From contig NC_052474.1 of assembly GCF_009730915.1 (NCBI RefSeq), positions 5,181,501-5,245,500 on the forward strand: a stretch of DNA of 64,000 nucleotides, given 5' to 3'. Of the stretch, positions 1 to 64,000 are shown in pieces. Every line of letters starts with the position of its first letter. Within the stretch, counting starts at the first letter, position 1. The DNA is from Dioscorea cayenensis subsp. rotundata (lineage: Eukaryota > Streptophyta > Magnoliopsida > Dioscoreales > Dioscoreaceae). Position numbers and translations under genes: made by a program. A model generated the notes under the pieces. That model was given only the letters and a program-made list of their open reading frames with translations. It was not told the origin of the DNA and did no database searches.

Positions 1-2285
1 CTAACTCAAATTTAATGAGTTATACTTTAAATTGGGTTTCACATAGGACTGTTTTATGAGACTGGTAATTGAAGATATAAGTAGTTTGATAGTGAAGAGA
101 GATTCGGATTGATCATGTGTTCTTTTGGATTTCTCTTTCATTTCATTGTTTTTCTATGTGGATCAGCAGAAGCACCAGATCCGAGGCTTACAATTAAACC
201 GTGTAATTCATGTGTCCTAAATAGAATAAATTGGCTAGTTTGGATGAACAAAATAAACATTTTGCTTATTATATTCCAACAACCATTTGGCTTTAATTAC
301 TACAGAGAAGAGTGGCAAACCAAAAATGCTTTTGGTTTGAAGCATTTAAGTGTGTATTAACTTCCAGCAAGCTTCTTGGTGTCTGTCTGCCTTAGAATTG
401 GAAAGTCCTCTCGTCATTGAATTTGTTGGACCCTTTCATTGTCTCCATCCTCCATAAGATTATAATAATATTGATGAACAAGCAATGAGTCATGCCTTGA
501 GGATGATTTATTACTGGTTGTTATTTATTATTGGTCAAGGAATTGAACAGTTTCCTGTTCTCAAATGGCACCCTGGGATTGGATTACTTAACATAAATTT
601 ATAACGCCGCAAATTTTTGACTGGAATTTCAGACTTTGACAAAGTTTCTGCAGTACTATTTAAGAATTTCAAACCTCCATAATTTATATTTGACAATGTA
701 CCAACATGTTAAAGAATTTTCCAAGTGTGCTCTGCATAAGTTCTTTACTTTTTTTTTTTTTATTAAATAAGTTCTTTACTTTTAAAAATAAAACAAAGAA
801 AATTGTAGGCCTGATTAGAGATAATATATAGAAAGTATATCACCCAACAATAACAAAAGCACATGCATTAAGAGAAGAAAGAATTCAAGGAAAACATCTT
901 TGATTAATTGGCCGTAAGCAAATAATTTGAGAAGAAGAAATTTGAACAACAAATGTTCAATAGAAAGTCTCTGAGGAAATCATGGTCAGATAATCATCAG
1001 AGTCTCTAAATATCAAGCGGTGGATATGACTGCTGACATAGTTAGCTGAGATACAATATATTCTAATTTTGAAAGATCAAGTAAATTATAACTATTGATG
1101 AGCAATATAACGTTTTCTCACCGTATATGATGTTTTTTTTTAAAATTTTTTTTTTAATGAAGTGGATGAACATTAATGTAACAAAACAAAAGCCAGGGGA
1201 AAATACAAGTGCGAAAACAAAGAACATAGCAGAGGTACAACATGGGTCAGTTCTGGCCACCATGGATAATAATGGGTTAAGGAAAAAGAAAACAATAAAA
1301 ATAAAACAATGTAATATAGTAAAACGGCCTTTATGAAATAATCGCCATGTTTGATCATTCATTTATGACAACACAAACATGCCAAACTTCAGGCCCACTT
1401 TCTTGAGCCATCATAGATTGATGGCCTAAAGAGGCAGAACTCCTGATAAAGATTAATCAGAATGGAAGCAGAGTTTTTTGGTTTGAGTTTTTTCATATCC
1501 AGATTTAAAAAAAATTGGTCAATCTGACCGATGGTAGAGTTGGGAGAAAATTAATTTTGACTGAAAAAATGCATCCATTGCTACCATGGATTCAGAAGAT
1601 GATCCCTGCAAGAGATTGTTTCATATATAGGAACCTTCTTCTTCATTTGTGTCCTCGGTTATATCTACATTGTTCTTGATCTTTATTCACCTCATAATCC
1701 ATCTCAAGTGGCACACATAGTCTAGTGATAAATACATCAAACTGAACACAGATGCCTGGGAATGCAATTAAGTGCTTCTCCATATTATATCAAAAGCAGG
1801 TGATCAAACACTTTTGCTTCATGTACTGGAGAATTGATTTGCTAATGTTGGCTCTTTGTAAGAGAGATTCCTCACCCATGCTGCCCTTCCAATGTGCACA
1901 TCAATATATTAATACCAGACACCTAGCTACTAATTGGCCTTTCAAACTAACAGTTCACTGAAATTCATCCTTTGTTAATTCTCAACATAATCATTTGTTT
2001 GATTTAAATATTCTCATTTTCTCCATTAAAAAAAATAAACCACACTGGAGATTTGTCAATTCATAAGCAAATATTAAAGTATTAAGCATAGCACAACAAC
2101 AAAAGAATCTAATCTAACATGAGCACTAGTGCCTCCACAGATATAATGAATTAACTAACACCAGTTCCACATTCACATGCAGATGCAATTCACTGACTCA
2201 CAAGAGCCAGATCATTTGTTTTTGCTCTGCAAGTAATATATATTTCAACTGAAACTACCAGAGCATATGAGAGAACAAAATGAGA
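1..2285. other. intergenic, no gene recognised
   Basis: I see no gene here. The short open frames are AT-rich and lack domains or convincing splice partners. Around 1134-1330 the minus strand ends in an A-rich tail preceded by T-rich sequence, which resembles the 3' tail of plant LINEs, but no coding part is attached and I do not call it. The part nearest 2285 is probably the 3' untranslated region of the F-box gene. Confidence 0.5.
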
Positions 2286-3389
2286 TCAAGAAGACAGGAC
2301 AGGGCGCAGTAACACTGCTCTAATGGGAATGTTACACTTTGGGATCAAAGCTTCACCATTTCCAGAGAAACCTTGAACCAAAACCCACTCCCATTGATCA
2401 CTACCCTTCCCTTCCGATCTCCAAACCAGCATCTCAGACCCAAGATCACTAAACAAGTAGAGAGCTTTATCACTCCCCACGCACCGAGTGGCTCCCCAAC
2501 TCCCCTTTCTACTCCAAAACCTCCGGCCCAGCTCCACCGGCACCTCTCCGACCAATTCCCACTCATCCCCGTCCACCAACTCCCAAACGCACGCCTCCCC
2601 CTCGCACACTCCCCCGACCAGTCCGATTCTCTCTACATCCCTCGTCTGCACAAGCACCGCCCACTCGAGCCTATCCGCCATCGGCGCCCGCACCTCCCTC
2701 CACGACCCACTTCCCACATCGAACCCCACGACGCTGTACGCCCTCGCGGACGTCATCCAGTAAATAGTCCCGCCCGCATGCACACTCTCGTTCGGTGTCC
2801 AAACAGTCAACCGCACCGCGAACTCCACCGGCATTGTGCCCGCGTGTCGCCAGTCACCGTCCCTCGAGTCATAAACCTCTAGTGTTGACTCGTAGCAGCA
2901 GGCACCGGAGGTGCCACCAGCAACGAAGACTCGGAAGCTGGAGGAGTTTCCTGATGTAATGAACCCAACAGCGGGGTTGGACCGGGGCTTAGAAAGACAA
3001 GGAAGGAGGTGGAATTGTTTGGAGAAAGGGTTGCAGAGAGCGATGCGGAGGGAGGAGACGGAGGAGACGAGCTTGCAGATGATGAGACCGAGACCGACAG
3101 CGCCGAGTGGGCGGATGGAGTGGGGGATGAAGCGGAGAGGAAGGCAGTGCCAGCGTTGGAAGGACGGGTCAAGAGCATAACAACACTGAATGGAGCCGCG
3201 AGCAGGCATGGCGAGGAGCCAAGGTGGATGGGAGTGGGATGGGGTAGACGAGGAGCGGGCGCAAGCTTGCCAGTGCGTGCAGGTGGACATGGCGCGAGCC
3301 AGGGACGTGGGCGGCAGGTAGGAGAAGACATGGGCGAGGAGGTCTAGAGGGAACTCGTTCCACATCGCGATGCTGAGCTTCAAGTTCAA
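2286..3389 (-). CDS. F-box protein, kelch/galactose-oxidase type, intronless
   Basis: This is a single-exon gene for a 367-residue protein. An F-box lies near the N-terminus at about residues 12-50 (FPLDLLAHVFSYLPPTSL, followed by the usual W). The rest is a beta-rich region with kelch-like strands, for example repeated G-W or D-W pairs after short hydrophobic runs (DGDWRHAG, GSGSWREV, GDEWELVG). F-box proteins of this class are substrate adaptors of SCF ubiquitin ligases: the F-box binds a SKP1-like protein and the C-terminal propeller binds the target. The substrate cannot be told. The first ATG is used; the second, at Met9 just before the F-box, is equally plausible. The gene is much more GC-rich than its surroundings, which produces long antisense open frames that I do not believe. 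Confidence 0.85.
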   Translation of the reverse strand: MNLKLSIAMWNEFPLDLLAHVFSYLPPTSLARAMSTCTHWQACARSSSTPSHSHPPWLLAMPARGSIQCCYALDPSFQRWHCLPLRFIPHSIRPLGAVGLGLIICKLVSSVSSLRIALCNPFSKQFHLLPCLSKPRSNPAVGFITSGNSSSFRVFVAGGTSGACCYESTLEVYDSRDGDWRHAGTMPVEFAVRLTVWTPNESVHAGGTIYWMTSARAYSVVGFDVGSGSWREVRAPMADRLEWAVLVQTRDVERIGLVGGVCEGEACVWELVDGDEWELVGEVPVELGRRFWSRKGSWGATRCVGSDKALYLFSDLGSEMLVWRSEGKGSDQWEWVLVQGFSGNGEALIPKCNIPIRAVLLRPVLSS

Positions 3390-3690
3390 GTTCTTGTTCT
3401 TGGAGATAGATTAGATTAGATTAGAGGTTGGCAGGGTGTTGCGTCTTGATGCGGGAGTGCAGTGAATGATTGGTCTGGTGACTTACTTTATGTATGTGGT
3501 CCACATCATAATGATGACGAAATGGGATTGTATTTGTTAGCATTGTACCACTGTCACACTATCAATGATGCTTCACAAACTCAAAGGGCAGCCTATTTTA
3601 TGTGTAAATTTTATGACACTAGATAATTTGTATGATTTTTTTCGATTGAAAAAGAAATCATATATAATATAATATTATTGGAGAAGGACT
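3390..3690. other. F-box gene upstream region
   Basis: This is probably the promoter and leader of the minus-strand F-box gene. A direct repeat of ATTAG units lies at about 3411-3424. No other element is recognised. Confidence 0.4.
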
Positions 3691-6590
3691 AGAAAAAAAA
3701 ATTATAAAGTTTTTGGATGAGTCTCATGCGGAGCCTCCTCCGGGTCGCTCCCGGCGGAGGCGGTGATGGTGGTGGCGATGGTGACAGGAGGATTCAGGCG
3801 ACTTCCAAGAAGCATGCTGAGGATATTAATGAGGGAGATAAGGCACAGCTTAAGAAGAACCTAACCTACGCGCAAGCTGCCAGCTCTTCGTCGTCGGAAG
3901 AAGCTTAACAGTGAAGAAGGGAGCCAGTATGACCAACAGTGGTAGCTCTGTGGGCCAGGGTAAGATGTCAGCATCTAAGCGACCTAGATCGCCGCGGGAT
4001 AGTACATGTGGTCACTGCTTCCGGACTACGCACAAAACGGCAGACTGTAGGCACCAGGTCATGTGCTTGAGGTGCTCATGCGTAGGTCACATGGAGGCGA
4101 GATGCACCGTTGAACCAAGAAGAAGTCCACATCGAAGGAAACTCCATGTTCGTTCAAAGCGAATGGACAAGCTTGCGGACTCGACTGCGCAGCCGGTTGA
4201 GAGCGACCTGAGAACTGTTTTCGGAAACTAAGTTGGCCATCTCTCTCGATTGCCTTGTCTCCGGAATCTGAGAAACTGAGAGAGGAGCTTGCGAGAGTAG
4301 CTGTGCTCACTTTGACTAAGGGCTTCGTCAACGAAGTTAACTTGCTTGACGTTATTCCGTCCATCATGAACAAGGAGCTTGCAGGCCCTGTTACTCCTTT
4401 GAATGACTGCACATTCTTATTGCCCGATGGAGAGTAGAGTGGAGGTCAAGGAGTTGTGCAAGCTTGGATCTTTCTCCGCGGCGACTAAAGACGGACCGTG
4501 TATGCTTCATATTTCACCGTGGTCGGCTGAGTTGGGAGCGGTGGGGAGGGCGTCGGGAGAGGAGCAATGGATTCACATTTGGAACTTACCCCTTCATGCT
4601 TGGTGCTAGCCCATTATCACGGAGGTCCTCAGGCCGGTGGGGTTGTTAGTCGCTCTCTCGCAAGCGGAGGTTACACATAAATATTTCATCTCTGCGCTAG
4701 TGAGGCGTCGGGCAGGGGTCTCGCTTCCTTTGGAGCTGGACTTCAGCATGGGGATGAGGAAATACCAGGTTTTGTTCACAGGTGATCGGGGAGCGCTCCC
4801 GGTGTTCCGGCGGGATCTGGGAAGATACATGCTTGATTTTAAGGAGGATGGAGCTGCTGTGAAGTCGGGGACGCAGGTTCAGCTTGAGAAGGAGGCTCGG
4901 AAGGTGACTGATAAAGGGAAAGGGAAGGCGATGGTTGAGCTGAGCTCCCACGCCGGACTACGGATCGATGGCGATGCTCTGGCTAGGCCAGCTGTGAATG
5001 TTGGTTCAGAGAAGATGCCGGGAGTCTTGATTTCACCGGATGTGGTCGAGCTCTGCTCCCACGGTGGTGCTGATGCGAACGTCCCTCGGAATCGGGAGGT
5101 TGGGCGTCGGACCGGTGGTCTTCCGGTTGAGCTGGGACGGACTGATGGTCTTCAACGGGCTCGGTCTCCCGAGCGGAGGCAGGTGTTGCGGGAGAAATGG
5201 GTGAGGACGCAGTGTACGGGAGAGTTACGTGTCGAACATGGGGGCTCTCGTCAGTCGAAGTTGATGGACCACGTTAAGGGTCCGCTGGATCAGGTTAAGG
5301 AGACACGTGGCCTTCTCGTGGCGTCCGAGGATGGGGCGGCACTTGTTAAGGTTAGGATGGAACACGTTAAGGAAGGGGGCGGAGCAATTTGAGGATTCTT
5401 CCTTGTGGGGTTGCGGGGTTGATGTTGATGGTGTTCCGCTGGACCACGTTAACAATGTTAATGGGCCGACCTCGTTGGGGTTGATTGAGAAGCAGGGTCA
5501 GAAGAGTCTGAAGGCCCATGAAGTGGGTTTGGAGAAGAATTGTTTTGATGATTCCATTGCTTTCATGATTGGGCCGCTTGTGAACCCGACCCATAGAGCA
5601 CAGCCTGAGATTGATTTGGATGTAGGGGATCCTCTCCTTATATGTGATGTGGGCCTGCAGGTGGGCCGGCCTTTTGTGTCCAAGCCTGAGTCCATTTCAG
5701 GGAAGGATTTGGCTACTGGGGACAGAGTTTCTAAGGATTCAGGGGGCAAGCTGATAGGGGAAGGGTCCTTGGCGCCAGTGGAGCTGTCGAAAGTTTATTT
5801 TAAAGACAAGTCTGCGGTACCTACGGTTGATCTCCCTGATGATTTTATTTGGCAATTTATTGCGGGGGTATTGGCACTTGTTCCGGTTCTAGTTCAGGAG
5901 GACACTGGGGGTCGCAGTGGCAATGATATGATGTCAGAAGGGGATGAGGGTTCTAATGTTCGTTCTACTGGTTATGTGACTATGGAAGTCGAAGTTTAGT
6001 CGGATGGCTCGGCTTCTGAGTTCGAAAGGAACCTTAGAGAGTTGTTACCTGGGTTTCAGGGTGGTTCAGATGCTAATGGGCAAAGACAAGCTACGGGCCT
6101 CAGGAAAAGCGAAAGGCCTAAAAAACCTTCTTCCCGTTTCACTGAAGATGCCGAGTACTTGACTGAACCACCCAAATCGACCAAGAAGAAAGGAACTGTG
6201 ACGGAAGAGGTGAAAGTTCCTGAGAGATCGAGAGCCAAGATGTTGGAACATTCTTCTACCATCAGGCGTAGTCTGGAGTTCCTTACATTCACTAGGGAGG
6301 AGCAGGGTGGTGCGTCGATTCAGGATGCTGGGCTCGAAACGCACACTGGCTAATTGATTGTATTTCGGGGGGGTCTGGGGGGTGGTGGAGGCTGTTGTTC
6401 TTTACCTCGTTTTGTGTTTTGTGGGGTTCCTTTTCTATTTCCTTTATGTTTCTGTTCCACTGCTTGTGCTTCGTTGTGGCGCCCCTCTTCTTTTCTCTAT
6501 GATGAGATAGGGGCTTAATTGTACCTTTGTTTTTTCTTTAGTTTTTAATGGAAGTGATTTATCCATTTTTTTTCAAAATCAAAGGTGGGA
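3690..6590 (+). mobile_element. LINE-type ORF1 relic (zinc knuckle plus DUF4283-like), no ORF2
   Basis: GC-rich coding-like DNA set in AT-rich flanks. Around 4004-4112 two zinc-knuckle-like clusters can be read (CGHCFRTTHKTADC, then CLRCSCVGHMEARC). At about 4440-4850 follows a segment typical of plant LINE ORF1/DUF4283 proteins (WIHIWNLPLHAW, then FISALVRRRAGVSLPLEL, then SMGMRKYQVLF). The reading shifts frame near 4230, has a stop near 4435 and another near 4607, so it is decayed. Open segments continue to a stop near 6352. No endonuclease or reverse transcriptase follows, only about 200 bases of T-rich 3' region ending near 6575 in a motif (GTGATTTATCC) seen at other LINE-like tails. It is either an ORF1-only non-autonomous derivative or an internally deleted copy. 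A degenerate possible target duplication lies at about 3670-3687 and 6588-6606, but it is weak. Confidence 0.65.
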
Positions 6591-6599
6591 TATTGATGG

Positions 6600-7560
6600 A
6601 GTGGGTTATTAAAATATGTTTGATATTTTAATATGTAACCTAAAGTTATATGTTTGATTATTAAAAAACAGTTCATTTGTAACATGTTTGATTACTCAAT
6701 GGATCGTGTATAATGGAGAATTTTTTTAATGGATAATTGGATATAATAGTCATTTAATTGCATGCTCCATGTGAGGATGAGCACAAGTGGATGAATGGGT
6801 TTATTTACCCACACACCTCGCCCATGATTGTTCATAAGTTGTTTCACTATATATCTTAAACAGTATATTCAAATATCTTTATGCTCATCACTAATATATG
6901 TATTTATTAATAAATGTCGACAAACCATAACATTCTATATAAAAAAAATTCAATCCTTGACTTTTCATTTTTAAAGAAAATACAGGTTTTATTTTTCGCT
7001 AATATATTAATTTTAACAAAATTTTCTGTTTTAAATAACTGAAAATTATAAATTTATTCATGGATAATTAAGAGTTAAAATATATAACTATGTAGTCTTA
7101 TATATGAAATCTTATATATGTGTAGAATTACATAGACAATGATTATAAAAGACATTGTTTATACTTTTTTTTTTAAATCTATTATTACATAATAGGATAT
7201 ATATACATACACATCTCATATTTTCATGAGTATATCTATATTAAAGAAAATTTACTCAAATATATATAATTTAGGAACTGTGGCTAGCCCAATAATAACT
7301 ATCCGGGTTTGTATTACAATTCACATTCTGAATTTTTTGTGAAATTTTTGTGTGAGAAATACTTATTATTTTTTCGTTTAGAATTGCATGACTGGAGGTT
7401 TATTTTTAAGAGGTCAATCAAGTTACAATAATTGGTGTAAATCCGTACCCATTTGTCTTTCGCTTGTTGACTTCGTAATATATATATATATATATAGTTC
7501 CAAAATTAAAATAAATTGTAAATAAATAAACTAATTAATAAGGGGTATTATAGTCATTCT
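6600..7560. other. AT-rich intergenic region
   Basis: No gene is seen. It contains T-rich and TA-rich stretches, with a short TA run at about 7479-7495. The last part should hold the promoter of the gene starting at 7664. Confidence 0.5.
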
Positions 7561-7663
7561 ATCAAGCACCAAAGAACAAGGGGAGGATGAGAACGGGATC
7601 CAGAGAACAAAGAAAGCTTAGAAAGGAGAGCGAACGCGAACAGACAAGAGGCCTCCCTCTCCG

Positions 7664-10437
7664 ATGGCTCCTCCTCCATCCTCTTCCTCCAAGAACTGGA
7701 AATCCATCGCCGCTCGCATCTATTTCCTCCTCATCATCCTCCAAATCCCTCTTTTCAGGTATCATTCATTATGTTTAGATCTCTTTTTCGCGGTTTCTGA
7801 TCTATATATTGAATTTTTTTCCTTGCAATTGAATTAAGCAACGGTGTGAGTAGGTAGGTAGCATATCATGCTGTGGTTCGTGTTCATATTCCTCATAAAT
7901 ATGGGCAATGGAGTTGGTTAGGTTATTCAAGCTCAAAACTTCACCTTTCCGACCACATGATCATGATCACTATCCTTTGTTGTGGTTCAGCAAATCATTC
8001 TTGAAATTTTTACTCTTCAAATATGTTCTAAAGGCGTCAAATTTTGTTTCCTAATTAATCTTCAACTGTTCAACCATGTTTTCCAACGAGGAGCCAATTT
8101 GCATGGTTGACCAGGGGACTGCTTCTCTGCCCCTTGATCATGCTTGTGTCTTTGGAGCCAAAACACAGATCTTGAGTACACCACAGTGGTCTCTAGAAAA
8201 TTTGGTTGGTTGACATGTTGAGCCACCAGGACTATACCATTTAGTTTTCAACTGATAGAATGTGAGGCATCATGGCTAATTTATGTTGATATACGTGATG
8301 TAGTTTAGAGTGCATAATATTTTGAGAAAAAATTGTTACTTCCAAGTATATTTTCTATGATTTTTTTAATTAAGTTAATTATATATTCCTCTTTCTCCTG
8401 CCAATTTCTCATTCTCATTACTCGAAAAGAGGGGCATCAAGCTGAACGGCATGCATAAATCAGTTGTTGTGTGCACACTAGTTCAAGAACGCAGATATGT
8501 TATGAACATCATATCCAGTATCTCCTTAAATGTGAAGTTCCTAACTGGCAGTTTTTTTTATATTTTGTTTGTTACTTCCCATCTATAGAGTTTAGCTCAT
8601 GTATAGAGAACCACATGCTGTAATTCTTGTTCATCTTCCTCTGGTAGTATGCATAAGGGAATTGATTAGGTTACTGAAAATCAAAACTTCACCTTTCCCC
8701 TTCACATGATCATGATGGTTGTATTATGGTCTTAAGTAACAAACCTTGAAATTGTTGTTATCCACGTAAGTTTTGAGGTTATCAACTATGTCTACTAACT
8801 AATATCAAACTCTCCTTACGTTTATCCTAAAAAGTAACCCATTTCCATGGTGAATCCTGGACCAAGGGACTGCTCCTCTGGCCCTTGATCATTGAATGTC
8901 TTGGGAATTGACACATGGACCTTGGACACTCTGTGGTCGGGCACTGTAATCCATGTTTCAGAGCATATCTTCTATTATGTCTTTGCATTGTGCTACTCCT
9001 GTATAACTGGTTAAGATTACTAGAACATTTTGTAGGTTGAAATGCTGAGCCATTGGGGACCCTATCCTGTAGTCTTTGACAAACAAGGTATAAGGCGTCA
9101 TGGCCCAACTTATGTTGAATAGATGATGTGATCTTATGTGCATAATATTTTGACCAAAATTTGTCGTTTCCATGCTTGTCTTTCTATGTTTTCTTGTTTT
9201 TCTTTCATTTAGTTAATAAGAATTTGCTCTTGTCCAACTAAATTCCCATTCTCATGCCTAGAAAATTCAGGCATGAAGCTTAATAGCATGCATAAAGCAA
9301 ATGTTGTGTTTATCCTAATTGCAACAACTTGCACATTATATGAACAGAAGTAGACATTGACATGCATGTGATCCCAAAGAATGCTGGCCATTATTACCAT
9401 CTAAGTGCTCTTTCTATAAATCTTACACCATCTATTTCAGTAATTCCTCAATTTGAAGTTCCTGACTGGTAGTTTTGGTTGTCTGTTACTTTCCATCTAT
9501 ATGGTATAATTCATTTCAATAGATCCAAACCAAATGCCTTGTTTTGGAACTTGGCATATCTTCTTTATTTATCTTCCGTCTATTATGCTTTTTGGCTCTA
9601 TTTAATCTACTGTCTATTTTAATCACCTTTGTCATTAAGAAGCAAATAAAATCAAATAAACTGTCATATTCAGCCTTTTGGAAAGCTTCAAAGTTAGTGA
9701 GTGTATGAGTAATTGCATGACTGGCAAAAAAGTAAAATTACATCTACCCCTTGAGCTAGGTCTTTGCAACATGCTTTGGACAATGACTAACTGTGCTTTC
9801 TCATCTTTCTCTTTTCCATTTCAGAGTTCCTTGCAGGTCAGGGATATGCACAACACCAATACAGGTCACATCTTCACAATTAGTTGCAAATGAAATATTT
9901 CCCCCGGCAGTCGTGAAGGCTCTCCTCTACCCCGGAGCAATTGCAAATGGACTTTTCACTAACATGACCATTCCAAGATGGAATAATCTGTTCAACATGT
10001 ACAACCTTACTGAAGCTAAAAACGCATCAGCAGTTGTTGATCTCCAACGGCTTGAGGTTTCCTCTACCTTTATACTAGGCATGAACAATTTGGTTTTGAA
10101 TGTTGCTTTAGTATAGCTAATGTTCTTCGTCATTCACCAGGTTCTTGCTGGCAGCTATTTCGCAGTTGCAGGAGCGCTTGTCAGTGTAATAAATCCAGGG
10201 AGGATGAGCATGTTCGGAACTCTGTTGGTGGTATGGGGCCTTGTGAAAGAAGGGATTCTTGGAAAGCCGGTTAACACAGATCCAAATACAGCGGTTTATG
10301 TATACCCGACAATGTTGGTTGCAGTAATTTGCGCTGTTGTCTCAATAAAGTATAAAGAGAAAAAAACATTGGCGGAAAGCCAGGCCCGGCCTATTGCAAA
10401 ACCATTACAGAGCTCAGTAAAGTCAAAACTCAAGTAA
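7664..10437 (+). CDS. conserved plant membrane protein, 207 aa, three exons
   Basis: Exons are 7664-7758, 9825-10056 and 10141-10437, with GT-AG introns and matching phases, giving 207 residues. The N-terminus is MAPPPSSSSKNWKSIAARIY, followed by a hydrophobic segment (about residues 19-31), so it may be a signal anchor. Further hydrophobic stretches lie at about 110-128 (LAGSYFAVAGALVSVI), 134-152 (SMFGTLLVVWGLVKEGIL) and 168-186 (YPTMLVAVICAVVSIKY). A Cys-containing loop (VPCRSGICTTPIQVTSSQL) follows the first segment. I recall the type as a conserved plant protein of unknown function and assign none. The C-terminus is basic (KYKEKK, ending KSKLK). The first intron is long (2066 bp) and holds a diverged internal duplication. 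The start is chosen because the exon 1 reading joins exon 2 in phase. Confidence 0.83.
7850..9475. repeat. diverged tandem duplication inside intron 1
   Basis: Two blocks of the intron are alike: about 7866-8560 and about 8612-9475. Shared landmarks in the same order are a segment ending ACATGATCATGAT (near 7956 and 8703), a GGGACTGCTYCTCTG segment (near 8115 and 8867), the CCCTTGATCAT that follows it, a TTGA..TGCTGAGCCA-like segment and a CATAATATTTTGA segment (near 8310 and 9141). Identity is clearly below that of a recent copy, with many small gaps. Confidence 0.7.
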
Positions 10438-11763
10438 ATATGGTGGCACTTTTGGCTTTGTAATTTTTTTTACCCTTTGTAACTTTCCTAAAGGTTTTAC
10501 TCAATTGGAAAAACTGAGAACAAGTGTCTTGATCTTGTACTAGTTTTTAAATTTAAATTTTGTGAACTTAGACTGAGCGAAAAGTTCGGTTGCTTGTAAT
10601 CGAATGTGATGATATTTAATTCGACAAAAGGTATCATGATATATGATGGTTATTTGATGCAACATTCATCTCTTCTGAACTTGTTATATTGCCATGGTGT
10701 ACACATAAACAGCATAACAGAAAATAGTCATTCCATTCTTATTTGGATTGCACTTCAATTTTGATCAATTTGTGGTTTTTTCTTCTTCTTAATGGACTGC
10801 ATCTTATCCCTTGAAAAGGTGAAATTATTCAAGTTTCTGATTTAACTGTTGTTATTGCATCTTTTCACTTTAATAATGAAGTTTAGTCAATGATTTCCGC
10901 ACAAACCAAAGTAAGATTACCCCTTTCCCCAAAAGTAGACACATATTAATGTGCTTAACATTTTGTTAGATATAATTGATTTCGGGGTTCTCTAAAAGTA
11001 ACAATAATTGGTATATATATAAATGTAGTTTTGGGCATCTATCCTGGGGATATATGATCTTTATTCCTACACTCACTACCCTTTTTAGGCTTTATTGAAG
11101 CCAGTGCTTGTTACCGGAAACGCAATCACCACTTTCCAAGGTTCCAACAACCTCACTTTCACAAGATAATACTTTCAATCAAACTTTTTACTTAATATTT
11201 CTTGCATTTCCAGTTGCGTCTTAAAAATATTTTAACATTAGTTTTTAAATATGAAAAATGCTTCAATATTCAAACACAATTCAAAGGTAAGCACAATTTT
11301 GTAAGTATATATGTAAATTTATATTATAAAAAGGGCCATTAACATCATACATTCAATATCAAAACAAGCTTCTCATCCATCTCAACTCACATTATATTAT
11401 ATATCTTAGTATAGTAACTAATTAGCAGAACTCACGTACAGCACCTGAAACAAACAAAAGAAGAAAGAATCAGTTAAAAGCAAACAAATATTAAAAAGTC
11501 TACGTGTATCGTCAACTGTCAATTCAATATCCACATTAATTACGTAAACAATCAAACATGCATCTACTCCATCTCAAGATTCATTACCTCAAACACAAAC
11601 AAACAAAAATATCAACACATATTATTATAATTAATAATGATTAAACGGCTGAATTCATTTCCTCAAATACAAACAAAGAATGAATATATAAATCCCAGCT
11701 TTGAGATTGAAAACTGTTAATTATTTTTTTCTCCAACACTTGTTAATTGAGTGCCTACATTAT
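10438..11763. other. 3' region and intergenic spacer
   Basis: This lies between two convergent genes. The first about 200 bases are probably the 3' untranslated region of the membrane protein gene. On the minus strand, 11440-11763 should include the 3' untranslated region of the zinc-finger gene. No other feature is recognised. Confidence 0.45.
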
Positions 11764-12196
11764 TTACTCCCGGGGAGTATTGCATCTAATGCACTCTGTC
11801 CTGCGAGCATAGTTGTGCTCATTGCAACCAGGCCTGTTAACATATATAGATATTTACATAAAGATTTAAATATAGATATAGATGTAGTTATGATCAGTAC
11901 TTAAAAGTGATATATATATATATATATATATATGAGATTAATATTAAAACATGCATTCAATTAAGAGTACGTACGTACTTGTTGCAAATCCAGTCACCAG
12001 ATCTCCAGGCAGGGCGCATGGGAGCGTCTAACATGAGGGAGCTGTCACGGAGAGAGCCACAGTTGATGCAGGCTGAGCGCCAGGCAAAGTTGTGAACTCT
12101 ACTGCCACATGATATGCAGTACCAGTCTCCAACTCTCTCCATGGATCCTTTTGTTGTGCTGGTATTTCTCTCAACTCTGCTATTTTTACCGCTCAT
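11764..12196 (-). CDS. small RanBP2-type double zinc-finger protein, 95 aa
   Basis: Two exons on the minus strand, 12196-11979 and 11833-11764, joined in phase (donor GTACGT, acceptor ending TTAACAG). The 95-residue product has two RanBP2/NZF fingers. Finger 1 (about residues 23-46) shows GDWYC-x2-C and NFAWR with C-x2-C. Finger 2 (about 67-90) shows GDWIC-x4-C and NYARR with C-x2-C, and it is complete only after splicing, which supports the exon model. Such fingers bind single-stranded RNA or ubiquitin. Small plant proteins of this kind consist of little else, and their roles are mostly unknown. The N-terminus is short and Ser/Thr-rich. The leader contains a GTT/AAC repeat at about 12219-12240. 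Two fingers is low; many plant relatives have three. Confidence 0.85.
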
Positions 12197-12790
12197 TTTC
12201 TTGTTGATGTTGTTGTAGGTGTTGTTGTTGTTGTTGTTGTTAAATTTACAGTTGTGAAGGATGGATATGGGTGGCTTTTATTGTTGCTGGAAAGTTTCTC
12301 AATAATTGAGAATATAGCAATGTTGTTGGTTTTAACTGGTGGCGGCCCAGGCTCGGATGTTGTCTCACTATCGTAATTAATTTTCTCAGTACTGTTTTCG
12401 AATCAAATTCGACTTATTAAGGAATAAATCAAGTCTGTGGGAAAAAAGAAACATATGCAAATTCTCATGCACGCACACTCCAACAAGCTCACATGTACAC
12501 ATGCTCACCGTCACAAAATAGGTGCATGATAAGTGATCGACACGTTAGACACTTGACTTCTATACAAGAGATCATCTATACGGGAGATCAAAAATTAGAC
12601 TTCGTTTTAATATATAATATAGTCGTAATGTGAGCTTGTGTGTAAATGAGTATCCATATTTTTTTTTACAAAAAAAAAATAAAATACAGTGTAGACATGC
12701 TTATATATACACACACATACATTGAGTTCACAATTTTTTCGCTTATACATATTTATAATAATAAAAAAAACCCATATGTACGTACACATG

Positions 12791-12833
<43 letters not shown>

Positions 12834-13110
12834 AGTTCACAATTTTAATTTAAATAAAAAATTAATTGAAGGTTTAGTAATATGATGTTAATTTTCTTTG
12901 TTCTTATTTCATGTTTAATACAACTTAGTTATCCAAGCGTAGGATGGTTGCGCAATCAGATTCGCTATGAAGCGGAGCCTAACTTCCATTGAGATCGAGA
13001 GGCATGATCTGCTTCTGCCGGTGAATAATGAGATTTTAAGGCCCAGTTGGCCTGTTTCAACTCAAACTTTGTTACTTTGATCTTTATCAAACGCAAATGT
13101 AACTGATTAA
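12197..13110. other. upstream region of the zinc-finger gene; TA-rich spacer
   Basis: The first part holds an AAC-type trinucleotide repeat in the probable leader of the minus-strand gene. Two similar short blocks, each ending TTGAGTTCACAATTTT, lie at 12721-12737 and 12831-12846 next to TA/CA repeats, which suggests a small local duplication. No gene is seen. Confidence 0.4.
12793..12830. repeat. TA dinucleotide microsatellite
   Basis: An uninterrupted TA run of about 38 bases. Confidence 0.9.
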
Positions 13111-13112
13111 AA

Positions 13113-13325
13113 AGCGAACGACCGAGTGGTCAATTGGTATTGAATTATTTAAAAAAATTTTACAAATGGTAAAAGTTTGATTTGTCAATAAGAACATATT
13201 TTCTGGAGTGTTACCGGTGCTTGTATAGGGGTGGTTTTGAGCTCACATGTACAAGACCTTTGCCTCTACTTGCTCTTCCCGAAAAGTATGCACATTTAGA
13301 TCGCTCATTTTGATAAAAATAAATA
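13113..13325 (+). mobile_element. tRNA-derived SINE, copy A
   Basis: The head looks tRNA-like. An A-box-like stretch lies at about 13121-13137 (ACCGAGTGGTCAATTGG) and a B-box-like stretch at about 13167-13181 (AAAGTTTGATTTGTC). The body (ATATTTT, then GGGGTGGTTTTGAGC, then CACATGTACAAG) aligns by eye with two other copies in this window, near 55.6 and 61.5 kb. The 3' end is CGCTCATTTTGATAAAAA followed by an A-rich tail. Pol III boxes, body and tail in order support a SINE. Family name is unknown to me. Confidence 0.6.
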
Positions 13326-14403
13326 AATAAAAATATCTAGCTTTTATGCTAAACAAATAAAAAAATAAAAATTTTAAGCTTGAGATTCTAATTAAATAGT
13401 TTTGTTGTGATTGGCGTAATTTTGTTGGTCATTTAGTTTACATTTTGTTGGTTTCTATTTTCTCGTTTGTTGTTTTATTTATTTATTCTTTTTTCACTTT
13501 TAATTAATAATTTATCTATGTAGTTTATCTAATTTTATAAAATAAAAAAATAATAAAATTCTACAAGCATTTGTCAAATTAATTGGAGGCTTGTTTTGCA
13601 CTATCATAAGAAGCTTGGAGTTTTTGGGAGCTTAAACTGGAGAGATAAGGACCCAACAAAGCAATCACCTTCCTTAAGACACATCAAATTTTTTTTGCAG
13701 TGTTTGATTAGGCTCACTCAGTGATGCACCAGGTACTGTAATTTGACTGATCTTTTAGAGATAAACCCCCGCCATATAATTCTAAAGGCCAGAACGAGAA
13801 GTTCTTGCGTAAATTTATGTTCTCTTTCTCCTCGAAGGTTTATACTATATTTTAGTTATATATTATTTATTATTTTCAATTCTGTATTTTTTCTCTGTAA
13901 TATTTGCTACGTGTAACTTGTAACTCTTTTATTTTAATTTAAATGATTTATCTGTTTTTTTCTTTGATATCACAAAAGAATAAGATAGAAATTATTTAAA
14001 TTAACTTAGTAATTATAACCGGAAAAAAGTGGTTTTTAAAATAGCAAAAATTTCAATTCATTACCAGGGATTGGTCAAAAACAGTTGAGATAAAAAGAAA
14101 ATAAAAAACAAATAACAAATAACAACTTCATGAAATCAGGTAAGAGTCTTGCTAAAAAAAACACAGGTAAGAGTCCCAGCTATTTGAATTGTTTCACTTA
14201 TTTAGATGCTATTATTATTTTATTTGATGTTTGGATTTCATTTATAAAGTATAAATCTTAAAAGATGGTTTGTCTTTTTGAAGATTCTATTATCATATAT
14301 GAAAGTTTTATATTCTCAATTATCTCACATTATCTCAGTGCTTAAAATTTGTCTTTAATTAAATATTTCATGAAAACTTTATTCTTCATCTTTTCTTCCT
14401 CCT

Positions 14404-14577
14404 AACAAGATGTGGACAAACCACGTGTTAAAAACAGTACTATGCACAAATATAGAGTTACTATTTTAATACACATATACTCGATCCCATAACAAAATGT
14501 GGACAAACCACGTGTTAAAAACAGTGCCGTGTACAAATATAGAGTTACTATTTTAATGCACATATGCTCCTATTTTG
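14404..14577. repeat. two-copy tandem repeat, 87-bp unit
   Basis: Units 14404-14490 and 14491-14577 share nearly all bases, including ATGTGGACAAACCACGTG and ATATAGAGTTACTATTTTAA, with a few substitutions. Confidence 0.85.
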
Positions 14578-14704
14578 AGTGAATTGAGATTCAAACTTAT
14601 TTTTTTAGTAGGATAAAAACACATTATATAAAGAATCTGATGTCAATAGACCAAAGACGGTTAGCCTTATTATCATCTTTAATGTTTCATAAAAATCTAT
14701 ACTT

Positions 14705-14707
<3 letters not shown>

Positions 14708-14737
<30 letters not shown>
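14708..14737. repeat. TA dinucleotide microsatellite
   Basis: A TA run of about 30 bases. Confidence 0.9.
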
Positions 14738-14739
<2 letters not shown>

Positions 14740-15488
14740 CACTATTAGATCTGATGAGAAAGTAACAATTAATTGAGAAATCAGTGGAGGTTGATGCAGC
14801 CTCCCTAGGCAGACAAGTGCTGATGGTTGAGAGCAGAGATGCCAAAGAGAATTAGTGGTCATAATTTAGATGCCCAAAAAGAAATAACAACTAAGATTTC
14901 AACTGTTCCAACTTCATTGTGAATGACACTGAGATGAGATGGGAGGAGACATGACCTCAAGTGCTACCTTTCAATGTTTTTTCTTGAGATAACGATCAGA
15001 TAAGAAGGAACCAAGGGCTCAAAGCTCAATACCAAAAGCAGCCGACCAGAGACACTCATTCTCTACCAGACCAAATGAATATTCCACAACCTGATTATTA
15101 AAAAAAGCCTGCCTTGCCCAGTCCTTCCTTGCTTCATTAATTAAAGGTAATTAACTAAACATAAATGACTCTAAACTCAAAAATGTTACTTTCTAGACTT
15201 TGGTTTTATGCAGCTAATTAAATTTTTTTTTGGCCCTTGTCTCTTTCGTTGATTCATCTGACATCAATTTGCTCAAAAGAAATTACAACACATATATGCA
15301 TAACTCTCCACTGTTGATAATTAGACATATTAGATTCATCTTCCTTGGCTTATTTATTGATTGGGGTAGTACTGAATTTTATTTTATTTAAATAATTATA
15401 TTCATCTAAATTTAAATTATTTTTTTAAAAACTAATTTAAGATATAGTCGAGAATTGAACTTTCTGCCGTGTAAGCACGAAATTTGAG

Positions 15489-15590
15489 TTGTGAATTCAC
15501 ATCTATTACTAGAGATCTCTCACCACTGTTGTATTCGAATTGTGAATCCACATCTATCACTCAAGATCTCTCGCCACTATTGTATTCGGT
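15489..15590. repeat. two-copy tandem repeat, 51-bp unit
   Basis: Units 15489-15539 and 15540-15590, each beginning TTGTGAAT and ending TTGTATTCG plus 1-2 bases, with about five or six differences. Confidence 0.8.
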
Positions 15591-16439
15591 AAATTATTGG
15601 CTATTTAAAGCATGTTTATTTGACTGTAAGTAGAAAGAAATAATTGAAATGGATTGTTCTCCTTGCTATAACTAAGGAAGTAATATAATTTTTACTTCTT
15701 TTATTTTAATTAAAAATCATTTCAATATTTTTATACAGAAGATATACAATGACTCCAATTTAAGATGTAAACATCAGTGTAACCTTTTGAGCGCCACTCC
15801 AAAAATAATTAAAGAAAAATGTGAAGCATTGAGATAGGTAATGATTCAAACATCAAAACCTTTGATTTATTTTATATGTAGGTTAAAGAAGAAACATGAA
15901 TTAAATAACTAATTCACCACGAAACTTTATAAACGATTAAAACCGTACGAATATTTAATCATTCTTTATCATCCACGTGTAAATCTAAAATAAAAACAAA
16001 TAAATAAATCATCTCAAGTTCTCAATCAATCCCACCATTCACATATAACACCAAAATAAAATAAGACAAAAACCTCTCAATCAATCTCCTATAAAAATTA
16101 TAGTGAAAAGTTCAATAGAAAAAATATAAATTTAAATATTATATTTAGATCATACACCTATTTATTTGTTCATAGTTTAATTTTACAAATTATTGAAAGG
16201 CTTAAAACGATCATATAATTGGCATTTCTTTTTATATGTTTAAGATCTGACATTTCTTTTTCTTTTTTTTTCATAATTCCAAAAAGGAAAACGCATACCC
16301 ATTCAAGGGTTAAAATGAAATCATCCACAACACAGAGAGCCTTATGAACTGGTAACAGAGGGGAGGTAATGTTGAACCGGCCGGAAGGTCAGATCAGATT
16401 ATACAGGAGAGACACATCTTATGGGCCTCTGTAGACAAA

Positions 16440-19400
16440 TCAAAACGCCCTCCTCCGGCTGGCACGCCGTGGAGATCCGAAGCTTGACTCGTTCTCCCGG
16501 CCGTGGCCTTCAGTTTCCAATGACTTGGCCTCCTTCATCAATATAGATAACTGGTTTGATTCAGAAAAAGATAACACTTCTTTATCAGATTAAGACTCTT
16601 AATGGATATACTGAGAAAATCAGGAAAAGGTTGTACACAACTAAAATACCCGAATTTCGTTTTCCTTCAAAGTGTCTTGTAGTGCACTTATCGCCGGGCT
16701 TAAACTGCAAGAGGTTGAATTACATGGTGTCAGTTTTTCCACAAGTGAGGTTTTGTTGGAAAAAAAAAATACAAGCACATTAATTTCTCACCAATATTCC
16801 ATCAACTTGCACAGTGTGGCCTGGTAGGTCGAATTGTGATGAATGAAAGTAAGAGGGTGTATTTTCCCGTCTCTGATCACAAGAGCAAGAATGAACGAAA
16901 ATGGAATGGTAGTAATAAGCCAAAATTGAAAGCATAAGGAGCTGCAAGTTACTGTATATTATGTGAAACAGCTTCTTTATATGCTGCCTGTTCCTCTTTG
17001 AACAATACTTCTTGCAAATCTGTGAATGAGTTTAAAGGATGTTCAAGCTTTAGCAGTGAAGTAGCTGGCACAACTTTGAGTGGTACTTCCTTCCTAACAT
17101 ACTCTGCACCACTGCCAACCAAAGTATGTTAAGTGACAGATACATTAAAAACTCTAACAATTGAATTTATGTCTAGAATATGATCTTGAACAATTATAAT
17201 AGTTTTTAAAATGAACTTTCTCGAATTCTTTAACATTGGATTTAACACCAACAAACAAATCACTTCTTGAACATAGCTTTGTTTCACAAGAAACTAGTGC
17301 AAACCATCAGACATACATACCTCACTTCCAGATTTGATCGGTGCAAAGCTTCCTGCATGCTTGGTGTCATGTCCATAGAATCTGTATCCGCTAATGTGTC
17401 GAATGTGCTATCACCACCATATGCTACAAGAGAATTTCCTCTATCTCTCTGCTTCCCTGAATAATTGACGTCGGAATGAGAATAAGAATCCTCCAATGCT
17501 GAAGATCCTCCCCCAACCTAAACAACAAATGCATCTCTGGTCATACCGCAGCAGGTAAACCTTTGTTTTAATGGAATATGCACACACAAAATTCCCCAGA
17601 ATCAAGATACAACTAAGGCAATCAAAATCTAAACATTATTTAAAAAAAAAAGCCACTGAATCATATTAACATGCACAAATTATCCAAAGTTGTACAGTTC
17701 TAAACTTTTTGGAGACACCATCAAATCAACATCATTCACACACTGTGCAGCCAATATCAAGACTCATAATATAAACGCACAATGTTTAATTACCAGAAGC
17801 AGAGACCAACTAGCATCCTCCTGCACAAACCTTGAATTGTCTATTAGCATCAACCTTCAACAATTAGAATCTAAGCCTGAATTTGTCTTGTGCATCAGAA
17901 TGGAACAAGGAAAGTAGAAGCAGAAAATAAAAGATCAGACTAGAGTTGCAAGCGTTTACTATTTCAAAAGTTTGTTCAATCTTCTCACATACAAACCAAA
18001 ATCACTCAACAATTTATAACAATAACACACCTTTATAGCTTTGGTCTCTCTTGAATCTGCAGTGTCCTGTTCAAAGAATTGAATGAATGAGGAACCCGAC
18101 CTGGGCGTATTCACAGTGGAACTCCGAGATGAATCTACCTCTATGATTGAACTGGTGCTAAAAGGTGTAACATGCATCTCTTTTCCGTTCAGGGATTGAA
18201 ATGCAATGACCTGAATCCTCCCAACCTGAAAAATACATTATTCCCACACTTAGAATGGCGGCAATACTGTTCTAAGTTGCAAACAAGTATAATTGACTAA
18301 GACGAACTTTCTGAGCATCCTCACTAAAGCAAGAAAATATTAGCCCAATGAAACCAGCTTCCAGCAGTTGATACATTGCTTGTGTACGAACATCTGTACA
18401 ATCCATTAGAAATGTAAGTTTTGAGCCTAATCTCATATGGAGAACTTGATTAGAAATTTCTAATTCAAAAATACAGACTATATATAAAACGTAAGGAGTA
18501 TAAAACCAGGGGTTATATGCCATCCATTCAAAATGTGCCTCTGAGAATATAGCCAATAAGAAAAATAATAGACATAATAAAATATACAAAAGAATCAATT
18601 TTTACATGACTGCAACTAAATCCCATATCCCGGTCAAATAATCATAAACAAATAAAAATTCCATAAGCAGCCATATAAATAAGTCATCAAAGCTACAATT
18701 TAAGCCACAATTTCGTAGAAACAGAAGCGATTAAAACTAGCAAACAAAGACACAAGCAGCCATATTGATAAATTATCAAAGCTGTTATTGATAGTTGGAC
18801 CTCAATTGCAATGCAACCACTTTTTCCCTCGGATAGGGTATAGACCATCTAATAGATGCAGTGACACGAAACCGGCATGCATTGAACAAAGTTCTAACGT
18901 ATAAAACCAGGAGAAATGCATTAAACTTTTGAATGTCAATTTCCTATTAACCTCAAGGCTTGTATATTTCATTGGTTAGGTATCTAAAAAGATACTTACA
19001 GTAAATAGGGGGATAGTAAATAAAAAAAAGTGGTGTGTTATCCAGAGACAAGGGGAAATCTCCGCAAAAGCACATTATGTTTTCATCATCATCTACTTAC
19101 CTACATGAGATGGAAGTACAGTGATATGAGGATGAGAGTGGTACCATCCAATCACTCGTGTTGTTCTTCCTGTTGTCAGTGTCATCTTGTGCTAAATAGT
19201 CAAGTTGAAAACTTATAAGATCAAATCAACATACAACAAAATGTAGTTCAAATATAGACAACAGGAAGCGAAAATCATGGATATCTCAGCTTGTGCAGAT
19301 GCTGCAGCCAGCAATTCAGGATTAGTCTCCACTCGGTCTTTGCGACGATCAGACCGCATCTGTGGGGAGGCACCCCAGATTAAAGCAGTTGCATTACCAC

Positions 19401-21292
19401 CATTTGAGTACTGAAAAAGTTTAAAAGTAAATGGCATTAACAAACATGATCAGAAGGGCGGCGCAAAAACCTTTCAATTTTTATAGTATGCTAACTACAT
19501 TGATACAAATAAAAAAGAGCTTTTGGAAAAATAAAATAGAAGTGCATGGCACTATTCAAATTTAAAACTCCCAGTTTAGTCAAGGCAAGAAACAACATAG
19601 ATGAACAAATGAATCTATCCATGAAATGAATATATACATTTAAGTCATATTACAAAATCTGTAACTTCTAAAGATAATGGAAAGAACTATCATGATTGAA
19701 AAGGAATAATGAAACAGCCTCTTTTGGCAAAATCATAGATCAAAATCAAGATTTTATCAACTTGACAATTATATGCATCTGAGAGGGCGTGGGCTCTTCA
19801 CTTATAGTAGCAAAAAGTAAAAACTACATGCACTGAACCCTCTCCAGATCCTACACTTGAAGTATTATCCTTGGGTTTTCTCTTAACCATGTGAGGTTCG
19901 TATGGAAAAGTTATGAAGTTGTCGGCATGGCCAACAAGGCACTTTTTTTTGGTAAAAGTTCGCAAGAGTGAACTAATGACTTTTTGTTCAGAACTGCCAT
20001 TCACATAACTCACGCTTTGCTTGCAAGTTTGCAGTACTAAACTCTTGACAAAGGTAAGTATAATGCTTCATAATACGACAAATACATCATCTTGAAAAGA
20101 ACAAAAACATTGGGTGATTCACACATTGGATTTAGTAAATACCTCTTCCAATCTCTTGCAAAATGTGATCATCATGATTAAGAATGCCAGGTTGCAAACA
20201 CACGAGAAGCCATGTAACGTAACATGAAGTTATCTGGTTCTGGGTTCATGGAAGTTGTATGAATAGGAAGTGAACACAGAACAAACTCTATCTAAAGCTT
20301 GTTATTAGTAAACTTTTTCGGGACTCAGGAAAATTTGTCGGTTCATCTAACTATGCAGTTATGAATGCACCATAAAATACCCGAACAAACTAAATTTCAT
20401 TTTGTTTTCTGTAAATTCATTCCAAAATTAGAGGGCACATGTAATTGAGCTCTTGCCGGAACTCAAGATTGCAAACATCATTAAGAAGAAAGAAACTTTG
20501 CACAGATGTAGTCAATAATAAAGGAAAGGCCATGAAGCAAAGAAGGAATGCACTGAGAAGAAGGATAAAGAAAACTGAGAATTGCAATATGATTCTAGAC
20601 AATCAAATAAAACATAGGCTTTAACCTCTTAAAATGAATTGTGCAGGAGATCATTCAAATGAATGTAAATAATCTAATGAATTCCATGAAAAATTCAAGG
20701 ATTACAATCAGAAGGCCAAGGAATAACGAATTTTGCGCCTCAGAAGCAATTCACATAGAATATACAAACATTACTATGAAAAAAGACTCTATCTTAGAAT
20801 GCATTTCCGCTGTATCTCAGACCGCAATAAATCATCAATTCACAAGAATTCATATATCAGGAAGGTGATCTGATGATCCAACACGAATTAGTAACTATTC
20901 AGCAAATCAGAAACCCAAATTCAACAATCCCAAACTCCAAAAACCTCAATCTTAGTTACAGAGAAGGAAGAAACCATGCTACAAGATCGCAAACCACAAC
21001 AAAGCCAACTCCGAGAACAAGAAACCGAACCAAAATCCAAACTTTCACCCGATTCCCACTCCATTTCTGGCAATACCAACCAAGAAACAAATGAAATCTA
21101 TCTAAATTCCCTATGATTTTCCAATTGAGGAAAAACCAAGGTTAGATAAGAGAAAGGGGGAAAAACAGGAAGTGGTCGTACTTTAATGTCCCCGAGGAGA
21201 AGTCCCATGATCTCCTCGGTCTCGGTGCTCAATGCGTGGGTGAGGCAAGTGAGCCAGACCTCCTCCGACATCTTCACGCCCGTCAACGACAT
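16440..21292 (-). CDS. BRCC36A: BRCC36-like K63-specific deubiquitinase (JAMM/MPN+ protease)
   Basis: Ten exons on the minus strand: 21292-21182, 19410-19285, 19188-19101, 18393-18308, 18225-18031, 17517-17321, 17111-16953, 16872-16792, 16704-16650 and 16550-16440. All phases join, giving 402 residues, close to the Arabidopsis protein as I remember it. The MPN domain starts at once (MSLTGVKMSEEVWL). The zinc-binding JAMM motif is complete: Glu in TETEEIMG, then HSHP with His96 and His98, Ser106 and Asp109. The C-terminal half has the family landmarks GAEYVRKEVPL and HPLTFIHH. In the known family the enzyme removes Lys63-linked ubiquitin as part of BRCA1-A/BRISC-type complexes and acts in DNA repair. 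Intron 2 has AT-AC ends (listed separately). Intron 1 is the longest (1771 bp). The start is fixed by the conserved N-terminus. Confidence 0.94.
19189..19284 (-). other. U12-type AT-AC intron in the BRCC36-like gene
   Basis: Between exons 2 and 3 no GT-AG pair restores the protein, but AT-AC ends do. The donor reads ATATCCATGA, close to the minor-spliceosome consensus ATATCCTT. A CTTGAC branch-site-like motif (consensus CTTRAC) lies about 12 bases before the acceptor, which ends TTTAGCAC. Joining there gives AQAE followed by KMTLTTGRTT, as expected for the family. The intron is 96 bp. Confidence 0.85.
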
Positions 21293-24200
21293 GGCTCCCT
21301 TCCCTCTCGAACAGGCGGAGCGAGGGAGGACGAAGGGAGAGAGAGAGAAAGAGAGAGAGTTCAGGGTTTGAGGGTTTGGAGGTTTGGCTTCTTCGCTGGA
21401 TTTGTTCCCTGGCGAGAGCGTCCCCCAACTTGGTCACGTGAGTCTCCCTCGTGACTCAACCCAATTTAAATTATTATTTTTTCTTTTTCTTTTTTTTAAC
21501 AAACGAAGATTAAAAACGAAAGGTTTTGTAAAGTAAAGTAAAGTAGGTAAATCAAAGTAAAATAATGTAAAATGTAATTTTAAGTTATATCTTGTTTGGA
21601 TTATAAATGAGATAAATGAAGGTTATCAAATCTTGTAGTGTTTGGATTGAGGGTAATAGAATGTAAGGTTTTATATGAAAATTATTAAAATACCCATGAA
21701 ACTATAAATTGTATTTTATGCTAATTTTATACATACAATATTATTTTTGTTAATTAAATATTTTTATTTAAAAATTACTACTTATTTTATTTTTTACAAA
21801 CATCAAATCTAATTTGTTATATGGGGCATGCATATAATTACTTAATTACAAAACCTTCATTTACCTCCTTCCAAGCAAGTATTTAGGAACATCTATAGAT
21901 TTAAGGTTTAATATATATAACATTCTATGCTTTCATCTTACATAAACTTTCAAACTAGATTTTACGGTATTTTTGAAATAAATATTTCACATAAATAACT
22001 CATTATTAAGAATTGACAAAGAGAGAAAAATGGTCTTTTTTTTACTTGTTTTACTTTAGTTTTTTTTTGTTTTATTTATTAATTTAAAAAATTTGTGCAT
22101 TATTAAAAAAAAATTAAAATTTATCTTTATATTTAATATATTTTTTTACAACTTGTAATAAATTATATTCAACTAAATATTTTTTTAAAACATATTTTAA
22201 ATAAAAATAAACTTAGATAGTTAATATAATTTTTTATAAAATTTAGATTGTCAATTAACTTAAATTGTTTTTCTTAATCAATGTGAATTAGGTAAAATAA
22301 ACAAATAAAACAAGGTTGGAGGGAGTAATAGTTATTATTTTTATTCTTTTTTAGTATTAACTCATTTATATCTATTTTTGAATAATGTTGTAAAAGTGCA
22401 ATTAAGATGACAATGTTATAAAGCTTTTCTTTGCTTTTTTAGCTTCTAGTGTTGGTGGACTATCTTACCTTTCAATATTGGCCTGCATCGAAGATAATGT
22501 TTTTAGATTCAACTTGAGTCTCCTAATTGAAAACGTAAGGAGTTCTCAACATTATATTTCAGTGAAGCAATAACTTTAGGATATATGGGATCTCTTGGAC
22601 ATACCAATATATGAGAACACAAATACAAGACACAATAGGGTACATATTTACAAAAGTAACATTAAAGAGTAAAGAGAGTAAAAAGAAAAGAAAAGAAAAA
22701 AAAAATTTGTAAGTGAAATGCGGTTATTGTGTTTTAACCGAATATTCCAACAAATAGTTCTAATTAATAGATTCCCTAAATTATGTAGTCTACAATCACT
22801 ATGATTCACAAGTAAGACTTAAATTTCATTGAGATCAAATGGGAGATTAACGAGATGGAAAATTTATCAAAAATGTTTCTAAATGCGGGAAGCAAAAAAA
22901 AAACAATTAAGGAGAAAGTGATCCATTGTTTCTCTTGCAAGAGAGTTGAGTATGCATGTTTTACTTAAAAAGATATTGGATACTTTTCTACTTAAAAAAG
23001 ATATGAGACACCTTTATTTATAATAAAACTCACTATGGATGCCATATATTTGAAATTGATTATATTCATTTATCATAGTCTAACGAGGAAAGTTGAAACA
23101 ACTATCATAAGTTTTGAAGGATCTAAAATTTAACTAAAACGAAACCTCATATTTTTTATTTAAATAAAGTGAATAAACCACAACAAACCACATTGAATGA
23201 AGCTTCAATGTCAATGAGAAAAATACCATATATATATATATATATATATAACGAGGGCATAATAAAAATGAAATCAAATGTATTATAAAAATATTTTGTA
23301 TTTTCTCAGTTCCACGTCATTGTTATTTAGCAAGATGCCAATGGCTCTTGTTCCCCGAGTGATGCTCATATTTTTTATTTCAGTGAATTATAATTTATTG
23401 ACTTTATTAAGAAACTCATTATATTAAATTTTTATTTCACTTCTCTCAGTTTTCCTTTATATTTCCCTTTCAATTTCAGCTATCATTAATTAATACCAAT
23501 GGGTTTAAATTCCATTTAATTCCTAAGACCCACCAAAAGCAACTTCAATCAAGATTTAATTTTAATTTTTTTATACTTATTAATTTTAAAATTAATTTAA
23601 AAAATTTCTCTCTATTTTTGAATCAAGTCATCTAATTCTGTGAAGTATTAAAAACAAAATGGCTCATGACATGACTCCTAAGTCCGACTTAGCAAAAACG
23701 TTAAAGTGATCATTTATACCTCCAAGGAGAGCAAACTTCTGGTTTCCTTATCACCGTTTTATTTGGTGATATTTTTTTGTGTGTTTTTTCTATTTGTTCT
23801 TCGTGTTTTAACTTTAGTCTATCCACCTTTAATGGATTTGTTCCAAATATTTATTCTCCTATTTTATCACTGTTTTTCTCATTTGGTTTGTTTATAGTTT
23901 TTTCTATACCACTTGCTTTCTTTTAATAAAATTATAATTTTTCCATTTTTTTTAACATTTGAATCAAACAAATTACAACTCAAACACAAATAAAAACTTG
24001 TAGCAGTCAATTGATTTTAAAACATTTGAAAACTTGTATAATTAAAAAAAAATTTTGATTTATAAAAAAAACATGTAAATTCTCACAGGAATCTATTTTT
24101 CTAAACAACCAAAATTTCTCAATCCATTCCATTACTTGTTTGATATTTTCCTTCCCCTTTTTTGTTTTATTTTATTTTATAAGAATACAGCATGCAAGCA

Positions 24201-25495
24201 TGTCAAGTAAGTATCCAAATTCATATGTATATTTTTCATTGACGTGAATAATAACATAATAAACACATTGAAAAAAGGTTTTTTTAGTTGTCACGGCTTG
24301 ACAGCATTACAAGAATATCCGCCATGAAATGTATCATGAATATCTACATTCAAATACCAGTTTTGCCCCTCATACTCTTTTTATTCTTTTTATATTTATA
24401 CATATCATTAAACAAATAATTGATTAACAGAATTAGTATTGGTAGAGAGTCTAGAGACGTGTCAATTTATGTTTATGGGATGCATTGGCTTCACAAGCTT
24501 CTTCGGAAGCTTGTCCCCTATATTGTAAATACGTTTTTTTTAATTCAAATTCACATAAAATAAGTCGGGAAAAAAATTAATTAGTTAGAAACAAAACTTT
24601 TTAGTTTTACATTTTTTTAATAAATATGGGCAAACTGTGAATTTTCAATCTCCGGAACCTTTGACATTTGAATTGTGAGAAATAAATTACTATTTTCCTA
24701 TTGCAATTTTATTTTTTTATTTTAAAAAATATATAAACCAAAAGTCAAAAATATAAAATATAATTTTCTATAGCCTCAAATAATTTAATCATGTAAAAGG
24801 CATTGGTTAAATTAATCAAATATGAATATTTTTAAATAAAAAATACTTTTAAAAAAAATATATCTAGAAACGGTTATTAATTATGATTTCATTATTAATA
24901 TTAATTAGTTGAGCTTTTATAAAATATGTTTTAAAGTAAGCCATATTAATAATTTAATCATTATCCAACACAAAATAGATATATGTTGTTATTAAAAAAA
25001 AACAGAGATATCTGTATTTATATTTATATTTTTTGAAAAAAGTGGTAAACTAATTAAATTGTTATTATTTCTCTTTAAAACATATATTTTCAAAAAAAAT
25101 TCTGTTCAAAATACCCACAGTTGATTAATATTAATGAATTTAATGAATTAAGCATAATAAAACACAGACCACCAGGTTAACAAATTATATAACTTCATTA
25201 AAATATTAAAATTAGTACTTAAAACAATAACCAGCGTCACGTGAGTCCAACGTGATCGAATCTAACCATAGAAGTACACCTGAAGATTTGATCATCAAGA
25301 TCTGAAATCGGGCCATCGTTAATGAACGGCCACGATTCTTCAAAGTTCCTAAGAAGGGTATTCTCGTTAATATAGAAAAGGATAAGGTTAAAAGTGGATT
25401 TTTGTCATTAGATTCCAACCCTATAAATATCAACAGAAGTAGCTCCCTACCTCGCTTTCTTTCTCGTTTGCTCACGAGATTCATCCTTTCTCTTC
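21293..25495. other. AT-rich intergenic spacer
   Basis: The first about 150 bases are the likely leader and promoter of the minus-strand BRCC36-like gene; the minus strand there has AAACCCTGAA and AAACCCTCAAACC, telo-box-like motifs common near plant transcription starts. The rest is very AT-rich. Apart from a MITE-like repeat near 21.6 kb and a short TA run at 23230-23251, I see nothing coding. Confidence 0.5.
21516..21878. mobile_element. MITE-like inverted-repeat element
   Basis: The ends are imperfect inverted repeats. The left end has GAAAGGTTTTGTAA at about 21518-21531, and the right end has TTACAAAACCTTC at about 21846-21858. A second pair is inside: TTTGGATTATAAATGAGATA near 21596-21615 against a reverse match near 21850-21875. 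There is no coding content. I could not settle a target-site duplication, so the superfamily is open. Confidence 0.4.
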
Positions 25496-25547
25496 CTCTT
25501 CTTCTTCTTCTTCTTCTTCTTCTTCTCTCTCTCTCTCTCTCTCTCTG
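25496..25547. repeat. CTT/CT pyrimidine repeat in kinase gene leader
   Basis: A run of CTT units followed by a run of CT units, ending about 10 bases before the kinase ATG. Such tracts (GAGA/CT-type) are common in plant core promoters and leaders. Being a microsatellite, it is likely variable in length. Confidence 0.85.
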
Positions 25548-25556
25548 GTTTCCGCC

Positions 25557-28500
25557 ATGAAAGGCCCAGGTCCTCCTCGACTGAAGAAGCCTCCATTGCA
25601 GCAGAAGCTCAAACTCCTTTGTAGCCTTGGGGGTTCTTTTGCGCCTCGCCATCCATCTGGCGAACTCCGGTTCGTTGGCGGCGAGACTCGCATCATCTCC
25701 GTCGACCGACGTGGTATCAATTTATCAAAAATTCTATGGAGGATTTCCGATTTCAGTGGTAATGGCAACTTCTCCCTCTTCTACCAGCTGCCTAAGCCGC
25801 CTTCTCTTAGACCAGAGGAAGCCCCGCCTAGGCTGATCTTGATTGAGACTGATGAGGATGTTCGCCGGATGGTGGAGGATCACGATCGGCTCGCTACGAT
25901 GGGTAAGGTCTCTCGGCTTAGGGTTTTCATTTACTATGCGACATCGTCTCTCTACGGGTACGCTGCTACTACTGGATTCTGTTCGCAATTAGGGCATGAT
26001 GATCATATTCAAAATGGGATATTGAAGGAGGAATTGGGATCAGGGAATGTGAATTTAAAGACAAAATCGAGTGAAGTTCATAATTCTAGTGATTTGTGTG
26101 GTACAAGGGTTTCGGGGACCCATATTTCAGCTCCCCATGGGAATGCGAATCCATACCTCGGTTATTCTGGCTTTTGCTTGGCTTCAGGGAATCCTGGTGT
26201 GCGTAGTGAGTCTCGAAGGAGGGCCTTTAGGAAAGATGTATCTTTGGGGGTTGCTGGGCTTTCCAGCAACGTCAGCGTTGAATACAATCAGTGCTCGTCG
26301 CTTAGAAACAGGAACAGAGAGAATATGATTCCTTGGAATCACAGGACGAGAGGGACTTTCATTGACCAACCTGCTTTCATCAGTGGCGTAGTGAATAAGA
26401 AGGTTTTGCCATCCAAGTTCTCTGGTGGACATTGCAGGACGTCAAACAGTCCTCAGGGCAGGACTAAAAGTCATAAATTTGGTGGGAGTAGTGATATCAG
26501 ATACCATCGTGGGGGCGCATCTGATGCTCGTGGATATTTGAGCGTCCTGAGTGATTCTGGGATGCAACAATCATATGATGGCAGCAGGATTTGTGCTGTT
26601 AAACACTATACTGGGCTCCGGCCAAGATCGAACATATCAAAGCTTGGGCAGGGGAGATCACATCAGAATCAGTTCTCTGTATTTGGGCATCAGGGTCCGC
26701 AGCCGTTTGAAGAGAGAAGTCTGGCCAGTCATCCAGGTATTGTATGCGGAGACCAGTGCTATAATGAGAAGTCTGTGTCACAGTCTGTTGGTTCCTGCTT
26801 GCTTTGTGAACATTCTGTCAGTGATTTAGGCGCATCAATCACCGGAGAGGATTCCATGTTCCTTCATAACTGTGAAATGCACTCAACTCATTGTTCTTTA
26901 AGTGCCACCATGCAGTTGCCTACTCAGGGTAATGAAAGCAAGCATCTTGCCATAAAAAATGGTTGCACTTCATATGCTTTAAGTGCTGAGGAATGTACCT
27001 TTGTGGAATCACCACCAAGAGGAATTATGCATGCAGTATCCTCTACTCTTGACTTGTCATGTGATACCCCAAGGGATGATATCGATAAAATTGATGCAAA
27101 TTCAAGAAATATTGAGAGATTTCCTGAATCTGGCCTTACTGCTCTGTTGGATCACCTATGCGAAGCTGTTGGAACATCGAACAGTCGAAGTAGTTGCGTT
27201 GAGTCTCCTTTAGATGTTTCCATACAATACCTGTCCTTATCCTCGTTGGCCAAAGTTTGTCCAGCAATTGCCGATTCTTCTCTCATTAGCAGTAGGCTGC
27301 CCGAACCTGATCTTTGTGGGATTTCTTCGCTTCCAAAACATAGATCAAGGTTACATCAAAGTGAAGGCGGTAGTATGGAGAATATTTCCCTGAAAAGCAC
27401 ACTAGTCATTCCTGACTCTTCTGGAGGGATTGATGGTAATATTCCAAAGGCTACATATCCCTCTGAGGATGCTTTGGAGTTTAGTTTACATAAGGAAGTG
27501 CTGCAATCACCAAATATTTCAATGGACATATCTCTGGGTACTGAGAAATTGCTTTCTGGTGGTGGGAAGAACCCGGAAACATTGATAAACTCTTCAAATT
27601 TGCAGGAAAATGTAATCCCATTTTATCTTTCTTTACGATTGATAGTTACATTTGTTTCATGTGGTTGGAGATTGATTTTTCTTTTGTTTTCTCAGGCTAG
27701 TGCAATTGGAACAAGAAGCAATGGCTTGAAAGATGACGGAGAAACTGCCTCTGGGTTTCCTGCAATTTGTTATTCACATCTAATTACTCAAGAACTTCAG
27801 GTGAACATCATCAAAGTCTCAATGAATCAATCTATTTACCAAATGTTTTCAGGTTGTTTAAGCAATCCTTTGTTGTTAAAATTCTTTACATTTACTTCAT
27901 ACTCATCTTGCAGGCAATCCAAAGTTCTGATCTGGAAGAAATAAGAGAACTGGGCTCAGGCAACTATGGAGCTGTCTTCTATGGAAAATGGAAGGGCTCC
28001 GATGTTGCTATTAAGGGTTTGAGGCCAAGTTGCTTCAATGGAGGTGAATCTGGGGAGGATCGCTTGGTAATTTTTTGTTCTTTTTTTCTTCCTCACTGTA
28101 AGCTATTACAAATTATTTCTTGTTTTGCCATGGATAAATTCATCCTTTTACTTCCAAGGCCGAGTGAGCCATCATCATGGACTGATATGTGACTGTTAAC
28201 CAGTAATTTCTCGTGAACTTTTGCAACAATTTTGTTAGGTCTCTGATTTTTGGAAGGAAGCTCGCTTGCTTGGCCAACTTCACCATCCAAATGTGGTGGC
28301 ACTCTATGGAGTGGTTTCAGATGGACCTGTGACAAATTTGGCTACGGTCACAGAGTACATGGTGAATGGTTCTCTGAAGCAAGTTCTGCAAAGGAAAGAC
28401 AGGTATTCTCCATTAACTTTTACTCCTACTCCTACTTCTGATTCTTGAGAAAAGTCATTTAAGGTGAAAAACAGGTATAGCTGTTCTCCATATTTGCAGT

Positions 28501-29835
28501 GTTTGTTGATGGTAGAATTCTGTAAATTACACCTTTACTATAAGCCATCTTCAATCATTATTCTTCTGTAAAAATGGATAAGCAACTTTTTTTAAATGAT
28601 AAATAATTATTGTCGTACATTGTCTGAGACTTCCATTCTTCTCTACTACATCCATGTCATGGGGCTCAACGTATTGCTTCCATAAATCCAACTTAGTGCA
28701 AACTGATTCATATTCATTAATTTGTTTGTTGTCATTACCTTTTACTCTCTAACTGATGCAATTATCATTTGCAGAACTATTGACCGTCGTAAGAGGGTGA
28801 TTATAGCCATGGATGCAGCAATTGGTATGGAATATCTTCATGAGAAAAATATTGTTCACTTTGATCTGAAGTCACACAATTTCTTGGTAAATATGAAGGA
28901 TCCTCAACGACCAATTTGCAAGGTAGATAAGCAGTGTTTGTTCTTGTATTTTTCTATATATTTTGCATTAAGTTGTGTGCTTCTGCTTGCTTATCCTTTG
29001 CGATGTGTGTGACAGCTGAAGTCTATGATCCCTTCATATAATCTAGAATTTGGAAGTTTTGGTTGAACTCGGAATAAGTTTTTTGAAATATTTGTGATGA
29101 GGGTTATAAAAATAAATAGAACCTTGTTGTTGGAAGATTTGGTGCCTATGGGTCAGGCTTTACTTAGTGCATGATCCTGATACTAAACTCTTGGTTATCA
29201 CTTCAGTAATTAGGATGTCCTTTATGAATAACCAAACCCTTCTTTGTGTTCAGATTGGCGATTTAGGCTTGTCAAAGGTCAAGCAGAGGACATTAGTATC
29301 TGGTGGGGTTCGAGGGACTATTCCTTGGATGGCGCCGGAGCTGATAAATGGAAAAAGCAACATGGTTACAGACAAGGTGCTTAATTTTTTTCTATAATTA
29401 AACTTTGTCTAATTTCCTGACTTGCAATCTTTATCGTATGTCTGACACCAAATCGCGTCTTTTCAATAGGTCGATGTATACTCATTTGGAATTGTCATGT
29501 GGGAACTTTTAACCAGTGAAGAACCTTATGAGAATATGCGTTCTGAGGATATTATAGGTTTTTTTTTTTCCAGTAATTCCTTCAATTTCTTAAATATATG
29601 AGCAAGAAAATCCTTGCACAACTTATGCATGACCCACTTAGATGTTCTTGATCTGTGAATTCTTTCAGCTGGCATTATCAAGGGAGATCTACGACCAGAG
29701 ATTCCTAGCTGGTGTGATCCTGTCTGGAGATCATTGATGGAGAGATGCTGGTCATCTGATCCTTCTTCAAGGCCAGCTTTCTCGGAAGTATCCAAGGAAT
29801 TGCGTGCCATTGCTGCTTCTCTGAACATAAAATAG
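25557..29835 (+). CDS. PB1-domain Raf-like MAPKKK (B4-type protein kinase), 1000 aa
   Basis: Eight exons: 25557-27611, 27696-27800, 27914-28066, 28239-28402, 28775-28922, 29254-29376, 29470-29557 and 29669-29835; phases agree and give 1000 residues. A PB1 domain lies at about residues 15-125 ([15 protein letters not shown], then GGETRIISV, then an acidic ETDEDVRRM turn). A long Ser-rich linker follows. The kinase domain is at about 727-995: Gly loop GSGNYG (734-739), Lys754 in [12 protein letters not shown] with catalytic Asp856, GDLG in place of DFG (Asp878), and [19 protein letters not shown] and a GDLGLSKVK segment are familiar from plant B4 Raf-like kinases. Several B4 members act upstream of SnRK2 kinases in osmotic stress; whether this one does is inference. 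The shift from DFG to DLG keeps the metal-binding Asp, so activity is expected. Confidence 0.94.
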
Positions 29836-31100
29836 GACAGTTTATACAAGGAAAAAAAAAAAGATCATGTGAGGTGTTGTTATTAACCCCTCCATAGAAT
29901 AAGCAAGATTGTACACTAAAGGTTTTGGTTGTAAACACAATCTAATCCAATCGGCAATCGGGTGTTACCTGAGCTTAACTGACTTGCTTTGCCGTATACT
30001 GTGGCAAATAATGTTGTCTCTGGAGATCACAAGTTACACATATGGGATGGTGGGGGAAAGTGGAAATACAATGCTGTTGTTTGAAGAAGACTTCAAGGTT
30101 GGCTTGTTTCCAGTTAAATCATAACTAAGTTTCAAGGAAAAGTATTCACAGAATGTGGTCATTTCCTTGTGCTTCTGTAATAAGTGTGAATTCTTACTTT
30201 GGTACAATAATAAATGAGAACATTTTCCACTCATGGATCTTGATAAACATGCTTTGCAGACAGTGATACCATATTTTGATTGCATTGCTTCATAGGGTTC
30301 TTTTTGTTGGTCGGTTCCTATAGGTATCAAAAAGCATCCCATGAAGCATGAACGTTTAAAACAAGTTTCACTTATAAACGGCTCATATTTACTCCTTAAA
30401 TATATTACCCATATTATTTTAATTAATAAGTTCCTCTCTAACTTCCAAAATCCCCAAGCTTTTGGAACACGTGCATCATCCTAATTCACTCCTGGCAACT
30501 AAACGCCCCTTCTGTTTTTCATTCCTTCTTAGTTTATTTACTAATATTTATTTTATTTTTACTAAACACTACAAAGAGTCATATCATATATACTTAAATG
30601 TTAATAATTTTTTTACCATATAATTTTGGAGAAAAAAGAAATGACAGCCTTTCATTACGGTGTAGATAAAATTATTGTTACAGTATTTATATTGTATTTA
30701 TAATATATACAGTCTTTAATAGTATTATTCACCCAGAAATTTTACCATAGTCTTGCCATTGACTGACTTATCTATTTTTATATATAAAAAAGTCCTCTCC
30801 AACTTGATTAACAAGGCTCTAACAAACGTGGGCTACTTTCGGGGTTATTTCTTTGGTGGGCTTGTTCCACCGACTAATTATCACGTTCAGATTTGGGTCT
30901 TCATAGATCCAACGGTGAATAACAATCAATCTCTACCTCGGGATATGGTAACAAGAGTCCAAGAAACTTAGCCGACATAGAACGCCGTTCGATTTTTGAA
31001 AGACCTCAACGACGAGTTAGAACTTAGAAGTACCCCAGCCGTCCACGTCATCATTTTATCACGCCTTATAAAATAATTATTTTTTTATATACCTAAATTA
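29836..31100. other. kinase 3' region and spacer
   Basis: About the first 400 bases are probably the 3' untranslated region. The rest is spacer. No further gene is seen. Confidence 0.5.
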
Positions 31101-31109
31101 TTAAATTCA

Positions 31110-32459
31110 GCCGCAGCCGCACCTTCTCGTTCGCATCCTCTTTCTCTCTCTCCCAACGAGAGATTAGGGTTTCGATTCTCCTTTATCTCAACGGGGCTAC
31201 GGGATCACAATCCCTGCTCAGAAGGAGAGGAATCGGGTGTACATATCTACAGCGTAGGTTTGGATCTCTGATCCTTTACAGTAAATCTCTCCTGCTTCCC
31301 TGTTTTTTTTTTTTTTCTTTCTTTTTGATCGCGATTCGTGCTTGATCTGTTGTGTTTTGGGGGAAATATTATAGCTTTGAGTCTTGCCATTGCTTTTGAT
31401 TTGATGACTAATTTGTGCTGTTCTTTGTCTCTGTGAGAATCGAAGATTCCTCGATTTAGGGTTTGTTCGTCGGGGATTAGTCCTGCTGCGTTGTTTTCGA
31501 GAATTACGTATTATTGCGTTGTAGATCTGATTGTTTCGTTTGGTTTTGCTTTGATTTAGTTCATAATTTTGTTTATTATTATTTTTTTGTGTAAGTTAGG
31601 GTCATCTCGTCAGCGGATGCCTTCTTTTTTAGTTATTATGCTGTTTGACTAGGAAGCTGACTAAATTGGATCGCGAGCTCTATGACAAGTTTGTCATTAG
31701 TGTGTTCAATCTTGTAATTTTATTCTCTTTAGCTGGGGATCGATGTGATAACCATGTGTTTGCTTTGAGTTTGCATCACATAGAGCTATTTGTCTTGATG
31801 TGTTCCTTGCGATTGTTTTATTAGGAGCAAAAATTGATTTTCAGACTCTCATTTATGTTCTTTATACTGGTTTAAAATCAGAGATGAGATGTGATGAGGT
31901 CTTATAGTGATTTGGGTGCATGAGATGGTTCTGAACTAGATTTTCATTTCTAGTATCTTGTTATATTTGGGCTTTGTTGTGCCTTGGGCATGCCTTTTGA
32001 AGTTTTGGTTTGATATTGTGTAGAGTTTAGCGCTTGCTATGTTATGTACGTAGGGAAACCTGCCATAATATGAAATCCATGCTGTTATATACTTTGGTTA
32101 TATTGTGAAGTTTCAATACTGTTTATGGATATTTGTTTTTGATTAGTTTTACTAGCTGGCCTTAGACATATCTTTGGGTTAATTTTTTTTTTTAAATGTA
32201 TATGAAAAAGGTAATTTAAATAACTTCAAATCTTTTTATGTTTGCTCTTATCACTGACAAGCAGTTCACTTGTTTCAATGTTAGTGTGCATATTGGGATC
32301 AATGATTATTGGTTATTATTATCTGATAATTGTTACTTCGGGTTAGGGTTGTGTTTGTCTTGGCTGATTTATTTATTTGTTGTATAGCTGTTCAGTGTTC
32401 GGTAGTTCACTTTAGAAGTTAAAGTTCAGAGTTAGTGAGATTGTACTGAATTTAGTACT
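31110..32459 (+). promoter_or_regulatory. leader with probable long 5'UTR intron for the DUF1644 gene
   Basis: A pyrimidine-rich start (CTCTTTCTCTCTCTC near 31138) is followed by TTAGGGTTT near 31165, a telo-box in reverse typical of plant leaders. A donor-like GTAGGTTTGG lies at about 31255. T-rich intron-like DNA then runs to the acceptor-like TTGTATAG near 32387, shortly before the ATG at 32460. No open frame spans it, so a leader intron of about 1.1 kb is likely. Exact ends are not certain. Confidence 0.5.
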
Positions 32460-33380
32460 ATGCCGAAGGAAAGAAAAGCCCGTTCTGTGTCCTTTGAACG
32501 TCGTTCTCGCGGATCCCCTTTCCCAAGTAGCTCATCTAATTGCCCAAAACATCGTCCTTCCTCTTCTAGGAATCCACCTAGATCTCCATCAAGAACAGCC
32601 GCAGCCAAGGACATTAAAGAGTGGGAGGAGGTTAGGTGCCCGGTGTGCATGGAGCATCCCCACAATGCAGTTCTCCTTCTGTGCTCTTCCCATGATAAAG
32701 GTTGTCGTCCATTCATGTGTGATACAAGCTATCGCCATTCTAACTGCCTTGATCAGTTCCGTAAGGCCTTTGCGTCCTCCTGCACAACTCAGGATAACCA
32801 CAAAGAGCAGCTTCCGACTGAACTCTCATGTCCCTTGTGTCGTGGATTTGTTAGTGGTTGGACAGTCAATGAGCCTGCCCGCTATTACATGAATGCAAAG
32901 TCCCGCAGCTGCTCCATGGAGACGTGTGATTTTTCTGGTGCCTATGGAGATTTGAGGAAGCATGCAAGAAGGGATCACCCTTCTGTGCGTCCATCAGTTG
33001 TTGATCCAGCAAGGGAACGTGATTGGAGGAGAATGGAACAACAGCGTGATTTTGGGGACTTGCTCAGCACACTGATGACTGCGGTGGGTCAAAGAGGGAC
33101 TGTTGAAAGAGATGATGAATATGAGGAGAATTTGTTCACCTTTCCGTCAGTTGCTGTCTATTTTGTGTTGCGTGTTCGCCAACATTCAGGTGCAGAAAAC
33201 CATCGATCCCCCCGCCATCAACCTGAGCAGCTGACCTATAGTGGCCCATCATCAACTATAAGCAACGATTCTGATGATGGTGATGATGGCAGATCTGAAG
33301 AAGTCTCTGCACCATCAAGAGGCCAGGGAAGGCCCCGTCGGCAGTTGAGGATGTCAGATGATGAGGATGAGGTGTTATGA
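32460..33380 (+). CDS. DUF1644 zinc-binding (RING/C2H2-like) protein, 306 aa
   Basis: A single coding exon for 306 residues. The N-terminus is basic and Ser/Arg-rich (residues 1-48). The DUF1644 region runs from about 54 to 178: EVRCPVCMEHPHNAVLLLC, then GCRPFMCDTSYRHSNCLDQF, then LSCPLCRG (RING-like Cys pairs), then C-x4-C-x-FSGAYGDLRKHAR-x2-HP, a C2H2-like part. The C-terminus is acidic with a DSDDGDDG run and a final basic patch (GRPRRQLR). The plant-only family is little characterised, and some members are linked to stress responses. The structure suggests zinc binding and possibly protein or nucleic-acid contacts. The start is the first ATG and fits the family's basic N-terminus. Confidence 0.92.
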   Translation: MPKERKARSVSFERRSRGSPFPSSSSNCPKHRPSSSRNPPRSPSRTAAAKDIKEWEEVRCPVCMEHPHNAVLLLCSSHDKGCRPFMCDTSYRHSNCLDQFRKAFASSCTTQDNHKEQLPTELSCPLCRGFVSGWTVNEPARYYMNAKSRSCSMETCDFSGAYGDLRKHARRDHPSVRPSVVDPARERDWRRMEQQRDFGDLLSTLMTAVGQRGTVERDDEYEENLFTFPSVAVYFVLRVRQHSGAENHRSPRHQPEQLTYSGPSSTISNDSDDGDDGRSEEVSAPSRGQGRPRRQLRMSDDEDEVL

Positions 33381-35200
33381 TCAGTTAGCATCTCCTCCAA
33401 TAGTTCTGGTTCTGTTCATGCAGCAACATAGAGCTGGTTGGAGTTTGCAAGTCCCTGGATTGTAATTAAGGCGAGTCCCTTTCTCTGATAGTGTCTTGAG
33501 CACACTGTTATTTTTTAATATATTGTTTATTTGCCTTATTTGCAGTTGAGGGAGGTCACTTTCCGTACTGCAGGCAATGCATGTATTTTCAGCATGCAGG
33601 GGAGAGAAAGAGAATGGTAGCCATTGCATCGTGCTGAGTGCACAAGAATGTTAGATTCATTTGCTTGAACTTCACATAGCTTGGCTCGTGCAAATATTTC
33701 ATTTGTGTTTTTGGTGATGTGGGGGGTGTGTGGGTGAAAATGGGAATATTATGGTCCAACAGTTTGTCCATCTTAGTTTGATACAAAGGGGGATGAATTA
33801 TAAATTTAGTAGCAAATCATGTTCAGCTTTGTTGATTATTCAGAGCTACTGGCAATGAACTTTGCAGCTCTAGAAATGATATTCTCTTCCTCTGTTATTT
33901 GATCCTTTGTGTGCCTGTGACCTGTTGATGCATCTGCTGGAATTTCTGTGGGACTATAAGTATGCTTAGTTTTTCTGCATGCAATTTCTGTGATGCTTGT
34001 GCCTATGTTGATTGAAAGATCAATTATTGTTTCGGTATCTTCTGATATGGTGTCAATGTTGTGTTTTCTCTACTGTGTGGTGACTGCGCTGGGTTTCCTA
34101 ACTTTCCTCATCCATCGCTTACTCTACTACCAATAATAATATTTTTATTATTTTATGTTAAGATTTGGTTGATGCTAGCAGTATCGTTTTTCATTTTCAT
34201 TTCCATTTTAGTGTTTGTCACTTTGGAAGACAAGTTTGGTGTTGCCGTGTTGGTTTAAAATTTCCAAGAATAGTATTTGATCATTTTTTCTACTTTGCTT
34301 CGGGGTAAGTTTCTAGAAAAATATTTAGATTTTGTTTGATTAGGAAACATTTTGGTGATAAGATTGTGTTGTTACTGAAAAGATGGGGTATGCAAGTGAT
34401 TTTTGAATTTTATTTTTGATATCATTTGCTCTGATGCTTAGAAAACAATATAATTTTTTTTGATGTGGTATGTTCAGATGTTCTTAAAAAATTCAACTTT
34501 TGCATGTATGACGCTGTAGAAATATAGAAATAAATGTTGAGTTCGTAAAACCCTCCCTCCGTCAGCGAAAGCAACAATATTCGTATTGAGACGTACTCTA
34601 TTTCTTCAAACAAGAAAGAAGTAAACATAATTTTAATGCTCAATGAAACACCAAAACTGATCAATTTCATGCTTCATGCCTGCTTCACACATATTTGTAT
34701 TAAAAATACCACGAATTCTACCATCAATTAATCTTAACAAATAACCTCAATAATAAAAATTTCAGAGCTTCCGGAAGCAATCGAGACTAATCTCACGATC
34801 TTTAAATATTTAAAAATTACAAAAAAAAAAAGAAATTCTTAATATTAAAACTCTATTATATATATATATATATATATATATATTTAACAAACGTGGACAA
34901 GACATACATCAGGCTGCTCACATAATTATAAAAATAATTTTTTTTTTCTTTATAAATTGAGATTTAAATTTGTTTTTTAGTAAGACACAAACATCAGATA
35001 CCAACACAGGGTTTGATAACAGCAACTCTAAAATATTTAAAAATTAAAAAAAAAGCTTAGAGAGAATTTTATTCTCTTTCTTTATAATTAATTGGAGTGA
35101 TTTATTATTATTATTTTTATTTTTTAATTCTCTCTCCCTCAAGAAACATACGCGATCCAAGCCACAATAGTGTGTGCGCTTGCGCCGCAACCCAAACTCG
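33381..35200. other. 3' region and spacer before GRXS15
   Basis: The first about 300 bases are probably the 3' untranslated region of the DUF1644 gene and may hold an intron, since GTTCATGC- and GCAG-type signals are present. The rest is spacer with a TA microsatellite. No gene is seen. Confidence 0.45.
34857..34882. repeat. TA dinucleotide microsatellite
   Basis: A TA run of about 26 bases. Confidence 0.9.
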
Positions 35201-35479
35201 GATTTTGCTCCGCCCCCGCGACCGGACGAACGAAAGGCCCTTCCTCTCTGTTCCCGTATGCACCGCCTCCTCCCTCACCCCTGTTTATCTTCTACTTTTC
35301 TCTATTTCGATTGCTGAAATGGCCAATCCAAGCTAGTTTCCTGATGATTTGTGTTTACAAATCCCTTTTCCTTTTCCACTAGACGGATCAAAGCTTGGAT
35401 TTTTAATAACTTTTCTGTTATATTGTGATGCACATAGGCTTGATTGGATCATTAATTGTCTCTTTGCAGTCTGTAAAGC

Positions 35480-37043
35480 ATGGCTAGATCATTGTCTGGC
35501 GTGATGTTGAAGAACATTCTTAGGTCTGCTGCCCCTTCGTTCAACTTCAAGGTAAAAATTATTTCTTTCATCTAATTCTCCAGTTTTTCTAATTCCCTTC
35601 ATCGTCAGACATGATTTTAAAGATTTTTGTTTGATTGCTTAATGCTTCTCTGTGATTGCCTTAATCTTGGGAGTAGTCATCTGGAGCTGTTCTTTGTCGA
35701 GGCCTGGATTATACAACTAGGATAAGTGGTGATTCTGATACTCATGAGGATTTCAGGCCCACTGATAATCTTCAGAGTTCTGGGACTTCTCTGGTTGATC
35801 TTGTTCAACAGGTTTTCTTCTTCTTCTCTTTTTATGTTAGAAATGTGCTAAATTGGTGTCGTTCCATGGTCTCTATGGTTATTTATTGATGTTGTTCTAT
35901 GGTAGTTAGTGCTCTATGGTTTATTTTGTTGTAGGATGTTAAGGAAAACCCTGTCATGATTTACATGAAAGGTCATCCTGATGCTCCTCGCTGCGGGTTC
36001 AGTGCATTGGCAGTGAAGGTCCTGCAACAATATGGTAAATCACTGTTTGATATGCCTACTACTAATGTTTATGGATATTCTTCAAGTTAACTGTGGTGTT
36101 TGTGTGGTTTCAAGAAAATTATTTTGTGTTCTAAATTTTTCCCAAAATTGCCATTGCAGGGGTTCCAATCACCTCAAGAAATATTTTGGAAGGTTCTGAG
36201 ATCAAAGATGCTGTAAAATCCTTCACGTGCGTGAATTCTTAATCTGCTTCAAGGAAGTTCTTGTTATTCTTATTATTGCATTCAGTTATTGTCATAAAGT
36301 GCGTTCTCATTTTTGTTTCGGACTAATTTTGCTAATCCTTACCTGCGATATATGTCCAAAAATATTGTTTGATCCGTAAGGTATGAATTGAGTTCTGTGG
36401 CTGACAATCAATTAGGACATGCCCATACTGAGTTCTATCTTCTTTTGTCTATGTCAGTAATGGAAATGTTTATTTAGTTTGACATAATTTCTGTGTATTG
36501 AATCCATAAAATCTTTGTTAATGTCTCAAACAAACTTTTTAACCTCTTTTGAGCCCAACTGTTTTTAAGTTAAGATTTTCAAGCTCTTTTGCATTGTTAG
36601 TGTGGTGTTGCAATGATCTATTTGTGATATTGTCCTTCCTTAGTTCAGTGCTTCACTTTAGACAGCAATGACTAGGACTTTACATGATAATAGAATTGCT
36701 GTAAATGCTATTTGATTCAAGCTTCAATTGCATCAGCTACAATCAACATTTGAACCAATGTTTGTTAACTCTTCACACTTCTTCTAGCGATATGTGAAGT
36801 TTTATTGTCTATTTCTGTAGCAATTGGCCAACGTTTCCACAAATATTTATCAAGGGGGAGTTTATCGGTGGATCTGATATCGTCCTTAAAATGCATCAGG
36901 TCAATCCCAATTCATTGCAGAGTGCAGACTAAGCTCACTCAATTTTATTTATCTTGCTGAAATTTGTGGTTTTGTTTTATTGGCAGGATGGTGAGCTCAA
37001 GCTGTTGCTCCAGGACAACGTAGACAACAAGGGAAAAGAGTAG
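35480..37043 (+). CDS. GRXS15: mitochondrial monothiol glutaredoxin GRXS15
   Basis: Six coding exons: 35480-35551, 35677-35811, 35935-36034, 36160-36226, 36821-36899 and 36987-37043; phases match and give 169 residues. Residues 1-60 form an Arg/Ser-rich mitochondrial presequence. The glutaredoxin fold follows: [13 protein letters not shown] with Lys81, the monothiol CGFS motif at 89-92, TFPQIFIKG with the conserved cis-Pro, and GGSD at 141-144. These residues bind glutathione and a bridging 2Fe-2S cluster. In plants GRXS15 carries Fe-S clusters in the mitochondrial matrix and is essential. The exon before 35480 is non-coding: an acceptor TTTGCAG ends at 35469, and the leader lies upstream, near 35250-35340. 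Confidence 0.96.
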
Positions 37044-37563
37044 TGAGACACAATCCTATTAGTTACATCTGATTGACATCACTTTGTTTTATGAATATGA
37101 TTATCATAGATGTTTTTTTCGCAAAATAAACTACTGGGATGTTATCACTGAAGATAATAACATTATGAACTTCCTTGATTTCAATATTTTTAACTTTGTA
37201 AGTCAACGTATTTGTAGCCATTGGTCTTCTGCCTCTTGTCTTGTTATTTTTGGTGATGTAGTATTTTAAATCAGACAATTCAATTTGTGTCAAGAGAAAA
37301 TTTTCAAATTTAATGTCTCAATGCGGAATCTTCATATTTTTTTTTTTCTGTTACCTTGTTTATCATCCTTGTGATTTGCATGGAGTGGACTCGTCTTGTA
37401 TTTCTTGTACAACTTTCAGGCTAGTTAACTTGTACCGGCAGGTCAACACCAATATTAAAATTTTCACAAACATTCAAATTGATGATGCTGAGGAATTTTA
37501 GTAAATTTTTAAATTAGATTGATTTGCAGAAACTTACTGATATACATTGCATGCATATCCAAT

Positions 37564-37643
<80 letters not shown>

Positions 37644-37775
37644 GATTTATTTGTGTATCTTAATTTTATTAAGATAATCTGTTTGCAGATAAACACATAA
37701 AAGAATTGGATCTTTTTTCTATTTCGTAGTGTATAAGTTAATTTTACAATGTTTTAATTGTGATATTTTTATAAA
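37044..37775. other. GRXS15 3' region and microsatellite spacer
   Basis: Probable 3' untranslated sequence at the start, then spacer with a long AT microsatellite. No gene is seen. Confidence 0.5.
37569..37634. repeat. long AT dinucleotide microsatellite
   Basis: An uninterrupted AT run of about 66 bases, the longest in the window, just upstream of the TCX array promoter module. Confidence 0.9.
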
Positions 37776-37794
37776 TATTATATATAAATATATA

Positions 37795-38020
37795 TAATAT
37801 TAGTAACTATAGTTTTTAATTTGTAAACCGGTGGCAACGCGGATACTTGCGGTTATGCACAGGACCTGCTCGTTGGTGGGTTCTTTTTTTAATTAATTAA
37901 TTATTATTTTACTCGATTAATCACCTGTAATTCCCGCCCTTTTGCTAATTTTATGATATAAATAATGTGAACTTTTGTTTAAAAATCAGAGTAATCCCAT
38001 ATTTACTCTGAGATAAGCTT
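37795..38020 (+). promoter_or_regulatory. shared TCX promoter module, copy 1
   Basis: This segment is alike in front of TCX copies 1, 2 and 4. In order it contains TAGTAACTATAGTTTT, a TTGCGGTTATG-like part, TTCCCGCCC (37931-37939, an E2F-like core), GCTAATTTTATGATATAA, and AAATCAGAGTAATCCCATA. In this copy CAGAGTAA (37987-37994) and TTACTCTG (38003-38010) form a perfect 8-bp inverted repeat with an 8-bp loop. The ATG is about 350 bases further on. Confidence 0.6.
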
Positions 38021-38360
38021 GAGTGCCTGTAGAATTTTAAATTTATCCGAACTACAAATCGGAATTAGATCGCAAAAATTGGATGTCCCTCAGCCTGCAT
38101 ACATAAATTCACAGGCAGATCACAAAAGAATAGCAAAAACAGAAGCAGAAGTTTTATTGATACTCAACTTTCTTTGTATCATCAAGATCTTGAAAAACCT
38201 CGCTGGCTTGTGCAACTGCTTTTTAGTTCTGGCTTTCTTCTTTAGTCTTACCTTGTTTTGTTTGTTTTGTTTCTTTGTGTGCTAATTGCTTAGTTTTACC
38301 TTTTTTTTTTCGTCTTAATAAATTAGCTACTTGGTTGCTCTTTTTTTCAAAACATAAGCT

Positions 38361-40212
38361 ATGGAGCACCCGAACAATCTCAACAACAACAACAGCCAAG
38401 TAGGCATCTACCTCTGTTCTTTTGCTATCCTTTTTTTTAATTGGAACAATAACATGTTGAAATTTAGGTTTTTTTTTTTTAACTTGATAGGATGATGGAG
38501 GTGGCATGCACAGAAAAAGATCAGTTTCTGCTGATTTGGATGAACTCCCAAAACAACAGAAAACATCTGGATTTCCACCTATTCAACTTGGTCATGGACC
38601 TTATGGTATTAACATCAATCAACAAAGATACTCAGACCATCAGCTTGGACCAAAATTAAAAGTTTCACAAAACAATCTCACAAGAAATAATAATTTGCTT
38701 CACGGTTCGGTTTATCCGTCACATGTGCGACAACAGGCACTTGGATTATCTCAGTTTTCAGGATCAGGGTCTAACTTTGGTTTCATAAAAAATTCAGAAA
38801 ATCCAAGCAGTAATAATGGTGGTGAATCCAGCAGACAAAGGTGCAGGCATCTTGCTTTCACTTCACATTTGGGTTATCTTTTTCTCACTTTAATTTTTAC
38901 AATCTAACTATTACTGTATAGAGAAAATTCTGAAGGTCCTAAGGGCAAAGGTTGCAAGAGGTGCAATTGCAAAAAAACAAAATGCTTGAATTTGTGAGTG
39001 TTTATTACTTAAATGATGCATCAAATCATGTTTTTCATGTCTTGACCTGTTTTGGTTATATTTCTTATGTTCTTTCTTGTTTAACAGATACTGTTACTGT
39101 TATTTAAGCAAACAATATTGTAGTGTAGATTGTAAATGCCAAGACTGTGAAAATATTGTTGACAATGAACATGGGGTAACTGCTGCCCAAAACGTGTTGT
39201 TGGCAAGCAATCCAACCGCATTTGGTCCTAAGATCATTGGAGATGAACATAGGAAAGGATGCACTTGCAAGAACTCCAGTTGCGAGAAAGGATATTGTGA
39301 TTGCAAGGCGGTAGTTTTTTATTTTCTTTTCTTCTTCTCTTTCCCTTTTCATTCGTCTTTCTAATTGTGACATTTCATTCATTGTTTGTTCTTGAAGAAC
39401 AATGTCAAATGTACCGTTAAGTGCAGGTGCATAAACTGCAAGAATCCTTGTGGTGCCAGAGGTAATAAGGAAAACTTGTAACTGTATAAGCTATCAATAT
39501 CTTGAAGCATAATTATATAACAGCACTTTCTGACTTCAAAACTGATGTGCAGATTATGGAGAAATTGCAGTACCTGGAGAAACGAACATTCAAGCAGAAC
39601 AGGATAATATGACAGCAACTTTGCCGGTGGGACTGCACCCGCTGCCTCAACAACAGCCGGCACCAAAGTAAGTATGTTGCCTGTATTTCCATAGGCACAA
39701 GAGTAGCAATTTCTTTATCTTCGGAAATTTAAATTGTTGTTTTAATTGTAACTCAAGCTACAGCTATGGAAGTATGGGAAATAGTGAGAATCAATTGCGT
39801 CATGCTTCTCTGCCTGCAAGGTGGGAAACATTTCTAGCATCTCAGCGTCAGCACTTTCCCTCAAAGTACACAAGTTATATGAAAATTATCATCTTTAAAA
39901 ATCAAGAACTTCATCTAATCTTTCTTGTCTTGTTTTTCCATAGTTCACATCATCCTTCTGTCAACAATAGAGTAGATTCTGCCAGAATGATGCAAGGTTC
40001 ACAGGGATTCTCAAAGTAAGAATATATATCTCATATTCATATTCATGGCTTGTTAATTCTTTTGTTTCTACAATGCTCCCTTAAAACAACAACATAGATC
40101 GCCTATACATGTAAAATTTCTTCAGGATCATTTAATCTTCAGAAAAATTTAGATCTTTGAAAAAAAATTTCTTTGTTTTTTGTACAGCATAAATGCTCCC
40201 TCAAAACAACAA

Positions 40213-40257
<45 letters not shown>
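38361..40257 (+). CDS. TCX copy 1: CXC/CRC-domain protein with poly-Gln tail, 368 aa
   Basis: Nine exons: 38361-38399, 38491-38840, 38922-38993, 39088-39310, 39398-39461, 39553-39667, 39764-39865, 39944-40015 and 40188-40257; phases agree. The N-terminus is Asn-rich (MEHPNNLNNNNSQ). The CRC domain lies at about 141-245: CXC1 has all nine Cys (C-x-C-x4-C-x3-YC-x-C-x6-C-x3-C-x-C-x2-C), the linker has NPTAFGPKI, and CXC2 is also complete (GCTCKNSSCEKGYCDC, then CTVKCRCINC). Such domains bind three zinc ions each and read TTTGAA-like (CHR) DNA in TSO1 and LIN54/DREAM-type proteins. The C-terminus is 16 Gln (three CAA, thirteen CAG). An exon present in copies 2-4 between the last two is absent here. 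Nuclear DNA binding is inferred from the family. Confidence 0.83.
40216..40254 (+). repeat. CAG repeat coding for poly-Gln
   Basis: Thirteen uninterrupted CAG codons after three CAA codons, immediately before the stop of TCX copy 1. A pure repeat is likely to vary in length. Confidence 0.9.
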
Positions 40258-41430
40258 TACAGGGTGGTCTCCATGTCAAATTCTCAGTCACTAACCGAAC
40301 TGAGACTGGATGATTCCTCATCACCTCAACAATCTGACAATGTTTCAATTTCTTAGTGAAGACCAGGAAAAACAGAATGAATGAAGTTTAGTTATTATTG
40401 TTATTAGTATTATCATTATTATGGGATATGTTGGTTTTGTAATTTTATTTATGATGAGTAGTACTTGAAAATTAGATTTTTTTTTTTTCTGTATATTGAA
40501 ATTGTGGTTTTTATAAGTTTAATTCCTCAATTAGTCTCTCTAATATAATTTGTCTTTTATTTTTTATTATTATTTTAATTTAGTAATGTCAGAGGGTTGG
40601 TTTTTCATTTGATTTTACAGACGGGTATTTTTAAATAAAAATATTATTAAGAAAAAGGGGAAAAAAAGGTGTTGCAACATTCGGATTTTTAAAAATTCAA
40701 AACAAAAATAAAATAAGGGTTAAATGTCTTAATCGATTGGTTATTGTGACAGTGACACCCTATATTATAAATATACAGTAAAATCTTAATAAATAAATAT
40801 TAGATAAATTAACAACCTGAATTAAATGATTTTTTTTAGTCCCAATTTGGGTGAATGAGTTAAATTAATAATTTTTGTAAATGTATAAGATGATAATTTT
40901 TTCAAAACTCTTTAGGGCATAATGAAAATATAAATTAATAGTTCATTTAATACATTGAAAAAAAATATATACTATTTTACTACTTGTATTTACATTCAAA
41001 TATACTTAAAATTTTGCGTTACACTTCATCTTTTAGCCATTAAATTGAAAACTATATTCGAAATATGCTTATGATTTATATACAATAGTTAAACTATGCT
41101 CATAGTCATTTCCAAAATTTTATTATTATTATTATTATTATTATTGTTATGTGAATGTAGAACTTGGTTATGATTTTTTAAATTCTTATAAAATTTTTGA
41201 ACTCATTTCTTATTTTTAAATTTTGATTAAAAAATACAGAAAGTTTCTCCACAAGTTATTATTTATGTGTGCATAGACTCTTAAAATTAATAAATATTTA
41301 TTGATAAATTAATAAATTATACATTTATTGATAAATAAATAATTTTTATAAAATAATTTTTTTTTTTGGGTCTCAAAAGTATTATCTTACAGAGAATTTA
41401 GTGTGTGTATTATATATAATGTTTTCATTG
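40258..41430. other. spacer between TCX copies 1 and 2
   Basis: The first about 250 bases resemble the 3' regions of the other copies and are probably 3' untranslated sequence. The remainder is very AT-rich, with a TTA-type run near 41121-41146. No gene is seen. Confidence 0.5.
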
Positions 41431-42290
41431 TGAATCTTTTATAAATATATATATAAATTTATACATCCTAGTGACTATAGTTTTCATAAAGCCAATACTA
41501 GAGTGTACTAGTTGCGGACCTGTGGTTCTGTGCAGCACCTAGTAACTGTTTTTTTTTCTTTCAATATATAATTTCTAGCCGGGTAAATTCCCATAATACC
41601 CCGCCCATCTGCTAGTTTATCATAGGGGTGGCAATAATCTGTCCGGACCCGCCGGCCCGGTTTTGTCCGGCCCGGAATAAAAAGGGTTTGGACATAAGGT
41701 TTCTAGTAACGCGTACGGGTCCGGACATGGGCTCAGTTGTCCGGATTTAAATCCCGGGTCGAGTCCCGGATATAGAAATCTGGACAATCGCTACTTTTTA
41801 ACCCCTAAAACTTTAAAAAGCTCACAACCTTGGGTCCCATTTGTTTTAAAGGGCTTATTCTTCTAAAAAAACTTTAAACATATATTGTTTTTTCTATTAA
41901 GACTTAGATTTTTTTCTATAATTTGAGTTGAGTTTTGGATTATTGATGTTTTTGCATTTAATGTGAATTAAATTATTTTTTTGTATAATTTAATATTTGA
42001 GCGAACTTTAAAAATAGAGTTATAGAATTCGAGACAATTTGGACATCCCGGACAACCCGGTTTTAAAATAAACCCGGGTTTGGACATGCTAAGTTTGTCC
42101 GGATTTCAAAATCGGCCGGGTTCGGACACAAGTTTTTCTATTTATATTAGTAGTTGTCTGAACCCGGTTTTGTCCGGACCCGAATTTTTGCCACCCCTAG
42201 TTTATCATATAGATAACGTGGACATTAGTGTAAAAACAGAGTAATCCGCTATATATACCCTGAGATATATAAGCTTGACTTAAATTGGAC
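41431..42290 (+). promoter_or_regulatory. shared TCX promoter module, copy 2, split by a MITE
   Basis: The same module as before copies 1 and 4: CCTAGTGACTATAGTTTT near 41468, CCCGCCC at 41600-41606, GCTAGTTTATCA, then AAAAACAGAGTAATCC and a TATATATA box at 42250-42257, about 95 bases before the ATG. A 577-bp hAT-type MITE splits it between CCCGCCC and the TATA box. Confidence 0.6.
41623..42199. mobile_element. hAT-type MITE with 8-bp target duplication
   Basis: Terminal inverted repeats are TAGGGGTGGCAA and TTGCCACCCCTA. The flanks are an exact 8-bp target duplication, GTTTATCA (41615-41622 and 42200-42207). The homologous site in copy 4 is intact and unoccupied (GCTAGTTTATCATATAG), which proves insertion. 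Subterminal regions carry many GTCCGG and CCCGG motifs in both orientations, usual for hAT elements. It is 577 bp with no transposase frame, so it is non-autonomous. Confidence 0.9.
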
Positions 42291-42352
42291 GTCCTTCTTC
42301 ATGCTCACATAACTCTGCAAGCAGATCACAGACGAGAAACCAAAAACACACC

Positions 42353-44106
42353 ATGAATGACCCGAACAACCCCAACAACAAGAACAACAACAAGAACAAC
42401 CAAGTAAGCATTTACCTCTGTTCTTTTACTAACTCTTTTTTTTTTTTTTTCTTAATGCATGGAACAGTATCATGTTGAAATTAAGTTTGTTTCTTGATTT
42501 GATAGGATGATAGAGGTGACAAGCTGGGAAAAAGATCAGTTCCTGCTGATTTGGATGGACCCTCACAGCCACAGAAAAAGTTCAGATTTCTACCTACTCA
42601 TCTTGGTTTTGATGTTGATGTCAATCAAGAGATATACTCAGGCCATCAGCTCGGATCAAATTTCACACAAGACATGCAAATGGCGTCAAGCTTTAGAAAA
42701 ATCAATCCCACAAGCAATATAAGTAATTTGATTCATGGTTGGGGTAGTTCTCCAACAAATGTGTCACAAAGTGGGTATAGATTTTATCAAATTCCAATAT
42801 CAGAGCCTAAATCTGAAAATCCAAGAAATGATGATCTTGTTGAATCAAGAAGACAAGGGTGAGTGCATCTTGCTTTCACTTCACATTTTATCATTATGAT
42901 TATTAATTTTCTAATGTAACTATTACTATACAGGAAGAAGCAAGGTTCCAAGGATAACAGTTGTGAAAAACAAAGTTGCTTGAGTCTGTGAGTGTTTATT
43001 ACTTAAATGTCTTTTGTGTCTTGACCTGTTTTGATTATATTTCTTATGTTCTTTACTGTTTAACAGATACTGTGAATGTTTTGCAAGCCAACTATATTGT
43101 CTAAATTGTGAATGCTCAAACTGTGAAAATACTGTTGACAATGAACATGAGGTAGCTGCTCTCCACAAGGAGTTGCTGGAAAAAAATCCAATTGTATTTG
43201 ATTCCAAGAATTTTGCAGAGCAACATAAGAAAGGATGCACTTGCAAGAACTCCTGTAATTGTATAAGTTATCAAGATCTTTGAAGCATATCAACAGCATT
43301 TTCTAACTCCAGAATTGGTGTGCATATGCAGGTATTATAGTTTCTTCAGAAGTGAAGACTCAAGCAGAACAGGATAATATGCAAGTAGATGTGCCGGTGA
43401 ACAAGTATGTTCCTGTATTTCCATAGGCACAATATTAATTAGAGAATTATACAAAGTATACAAATCATGAAATTTTATTATCTTAAAAATTTAATAACTT
43501 CATCTGATTTTTCTTTTCTTGTTTTTTCATAGTTCATATCATCCTCCTATCAACAGTGGACAAGGTTATGATATTAGGATGATGCAAGGTTTACAGGGAC
43601 ACTCAAAGTAAGAACATCATCTCATATCCACCATATTCATGACAATTTGAATTTTTCATTTAATCTACCAGATCAATGGAGATTTTTGTCTGAAGATTCT
43701 TTTGTTTCTACTCAGTTTCCATGATTCCCAGTTCAACAACAACAATAGCTGGAGAAGTTTCACATTGATGAATGAGAGCATTGAAACAAACTATGGTACA
43801 CTGCCAGTGGAATTGCATGCTATTGCAACTCTGAACGCTCAGCCATTCACTCCGTATGCAGAAAACGTACCCAATTTGTAAGAATAGATCTCCTTCATAT
43901 TCATGTTACATTTCTTTAGGATCATTTAGTCTTCAGAATTAATTTAGATCTTTGTTAAAATTTTAATTTCTTTGTTTTTGCACAGATTTTTAACTCTCTC
44001 AAGCAAAAACAACAACAACAGCAGCAGATGCAGCAACAACAACAATAACAATAACAACAACAACAATAATAATAAAGAGTGGCCTTCATCTGAATCACCT
44101 CACTGA
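42353..44106 (+). CDS. TCX copy 2: CXC protein with reduced second CXC and poly-Asn tail, 358 aa
   Basis: Eight exons: 42353-42403, 42506-42858, 42934-42987, 43067-43254, 43332-43404, 43533-43607, 43716-43877 and 43986-44106; phases agree. The N-terminus is Asn/Lys-rich (MNDPNNPNNKNNNKNNQ). CXC1 lacks its first Cys (DNSCEKQSC where copy 1 has RCNCKKTKC) but keeps LYCECF. The linker NPIVFDSKN is altered. CXC2 stops after GCTCKNSC: a deletion joined the start of the CXC2 exon to the following intron and removed the next exon. A new donor (T|GTAATTG) keeps the frame. Without splicing there, a stop follows 17 codons later. The exon equal to copy 1 exon 7 is also missing. The tail has 13 Asn in a row, then KEWPSSESPH. 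DNA binding is probably weak or lost. It could be a pseudogene, but every junction is in frame. Confidence 0.68.
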
Positions 44107-45490
44107 AACAAGTTCTGGATAATTCCTCATCACCGCAATTAGCAGACTATATATGTTTCAAGTGCTTCATGGAGACCATAATTGGTTGTACATTTTTGGA
44201 AACAAGAGACTGAACAAAATTTAGTTTGTCGTCGTTGTTTTTCTTGTTGTTGTTACTTTTCTTTTTTCTGTTTTTATTTTTTTTTTTCTCTATTTTAAAT
44301 GTAGATAAAACACAGATTTTATCTAAGAACAAAAATGGGTACGTACAGATATATAGCCAAGTTTGGTTGAATTATCAAAGGGCGCTAAGAACCATGCATG
44401 CTCTCAAGGAAAAAAACACCCCTTGTGATTACGAGATATATATATATATATATTTTATATATATAAAAAAGAATAAATCATATTCAATTAAAAAATTACG
44501 GGGAGAAAACTCTTAATTTTTTTTATGAAGCTTAGAATTAATATCAAGTGGTTTTAAAATTTTATTTATTATAAATAGTATTCAGAAATGACAATTTCTT
44601 TTAGACATATTGAAATTGTTTTTTTATATCCTTCAACAGTTATGTTAAATCTTAGCATATTCTAACGCTTAACTTAAACTTAATTTTATGAACCTAATAA
44701 TATTCAACGTCAAGAAAACAGTGGAACTAATTGGTAAAAAAAGATAAGATAATTATTTGAATTACTATCTAATCCTTTAAATATTTGGGATTTATACAAT
44801 TGTATCTTCTGAGAATAGGGCTTTGTTGGAAGGATGAAAGTAATAACTGCATTTTATTTTGCATGTCATCTTCTTATGTTTTTGTTATTCTATAAAAAAG
44901 TCAATGCTAATTGTCCAGATTAATGCAACCATATGGTTAAATTTAAAAGTAAGATCAGTGGATACTCTCTCTCCTGTTATACTACCTAAGCCCCTTATTT
45001 CCACACTATAAGAACCCCCCACACACACACACACACACACACTATAATTTAGTTTTTATCTTTTATTTTATCTCGATTATTTTTCTAAGTAGTTTTATTT
45101 TGTTGGCTTGTAATTGTTATCTGAATTTTTTTTTAAATTTGTGATTTATTTATTTTTTAAATATTAGTTTAAAATTCAAAACAGAACGCAGGTAATAAAA
45201 AAAAAATATATCAATATATATCTTGAGATGGAAAATTTTGGACAAAATAATATTGTGGAGATCAATTCGGGAAATCATGACTAGATCATTGTGCCGACAA
45301 GAGGATAAGATAATTAATCTTTGAGTAATTATCTAATTAATTAAATATCTTTGAATCTTAATTTAAAAATTCAAAGAAGACCACAAGAATGGATCTTTTT
45401 ATCCATGTCCTGTGCTTATGAATTTTATATATATATATATATATATATTGAGAAACTTTTCTATTTTTTCTTAAAAAAAAAGTATTAAGA
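44107..45490. other. spacer between TCX copies 2 and 3
   Basis: The first part is a 3' region shared with other copies. The rest is AT-rich, with a CA run at 45020-45042 and a TA run at 45427-45448. The shared promoter module is not found here. No other gene is seen. Confidence 0.5.
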
Positions 45491-45498
45491 TAACCAAG

Positions 45499-45731
45499 AT
45501 GACGCAGCAGACCGCAGGGAGTGAACTGGTACTCCAATTTCTTTTCATTTAACTAGTGAATTTTTTTAATGTGATTAATGTTTTTTAAACTAAACTATTT
45601 TACCTGATAATAATTAAATATAAAATTAGTTTAAGATGGTGATATTATTCGAGAGAAAAATCAAACTGTGCGTTATTGTTGTTGTTTTTATGTTTTTTTT
45701 TAGTTTTAAAAATAATTAATATGAATAAGTC

Positions 45732-45762
<31 letters not shown>

Positions 45763-48298
45763 TCTCGATTATGTTTTTAGATGAGAGTTCCACTTGATTT
45801 TAGTATTAAAGTTAATGAGATTATCACTCTTCTATTGGCGTGATTTAATCAAAATCTATGCTTTAATTAATGTCGTCGTTTATTTATATTATCATAAAAA
45901 AGGAAAAAGCTAAAAATACTACCATAAACTGAAAGTCTATCTGATTCACACAAATAACTTTTTGTTATTTTTTATTTTTTATTATTATGTTATTTACTTT
46001 TAGTTTGTTTTTCTTTTTTAACGTTCTCCAAAATTTAGTGAACTCCCAGTATCTGTTCTTTTGTTGTTTGTCTTTTAGAATTTTGTGTTGTATTGTTGTT
46101 ATCTTAATTAATTTAATTTATTAAAAAAAAATCTTAACCTTTTTGATTTAAGGTTGACGGAAACAATGGCGGTGACAGAGAAAACTTTATGAACGGTAGC
46201 AACAGTGAAGATATAAGCAATAGGTTGGTGTTTAATACGTTTTTACGTGTATGTTTATTCTTAATTAATTTATTTACTTATATCTCTTTTTAATCTCTAG
46301 ATTAAACCAAAAGCCAGAAAAGAACACACCAGATAGTAAAAAAGAATGTTGCACTTGCAAGAAGACAAAATGCTTGAAACTGTTGAGTATCTTTCTGTGT
46401 AATTTCTAGACTTCATATTTGCTTGAAGTTGTGCTTTAGTATTTTAATCTTTTCATTTGTATTTCATCAGTTACTGTGAGTGCTTTAAAAGGCAAGAACG
46501 CTGCAAAGATTGCAAATGCACAGATTGCAGAAATACTGATCAATATATAGATGAAGTGCTTGCCACCGTAAATACAATAAAGGCTCACAATCCGAATGCA
46601 TTTTTGCCTAAAGTTATCCAAGGAGAAAATAGAACTGTTAGAGATGACATGGTAATGGCACTACTGCTTCTTTTAAAAGCACTACTGCTTCACAATCAAT
46701 TTATGAACATTTATTTTGTTGATAATTGTTATAATATATATTAATAAATGTTTACAAATCAAGTTACTATGGTTGTTATAAGACATAACATATATGTTTT
46801 TTATTATTACACATCAGCCATGCATGGAGAGTGTTGAACCTTCAACCTCCTGTATAAAAATCAAATATCTTAACCGCTTGCTAATTACTGCAATGGCTCA
46901 AATCACATTATCTACAGTTATATTTAAAAAATAATAATATTAGATAAACACATATGAGTTTACAGGGAAATTTGCATACGGTGCAAGGACCAGCAATGCA
47001 TAGAAATGGATGCAAATGCAAGAAGTCTCAATGTTCAAAAGCATACTGTGTTTGTTTACAGGTTAGTCATATATGCACTAGCTAGTACATATATATTGAT
47101 AATTCCTTGTATGATTAATTAAGTTTTTCTGTTTTTTTTTTTTTTCTTTTTCAACTTGGTTATCATTAATTTTTCACATTTTTACTATGAAGGCTGGTGT
47201 TGGCTGCTTGAATTGTGAATGTCAAGACTGTAATAACCCTCGTGGAGCAAAAGGTAATAACAAAATTCAGAAAATTAATATCCACATGTTTTATATCAAC
47301 AGCCTTTTCTAATTAACTCCATAACTGATGTTCATATGGAGAAATTATAGTACCTTCAGAAGTGAAAACTGAAGCAGAAGAGGATCATATGTTAGCAAAT
47401 GCGCCGGTCAGACAACATCTGCAGGCTGGACAACAGCCGGTACAAATGGCAACACAAAACCCAAAGTAAGTATGTTGCCTGTATTTCCATAGGCATAAGT
47501 ATTGCAATTCTTTTATGTTAGTGAGAGTTTAAACAGTCTTCTTGTAATTACTCAATCTACTACAACGTAACCTGCAAAGTATGGGAAACAGTGAGAATCA
47601 GCAAATGAGTTATGCTTCTCCGCGCGCAAAGTTGGAAACATTTCGAGTATCTCAGCATCTGCTCCTTCTCCATGGCAATACACCACAACCCCCAAAGTAT
47701 ATATATACAAGAGTTATGAAATTTTATTATCTTAAACAAAAAAATTAATAACTTTATCTGATCTTTCTTTTCTTGTTTTTCTATAGCTTATATCTTCCTT
47801 CTATTAACGGTCAACTAGTTTATGCTAGAATGGCGCAAGGTGTACCGGGAGCCATAAAGTAAGAGCATCTGATCAATTCATGACCATTGGAAGTTTTTTC
47901 TTTTTCTCTTTTTAATCTACAGAAATGGAGATATTTGTCTGATTCTTTTGTTTCTACTCAGTTTGAGTGCTTCTGTGTTCAACAACAGCAGCAATGGTGC
48001 ATTAAGAAGTGAGAGCAATGAAAGAGAACATGATACGCTGCCAGTGAGAGTGCAAGCTAATGAAATTCTGAACACTCAGAACCTCACTCCATTTCCAGGA
48101 AACGTACCCAATTAGTAAGAATAGATCTCTTATACATGTTACACTTTTTCATGATCATTTTATCTTCAGAATTTAAATCTTTATTTTATTATATTTATTT
48201 ATTTGCACAGCTTAACTGCTCCCTCAGACAACAACAGCATCAAGTGCCATCAACAACAACAACAACAACAACAACAACACCAACAACAGCAACAGTAA
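45499..48298 (+). CDS. TCX copy 3: complete CXC/CRC protein with poly-Gln tail, about 354 aa
   Basis: Ten well-supported exons: 46153-46223, 46301-46381, 46471-46651, 46966-47061, 47193-47253, 47351-47465, 47580-47696, 47787-47858, 47962-48114 and 48211-48298. A first exon at 45499-45528 (MTQQTAGSEL) fits by phase but is uncertain. Its N-terminal exon is much shorter than in the other copies and unlike them. CXC1 is complete (CCTCKKTKCLKLYCECF), the linker has NPNAFLPKV, and CXC2 is complete and the most canonical (GCKCKKSQCSKAYCVC, then AGVGCLNCECQDC). An extra intron splits linker and CXC2. The C-terminus ends with Gln9-His-Gln5. By family it should bind CHR-like DNA in the nucleus. It is probably the least altered DNA-binding member of the array. 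Confidence 0.78.
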
Positions 48299-48420
48299 TA
48301 TAGGGTGGCCCTCATTTCAGTCACCTGTACCGAACCTGGACTAGGTTTTGGATAATTCAAATGCTTAGTGAGGACCATTGAGTTTACATCTATGGAAAAA
48401 AGACAATGAACGAAGTTTAG

Positions 48421-48470
<50 letters not shown>

Positions 48471-48945
48471 CCGTTGGTTTTATTTCAAAAAAAAAAAAAA
48501 TACCGTTGGTTTCTAAATGTTAGTTATGATGAATAGATGAATAGTATTTGAAAATGACAGATTTTTCTCTCACATTGAATTAGTTTTTTCTAACTTTGAA
48601 AGTTGTGCGAACTCTGTAACAATTTTTTATTTATTTATTTTTAGAAGTAGATTAACATATTCGGATATTTACCTTAATTTATTAAACCAATATGTAATTA
48701 ATATAAAGAAACGAATATAACTGATTGATAAAAACATAAAATAATTATAATTATTTGAATTTTCTCATTTATTAAATATTTGACATTTACTTATATGTTT
48801 TGTAATTTGTTTCTATTTAAAAAATGAATCACATTCATTTCAGAAACTAAATATAGTATATAGTGTTATTGAAGAAGTATGATTGGTGTGAAGTATAAAA
48901 GATAGAAACAAAATAACAAGAAAAATGTGTGTGTGTGGTTGGGGG
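48299..48945. other. 3' region of TCX copy 3 and spacer
   Basis: Probable 3' untranslated sequence with a TTA repeat at 48424-48470, then AT-rich spacer. No gene is seen. Confidence 0.5.
48424..48470. repeat. TTA trinucleotide microsatellite
   Basis: About 15 TTA units in the 3' region of TCX copy 3. Confidence 0.9.
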
Positions 48946-49226
48946 CAAAGTTGTATTTAACTATAAAAGTAGCATGTAGTCAATTTTCAAGATACCTGAA
49001 TAATGTGGTAGAAAGAATTAAATATGTGTGCATTTTGTTCAAGCCAAATAGTTTGCATAGGCTCTAGGAACTCTAGATTACATTTTAAAATAGCAATGCT
49101 ATCATTTTATTTTTTTTTCAAAGTTGTATTTAACTATAAAAATAGCATGTAGTCAATTTTCAAGATACCTGAATAATGTGGTAGAAAGAATTAAATATGT
49201 GCGCATTCTGTTCAAGCCAAATAGTT
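48946..49226. repeat. direct 108-bp duplication at the LINE end
   Basis: 48946-49053 and 49119-49226 match over 108 bases with about three substitutions; offset is 173. A 65-base unrelated piece lies between them. Confidence 0.88.
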
Positions 49227-50039
49227 CATTTAATAGCACGAGCTAAAAAGACCCTAATCTCTTTAAGCTGAGAGGTCATGAAATTCCTTTAAAAGTTTAG
49301 GCCATAACTCCTTCAATGAGCTTAGAAAGAGACTAAGCTGAAACAACTGAGCAAAATAACTCCAAATCTACTCAACATAAGGGCACAGTAGGATCAAATG
49401 CTCAATCAATTTTCACCTTGGGTAACAAAGCACACACATCATTGTTGGTAAGTTGTTACACTTTCTTCTAGACAAATGTTTTAAGTGTAAGAATCATCTT
49501 GTCCCACATTAGCCAATAAAAAAAATTAGTTTTATGCTGATAAAGACTCTTTAAGATGATTTAAATCACTGGACAAGATACACCCCTTTCATTTAGAAAT
49601 CTATAGAAAAATTAGATATCCTAGGTTGTTAATGTTTGATCCTAACCATAGAATGTCTCTATGAACACTATTGATGTTTTTTATTACCTAGCGGAGAAGC
49701 TTTAATATGGACATCTAATAGGTAGAAATAGATGAAAGGACCGAATTGACAAGTGTAAAGCGGCTTCAAGCAATAGGAATCTGGACTTTTAGGCAGAAAG
49801 TTGTGCTTGGATTTCAGAGGTCAGATGTTCTCAGTCTTAATGTCGAGGCCTCCTGCTAGAGATGGGGACCTTAGGTACATAAGGGGAAGAAAGTCATTCG
49901 AATAATCAAGAGTTGGGACAGAACCAGGGTCAATCAATTGGCCTATAATGGAGGAGATCAAACATGTTTTTTAGAAGTTAATTGACAAGCCTGACATACC
50001 CTCGAACATGTAAAGGATGAGTTTAGTGATCCTTAGATC

Positions 50040-50583
50040 TACCGGTGTAGGAATGAAATGATCATATCACAGTCAAAGGAGAATGAATGCAACACACTCA
50101 CAAACAAGCAAACAAGCAAGAAGACAATACACACTCAATTTTATATGGAAAACCCTACAAAATGAGGGAAAAACCATGGGAGACTGCAAGCAAAATTCCA
50201 CTAGTCATAGAGAGAACAACTACACAACCAATCTCAAGTTGATGCTCTAACTTGAGATTACAATTACAAGAAGATTAAACAAAAGAAACTGAACATGTAT
50301 GCATGCTCAGTGAACACTCTTGCAATTGAGAAGCTTACCTAAGTCTTCTTGAAGATGAGATCTCTGAGTCATGATTGCAGAAAAACCAATCTTCTTCTTT
50401 TTGTTTTGTTCTCCCTTTTTCCCCCAAGCTCTCTATCTCCTTGTTTCACCCCCTTTTTCTTTTGAAAGTGAGTGATAAAGAGCCCTCAAATGGAAAATCC
50501 AAAAATGCCCTTCACTAACTTAGACATGTCAACAGATGCTTCTAATCATGGGTTGGACCTAGTAACATACTTGCTACCTAACA
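50040..50583 (-). mobile_element. solo LTR-like fossil, probably Copia, nested in the LINE
   Basis: A 544-bp block interrupts the LINE. On the minus strand it starts TGTTAGGTAG and ends CCTACACCGGTA. It is flanked by an exact 5-bp repeat, AGATC (50035-50039 and 50584-50588), the size left by LTR-element integration. No internal region is seen, so it looks like the single LTR remaining after LTR-LTR recombination. It is younger than the LINE it sits in; with one LTR no divergence date can be given. Confidence 0.7.
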
Positions 50584-51404
50584 AGATCCTCATTACCACC
50601 ATTGGTCAAAATAAGAAAGTCATCAACATATAAGATGTGACACATCTTATCCCATACCCCAAGTGGGATACCATATAAGATCCCAGAATTTAGAGTATGG
50701 TTGAACATCATGCTTAGTACATCAATGACTAAGATAAAGAGTAATGAAGGAAATTAAAAGAGGGCCCCTTTACCTTAGTCTTCGGTGATATCAATTACAT
50801 AACCACTTTATGCACCATTCACCAATATGGTAGCCTTAGAGGACTTTAGAATGGTCCTGATCCATCAAATCCAACGTGAACCGAATCCCTGGCCATCCAA
50901 GAGATCCAATAAAAAGTCTCAGTCTACCATATTGAAAGCTTTTGAAAGTCAACCTTCATAATATTGTCAAAGATTCTGCGTTTTTGGAGACTAAAGATTA
51001 GTGTAGCAATGTTGTCCAAAATATAATGTAAGGCCAATTGAGCAATGCCAATCATGGAATCAATAACCATACTCAACCAAGTAACCAAGATTTTCTAGAT
51101 AATTTTGAATTGGCCAGAAAAAAAAAAAAAGAAAAAGTTTAAAAACGATGTTTAGTAAATATTCTAGAGTATTAGTTTAAACATGGCAAAATATTAAAAA
51201 TAAAAATAAAAAATTATAATGAGCAATTTTATTTTTCTGTGCACCTCTTCCACCAACTGATTTACAAACTTTTATCATCCCAATTTTGCTTTTATATATA
51301 TATATATATATATATATACAATTTCTCTTCTTTTTTCTTACTCTTCTTATTATTTTATATCCTGGTTTTGCTTTTATTTAATATAATTATGATTTATGTA
51401 ATTT

Positions 51405-51660
51405 ATCAATATATATACAATATAAATATATACAATCTAGTAACTATAGTTTTTATGAAGTAAACCATTGCTCGCGTGTACCAGTGGCGGTTATGTACAA
51501 GACCTTGTAAGTGTTTTATTATTTCCAATACCCGGATAATTTCCAATACCCGCCCGTTTGCTAGTTTATCATATAGATACTGTGAACCATTAGTTTAAAA
51601 ACAGAGTAACTCCCTATATATTTGCTCTCAGCGAGATTGAATTATATTGGATGTCCTTCT
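51405..51660 (+). promoter_or_regulatory. shared TCX promoter module, copy 4
   Basis: It carries CTAGTAACTATAGTTTTT, GGCGGTTATGTACA, CCCGCCC at 51549-51555, GCTAGTTTATCATATAG (the uninterrupted MITE target site), AAAAACAGAGTAAC and a TATATAT box at 51615-51621, about 95 bases before the ATG. The order is the same as in front of copies 1 and 2. Confidence 0.6.
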
Positions 51661-51712
51661 TCATGGTTTCTTAACTCTGCAGGCAATCACACAAGAGAAA
51701 CGAAAATAAGCC

Positions 51713-54357
51713 ATGAATCACCCAAACAACTTCAAGAACAACAACATCACCAGCCAAGTAAGTATCTACCTATGTTCTTTTACTAGTTCTCTCTTTTTTT
51801 TTAATGGAACAATAACATGATGAAATTAAGTTTGTTTCTTGATTTGATAGGACGATAGAGGTGACAAGCTGGGAAAAAGATCAGTTCTTGCTGATTGGGA
51901 TTGGAATGGACCCTCACAACCACACAAGCCATTTCAATTTCTACCTACTCAACTTGGTTATGGTGTTGATGTCAATCAAGAGATATCCTCATGCAATCAG
52001 CTTGGATCAAATTTCACACAAGACATGCAAATGGCGTCAAGCTTTAGACAAATCAATCCCACAGACAATAGTAATTTGATTCATGCTTGGGGTTCTCCAT
52101 TAGACGTGTCACAAGGTGTGTTTGGATCATCTCAAATTCCAATATCAGAGCCTAACGCAGAAAGTTCAACAAATAATGGTCTTGTTGAATTTGGTTATGG
52201 TGTTGATGTCAATCAAGAGAGATCCTCATGCAATCATCTTGGATCAAATTTCTCACAAGACATGCTAATGACGTCAAGCTTTGGAAAAATCAATCTCACA
52301 GACAATAGTAATTTGATTCATGCTTGGGGTTCTCCATTAGACTTGTCACAAGGTGTGTTTGGATCATCTGAAATTCCAAGATCAGAGCCTACTGCAGAAA
52401 ATTCAAGAAATAATGGTCTTGTTGAATTTGGTTATGGTGTTGATGTCAATCAAGAGAGATCCTCATGCAATCAGCTTGGATCAAATTTCACACAAGACAT
52501 GCAAATGGCGTCAAGCTTTAGACAAATCAATCCCACAGACAATAGTAATTTGATTCATGCTTGGGGTTCTCCATTAGACTTAACACAACATGCGTTTGGA
52601 TCATCTCAAATTCCAAGATCAGAGCCTAAAGGAGAAAATTCAAGAAATAATGGTGTTGTTGAATCAAGAAAACAAGGGTGTGTACTTTTGCTTTTACTTC
52701 TCATTTGGATTGTTTTATTATTATTATTCTAATCTAATTATTACTGTATAGGCAAATGCCTGAAGGTTTCAAGCGTTGCACTTGCCAAAAATCAAGATGC
52801 TTGAATCTGTGAGTGTTTATTACTTAACTGTCTATTGTGTCTTGACCTGTTTTGCTTATATATCTTATGTTCTTTCCTGTTCAACAGACGCTGTGAATGC
52901 TTTGCAAAGAAAGAATTTTGTGTAAATTGTCAATGCAAAAACTGTGAAAATACCATTGCAAATGCACAAAGTGTAGCTGCTGCCCAAAAGCATTTGTTGC
53001 ATCTCAATCCAACTGCATTTCATCCTAAGATTATTGGAGATGTACATACGCAAGGATGCGCTTGCAAGAGCACCTCTTGCTCCAAAAAATATTGTCGATG
53101 CAAGGCGGTAATTTTCTGATCTTCATTTCTTCTTCTTTTTCCTTTTTCATTCTTCTTTCCAATTCTGACATTTTCATGCATTGTTTGTTCTTGAAGCACA
53201 ATGTTAAATGTACCAATAAGTGTAGGTGTATAAACTGCAAAAATACTTTGGGTGCCAAAGGTAATAAGGAAAACTTGTGACAGTATAAGCTATCAATATC
53301 TTGAAGCATATTAACAGCACTTTCTAACTCCAAAACTGATGTGCCGATTATGGAGAAATTGCAGTACCTGGAGAAATGAGCACTCAATCAGAACAGGATA
53401 ATACGGCAGCAAATGTACCGGTGGGACAACAGCCGCTGTCTCAACAACAGCCGGTACAGGGGCCAACACAAAGTCCAAAGTAAGTATGTTGGTTGTATTT
53501 TTCCATAGGCACAAGAGTAGCTATTCTTATCTTTTTGGGAATTTAAATTGTTGTTTTGTAACTCAAGCTACAGCTACGGAAGTATGGGAAATACTGAGAA
53601 TCAACTAAAGTGTCATGCTACTCTGCCAGCATATTTGGGAAAATTTCAAGCATCTCAGCCTCAGCACTTTCCCTCAAAGTATAAAAGTTATGAAATTTTA
53701 TTATCTTTAAAAATTAAGAACTTCATCTGATCTTTCTTGTCTTGTATTTTTCACAGTTCATATCATCCTTCTATCAACGATAGAGTAGATTCTGATAGAG
53801 TGATGCAAGGTTCACAGGAATTTCCCAAGTAAGAGCATGAACATCCCATATCCATCCATCTCGATTCATAACCTTTGTAATTTTTTTTATAATCTACACA
53901 AATTGAGATAATTGTCTGATTCTTTTGTTTGTACTCAGTTTACATTATTCCATGTTCAACAACAACAGCATCAGAAGTAGTCCATTGACCAGTTTACATT
54001 ATTCCATGTTCAACAACAACAGCATCAGAAGTAGTCCATTGACCAATGAGAGCAGCGAAACAAACCATGGTACACTGCCAGTGGATGTGCATGCTAATGA
54101 AACTCTGGGCACTCAGCAACTCGCTGCATCTGCAGAAAATTTATCCTATGAGTGAGAATAGATCTCTTAGATATACATGTTACATTTCTTCAGGAAGTGG
54201 ACAGTGGCTTGTCCACTTTGTCTTAAAAAGAAAAAAAAAAAAACACTTCAGGATCATTTAATCTTCAGAATTAATTTAGATCTTTGTTAAAATATAATTT
54301 TCTTTGTTTTTGCAGCTCTTTTGCTACCTCAAACAACAGCAACAGCAACAACAATAA

Positions 54358-54395
<38 letters not shown>

Positions 54396-54409
54396 GTAAT
54401 AAAGGGTGA
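51713..54409 (+). CDS. TCX copy 4: large CXC protein with triplicated N-terminal unit and poly-Asn tail, 603 aa
   Basis: Ten exons: 51713-51757, 51851-52677, 52752-52808, 52888-53107, 53197-53260, 53365-53479, 53574-53678, 53757-53828, 53939-54151 and 54316-54409; phases agree. The N-terminus is Asn-rich (MNHPNNFKNNN). Exon 2 holds three tandem 79-residue units (about residues 50-286), each with GYGVDVNQE, SSF, DNSNLIHAWGSPLD and FGSS. CXC1 keeps all nine Cys but reads CLNLRCECF: Arg311 replaces the Tyr that is conserved in the family and contacts DNA in LIN54. The linker NPTAFHPKI and CXC2 (GCACKSTSCSKKYCRC, then CTNKCRCINC) are intact. Exon 6 uses an in-frame AG 18 bases downstream of the site used in copy 1. 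Exon 9 holds an exact 54-bp duplication. The tail ends Asn12-SNKG. Confidence 0.82.
51956..52666 (+). repeat. three tandem 237-bp coding units in TCX copy 4 exon 2
   Basis: The same landmark (GGTTATGGTGTTGATG) starts at 51956, 52193 and 52430, an exact period of 237 bases (79 codons), so the frame is kept. Copies 1 and 2 have a single related unit. Units 1 and 3 are closer to each other in places than to unit 2 (QLGSNFTQDMQMASSFRQ against HLGSNFSQDMLMTSSFGK). Confidence 0.93.
53939..54046 (+). repeat. exact 54-bp tandem duplication in TCX copy 4 exon 9
   Basis: Two adjacent 54-base units code twice for SLHYSMFNNNSIRSSPLT (the first Ser codon is completed or replaced at the splice junction). 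They are identical, so the duplication is recent. Confidence 0.9.
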
Positions 54410-55550
54410 CTCTCATTTCAGTCACCTGGACCAATTTCTGGATGATTCCTCATCTCCTAAATTAGCAGACTATGTTTGAAATGCTTAATGAATACCATTG
54501 ATTGTACATTTTTGGAAACAAGAGAATGAACAAAGTTTAGATGATATTGTTGTCTTTTTTTTTTTTGTGGGATTTGTGAATAAATTAAACACATATTCAA
54601 TGGAAAATTTGGAAGAACAAAGACCGGTGCAGATAACAAGAGGAGGAAGGGGCACCAAAGACTTATAGAGATTAAAGTTAAACAACCATGCAAAAGTTAA
54701 GCGGGTTCAGTCCATTCCCACGCAAGCTGACGCAATGCAATCAACTCCCATTCCAGTTGAACAAGTGCAGCCGGATGCCCAACGCGTTGATTTCGGTGCA
54801 ACCAGCCCAACTATCATATCTCCTACTATTGCCGTGCCAGTTAACCAGATCCAATACCAAACACTTGATCATGGTGCGCCCAGATCAAGGGCTTGGGCTC
54901 TGATTCGAAGCATTTGAATTCGGCTCCTCTTGATCCAGCTCATATCTGGAGACGGGACTAATCATGATACTTTAATATTGTTTTCAAGCTCCGAGTCTCC
55001 GGGTTCATCCCAGTTGAATGGAGAAGTAATCAGTCCATGTGAATCCTAAATCCTGAATCATGAATCCTGAATCATGAATCCAGACGTAGACAAAAATCTT
55101 GTTACTCTCCTTGTAATGATTCAAAGTGTAAGGGACGGCTCACGACCATAGTTCCACATAGCCTATGAGAGCCAATCCCTCTAGTTTTATATACGACCAT
55201 AGTTTCACATAGCCTATGAGAGCCAATCCCTCTAGTCTTATATACCCATATCAAATCTTCTCTGTAACTCAGTTTATGGAGAAGTTAGGGTGGTGGGTCT
55301 CTATATTAACACAAAGTACAACCTCAAGGAGAGTATTCATCCGGGACGGCTAGATTTTTTATTTTTTTTTAATGAGAATAACAGGCGATTATATATATCA
55401 AGGGTTGTGTGCACGGACTGGGAATTAATCATTCAATCTGAATACCCTCAACCGGGGTGTGATTTACTTGTAGTCCTAGAACCAAATTTTAAAATTAGGT
55501 CTTTAATTTATTTAGTAAAATCTATTTTTTATTTAAATTTTTTAACAAAT
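54410..55550. other. TCX copy 4 3' region and unidentified coding-like fragment
   Basis: 54410-54680 resembles the 3' regions of the other copies. At 54690-54917 the composition changes and a Pro/Gln-rich open stretch can be read (for example TPIPVEQVQPDAQRVDFGA), ending in a stop. I do not recognise it; it may be a fragment of a LINE ORF1 or a captured gene piece. A 51-bp tandem repeat follows. Confidence 0.4.
55142..55243. repeat. two-copy tandem repeat, 51-bp unit
   Basis: Units 55142-55192 and 55193-55243 share ACGACCATAGTT and CACATAGCCTATGAGAGCC, with very few differences. Confidence 0.88.
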
Positions 55551-55551
55551 A

Positions 55552-55704
55552 TTTTTTTTGCCAAGATGAGCGGTTAGGCCTCCAAGAAAGGCAGGAGCGT
55601 GCACAAATCTCGGCAAAGCAAATGGGGATTGGGCATGGACACACATGGACACTGGAACTATCCGTACACAACAACTACTCACACTCCAAGAAAAAAATTA
55701 GTAT
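55552..55704 (-). mobile_element. SINE, copy B, 5'-truncated
   Basis: On the minus strand the body reads TTGGAGTGTGAGTAG, then GTGTACGGATAGTTCCAGTG, then TCCATGTG, and ends CCGCTCATCTTGGC with an A tail. It matches the bodies and 3' ends of the copies near 13.2 and 61.5 kb. The tRNA-like head is absent. Confidence 0.6.
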
Positions 55705-56238
55705 TTTTTAACAAATACTTATTTGTGATGTTATTTTTTTTTATATAATTACTATTACTGTTATCATTAAAATAGATATATTTTAAATTTACAAGTAAAT
55801 GTTAGAAATAAAGATAAAATATATCAATATAAGCAAATTTAATTTTTTTTATAATTAAAAAATTTGTAGATTATCTCATAGGAGTGCCCGGTATTTAAAA
55901 TTGGTAATAAAAGATAGGAAAAAGAATTTTAAAAAATTAGTTGAAAGAAGATATATAATTGATTAAATATTAAATTAAAATATTTTTATGCATTGATTTA
56001 CTGGTTTAAATTTAAAAAAATAGTTGAAATTATATTATATTAATTTAATATTGATTATTAAAAAATCAATATGTTAATTTATTATAATAAATAATTATTT
56101 AAGAACCTCTCAAATTTTGGGGTCTACCCGATGTTTTCTATGTTGTTGTTGTGTTTTCGTTTTTTAAAATAATAACAGTGATTTATCCATTTTATTAAAA
56201 ATTGGGGTCTAAAACAATGTTTTAGTGATCTTAACTTT

Positions 56239-57140
56239 AGCATCTAGATTTGGATGAACCCTCAAAACTACAGAAAACATCTAGATTTCAACCTATGCAA
56301 CTTGGTTATGGTGTTAACATCAATCAACCTAGATCCTCAAACTATCAGCTTGGATCAAATTTCACACAAAAAGGGCAACTCCTATCAAACTTTGGACAAA
56401 TCAATCTCATATTCATAAGCAATAATAATGTGATTCACAATTGAGGTTCTCCATCATGTGTACCAGAATGTATATGGACTATCTCAAATTTGAAGATCAG
56501 AGTATAAAAGGTGCAGGCATCTTTTGTTCACTTCACATTTGAGTTTTTTTTTTCCCTTATTTTAACTTTTTATCTAACTATTACTGCATAGGAAGAAGCC
56601 TGAAGGTCCCAGTGTTAGAGCTCACAAGAATTGCAATGGCAGAAAAACAGGATGCTTGAATTTATGAGTGTTTATTAAATGATGCATCAAATTAATCATG
56701 TCTTTTGTGTCTTGACCTGTTTTGTTGCCTATATTTCCATAGGCTCAAGTGGTGCACTTCTTTTCTCTTCCAGGATCTAAATCATCGTTTTCTAACTCAA
56801 TGCAGCAACTTAAGTATGAGAAACAGTGAAATCGAGGAATGAAATATTCATATAGCAGCTGTTGCAACTCAATTGTGGTGGTGCTCTCAGTTTACATGCT
56901 TCCTTGTTCAACAACAGCAACTTAAGTATGAAAAAAAATTTCCCTACAGTGACAAATGACAATGGTATGATGCAAGTTCAATTACTTGGACTGTGGCATG
57001 ATTATAATCCTTCAGGTATGGACTTTTTAAATCCTCAGAGAGTTCTTAAAAGTGAAACTATAATTTCTGATGAAGAGAGAAAACTACAGGCTCTAGTTGA
57101 GCATATTCAGAAAAATCAAAGTAATTTTCTTGTGAAGTAA
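56239..57140 (+). pseudogene. TCX copy 5: decayed fragment
   Basis: Pieces of TCX exons lie in order. 56243-56445 matches exon 2 (LDEPSKLQKTSRFQPMQLGY), ending in a stop. 56592-56668 matches the CXC1 exon with lost Cys (NCNGRKTGC) and a stop. The CRC exons are missing, replaced by a jump to intron sequence near 56725. 56805-56850 matches the exon that starts SMGNSEN in other copies, and 56887-56930 matches the FNNNS exon. From there an open frame runs to 57140, with a 3' part (VQLLGLWHDYNPSGMDFL and on) unlike the other copies. No promoter module precedes it. Loss of both CXC motifs makes a working TCX protein very unlikely. Confidence 0.75.
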
Positions 57141-57594
57141 GAGAAGTAGAATTCAATAGGAACAGATTTAGCAACAAAGTGAACAAACTATTGGTCTATG
57201 TCAATCATTTCAAAATCAATCAGACCAAGATCAAAGGATAAAATCAACTTAGTAATAGAATGGTTTTCTGAATTATGCAATTGTTTGGACTAAATTAAAA
57301 TTGGGCTATACAAGCAGAATAAGATCATTAAGCTGGACCAGATTGAATTCTTATCATCTTCAGTTCATTTTTGCGTGATATGAGCCAATTTCATATATCA
57401 TCAACGTACATACAAGAGAACATTGTAACTACAAAGTAGTTCAGAAACACATTATCAGACCAAGATGAGGACTCAAACAAGCCTAACACTGTCAAATATA
57501 TGCGTATGTTGTTCTTCTCTCTCTTTTGGCTACTTTATACTCATATAATCCACTTCTTATTGACAACATTGTTAAAAATATAAGCAAAGTTTTG
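57141..57594. other. spacer between convergent genes
   Basis: No gene is seen. The part near 57594 is probably the 3' untranslated region of the minus-strand thioesterase gene. Confidence 0.45.
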
Positions 57595-59736
57595 TCAATA
57601 AGAGCGGGAACCATCGAGCCCCATTTTCATCCTCAGCCATTTGCAGAAATCATCCATCTCTTCCGGAGAAGTGTAATGGCCAAGTCTGCAAGGTTTCAAA
57701 TTAAATTCTTTTCATTTTGATATCATGAGTTTTGATATAAGCTAGAGTTTATGCATGTTAACTAGTATATCTACCCATTATATGTCTTGAAAGAGAAATT
57801 TTGAAATCCAGCTGATCTTAAAACCTCTGCAGACTTCTCTCCTTGTTCATACATCACAACATCATCTCCTGAACAATGTTGAAGAAATAAATAGGAATTT
57901 TCATAAGAGCAAGCATCATATACTTGATTTAAAATGTATCATCCTACCTCTTCCGTGACAGAGTAGAACTGGTAAGGCTGCAGCTCGTCTTATGGCGTCT
58001 TGTGAGACTTCTACCTTGCTCTTTAAGCTCCTAAGACAAGCAGGTAAAATATATGAGGTTTGCCTGCCAAATTAGCATATATATATATGATCGTTAAACA
58101 CAATAAACCGACAAAGAAATCAAGCAAAAAATAGCCAACCTGTAACATGGAAGCCAGCCACTAAAACCTATAATGACACTTAAATTGATTGGATATGGAT
58201 TACCATTTCCAAATTTCCCATGAATGTAGCAGGTAGCAGAGTACAAAGCAATTGCAGCACCCATACTGAATCCCCCAATACCAAGTTTTACTGCAATGAC
58301 AAATTTGGAGGAATTGAATGGCTTGGCAAACACAATAATATCACACATGAACAAATAGATAATAGAAAGAATGAGTCATGTGCATTCAATTGGACATGAG
58401 TAACATGAAGATTAAACTTATGAAAATAAAGAAATAAAGTACTTCGTAAAATAGAATAGTCTTGTATTTCTGATACATACTATTAGCAGGCTCAGTTGAC
58501 AGCAAGTTTGCAACATGTGCAGCTGAAGCATCCATTCCTTCAATATCGTCTGGACCTTCTTCTGAAAAGTCCCCAGCATCGAACCCTAAACAACAAACTA
58601 AAATTATTAGTTACTGAAAAGTTAGCTGTAATTAAATAGCTTGGTGAATTTGGAAAATTAATGTAGTTATGTTAAAGATGAACTTACAAGCAGTGCAAGA
58701 GAATCCACCAAAACTTGCCACAGGCCGAGTAGGCGCAGTTGGGCATATCCATTTTATCTGCAGTTAATTAATATGCTTTAGTGAAGCTTCGATACTAGAA
58801 TTCATCGCATATCATCAAAAAAAGAAAAAAAGAAAAAAAAAACATCCTTCAGAAAAAAAAAATTATAAATGGTACAAACAGAAATTTGTGCTTACATTTG
58901 GATGAGGAAGAGTTTCCAAAATCTGAGACCAGCTGCAAAGTAAAAACAGAATCACTCCAGTGGAATTGAGCATATAGTTTCAATTCAACCAAAGGATGTA
59001 AAATATCTTGGAAAAATTAAATACATAATTATGAATTTTGATATCATTTGCAGTAAATTGCAGTAAATAAAAGAAAGAAACAGGAAATTTACAGTAAATC
59101 AAGAGAGCGAACATGTGGTCCCCATAATGCAACCTTGAAGCATATGTGCTTTTGTGATTCATACTAATTCCTCAAAGAATTGATAGAGAACTACAAATGA
59201 AAGCTACTGTAATGTTAATTTATTCAGTTTAACGGTTGTAGTTCCCTCTCCCATCGAATCAATTGGAATAGAATATTGCAAGAAAATAGCAATGCTTTCC
59301 ACATTGTTAAAACATGATTCTTTCCAAACAAAAGACATTGACATTCTCAAATTTCTCATATAAAATATTTAGCATCTAACAATACTAGAAAAACCAGTAA
59401 CATATAGTGCTCAATACCAGCAAAGCTAGAAACAAAAAAATAAAAACAACAGAGAGGAGGATAGTTCAATCCAATATATACCTTGCTCCATTGTCACCAA
59501 GACCATGAAGCCAAACAATGGTGGCTTGATGCCTTCCCTTAGGCTTCACAACGTAAGTCCTCCCATACTCAACAGATCTCCTGCTAGTCCTGTTACCTGA
59601 ATCTACACATTGAATACATTAACACATAGCAGTCAATCAAAATAAACTAACACTGGAAATGAAAGCAATAGTATGAGATAAAGAGGAAAGTGGGCAAACC
59701 AAAGCCAGATGAGCGAGAGCTGCTGCCATAGTTCAT
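57595..59736 (-). CDS. acyl-protein thioesterase (alpha/beta hydrolase), 262 aa
   Basis: Nine exons on the minus strand: 59736-59700, 59602-59482, 58932-58896, 58757-58688, 58585-58481, 58290-58140, 58030-57948, 57868-57775 and 57685-57595; phases agree and give 262 residues. Family landmarks are in order: ATIVWLHGLGDNGASWSQ (oxyanion loop), IKWICPTAPTRPVASFGG, WFDAGD, DDIEGMDASAAHVANLL, the nucleophile GGFSMG with Ser132, HGRGDDVV with Asp203, and GLGHYT with His236. The catalytic triad is complete. The enzyme class cleaves thioester-linked acyl groups, such as S-palmitoyl, from cytosolic-face membrane proteins, and also lysophospholipids. The start MNYGSSSRSSGFG is chosen because a TATA box lies 57-64 bases upstream. 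Confidence 0.94.
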
Positions 59737-59792
59737 GTCTGAACACTTATAAGCTAGCTCTGCAATGAAAAGAACACTCAAAGGACCCTCAG

Positions 59793-59800
59793 TATTTATA
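59793..59800 (-). promoter_or_regulatory. TATA box of the thioesterase gene
   Basis: TATAAATA on the minus strand, about 60 bases before the ATG at 59736, leaving room for a start site and a short leader. It argues against using the upstream in-frame ATG at 60105. Confidence 0.6.
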
Positions 59801-59809
59801 GTAAACTGA

Positions 59810-61425
59810 ATCTGAATCCCAAATGGAAAGAAGAAGGTAGAGTGTAAAGCATATAAATTTTTCTTTTTAAATTCTTTCTTTTGGGGTTTTGGGCTAGTGA
59901 GAGAATCTATGAAGAGATGAGACACCAACACTTGCATGCATGAAGAGAGAGGCAAGAGAACACAAAGGAAAGTAATAAAAGAAGTAGTGAAGATAGGGAC
60001 CGGTGCCAGGACTAGCAAACAAGAATCAATGCTTGTGAGGCACTGATGGAGGTGGCAACAACAGCAAGCCAGGAATATATTCAGTAGTAACTCATCAACA
60101 TGCAAGAAAATTTTTTAATCCATGCAAGCCTCCAAAACTTATGAGCATTAGCCTCCAAAACACTGACATTAATTGAAAGCAATTGAACAGATGTCATGTT
60201 TGCATGAACTTTCAATGTTGTCATGATGAGGAACAGTGCATCATAACAAATTTGAAACATCTGAAAGCTCACATGCCACCATACAAACTTTAGTATAAAT
60301 GGAAGTTAAATTTAAAAAGAGGAATTACTAGTACTTCATTTCTTTGCATGATAATGTAACACATTGGCCTAATCTTGTCTAGCCTAACAAGGAAATATGA
60401 CCGTTGATTGAAAGGGCAGTGTTCTCATTGATGTAGAAAGCTTCATGTCTTTTCCAAATTCCACTTTGCATGTACCTTTTAGAATAAAATTGGTAGGTGG
60501 AAATGGAACATTAGCATGCAAACTTTGTTAACCAAATTCATCTCACTCTGAAGCTACATCCCAGAGAAAGAATATATTGTGGCCATCTATACTTGTGCAT
60601 GGGGAATCATATTCACAATAATATTATTTGGGTTTATTTGGTGAAGAGCTTTTTCTCTTCTATGATTCCTGTAGGAATTTTAAACTTAAAACAAAATTAA
60701 GAGCAAGGTTCAATGCTTTCATTAAAATGGCTATACTTGGAAAACTTTGGCTTTACTTTTTAGCATTTAGCAGACAAAAGGCACCTGCATGAGAATATGA
60801 TTCTGTGCTTTACCTGTTTTTATAAAAGAAGAAGTAGAATGGTTGTTATGCTTACTTTCATGATCAGAATTGATGAGCATTTTCTCAATTGTTAACTTGC
60901 AATTGGCAAAGCATGATTGAACTTTTAAAGAGTAATGAAACATTGAACATTTGCACACAAATTAAGATTGCCAAGTTTGTGAGAGATCGGATCTAAGATT
61001 ATGCTTTTATGAAAGTAATTTTATTTTTCATTCTTGTTTGCAAGCATAAATGAAAAGTAATTCAATTGTGTTAGTATTGGAAAGGAATTTATAAAACAGA
61101 AGATTAATGAAGTCTAGAAGCTTGCTTTCATGGATTCCCCTCTCTAGTTCTTTAGTTGTCTTGTCCTTTTATGTAATATATATATGAATTTCTAGATGCT
61201 GTATGCTAACATAAGGCAGCATCTTTTATGATGTAAACCAAATATAGCATGACACAACTTCAACAGTTGATGTTGTGTAAACCAAACATGGAGTTTATAA
61301 TATTCATATTCTTAATTTGTTTATATAGTTTCATGGGGAATCAATGAATAAACAGAAGTTTTTTTTTTTTATATAAAAACATATCACTAGCTAGGATACC
61401 CTCCTCCCTCCTATACATCACAAAC
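59810..61425. other. thioesterase promoter region and spacer
   Basis: No gene is seen. An open frame on the minus strand (60105-59647) is in frame with the thioesterase but lies upstream of its TATA box, so it is not used here. Confidence 0.5.
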
Positions 61426-61427
61426 CA

Positions 61428-61650
61428 AAACTTTTTGGGAAAGAGGAGCGGGATGAACCCACTAGAGATCCAAGGATGTGCACAAATCTCGGTGGAATAA
61501 GTGGGGACAGGGCCACACTCACATGGACACTGGAACCACCCGTACATAACCACTATTCACAACTCTCAAAAATATGCTCTCAGCCTAGAATCAAACTTTT
61601 ATTACTGGGTGAGAGCTCTATCGGCGACCCGTGTACCAATAAATCCGAAT
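61428..61650 (-). mobile_element. SINE, copy C
   Basis: On the minus strand a B-box-like AAAGTTTGATTCTAGG lies near 61590. It is followed by ATATTTTTGAGAGTTGTG, ACGGGTGGTTCCAGTG, TCCATGTGAG and, at the end, CCCGCTCCTCTTTCCCAAAAAG. These parts match SINE copies A and B in order. The A box is not clear. Confidence 0.6.
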
Positions 61651-64000
61651 GTCGTTGGCACACAAACCAAAACTTTAAATGTTTTGATTTTTATTAAACC
61701 TAGCACATCAAAGTGGCCATGTATGGATACTGCCTTTCCACTGTTTTTCCCCAGAAGTCCTACCCATCTTCTATAACCCTTTTCTCTCTTTCTCTGTGGC
61801 CGTAACTCACTTTTATTTTCATATTCCCCACGTTCCTCTTTTTATAAGGTGGAGTCATTGCATCTATTATGGTTGGGTTATCTTTCACTTTAATCTTTGC
61901 ATTCCTATTTTGTACTCGTGTTAAGAAATTGTGAGTTGTTTATCCATCCTCTTATTAAAAGATAAAATTTTATATTTAACTTATAAATATAATTTTTTTT
62001 TTTTTTTTTACAAAGACAACAATCAAAAAATAGACATGTATGATGATGTACTAGTTACGATGACTTAATTATTTCCTAGAGATTTATTAATTATGTCAAA
62101 CATTACAAATTACTAGTTATATAACACTTGTCACCGTTGTCAAAAAAAAATATTAGTTATTTTTTCTTGATATGATCGACCATCTCTAGTATTTTGACAA
62201 ATGAGTAACAAATTATTGACATATAATATGTAAATATATACATACATTATATATATATATATAGTAAATTTTTTATTTACATTTTATTAATGTTTTTAAA
62301 CACCTAAATAAGTTAGAATTTAGAAAGCTCGGTTACTGCGTACCATCAAATGCTATTTTGATTTCACTATTAAATCACTGTCACCTCAAACATGTGTTAT
62401 ATGTTAGACATGAAAAATAGAACTTTGACATTTGGTTTTTGTTAACGTGCATGAATGATCTTTTTTAAAATCATTTCTTTGGAGGCCGCTGTTCTGACTA
62501 GGTATAAGTATAGGGGTTTTGTTTTTTTCTGTAGAGAGCCTTAGGACTCCATGTAATTGAGGCTTTTTAATAGTTTCTAATTTAGGCTATTTAGCCTCAT
62601 ACCAGTTTTTTTTAAAACATTTATTTAATAAATTTGAGTACTTTGTCCATTTTTCAAAATAAAATAAAACCAAAGTTTAATCATAATTCTCTTTAAAAGA
62701 TTTTCATTATTTTTTTAGCCATCGGTAAACATCCACTATGGAAAAGCATATTTTTATATTTCATAGATATTTCAATACGTTTTAAAGAATAATTTGGATG
62801 TGCTATAACTCTGTTTAAAAAGCAGGCCTCCTAAATACACAAGTGATATGTATATATATACTCAAAGAAATTTCTTTCAAAATAAGTTACAAGATATTTT
62901 TGTAAAAAATAAGATATGATGAAAATTTTATTCGAAATTTTCTTAATCTAATTAAGGTGAAGAATTTTTATTGATATTTAATTAATTAACTAATTTCTTA
63001 AAATTAATCACATTAACATATGAATAGGTGTGATTGATAAGGTTGCTTTTGATTTTATGAATGCAAAATCCTTCAACACAAAAACTGTCTATAAATAGAA
63101 TTAGTTATAAGTTCGGGAGGAGGATAAAGTGGGTCAATAAGGCTATCATATTTTGTTGGCTCACCAAATAAAAAATAAAAGTATAATATAATAGCTTATC
63201 CTATCCTATCTTTTGTATTTTATCCACCAAATAGGCTTTTAATAATAACAATCATGCGAACAAATTATAATTTAATTTAAATTTTTAAATATTTTTGTGT
63301 TACTTCCAATGTAATATTTTATGTATTAGTCTCTCTATCAAAAAGTATTTCATATAAATAAGTATGACTTGACTATTAATTTTTAAAATATTTATAATAA
63401 TTTATACTTTTGTACACTAAAATACTTCCCAAATAAACCAACTAATTCTTCATCCCAATATATTAAAAACACAATTTTGAATACTACCATATGAGTGAGA
63501 GATTAAATCTCTAATAACTACAATGCTTCATGTCTTTTTTATATAACCCAATATGTCTATATATAACCCTCAATTAGGCATCATTAATTAACAATATGAA
63601 AATAATATAATTCATGTGTAAGATTTAATAACACTTTCATGTAACATGAACTTTTTTACAGATAACATTACGGTATTTGGTTTAAAATTTATGTAGTGGT
63701 CCAGTTTAATATTCATTAATAACAAATACCTTTAATGTTACTAAAAAGTCTCACTCTATTAACCAAGATATATTTGTTGATCACCAATAGCAATATAATA
63801 TGTGGCAATTAACAATAAATATAAAATTTATAGTTTTCATACAATACAATTTAATAATAAAGAGTGATAAACGCAAATCTCAAAAGGATAGATGGGCATA
63901 AAGTGCACCAATTATAGTGACTTACAAATCTCTTAAAGATTTACCAATATAGGACGGGCAATAAGAAAGGCAATGAAGGATATTCAACCACATACTTATC
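61651..64000. other. AT-rich terminal spacer
   Basis: No gene is recognised. It has short TA runs (about 62247-62265) and a poly-T run near 61991-62010. A stretch at about 62480-62600 (GGCTTTTTAATAGTTTC) resembles a LINE 3' tail but carries no coding part. Confidence 0.45.

What the first reader, a model, noticed from the sequence alone, without database searches (positions are those of the whole stretch)
37795..57140. Fast-evolving tandem array of five CXC/CRC-domain (TCX) genes
Seen: four copies with full sets of in-frame exons and one decayed copy, all on one strand in about 19 kb, sharing exon order, phases and (copies 1, 2, 4) a promoter module. Known: CRC proteins (TSO1, TCX5/6, LIN54) are few per plant genome and control cell-cycle and cell-fate genes. 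Inference: a lineage-specific cluster with altered DNA-binding domains and prion-like tails is unusual for this family and could be a group of modified cell-cycle or germline regulators.
Basis: partly seen in the sequence, partly recalled or inferred. Interest (0 to 1): 0.85.

Follow-up and report, generated by a model that had tools for sequence, protein, structure and literature searches.

The report
Fast-diverging tandem TSO1-type gene array
A plant genome carries a local cluster of duplicated relatives of TSO1, a normally conserved cell-division regulator, and in the copies that still look intact the DNA-binding part is changing faster than neighbouring non-coding DNA, which suggests that natural selection is remodelling what it binds.

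Summary
The array is real. Five one-strand copies of a CRC (tesmin/TSO1-like) gene lie at 37.8-57.1 kb, but only C1 and C4 have both CXC domains and a recognisable start. C2 lost a Cys and most of CXC2, C3 has no clear first exon, C5 is a remnant. A CXC2 intron places the array with TSO1-type genes. The 584-Mb genome also holds ordinary TSO1-like and TCX5-like loci, a pseudogene copy on C18 and dispersed fragments.

The surprise is the rate pattern. Between C1 and C4, indels in exons 1-8 all keep frame (9 of 9; the last exon does not) and all 18 zinc Cys are kept, yet CRC exons differ about twice as much as flanking introns (81/341 versus 42/326, p=3e-4). CRC dN/dS exceeds 1 for all three C1/C2/C4 pairs. 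A neutral control (C2 versus the C18 copy) shows no exon-intron difference. C4 has Arg at the first minor-groove Tyr; that substitution abolishes LIN54 binding (PMC4974476). C3 is a mosaic.

I read it as a TSO1-type array whose intact members diversify adaptively. Expression, function and occurrence in other plants are untested.

The parts
38361..40257 (+). C1: CRC gene, 9 exons (38361-38399, 38491-38840, 38922-38993, 39088-39310, 39398-39461, 39553-39667, 39764-39865, 39944-40015, 40188-40257), 368 aa (362 if exon 6 starts at the downstream AG), complete ORF, two CXC with 9+9 Cys and both groove Tyr; poly-Gln end
   Evidence: all internal splice sites GT/AG; PF03638 E 7.9e-17
42353..43283 (+). 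C2: truncated copy; exons 42353-42403, 42506-42858, 42934-42987, 43067-43283; CXC1 8 of 9 Cys, CXC2 mostly deleted; DNA similarity to tail exons of C4 continues to about 44.2 kb
   Evidence: (PF03638 E 9.4e-8, one stretch)
46153..48298 (+). C3: mosaic copy; exons 46153-46223, 46301-46381, 46471-46651, 46966-47061, 47193-47253, 47351-47465, 47580-47696, 47787-47858, 47962-48114, 48211-48298; no certain start codon; both CXC with 9+9 Cys and both groove Tyr; extra linker intron
   Evidence: (E 1.7e-18)
47280..47310 (+). C3 mosaic breakpoint (approximate): upstream 39-65% identical to C1/C4 per 100-nt bin, downstream 61-87%
   Evidence: sliding identity
51713..54409 (+). C4: CRC gene, 10 exons (51713-51757, 51851-52677, 52752-52808, 52888-53107, 53197-53260, 53365-53479, 53574-53678, 53757-53828, 53939-54151, 54316-54409), 603 aa; CXC1 groove Tyr is Arg; Asn-rich end
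   Evidence: (E 1.4e-15, scanned with a shorter last exon and 6 extra residues at exon 6)
51951..52664 (+). 79-aa (237-nt) unit present three times inside C4 exon 2
   Evidence: (family D2, 93-94% identity)
53345..53364 (+). C4 exon-6 acceptor region: CG where C1 has an upstream AG; the downstream AG at 53363-53364 is in frame and has a counterpart in all four copies
56240..57140 (+). C5: remnant with parts of exons 2 and 3; the CRC exon 4 and its neighbours are missing
   Evidence: (D1, D14, D15, D18)
37782..38012 (+). upstream block of C1 similar to C4 51420-51631 (68.7%); part (37950-38022) also to C2 42201-42278 (78.5%)
51402..51706 (+). upstream blocks of C4 similar to C2 41438-41624 (68.9%) and 42197-42345 (78.3%)

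Best explanation
A tandem array of TSO1-type CRC (TCX) genes. Shown: C1 and C4 have largely stayed protein-coding since they split (frame-keeping indels in exons 1-8, all 18 zinc Cys kept), while the remaining CRC residues and the N-terminal exon changed as fast as or faster than non-coding DNA; C2 and C5 have decayed; C3 is a mosaic of a diverged CRC half and the array's tail. Inferred: the intact members are nuclear zinc proteins with altered DNA recognition. C1 keeps both minor-groove tyrosines on a changed surface and may still read CHR-like A/T half-sites. C4 has the same Tyr-to-Arg change that abolishes LIN54 binding when made in its first CXC domain, and probably no longer binds CHR in the canonical way. 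Acting where TSO1-type genes act (meristem, flower, gametophyte), such proteins would either bind new sites or interfere with canonical TSO1-type partners, as the Arabidopsis tso1-1 and tso1-2 CXC missense alleles do. The rate pattern fits positive selection, possibly from genetic conflict.
For: Family: PF03638 in 4 of 4 models; only PDB match at E up to 1 is LIN54 5fd3, E 1.4e-14, C3 CRC as query; phase-0 intron after YCxCxx in CXC2 shared by C1, C3, C4 and TSO1-like C8, absent from TCX5-like C5; no LxCxE in 4 of 4 models. Coding kept: C1/C4 gaps in exons 1-8 are multiples of 3 in 9 of 9, in introns 1-7 in 3 of 12 (Fisher p=0.001); 18 of 18 CXC Cys kept; 0 of 5000 neutral substitution runs at the intron distance kept all Cys with no stop. 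Acceleration: C1/C4 exons 1-8 76.0% versus introns 1-7 87.2% identical (p=3e-8); CRC exons 81/341 versus flanking introns 42/344 different, p=9.5e-5; leaving out 18 intron bases that may be exon gives 42/326, p=3e-4, and with splice signals also trimmed 33/234, p=0.005. CRC dN/dS 1.24, 2.07, 2.55 for C1-C4, C1-C2, C2-C4, above 1 by NG86, LWL85 and ML in all three pairs. Control: C2 versus C18 copy, exons 91.4%, introns 92.2%, p=0.67. Function: LIN54 Tyr536 or Tyr610 to Arg lost binding (PMC4974476, passages); tso1-1/tso1-2 Cys missense alleles are antimorphic and tso1-1 interferes with SOL2 (PMC3207858, passages).
Against: The whole-CRC C1-C4 dN/dS is not significant by bootstrap (P=0.228); dropping Cys codons gives 1.71, P=0.044, a post hoc though structurally defined choice. 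The two significant pairs (P 0.029, 0.006) involve the truncated C2 and only 76 codons. C1-C4 tail exons look neutral (0.95). The last exon of C1 and C4 differs by a frame-shifting 1-nt gap. CRC comparisons with C3 give 0.34-0.55. Introns may be constrained or homogenised by conversion. Two of five copies are clearly decayed. No transcript, protein, population or other-species data. The antimorph/new-target step is inference.
Confidence: 0.55

Rival explanations
1. A decaying array under relaxed constraint: copies are non-essential duplicates drifting to pseudogenes, and the apparent dN/dS above 1 is small-sample noise plus unusually conserved introns.
For: C2 truncated and C5 a remnant; C18 copy broken; last exon out of frame between C1 and C4; C1-C4 whole-CRC bootstrap P=0.228 and tail dN/dS 0.95.
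Against: All 9 C1/C4 indels in exons 1-8 keep frame and all 18 Cys are kept; CRC exon excess over introns p=9.5e-5, or 3e-4 to 0.005 with stricter introns; a neutral pair shows no excess.
Confidence: 0.27
2. The exon excess comes from recombination: gene conversion or shuffling of CRC tracts from diverged paralogues (as seen in C3) rather than point-mutation adaptation.
For: C3 is plainly mosaic: CRC dS 0.98-1.35 against the others but tail dS 0.22-0.27 against C1 and C4. CRC NG dS between C1 and C4 (0.23) is above the intron distance of 0.133.
Against: By LWL85, YN00 and ML the C1-C4 CRC dS is 0.13-0.22, nearer the intron level; imported diverged tracts would raise dS as much as dN; no nearer donor was listed in two protein searches of the genome.
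Confidence: 0.13
3. Tissue-restricted TSO1 paralogues under ordinary subfunctionalisation, with no conflict and no dominant-negative action.
For: TSO1 and SOL1 are close neighbours in Arabidopsis, and SOL1 was not redundant with TSO1 (PMC3207858); C1 and C3 keep both groove Tyr and all 18 Cys.
Against: Subfunctionalisation alone predicts dN/dS below 1 in the DNA-binding domain; three plant CPP surveys report whole-gene values below 1.
Confidence: 0.2

Closest known systems
TSO1-type TCX genes (Arabidopsis TSO1, SOL1/TCX3, SOL2/TCX2; here C8, C15a and C17 loci)
   Same: Two CXC motifs, NPxAFxPK hinge, CLKL/YCxC intron and the CXC2 phase-0 intron, no LxCxE; a linked pair is known, TSO1 and SOL1 1545 bp apart with one gene between (PMC3207858, passages)
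   Different: Long stem of C1/C2/C4 (2.59 versus 0.03-0.4 for canonical TSO1-like tips), CRC dN/dS above 1 among them, no linker intron and a shorter linker in C1/C2/C4, C4 Tyr to Arg, no RRCLDF pattern, array of five
LIN54 (5fd3), TCX5/TCX6
   Same: CXC signature with nine Cys per motif
   Different: No LxCxE RBR1 motif (motif from PMC8500230); Asn526/Asn600 and Lys534 equivalents partly replaced; CXC2 intron present, absent in TCX5-like C5
tso1-1 and tso1-2 antimorphic alleles
   Same: CXC residue changed in an otherwise present protein; C2 lacks a CXC1 Cys, C4 a DNA-contact Tyr
   Different: Laboratory alleles of TSO1 itself; the array copies are separate loci and their activity is unknown (PMC3207858, passages)
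Drosophila Tombola in tMAC (germline relative of Mip120)
   Same: Idea of a diverged CRC paralogue beside a conserved one; recalled, only a search listing and starts of abstracts seen
   Different: Single gene in a defined testis complex (recalled); no such complex shown here

Membership tests
CRC / TCX (tesmin/TSO1-like, PF03638) | Pfam TCR match above curated cut-off | tested here: met
   4 of 4 hand models, two stretches in C1, C3 and C4, one in C2; C5 not scanned
CRC / TCX (tesmin/TSO1-like, PF03638) | Two CXC motifs with nine Cys each | tested here: met
   met in C1, C3, C4; not met in C2 (8 Cys, CXC2 mostly deleted) and C5
CRC / TCX (tesmin/TSO1-like, PF03638) | Hinge with NPxAFxPK | tested here: met
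   C1 NPTAFGPK, C3 NPNAFLPK, C4 NPTAFHPK; C2 NPIVFDSK altered
CRC / TCX (tesmin/TSO1-like, PF03638) | Minor-groove Tyr in both CXC (LIN54 Y536, Y610) | tested here: inconclusive
   Both in C1 and C3; C4 has Arg in CXC1 and Tyr in CXC2; C2 has only the CXC1 Tyr (residues from PMC4974476)
TSO1-type TCX | Intron inside CXC2 after YCxCxx, phase 0 | tested here: met
   C1, C3, C4 and C8 share it; C5 (TCX5-like) reads through
TSO1-type TCX | Conserved C-terminal RRCLDF motif (recalled) | tested here: not met
   pattern absent in 4 of 4 models; the motif itself is from memory and was not checked in C8/C15a/C17
TCX5/TCX6 (type 2, DREAM LIN54) | LxCxE RBR1-binding motif | tested here: not met
   absent in 4 of 4 models; motif from PMC8500230
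TSO1-type TCX | CHR (TTYRAA) DNA binding | not testable with these tools
   needs protein and DNA-binding assay
TSO1-type TCX | Expression in dividing or reproductive tissue | not testable with these tools
   no RNA data held

The most novel reading that the evidence does not exclude
The array is an arms-race locus: intact copies are natural antimorphs or retargeted rivals of the conserved TSO1-type regulators, with the zinc scaffold frozen and the DNA-contact surface, first groove tyrosine included, under positive selection, for example in a gametophyte or endosperm conflict.
Probability: 0.2. Interest if true: 0.88.

Novelty: new variant of a known kind. Interest (0 to 1): 0.6.

Why it matters
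CRC proteins are conserved cell-cycle and cell-fate regulators. Of six plant CPP-family surveys opened here by word search, three give Ka/Ks values in the passages seen, all below 1: Theaceae (mean 0.32, no tandem duplicates, though clusters 1-2 Mb wide), peanut (maximum 0.696, one tandem pair) and soybean. Those are whole-gene values. A locus where the scaffold is frozen but the rest of the DNA-binding domain runs ahead of introns, and which carries a substitution already shown to remove LIN54 binding, would make it testable whether a core cell-cycle DNA-binding domain can be drawn into an arms race or a new target set.

Tried and rejected
Rejected: 'four complete copies' (C2, C3 and C5 do not qualify). 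Rejected: plain neutral drift of every copy, because indels in C1/C4 exons 1-8 keep frame and zinc Cys are kept and a neutral pair behaves differently; partial decay stays a rival. Rejected: TCX5/6-type membership (no LxCxE, CXC2 intron present). Not found: a nearer donor for the C3 CRC; after itself the best of 12 listed matches were C1 and C4 (44% and 41%), then TSO1-like loci. Withdrawn on checking: that C4's exon-6 acceptor is damaged; the downstream AG is in all four copies. Led nowhere: codon-model omega from IQ-TREE was not printed; YN00 failed for two of three pairs; a candidate first exon for C3 at 45499 is only a guess. Species not identified. The 11-row tree has long branches, so only the C1/C2/C4 clade (99/99) is used; C5, the C18 copy and the other C15 fragments were left out of it.
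Full report
OBSERVATION. Reading the window and repeats gives five same-strand copies, called C1 to C5. Hand gene models: C1 38361-40257, nine exons, 368 aa, internal introns GT-AG, complete. C4 51713-54409, ten exons, 603 aa. C2 42353-43283 ends in a truncated CXC2 and has no exon 5. C3 46153-48298 has both CXC motifs but no certain start. C5 56240-57140 is a remnant without the CRC exon 4. At exon 6 my C1 model uses an upstream AG that C4 and C3 lack, but all four copies have a further AG at the same place downstream (in frame, 18 nt on, in C1 and C4), probably the normal acceptor. Pfam PF03638 matches 4 of 4 models (E 7.9e-17, 9.4e-8, 1.7e-18, 1.4e-15). The only PDB sequence match at E up to 1 is LIN54 5fd3 (E 1.4e-14, query C3 CRC).

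GENOME CONTEXT. The window is G000:C4:5181501-5245500 in a 584-Mb, 2249-contig genome. With the C1 exon-4 protein, 14 matches were listed at E up to 10: four in the array; the rest at C5, C1509, C17, C8, C15 (three places), C18 (two) and C3 (one, with a stop). From the fetched loci, C8, C15a (5.975 Mb) and C17 look TSO1-like, C5 and C1509 TCX5-like (class names recalled). C15 also holds a second group at about 5.988-5.992 Mb: one divergent CXC set with His and Ser in place of the groove tyrosines, plus fragments. The array and TSO1-like C8 share a phase-0 intron inside CXC2, which C5 lacks; no array model has LxCxE.

C3 IS A MOSAIC. In 100-nt bins C3 is 39-65% identical to C1 or C4 up to about 47.3 kb and 61-87% after it. 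CRC dS to the other copies is 0.98-1.35, tail dS to C1 and C4 0.22-0.27. Its exon-4 protein has no nearer listed relative in the genome than C1 and C4. Either an older array member had its 3' half homogenised, or a lost paralogue donated the 5' half.

RATES. C1 versus C4: exons 1-8 754/992 identical, introns 1-7 524/601 (the aligner left a 456-nt gap for C4's extra exon-2 repeats), p=3e-8. CRC exons 3-5 differ at 81/341 sites, introns 2-5 at 42/344, p=9.5e-5, or 34/252, p=0.002, with splice signals trimmed. Leaving out 18 bases that my C1 model counts as exon: 42/326, p=3e-4; trimmed 33/234, p=0.005. Gaps in exons 1-8 are multiples of three in 9 of 9, in introns in 3 of 12. Against this, the last exon carries a 1-nt frame-shifting gap: C1 reads Gln, C4 Asn, with different stops. 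Nei-Gojobori CRC dN/dS: C1-C4 1.24 (bootstrap P 0.228), C1-C2 2.07 (0.029), C2-C4 2.55 (0.006); against C3 0.34-0.55. Tail: C1-C4 0.95, C1-C3 1.39, C4-C3 1.64. N-terminal exons: C1-C2 1.42 (0.116), C1-C4 1.64 (0.045), C2-C4 1.07 (0.421). NG86, LWL85 and ML give values above 1 in the CRC for all three pairs, lowest 1.09 (C1-C4, NG86). All 18 CXC Cys are kept between C1 and C4; non-Cys codons give 1.71 (P 0.044 against pS, 0 of 5000 resamplings against introns). Simulated neutral substitution of C1 at the intron distance kept all Cys in 0.2% and avoided stops in 0.14% of 5000 runs, both in none. Control: C2 against its C18 copy, which carries a 1.29-kb insert in exon 2 and a 1-nt frameshift in exon 4: exons 672/735 (91.4%), introns 413/448 (92.2%), p=0.67.

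DNA CONTACTS. PMC4974476 (passages) reports that LIN54 Tyr536 and Tyr610 insert in the minor groove and that Ala, Phe or Arg at either removes binding in vitro. In the alignment C1 and C3 keep both Tyr; C4 has Arg at the first and Tyr at the second. The Asn526/Asn600 positions are Asn/Thr in C1, Thr/Lys in C3, Thr/Ala in C4. Lys534 is Asn in C1 and C4, Lys in C3. That these changes alter recognition is inference.

TREE. Eleven CRC rows: C1/C2/C4 form one clade (99/99) on a stem of 2.59; canonical TSO1-like tips are 0.03-0.4. C3 and the divergent C15 copy fall with TSO1-like rows on very long branches, so their placement is unsure; C1/C2/C4 fall on the LIN54/TCX5-like side (87/93, not starred, long branches flagged), at odds with the intron evidence.

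MECHANISM. Shown: family, TSO1-type CXC2 intron, conserved zinc ligands, accelerated non-Cys change. Inferred: altered or lost CHR binding and interference with, or retargeting relative to, canonical TSO1-type proteins. Precedent: tso1-1 and tso1-2 change a conserved Cys in CXC2 and CXC1 and act antimorphically, tso1-1 interfering with SOL2 (PMC3207858, passages). In Arabidopsis eight LIN54 homologues are listed and only TCX5/6 were found with DREAM (PMC8500230, passages).

LITERATURE ON NOVELTY. Seven library searches; nine papers opened by word search only, six of them CPP surveys. Theaceae: no tandem duplicates, mean Ka/Ks 0.32, clusters 1-2 Mb wide that the authors call possible relics of tandem duplication. 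Peanut: one tandem pair, maximum 0.696. Soybean below 1. Wheat/rice/Arabidopsis: segmental pairs. Brassica: whole-genome and transposed duplication. Phoebe: clusters possibly tandem. I saw no array of this kind in those passages; papers outside the library were not searched.

LIMITS. No expression, population or other-plant genome data; small codon numbers (76-108); post hoc exclusion of Cys codons; intron neutrality assumed.

Noticed in passing
G000:C18:16283766-16286268 (L027): Near-complete C2-like copy sharing C2's CXC2 deletion, broken by a 1.29-kb insert in exon 2 and a frameshift in exon 4.
   Followed up: yes
C12:13.14M, C11:8.41M, C1:13.37M, C1:9.93M (L050-L053); C17:17.27M, C16:11.55M, C165 (L054, L056, L057), C174 (not fetched): Dispersed pieces of the array genes (exons 7-9 or exon 10, intron parts included) lie inside longer repeated units: L054/L056/L057 share 2.6-4.3 kb at 92-95%, L052/L053 several kb at 87-93%. 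A Transpos_assoc domain lies in L057, outside the shared stretch. They look like transposon-carried gene fragments; the elements were not classified.
   Followed up: partly
G000:C15:5984000-5993900 (L026), about 5.988-5.992 Mb: Second cluster of divergent or broken CRC pieces about 12 kb from a canonical TSO1-like gene; one set has His and Ser at the groove-tyrosine positions.
   Followed up: partly
about 41624-42198: C2's upstream region is interrupted by about 570 nt with inverted ends AGGGGTGGCAA...TTGCCACCCCT and a short repeated flank, like a small hAT-type element (read; the name is recalled).
   Followed up: no
51951-52664: 79-aa unit in C4 exon 2 is tripled; between units dN/dS is 2.5-4.2 on few changes.
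   Followed up: partly
2289-3410 (-), 21098-21433 (-), 25443-27941 (+), 32439-33377 (+), 58097-58375 (-): Neighbouring genes: F-box/kelch and DUF1644 above cut-off; JAB/MPN, PB1 and carboxylesterase-like matches below cut-off.
   Followed up: partly
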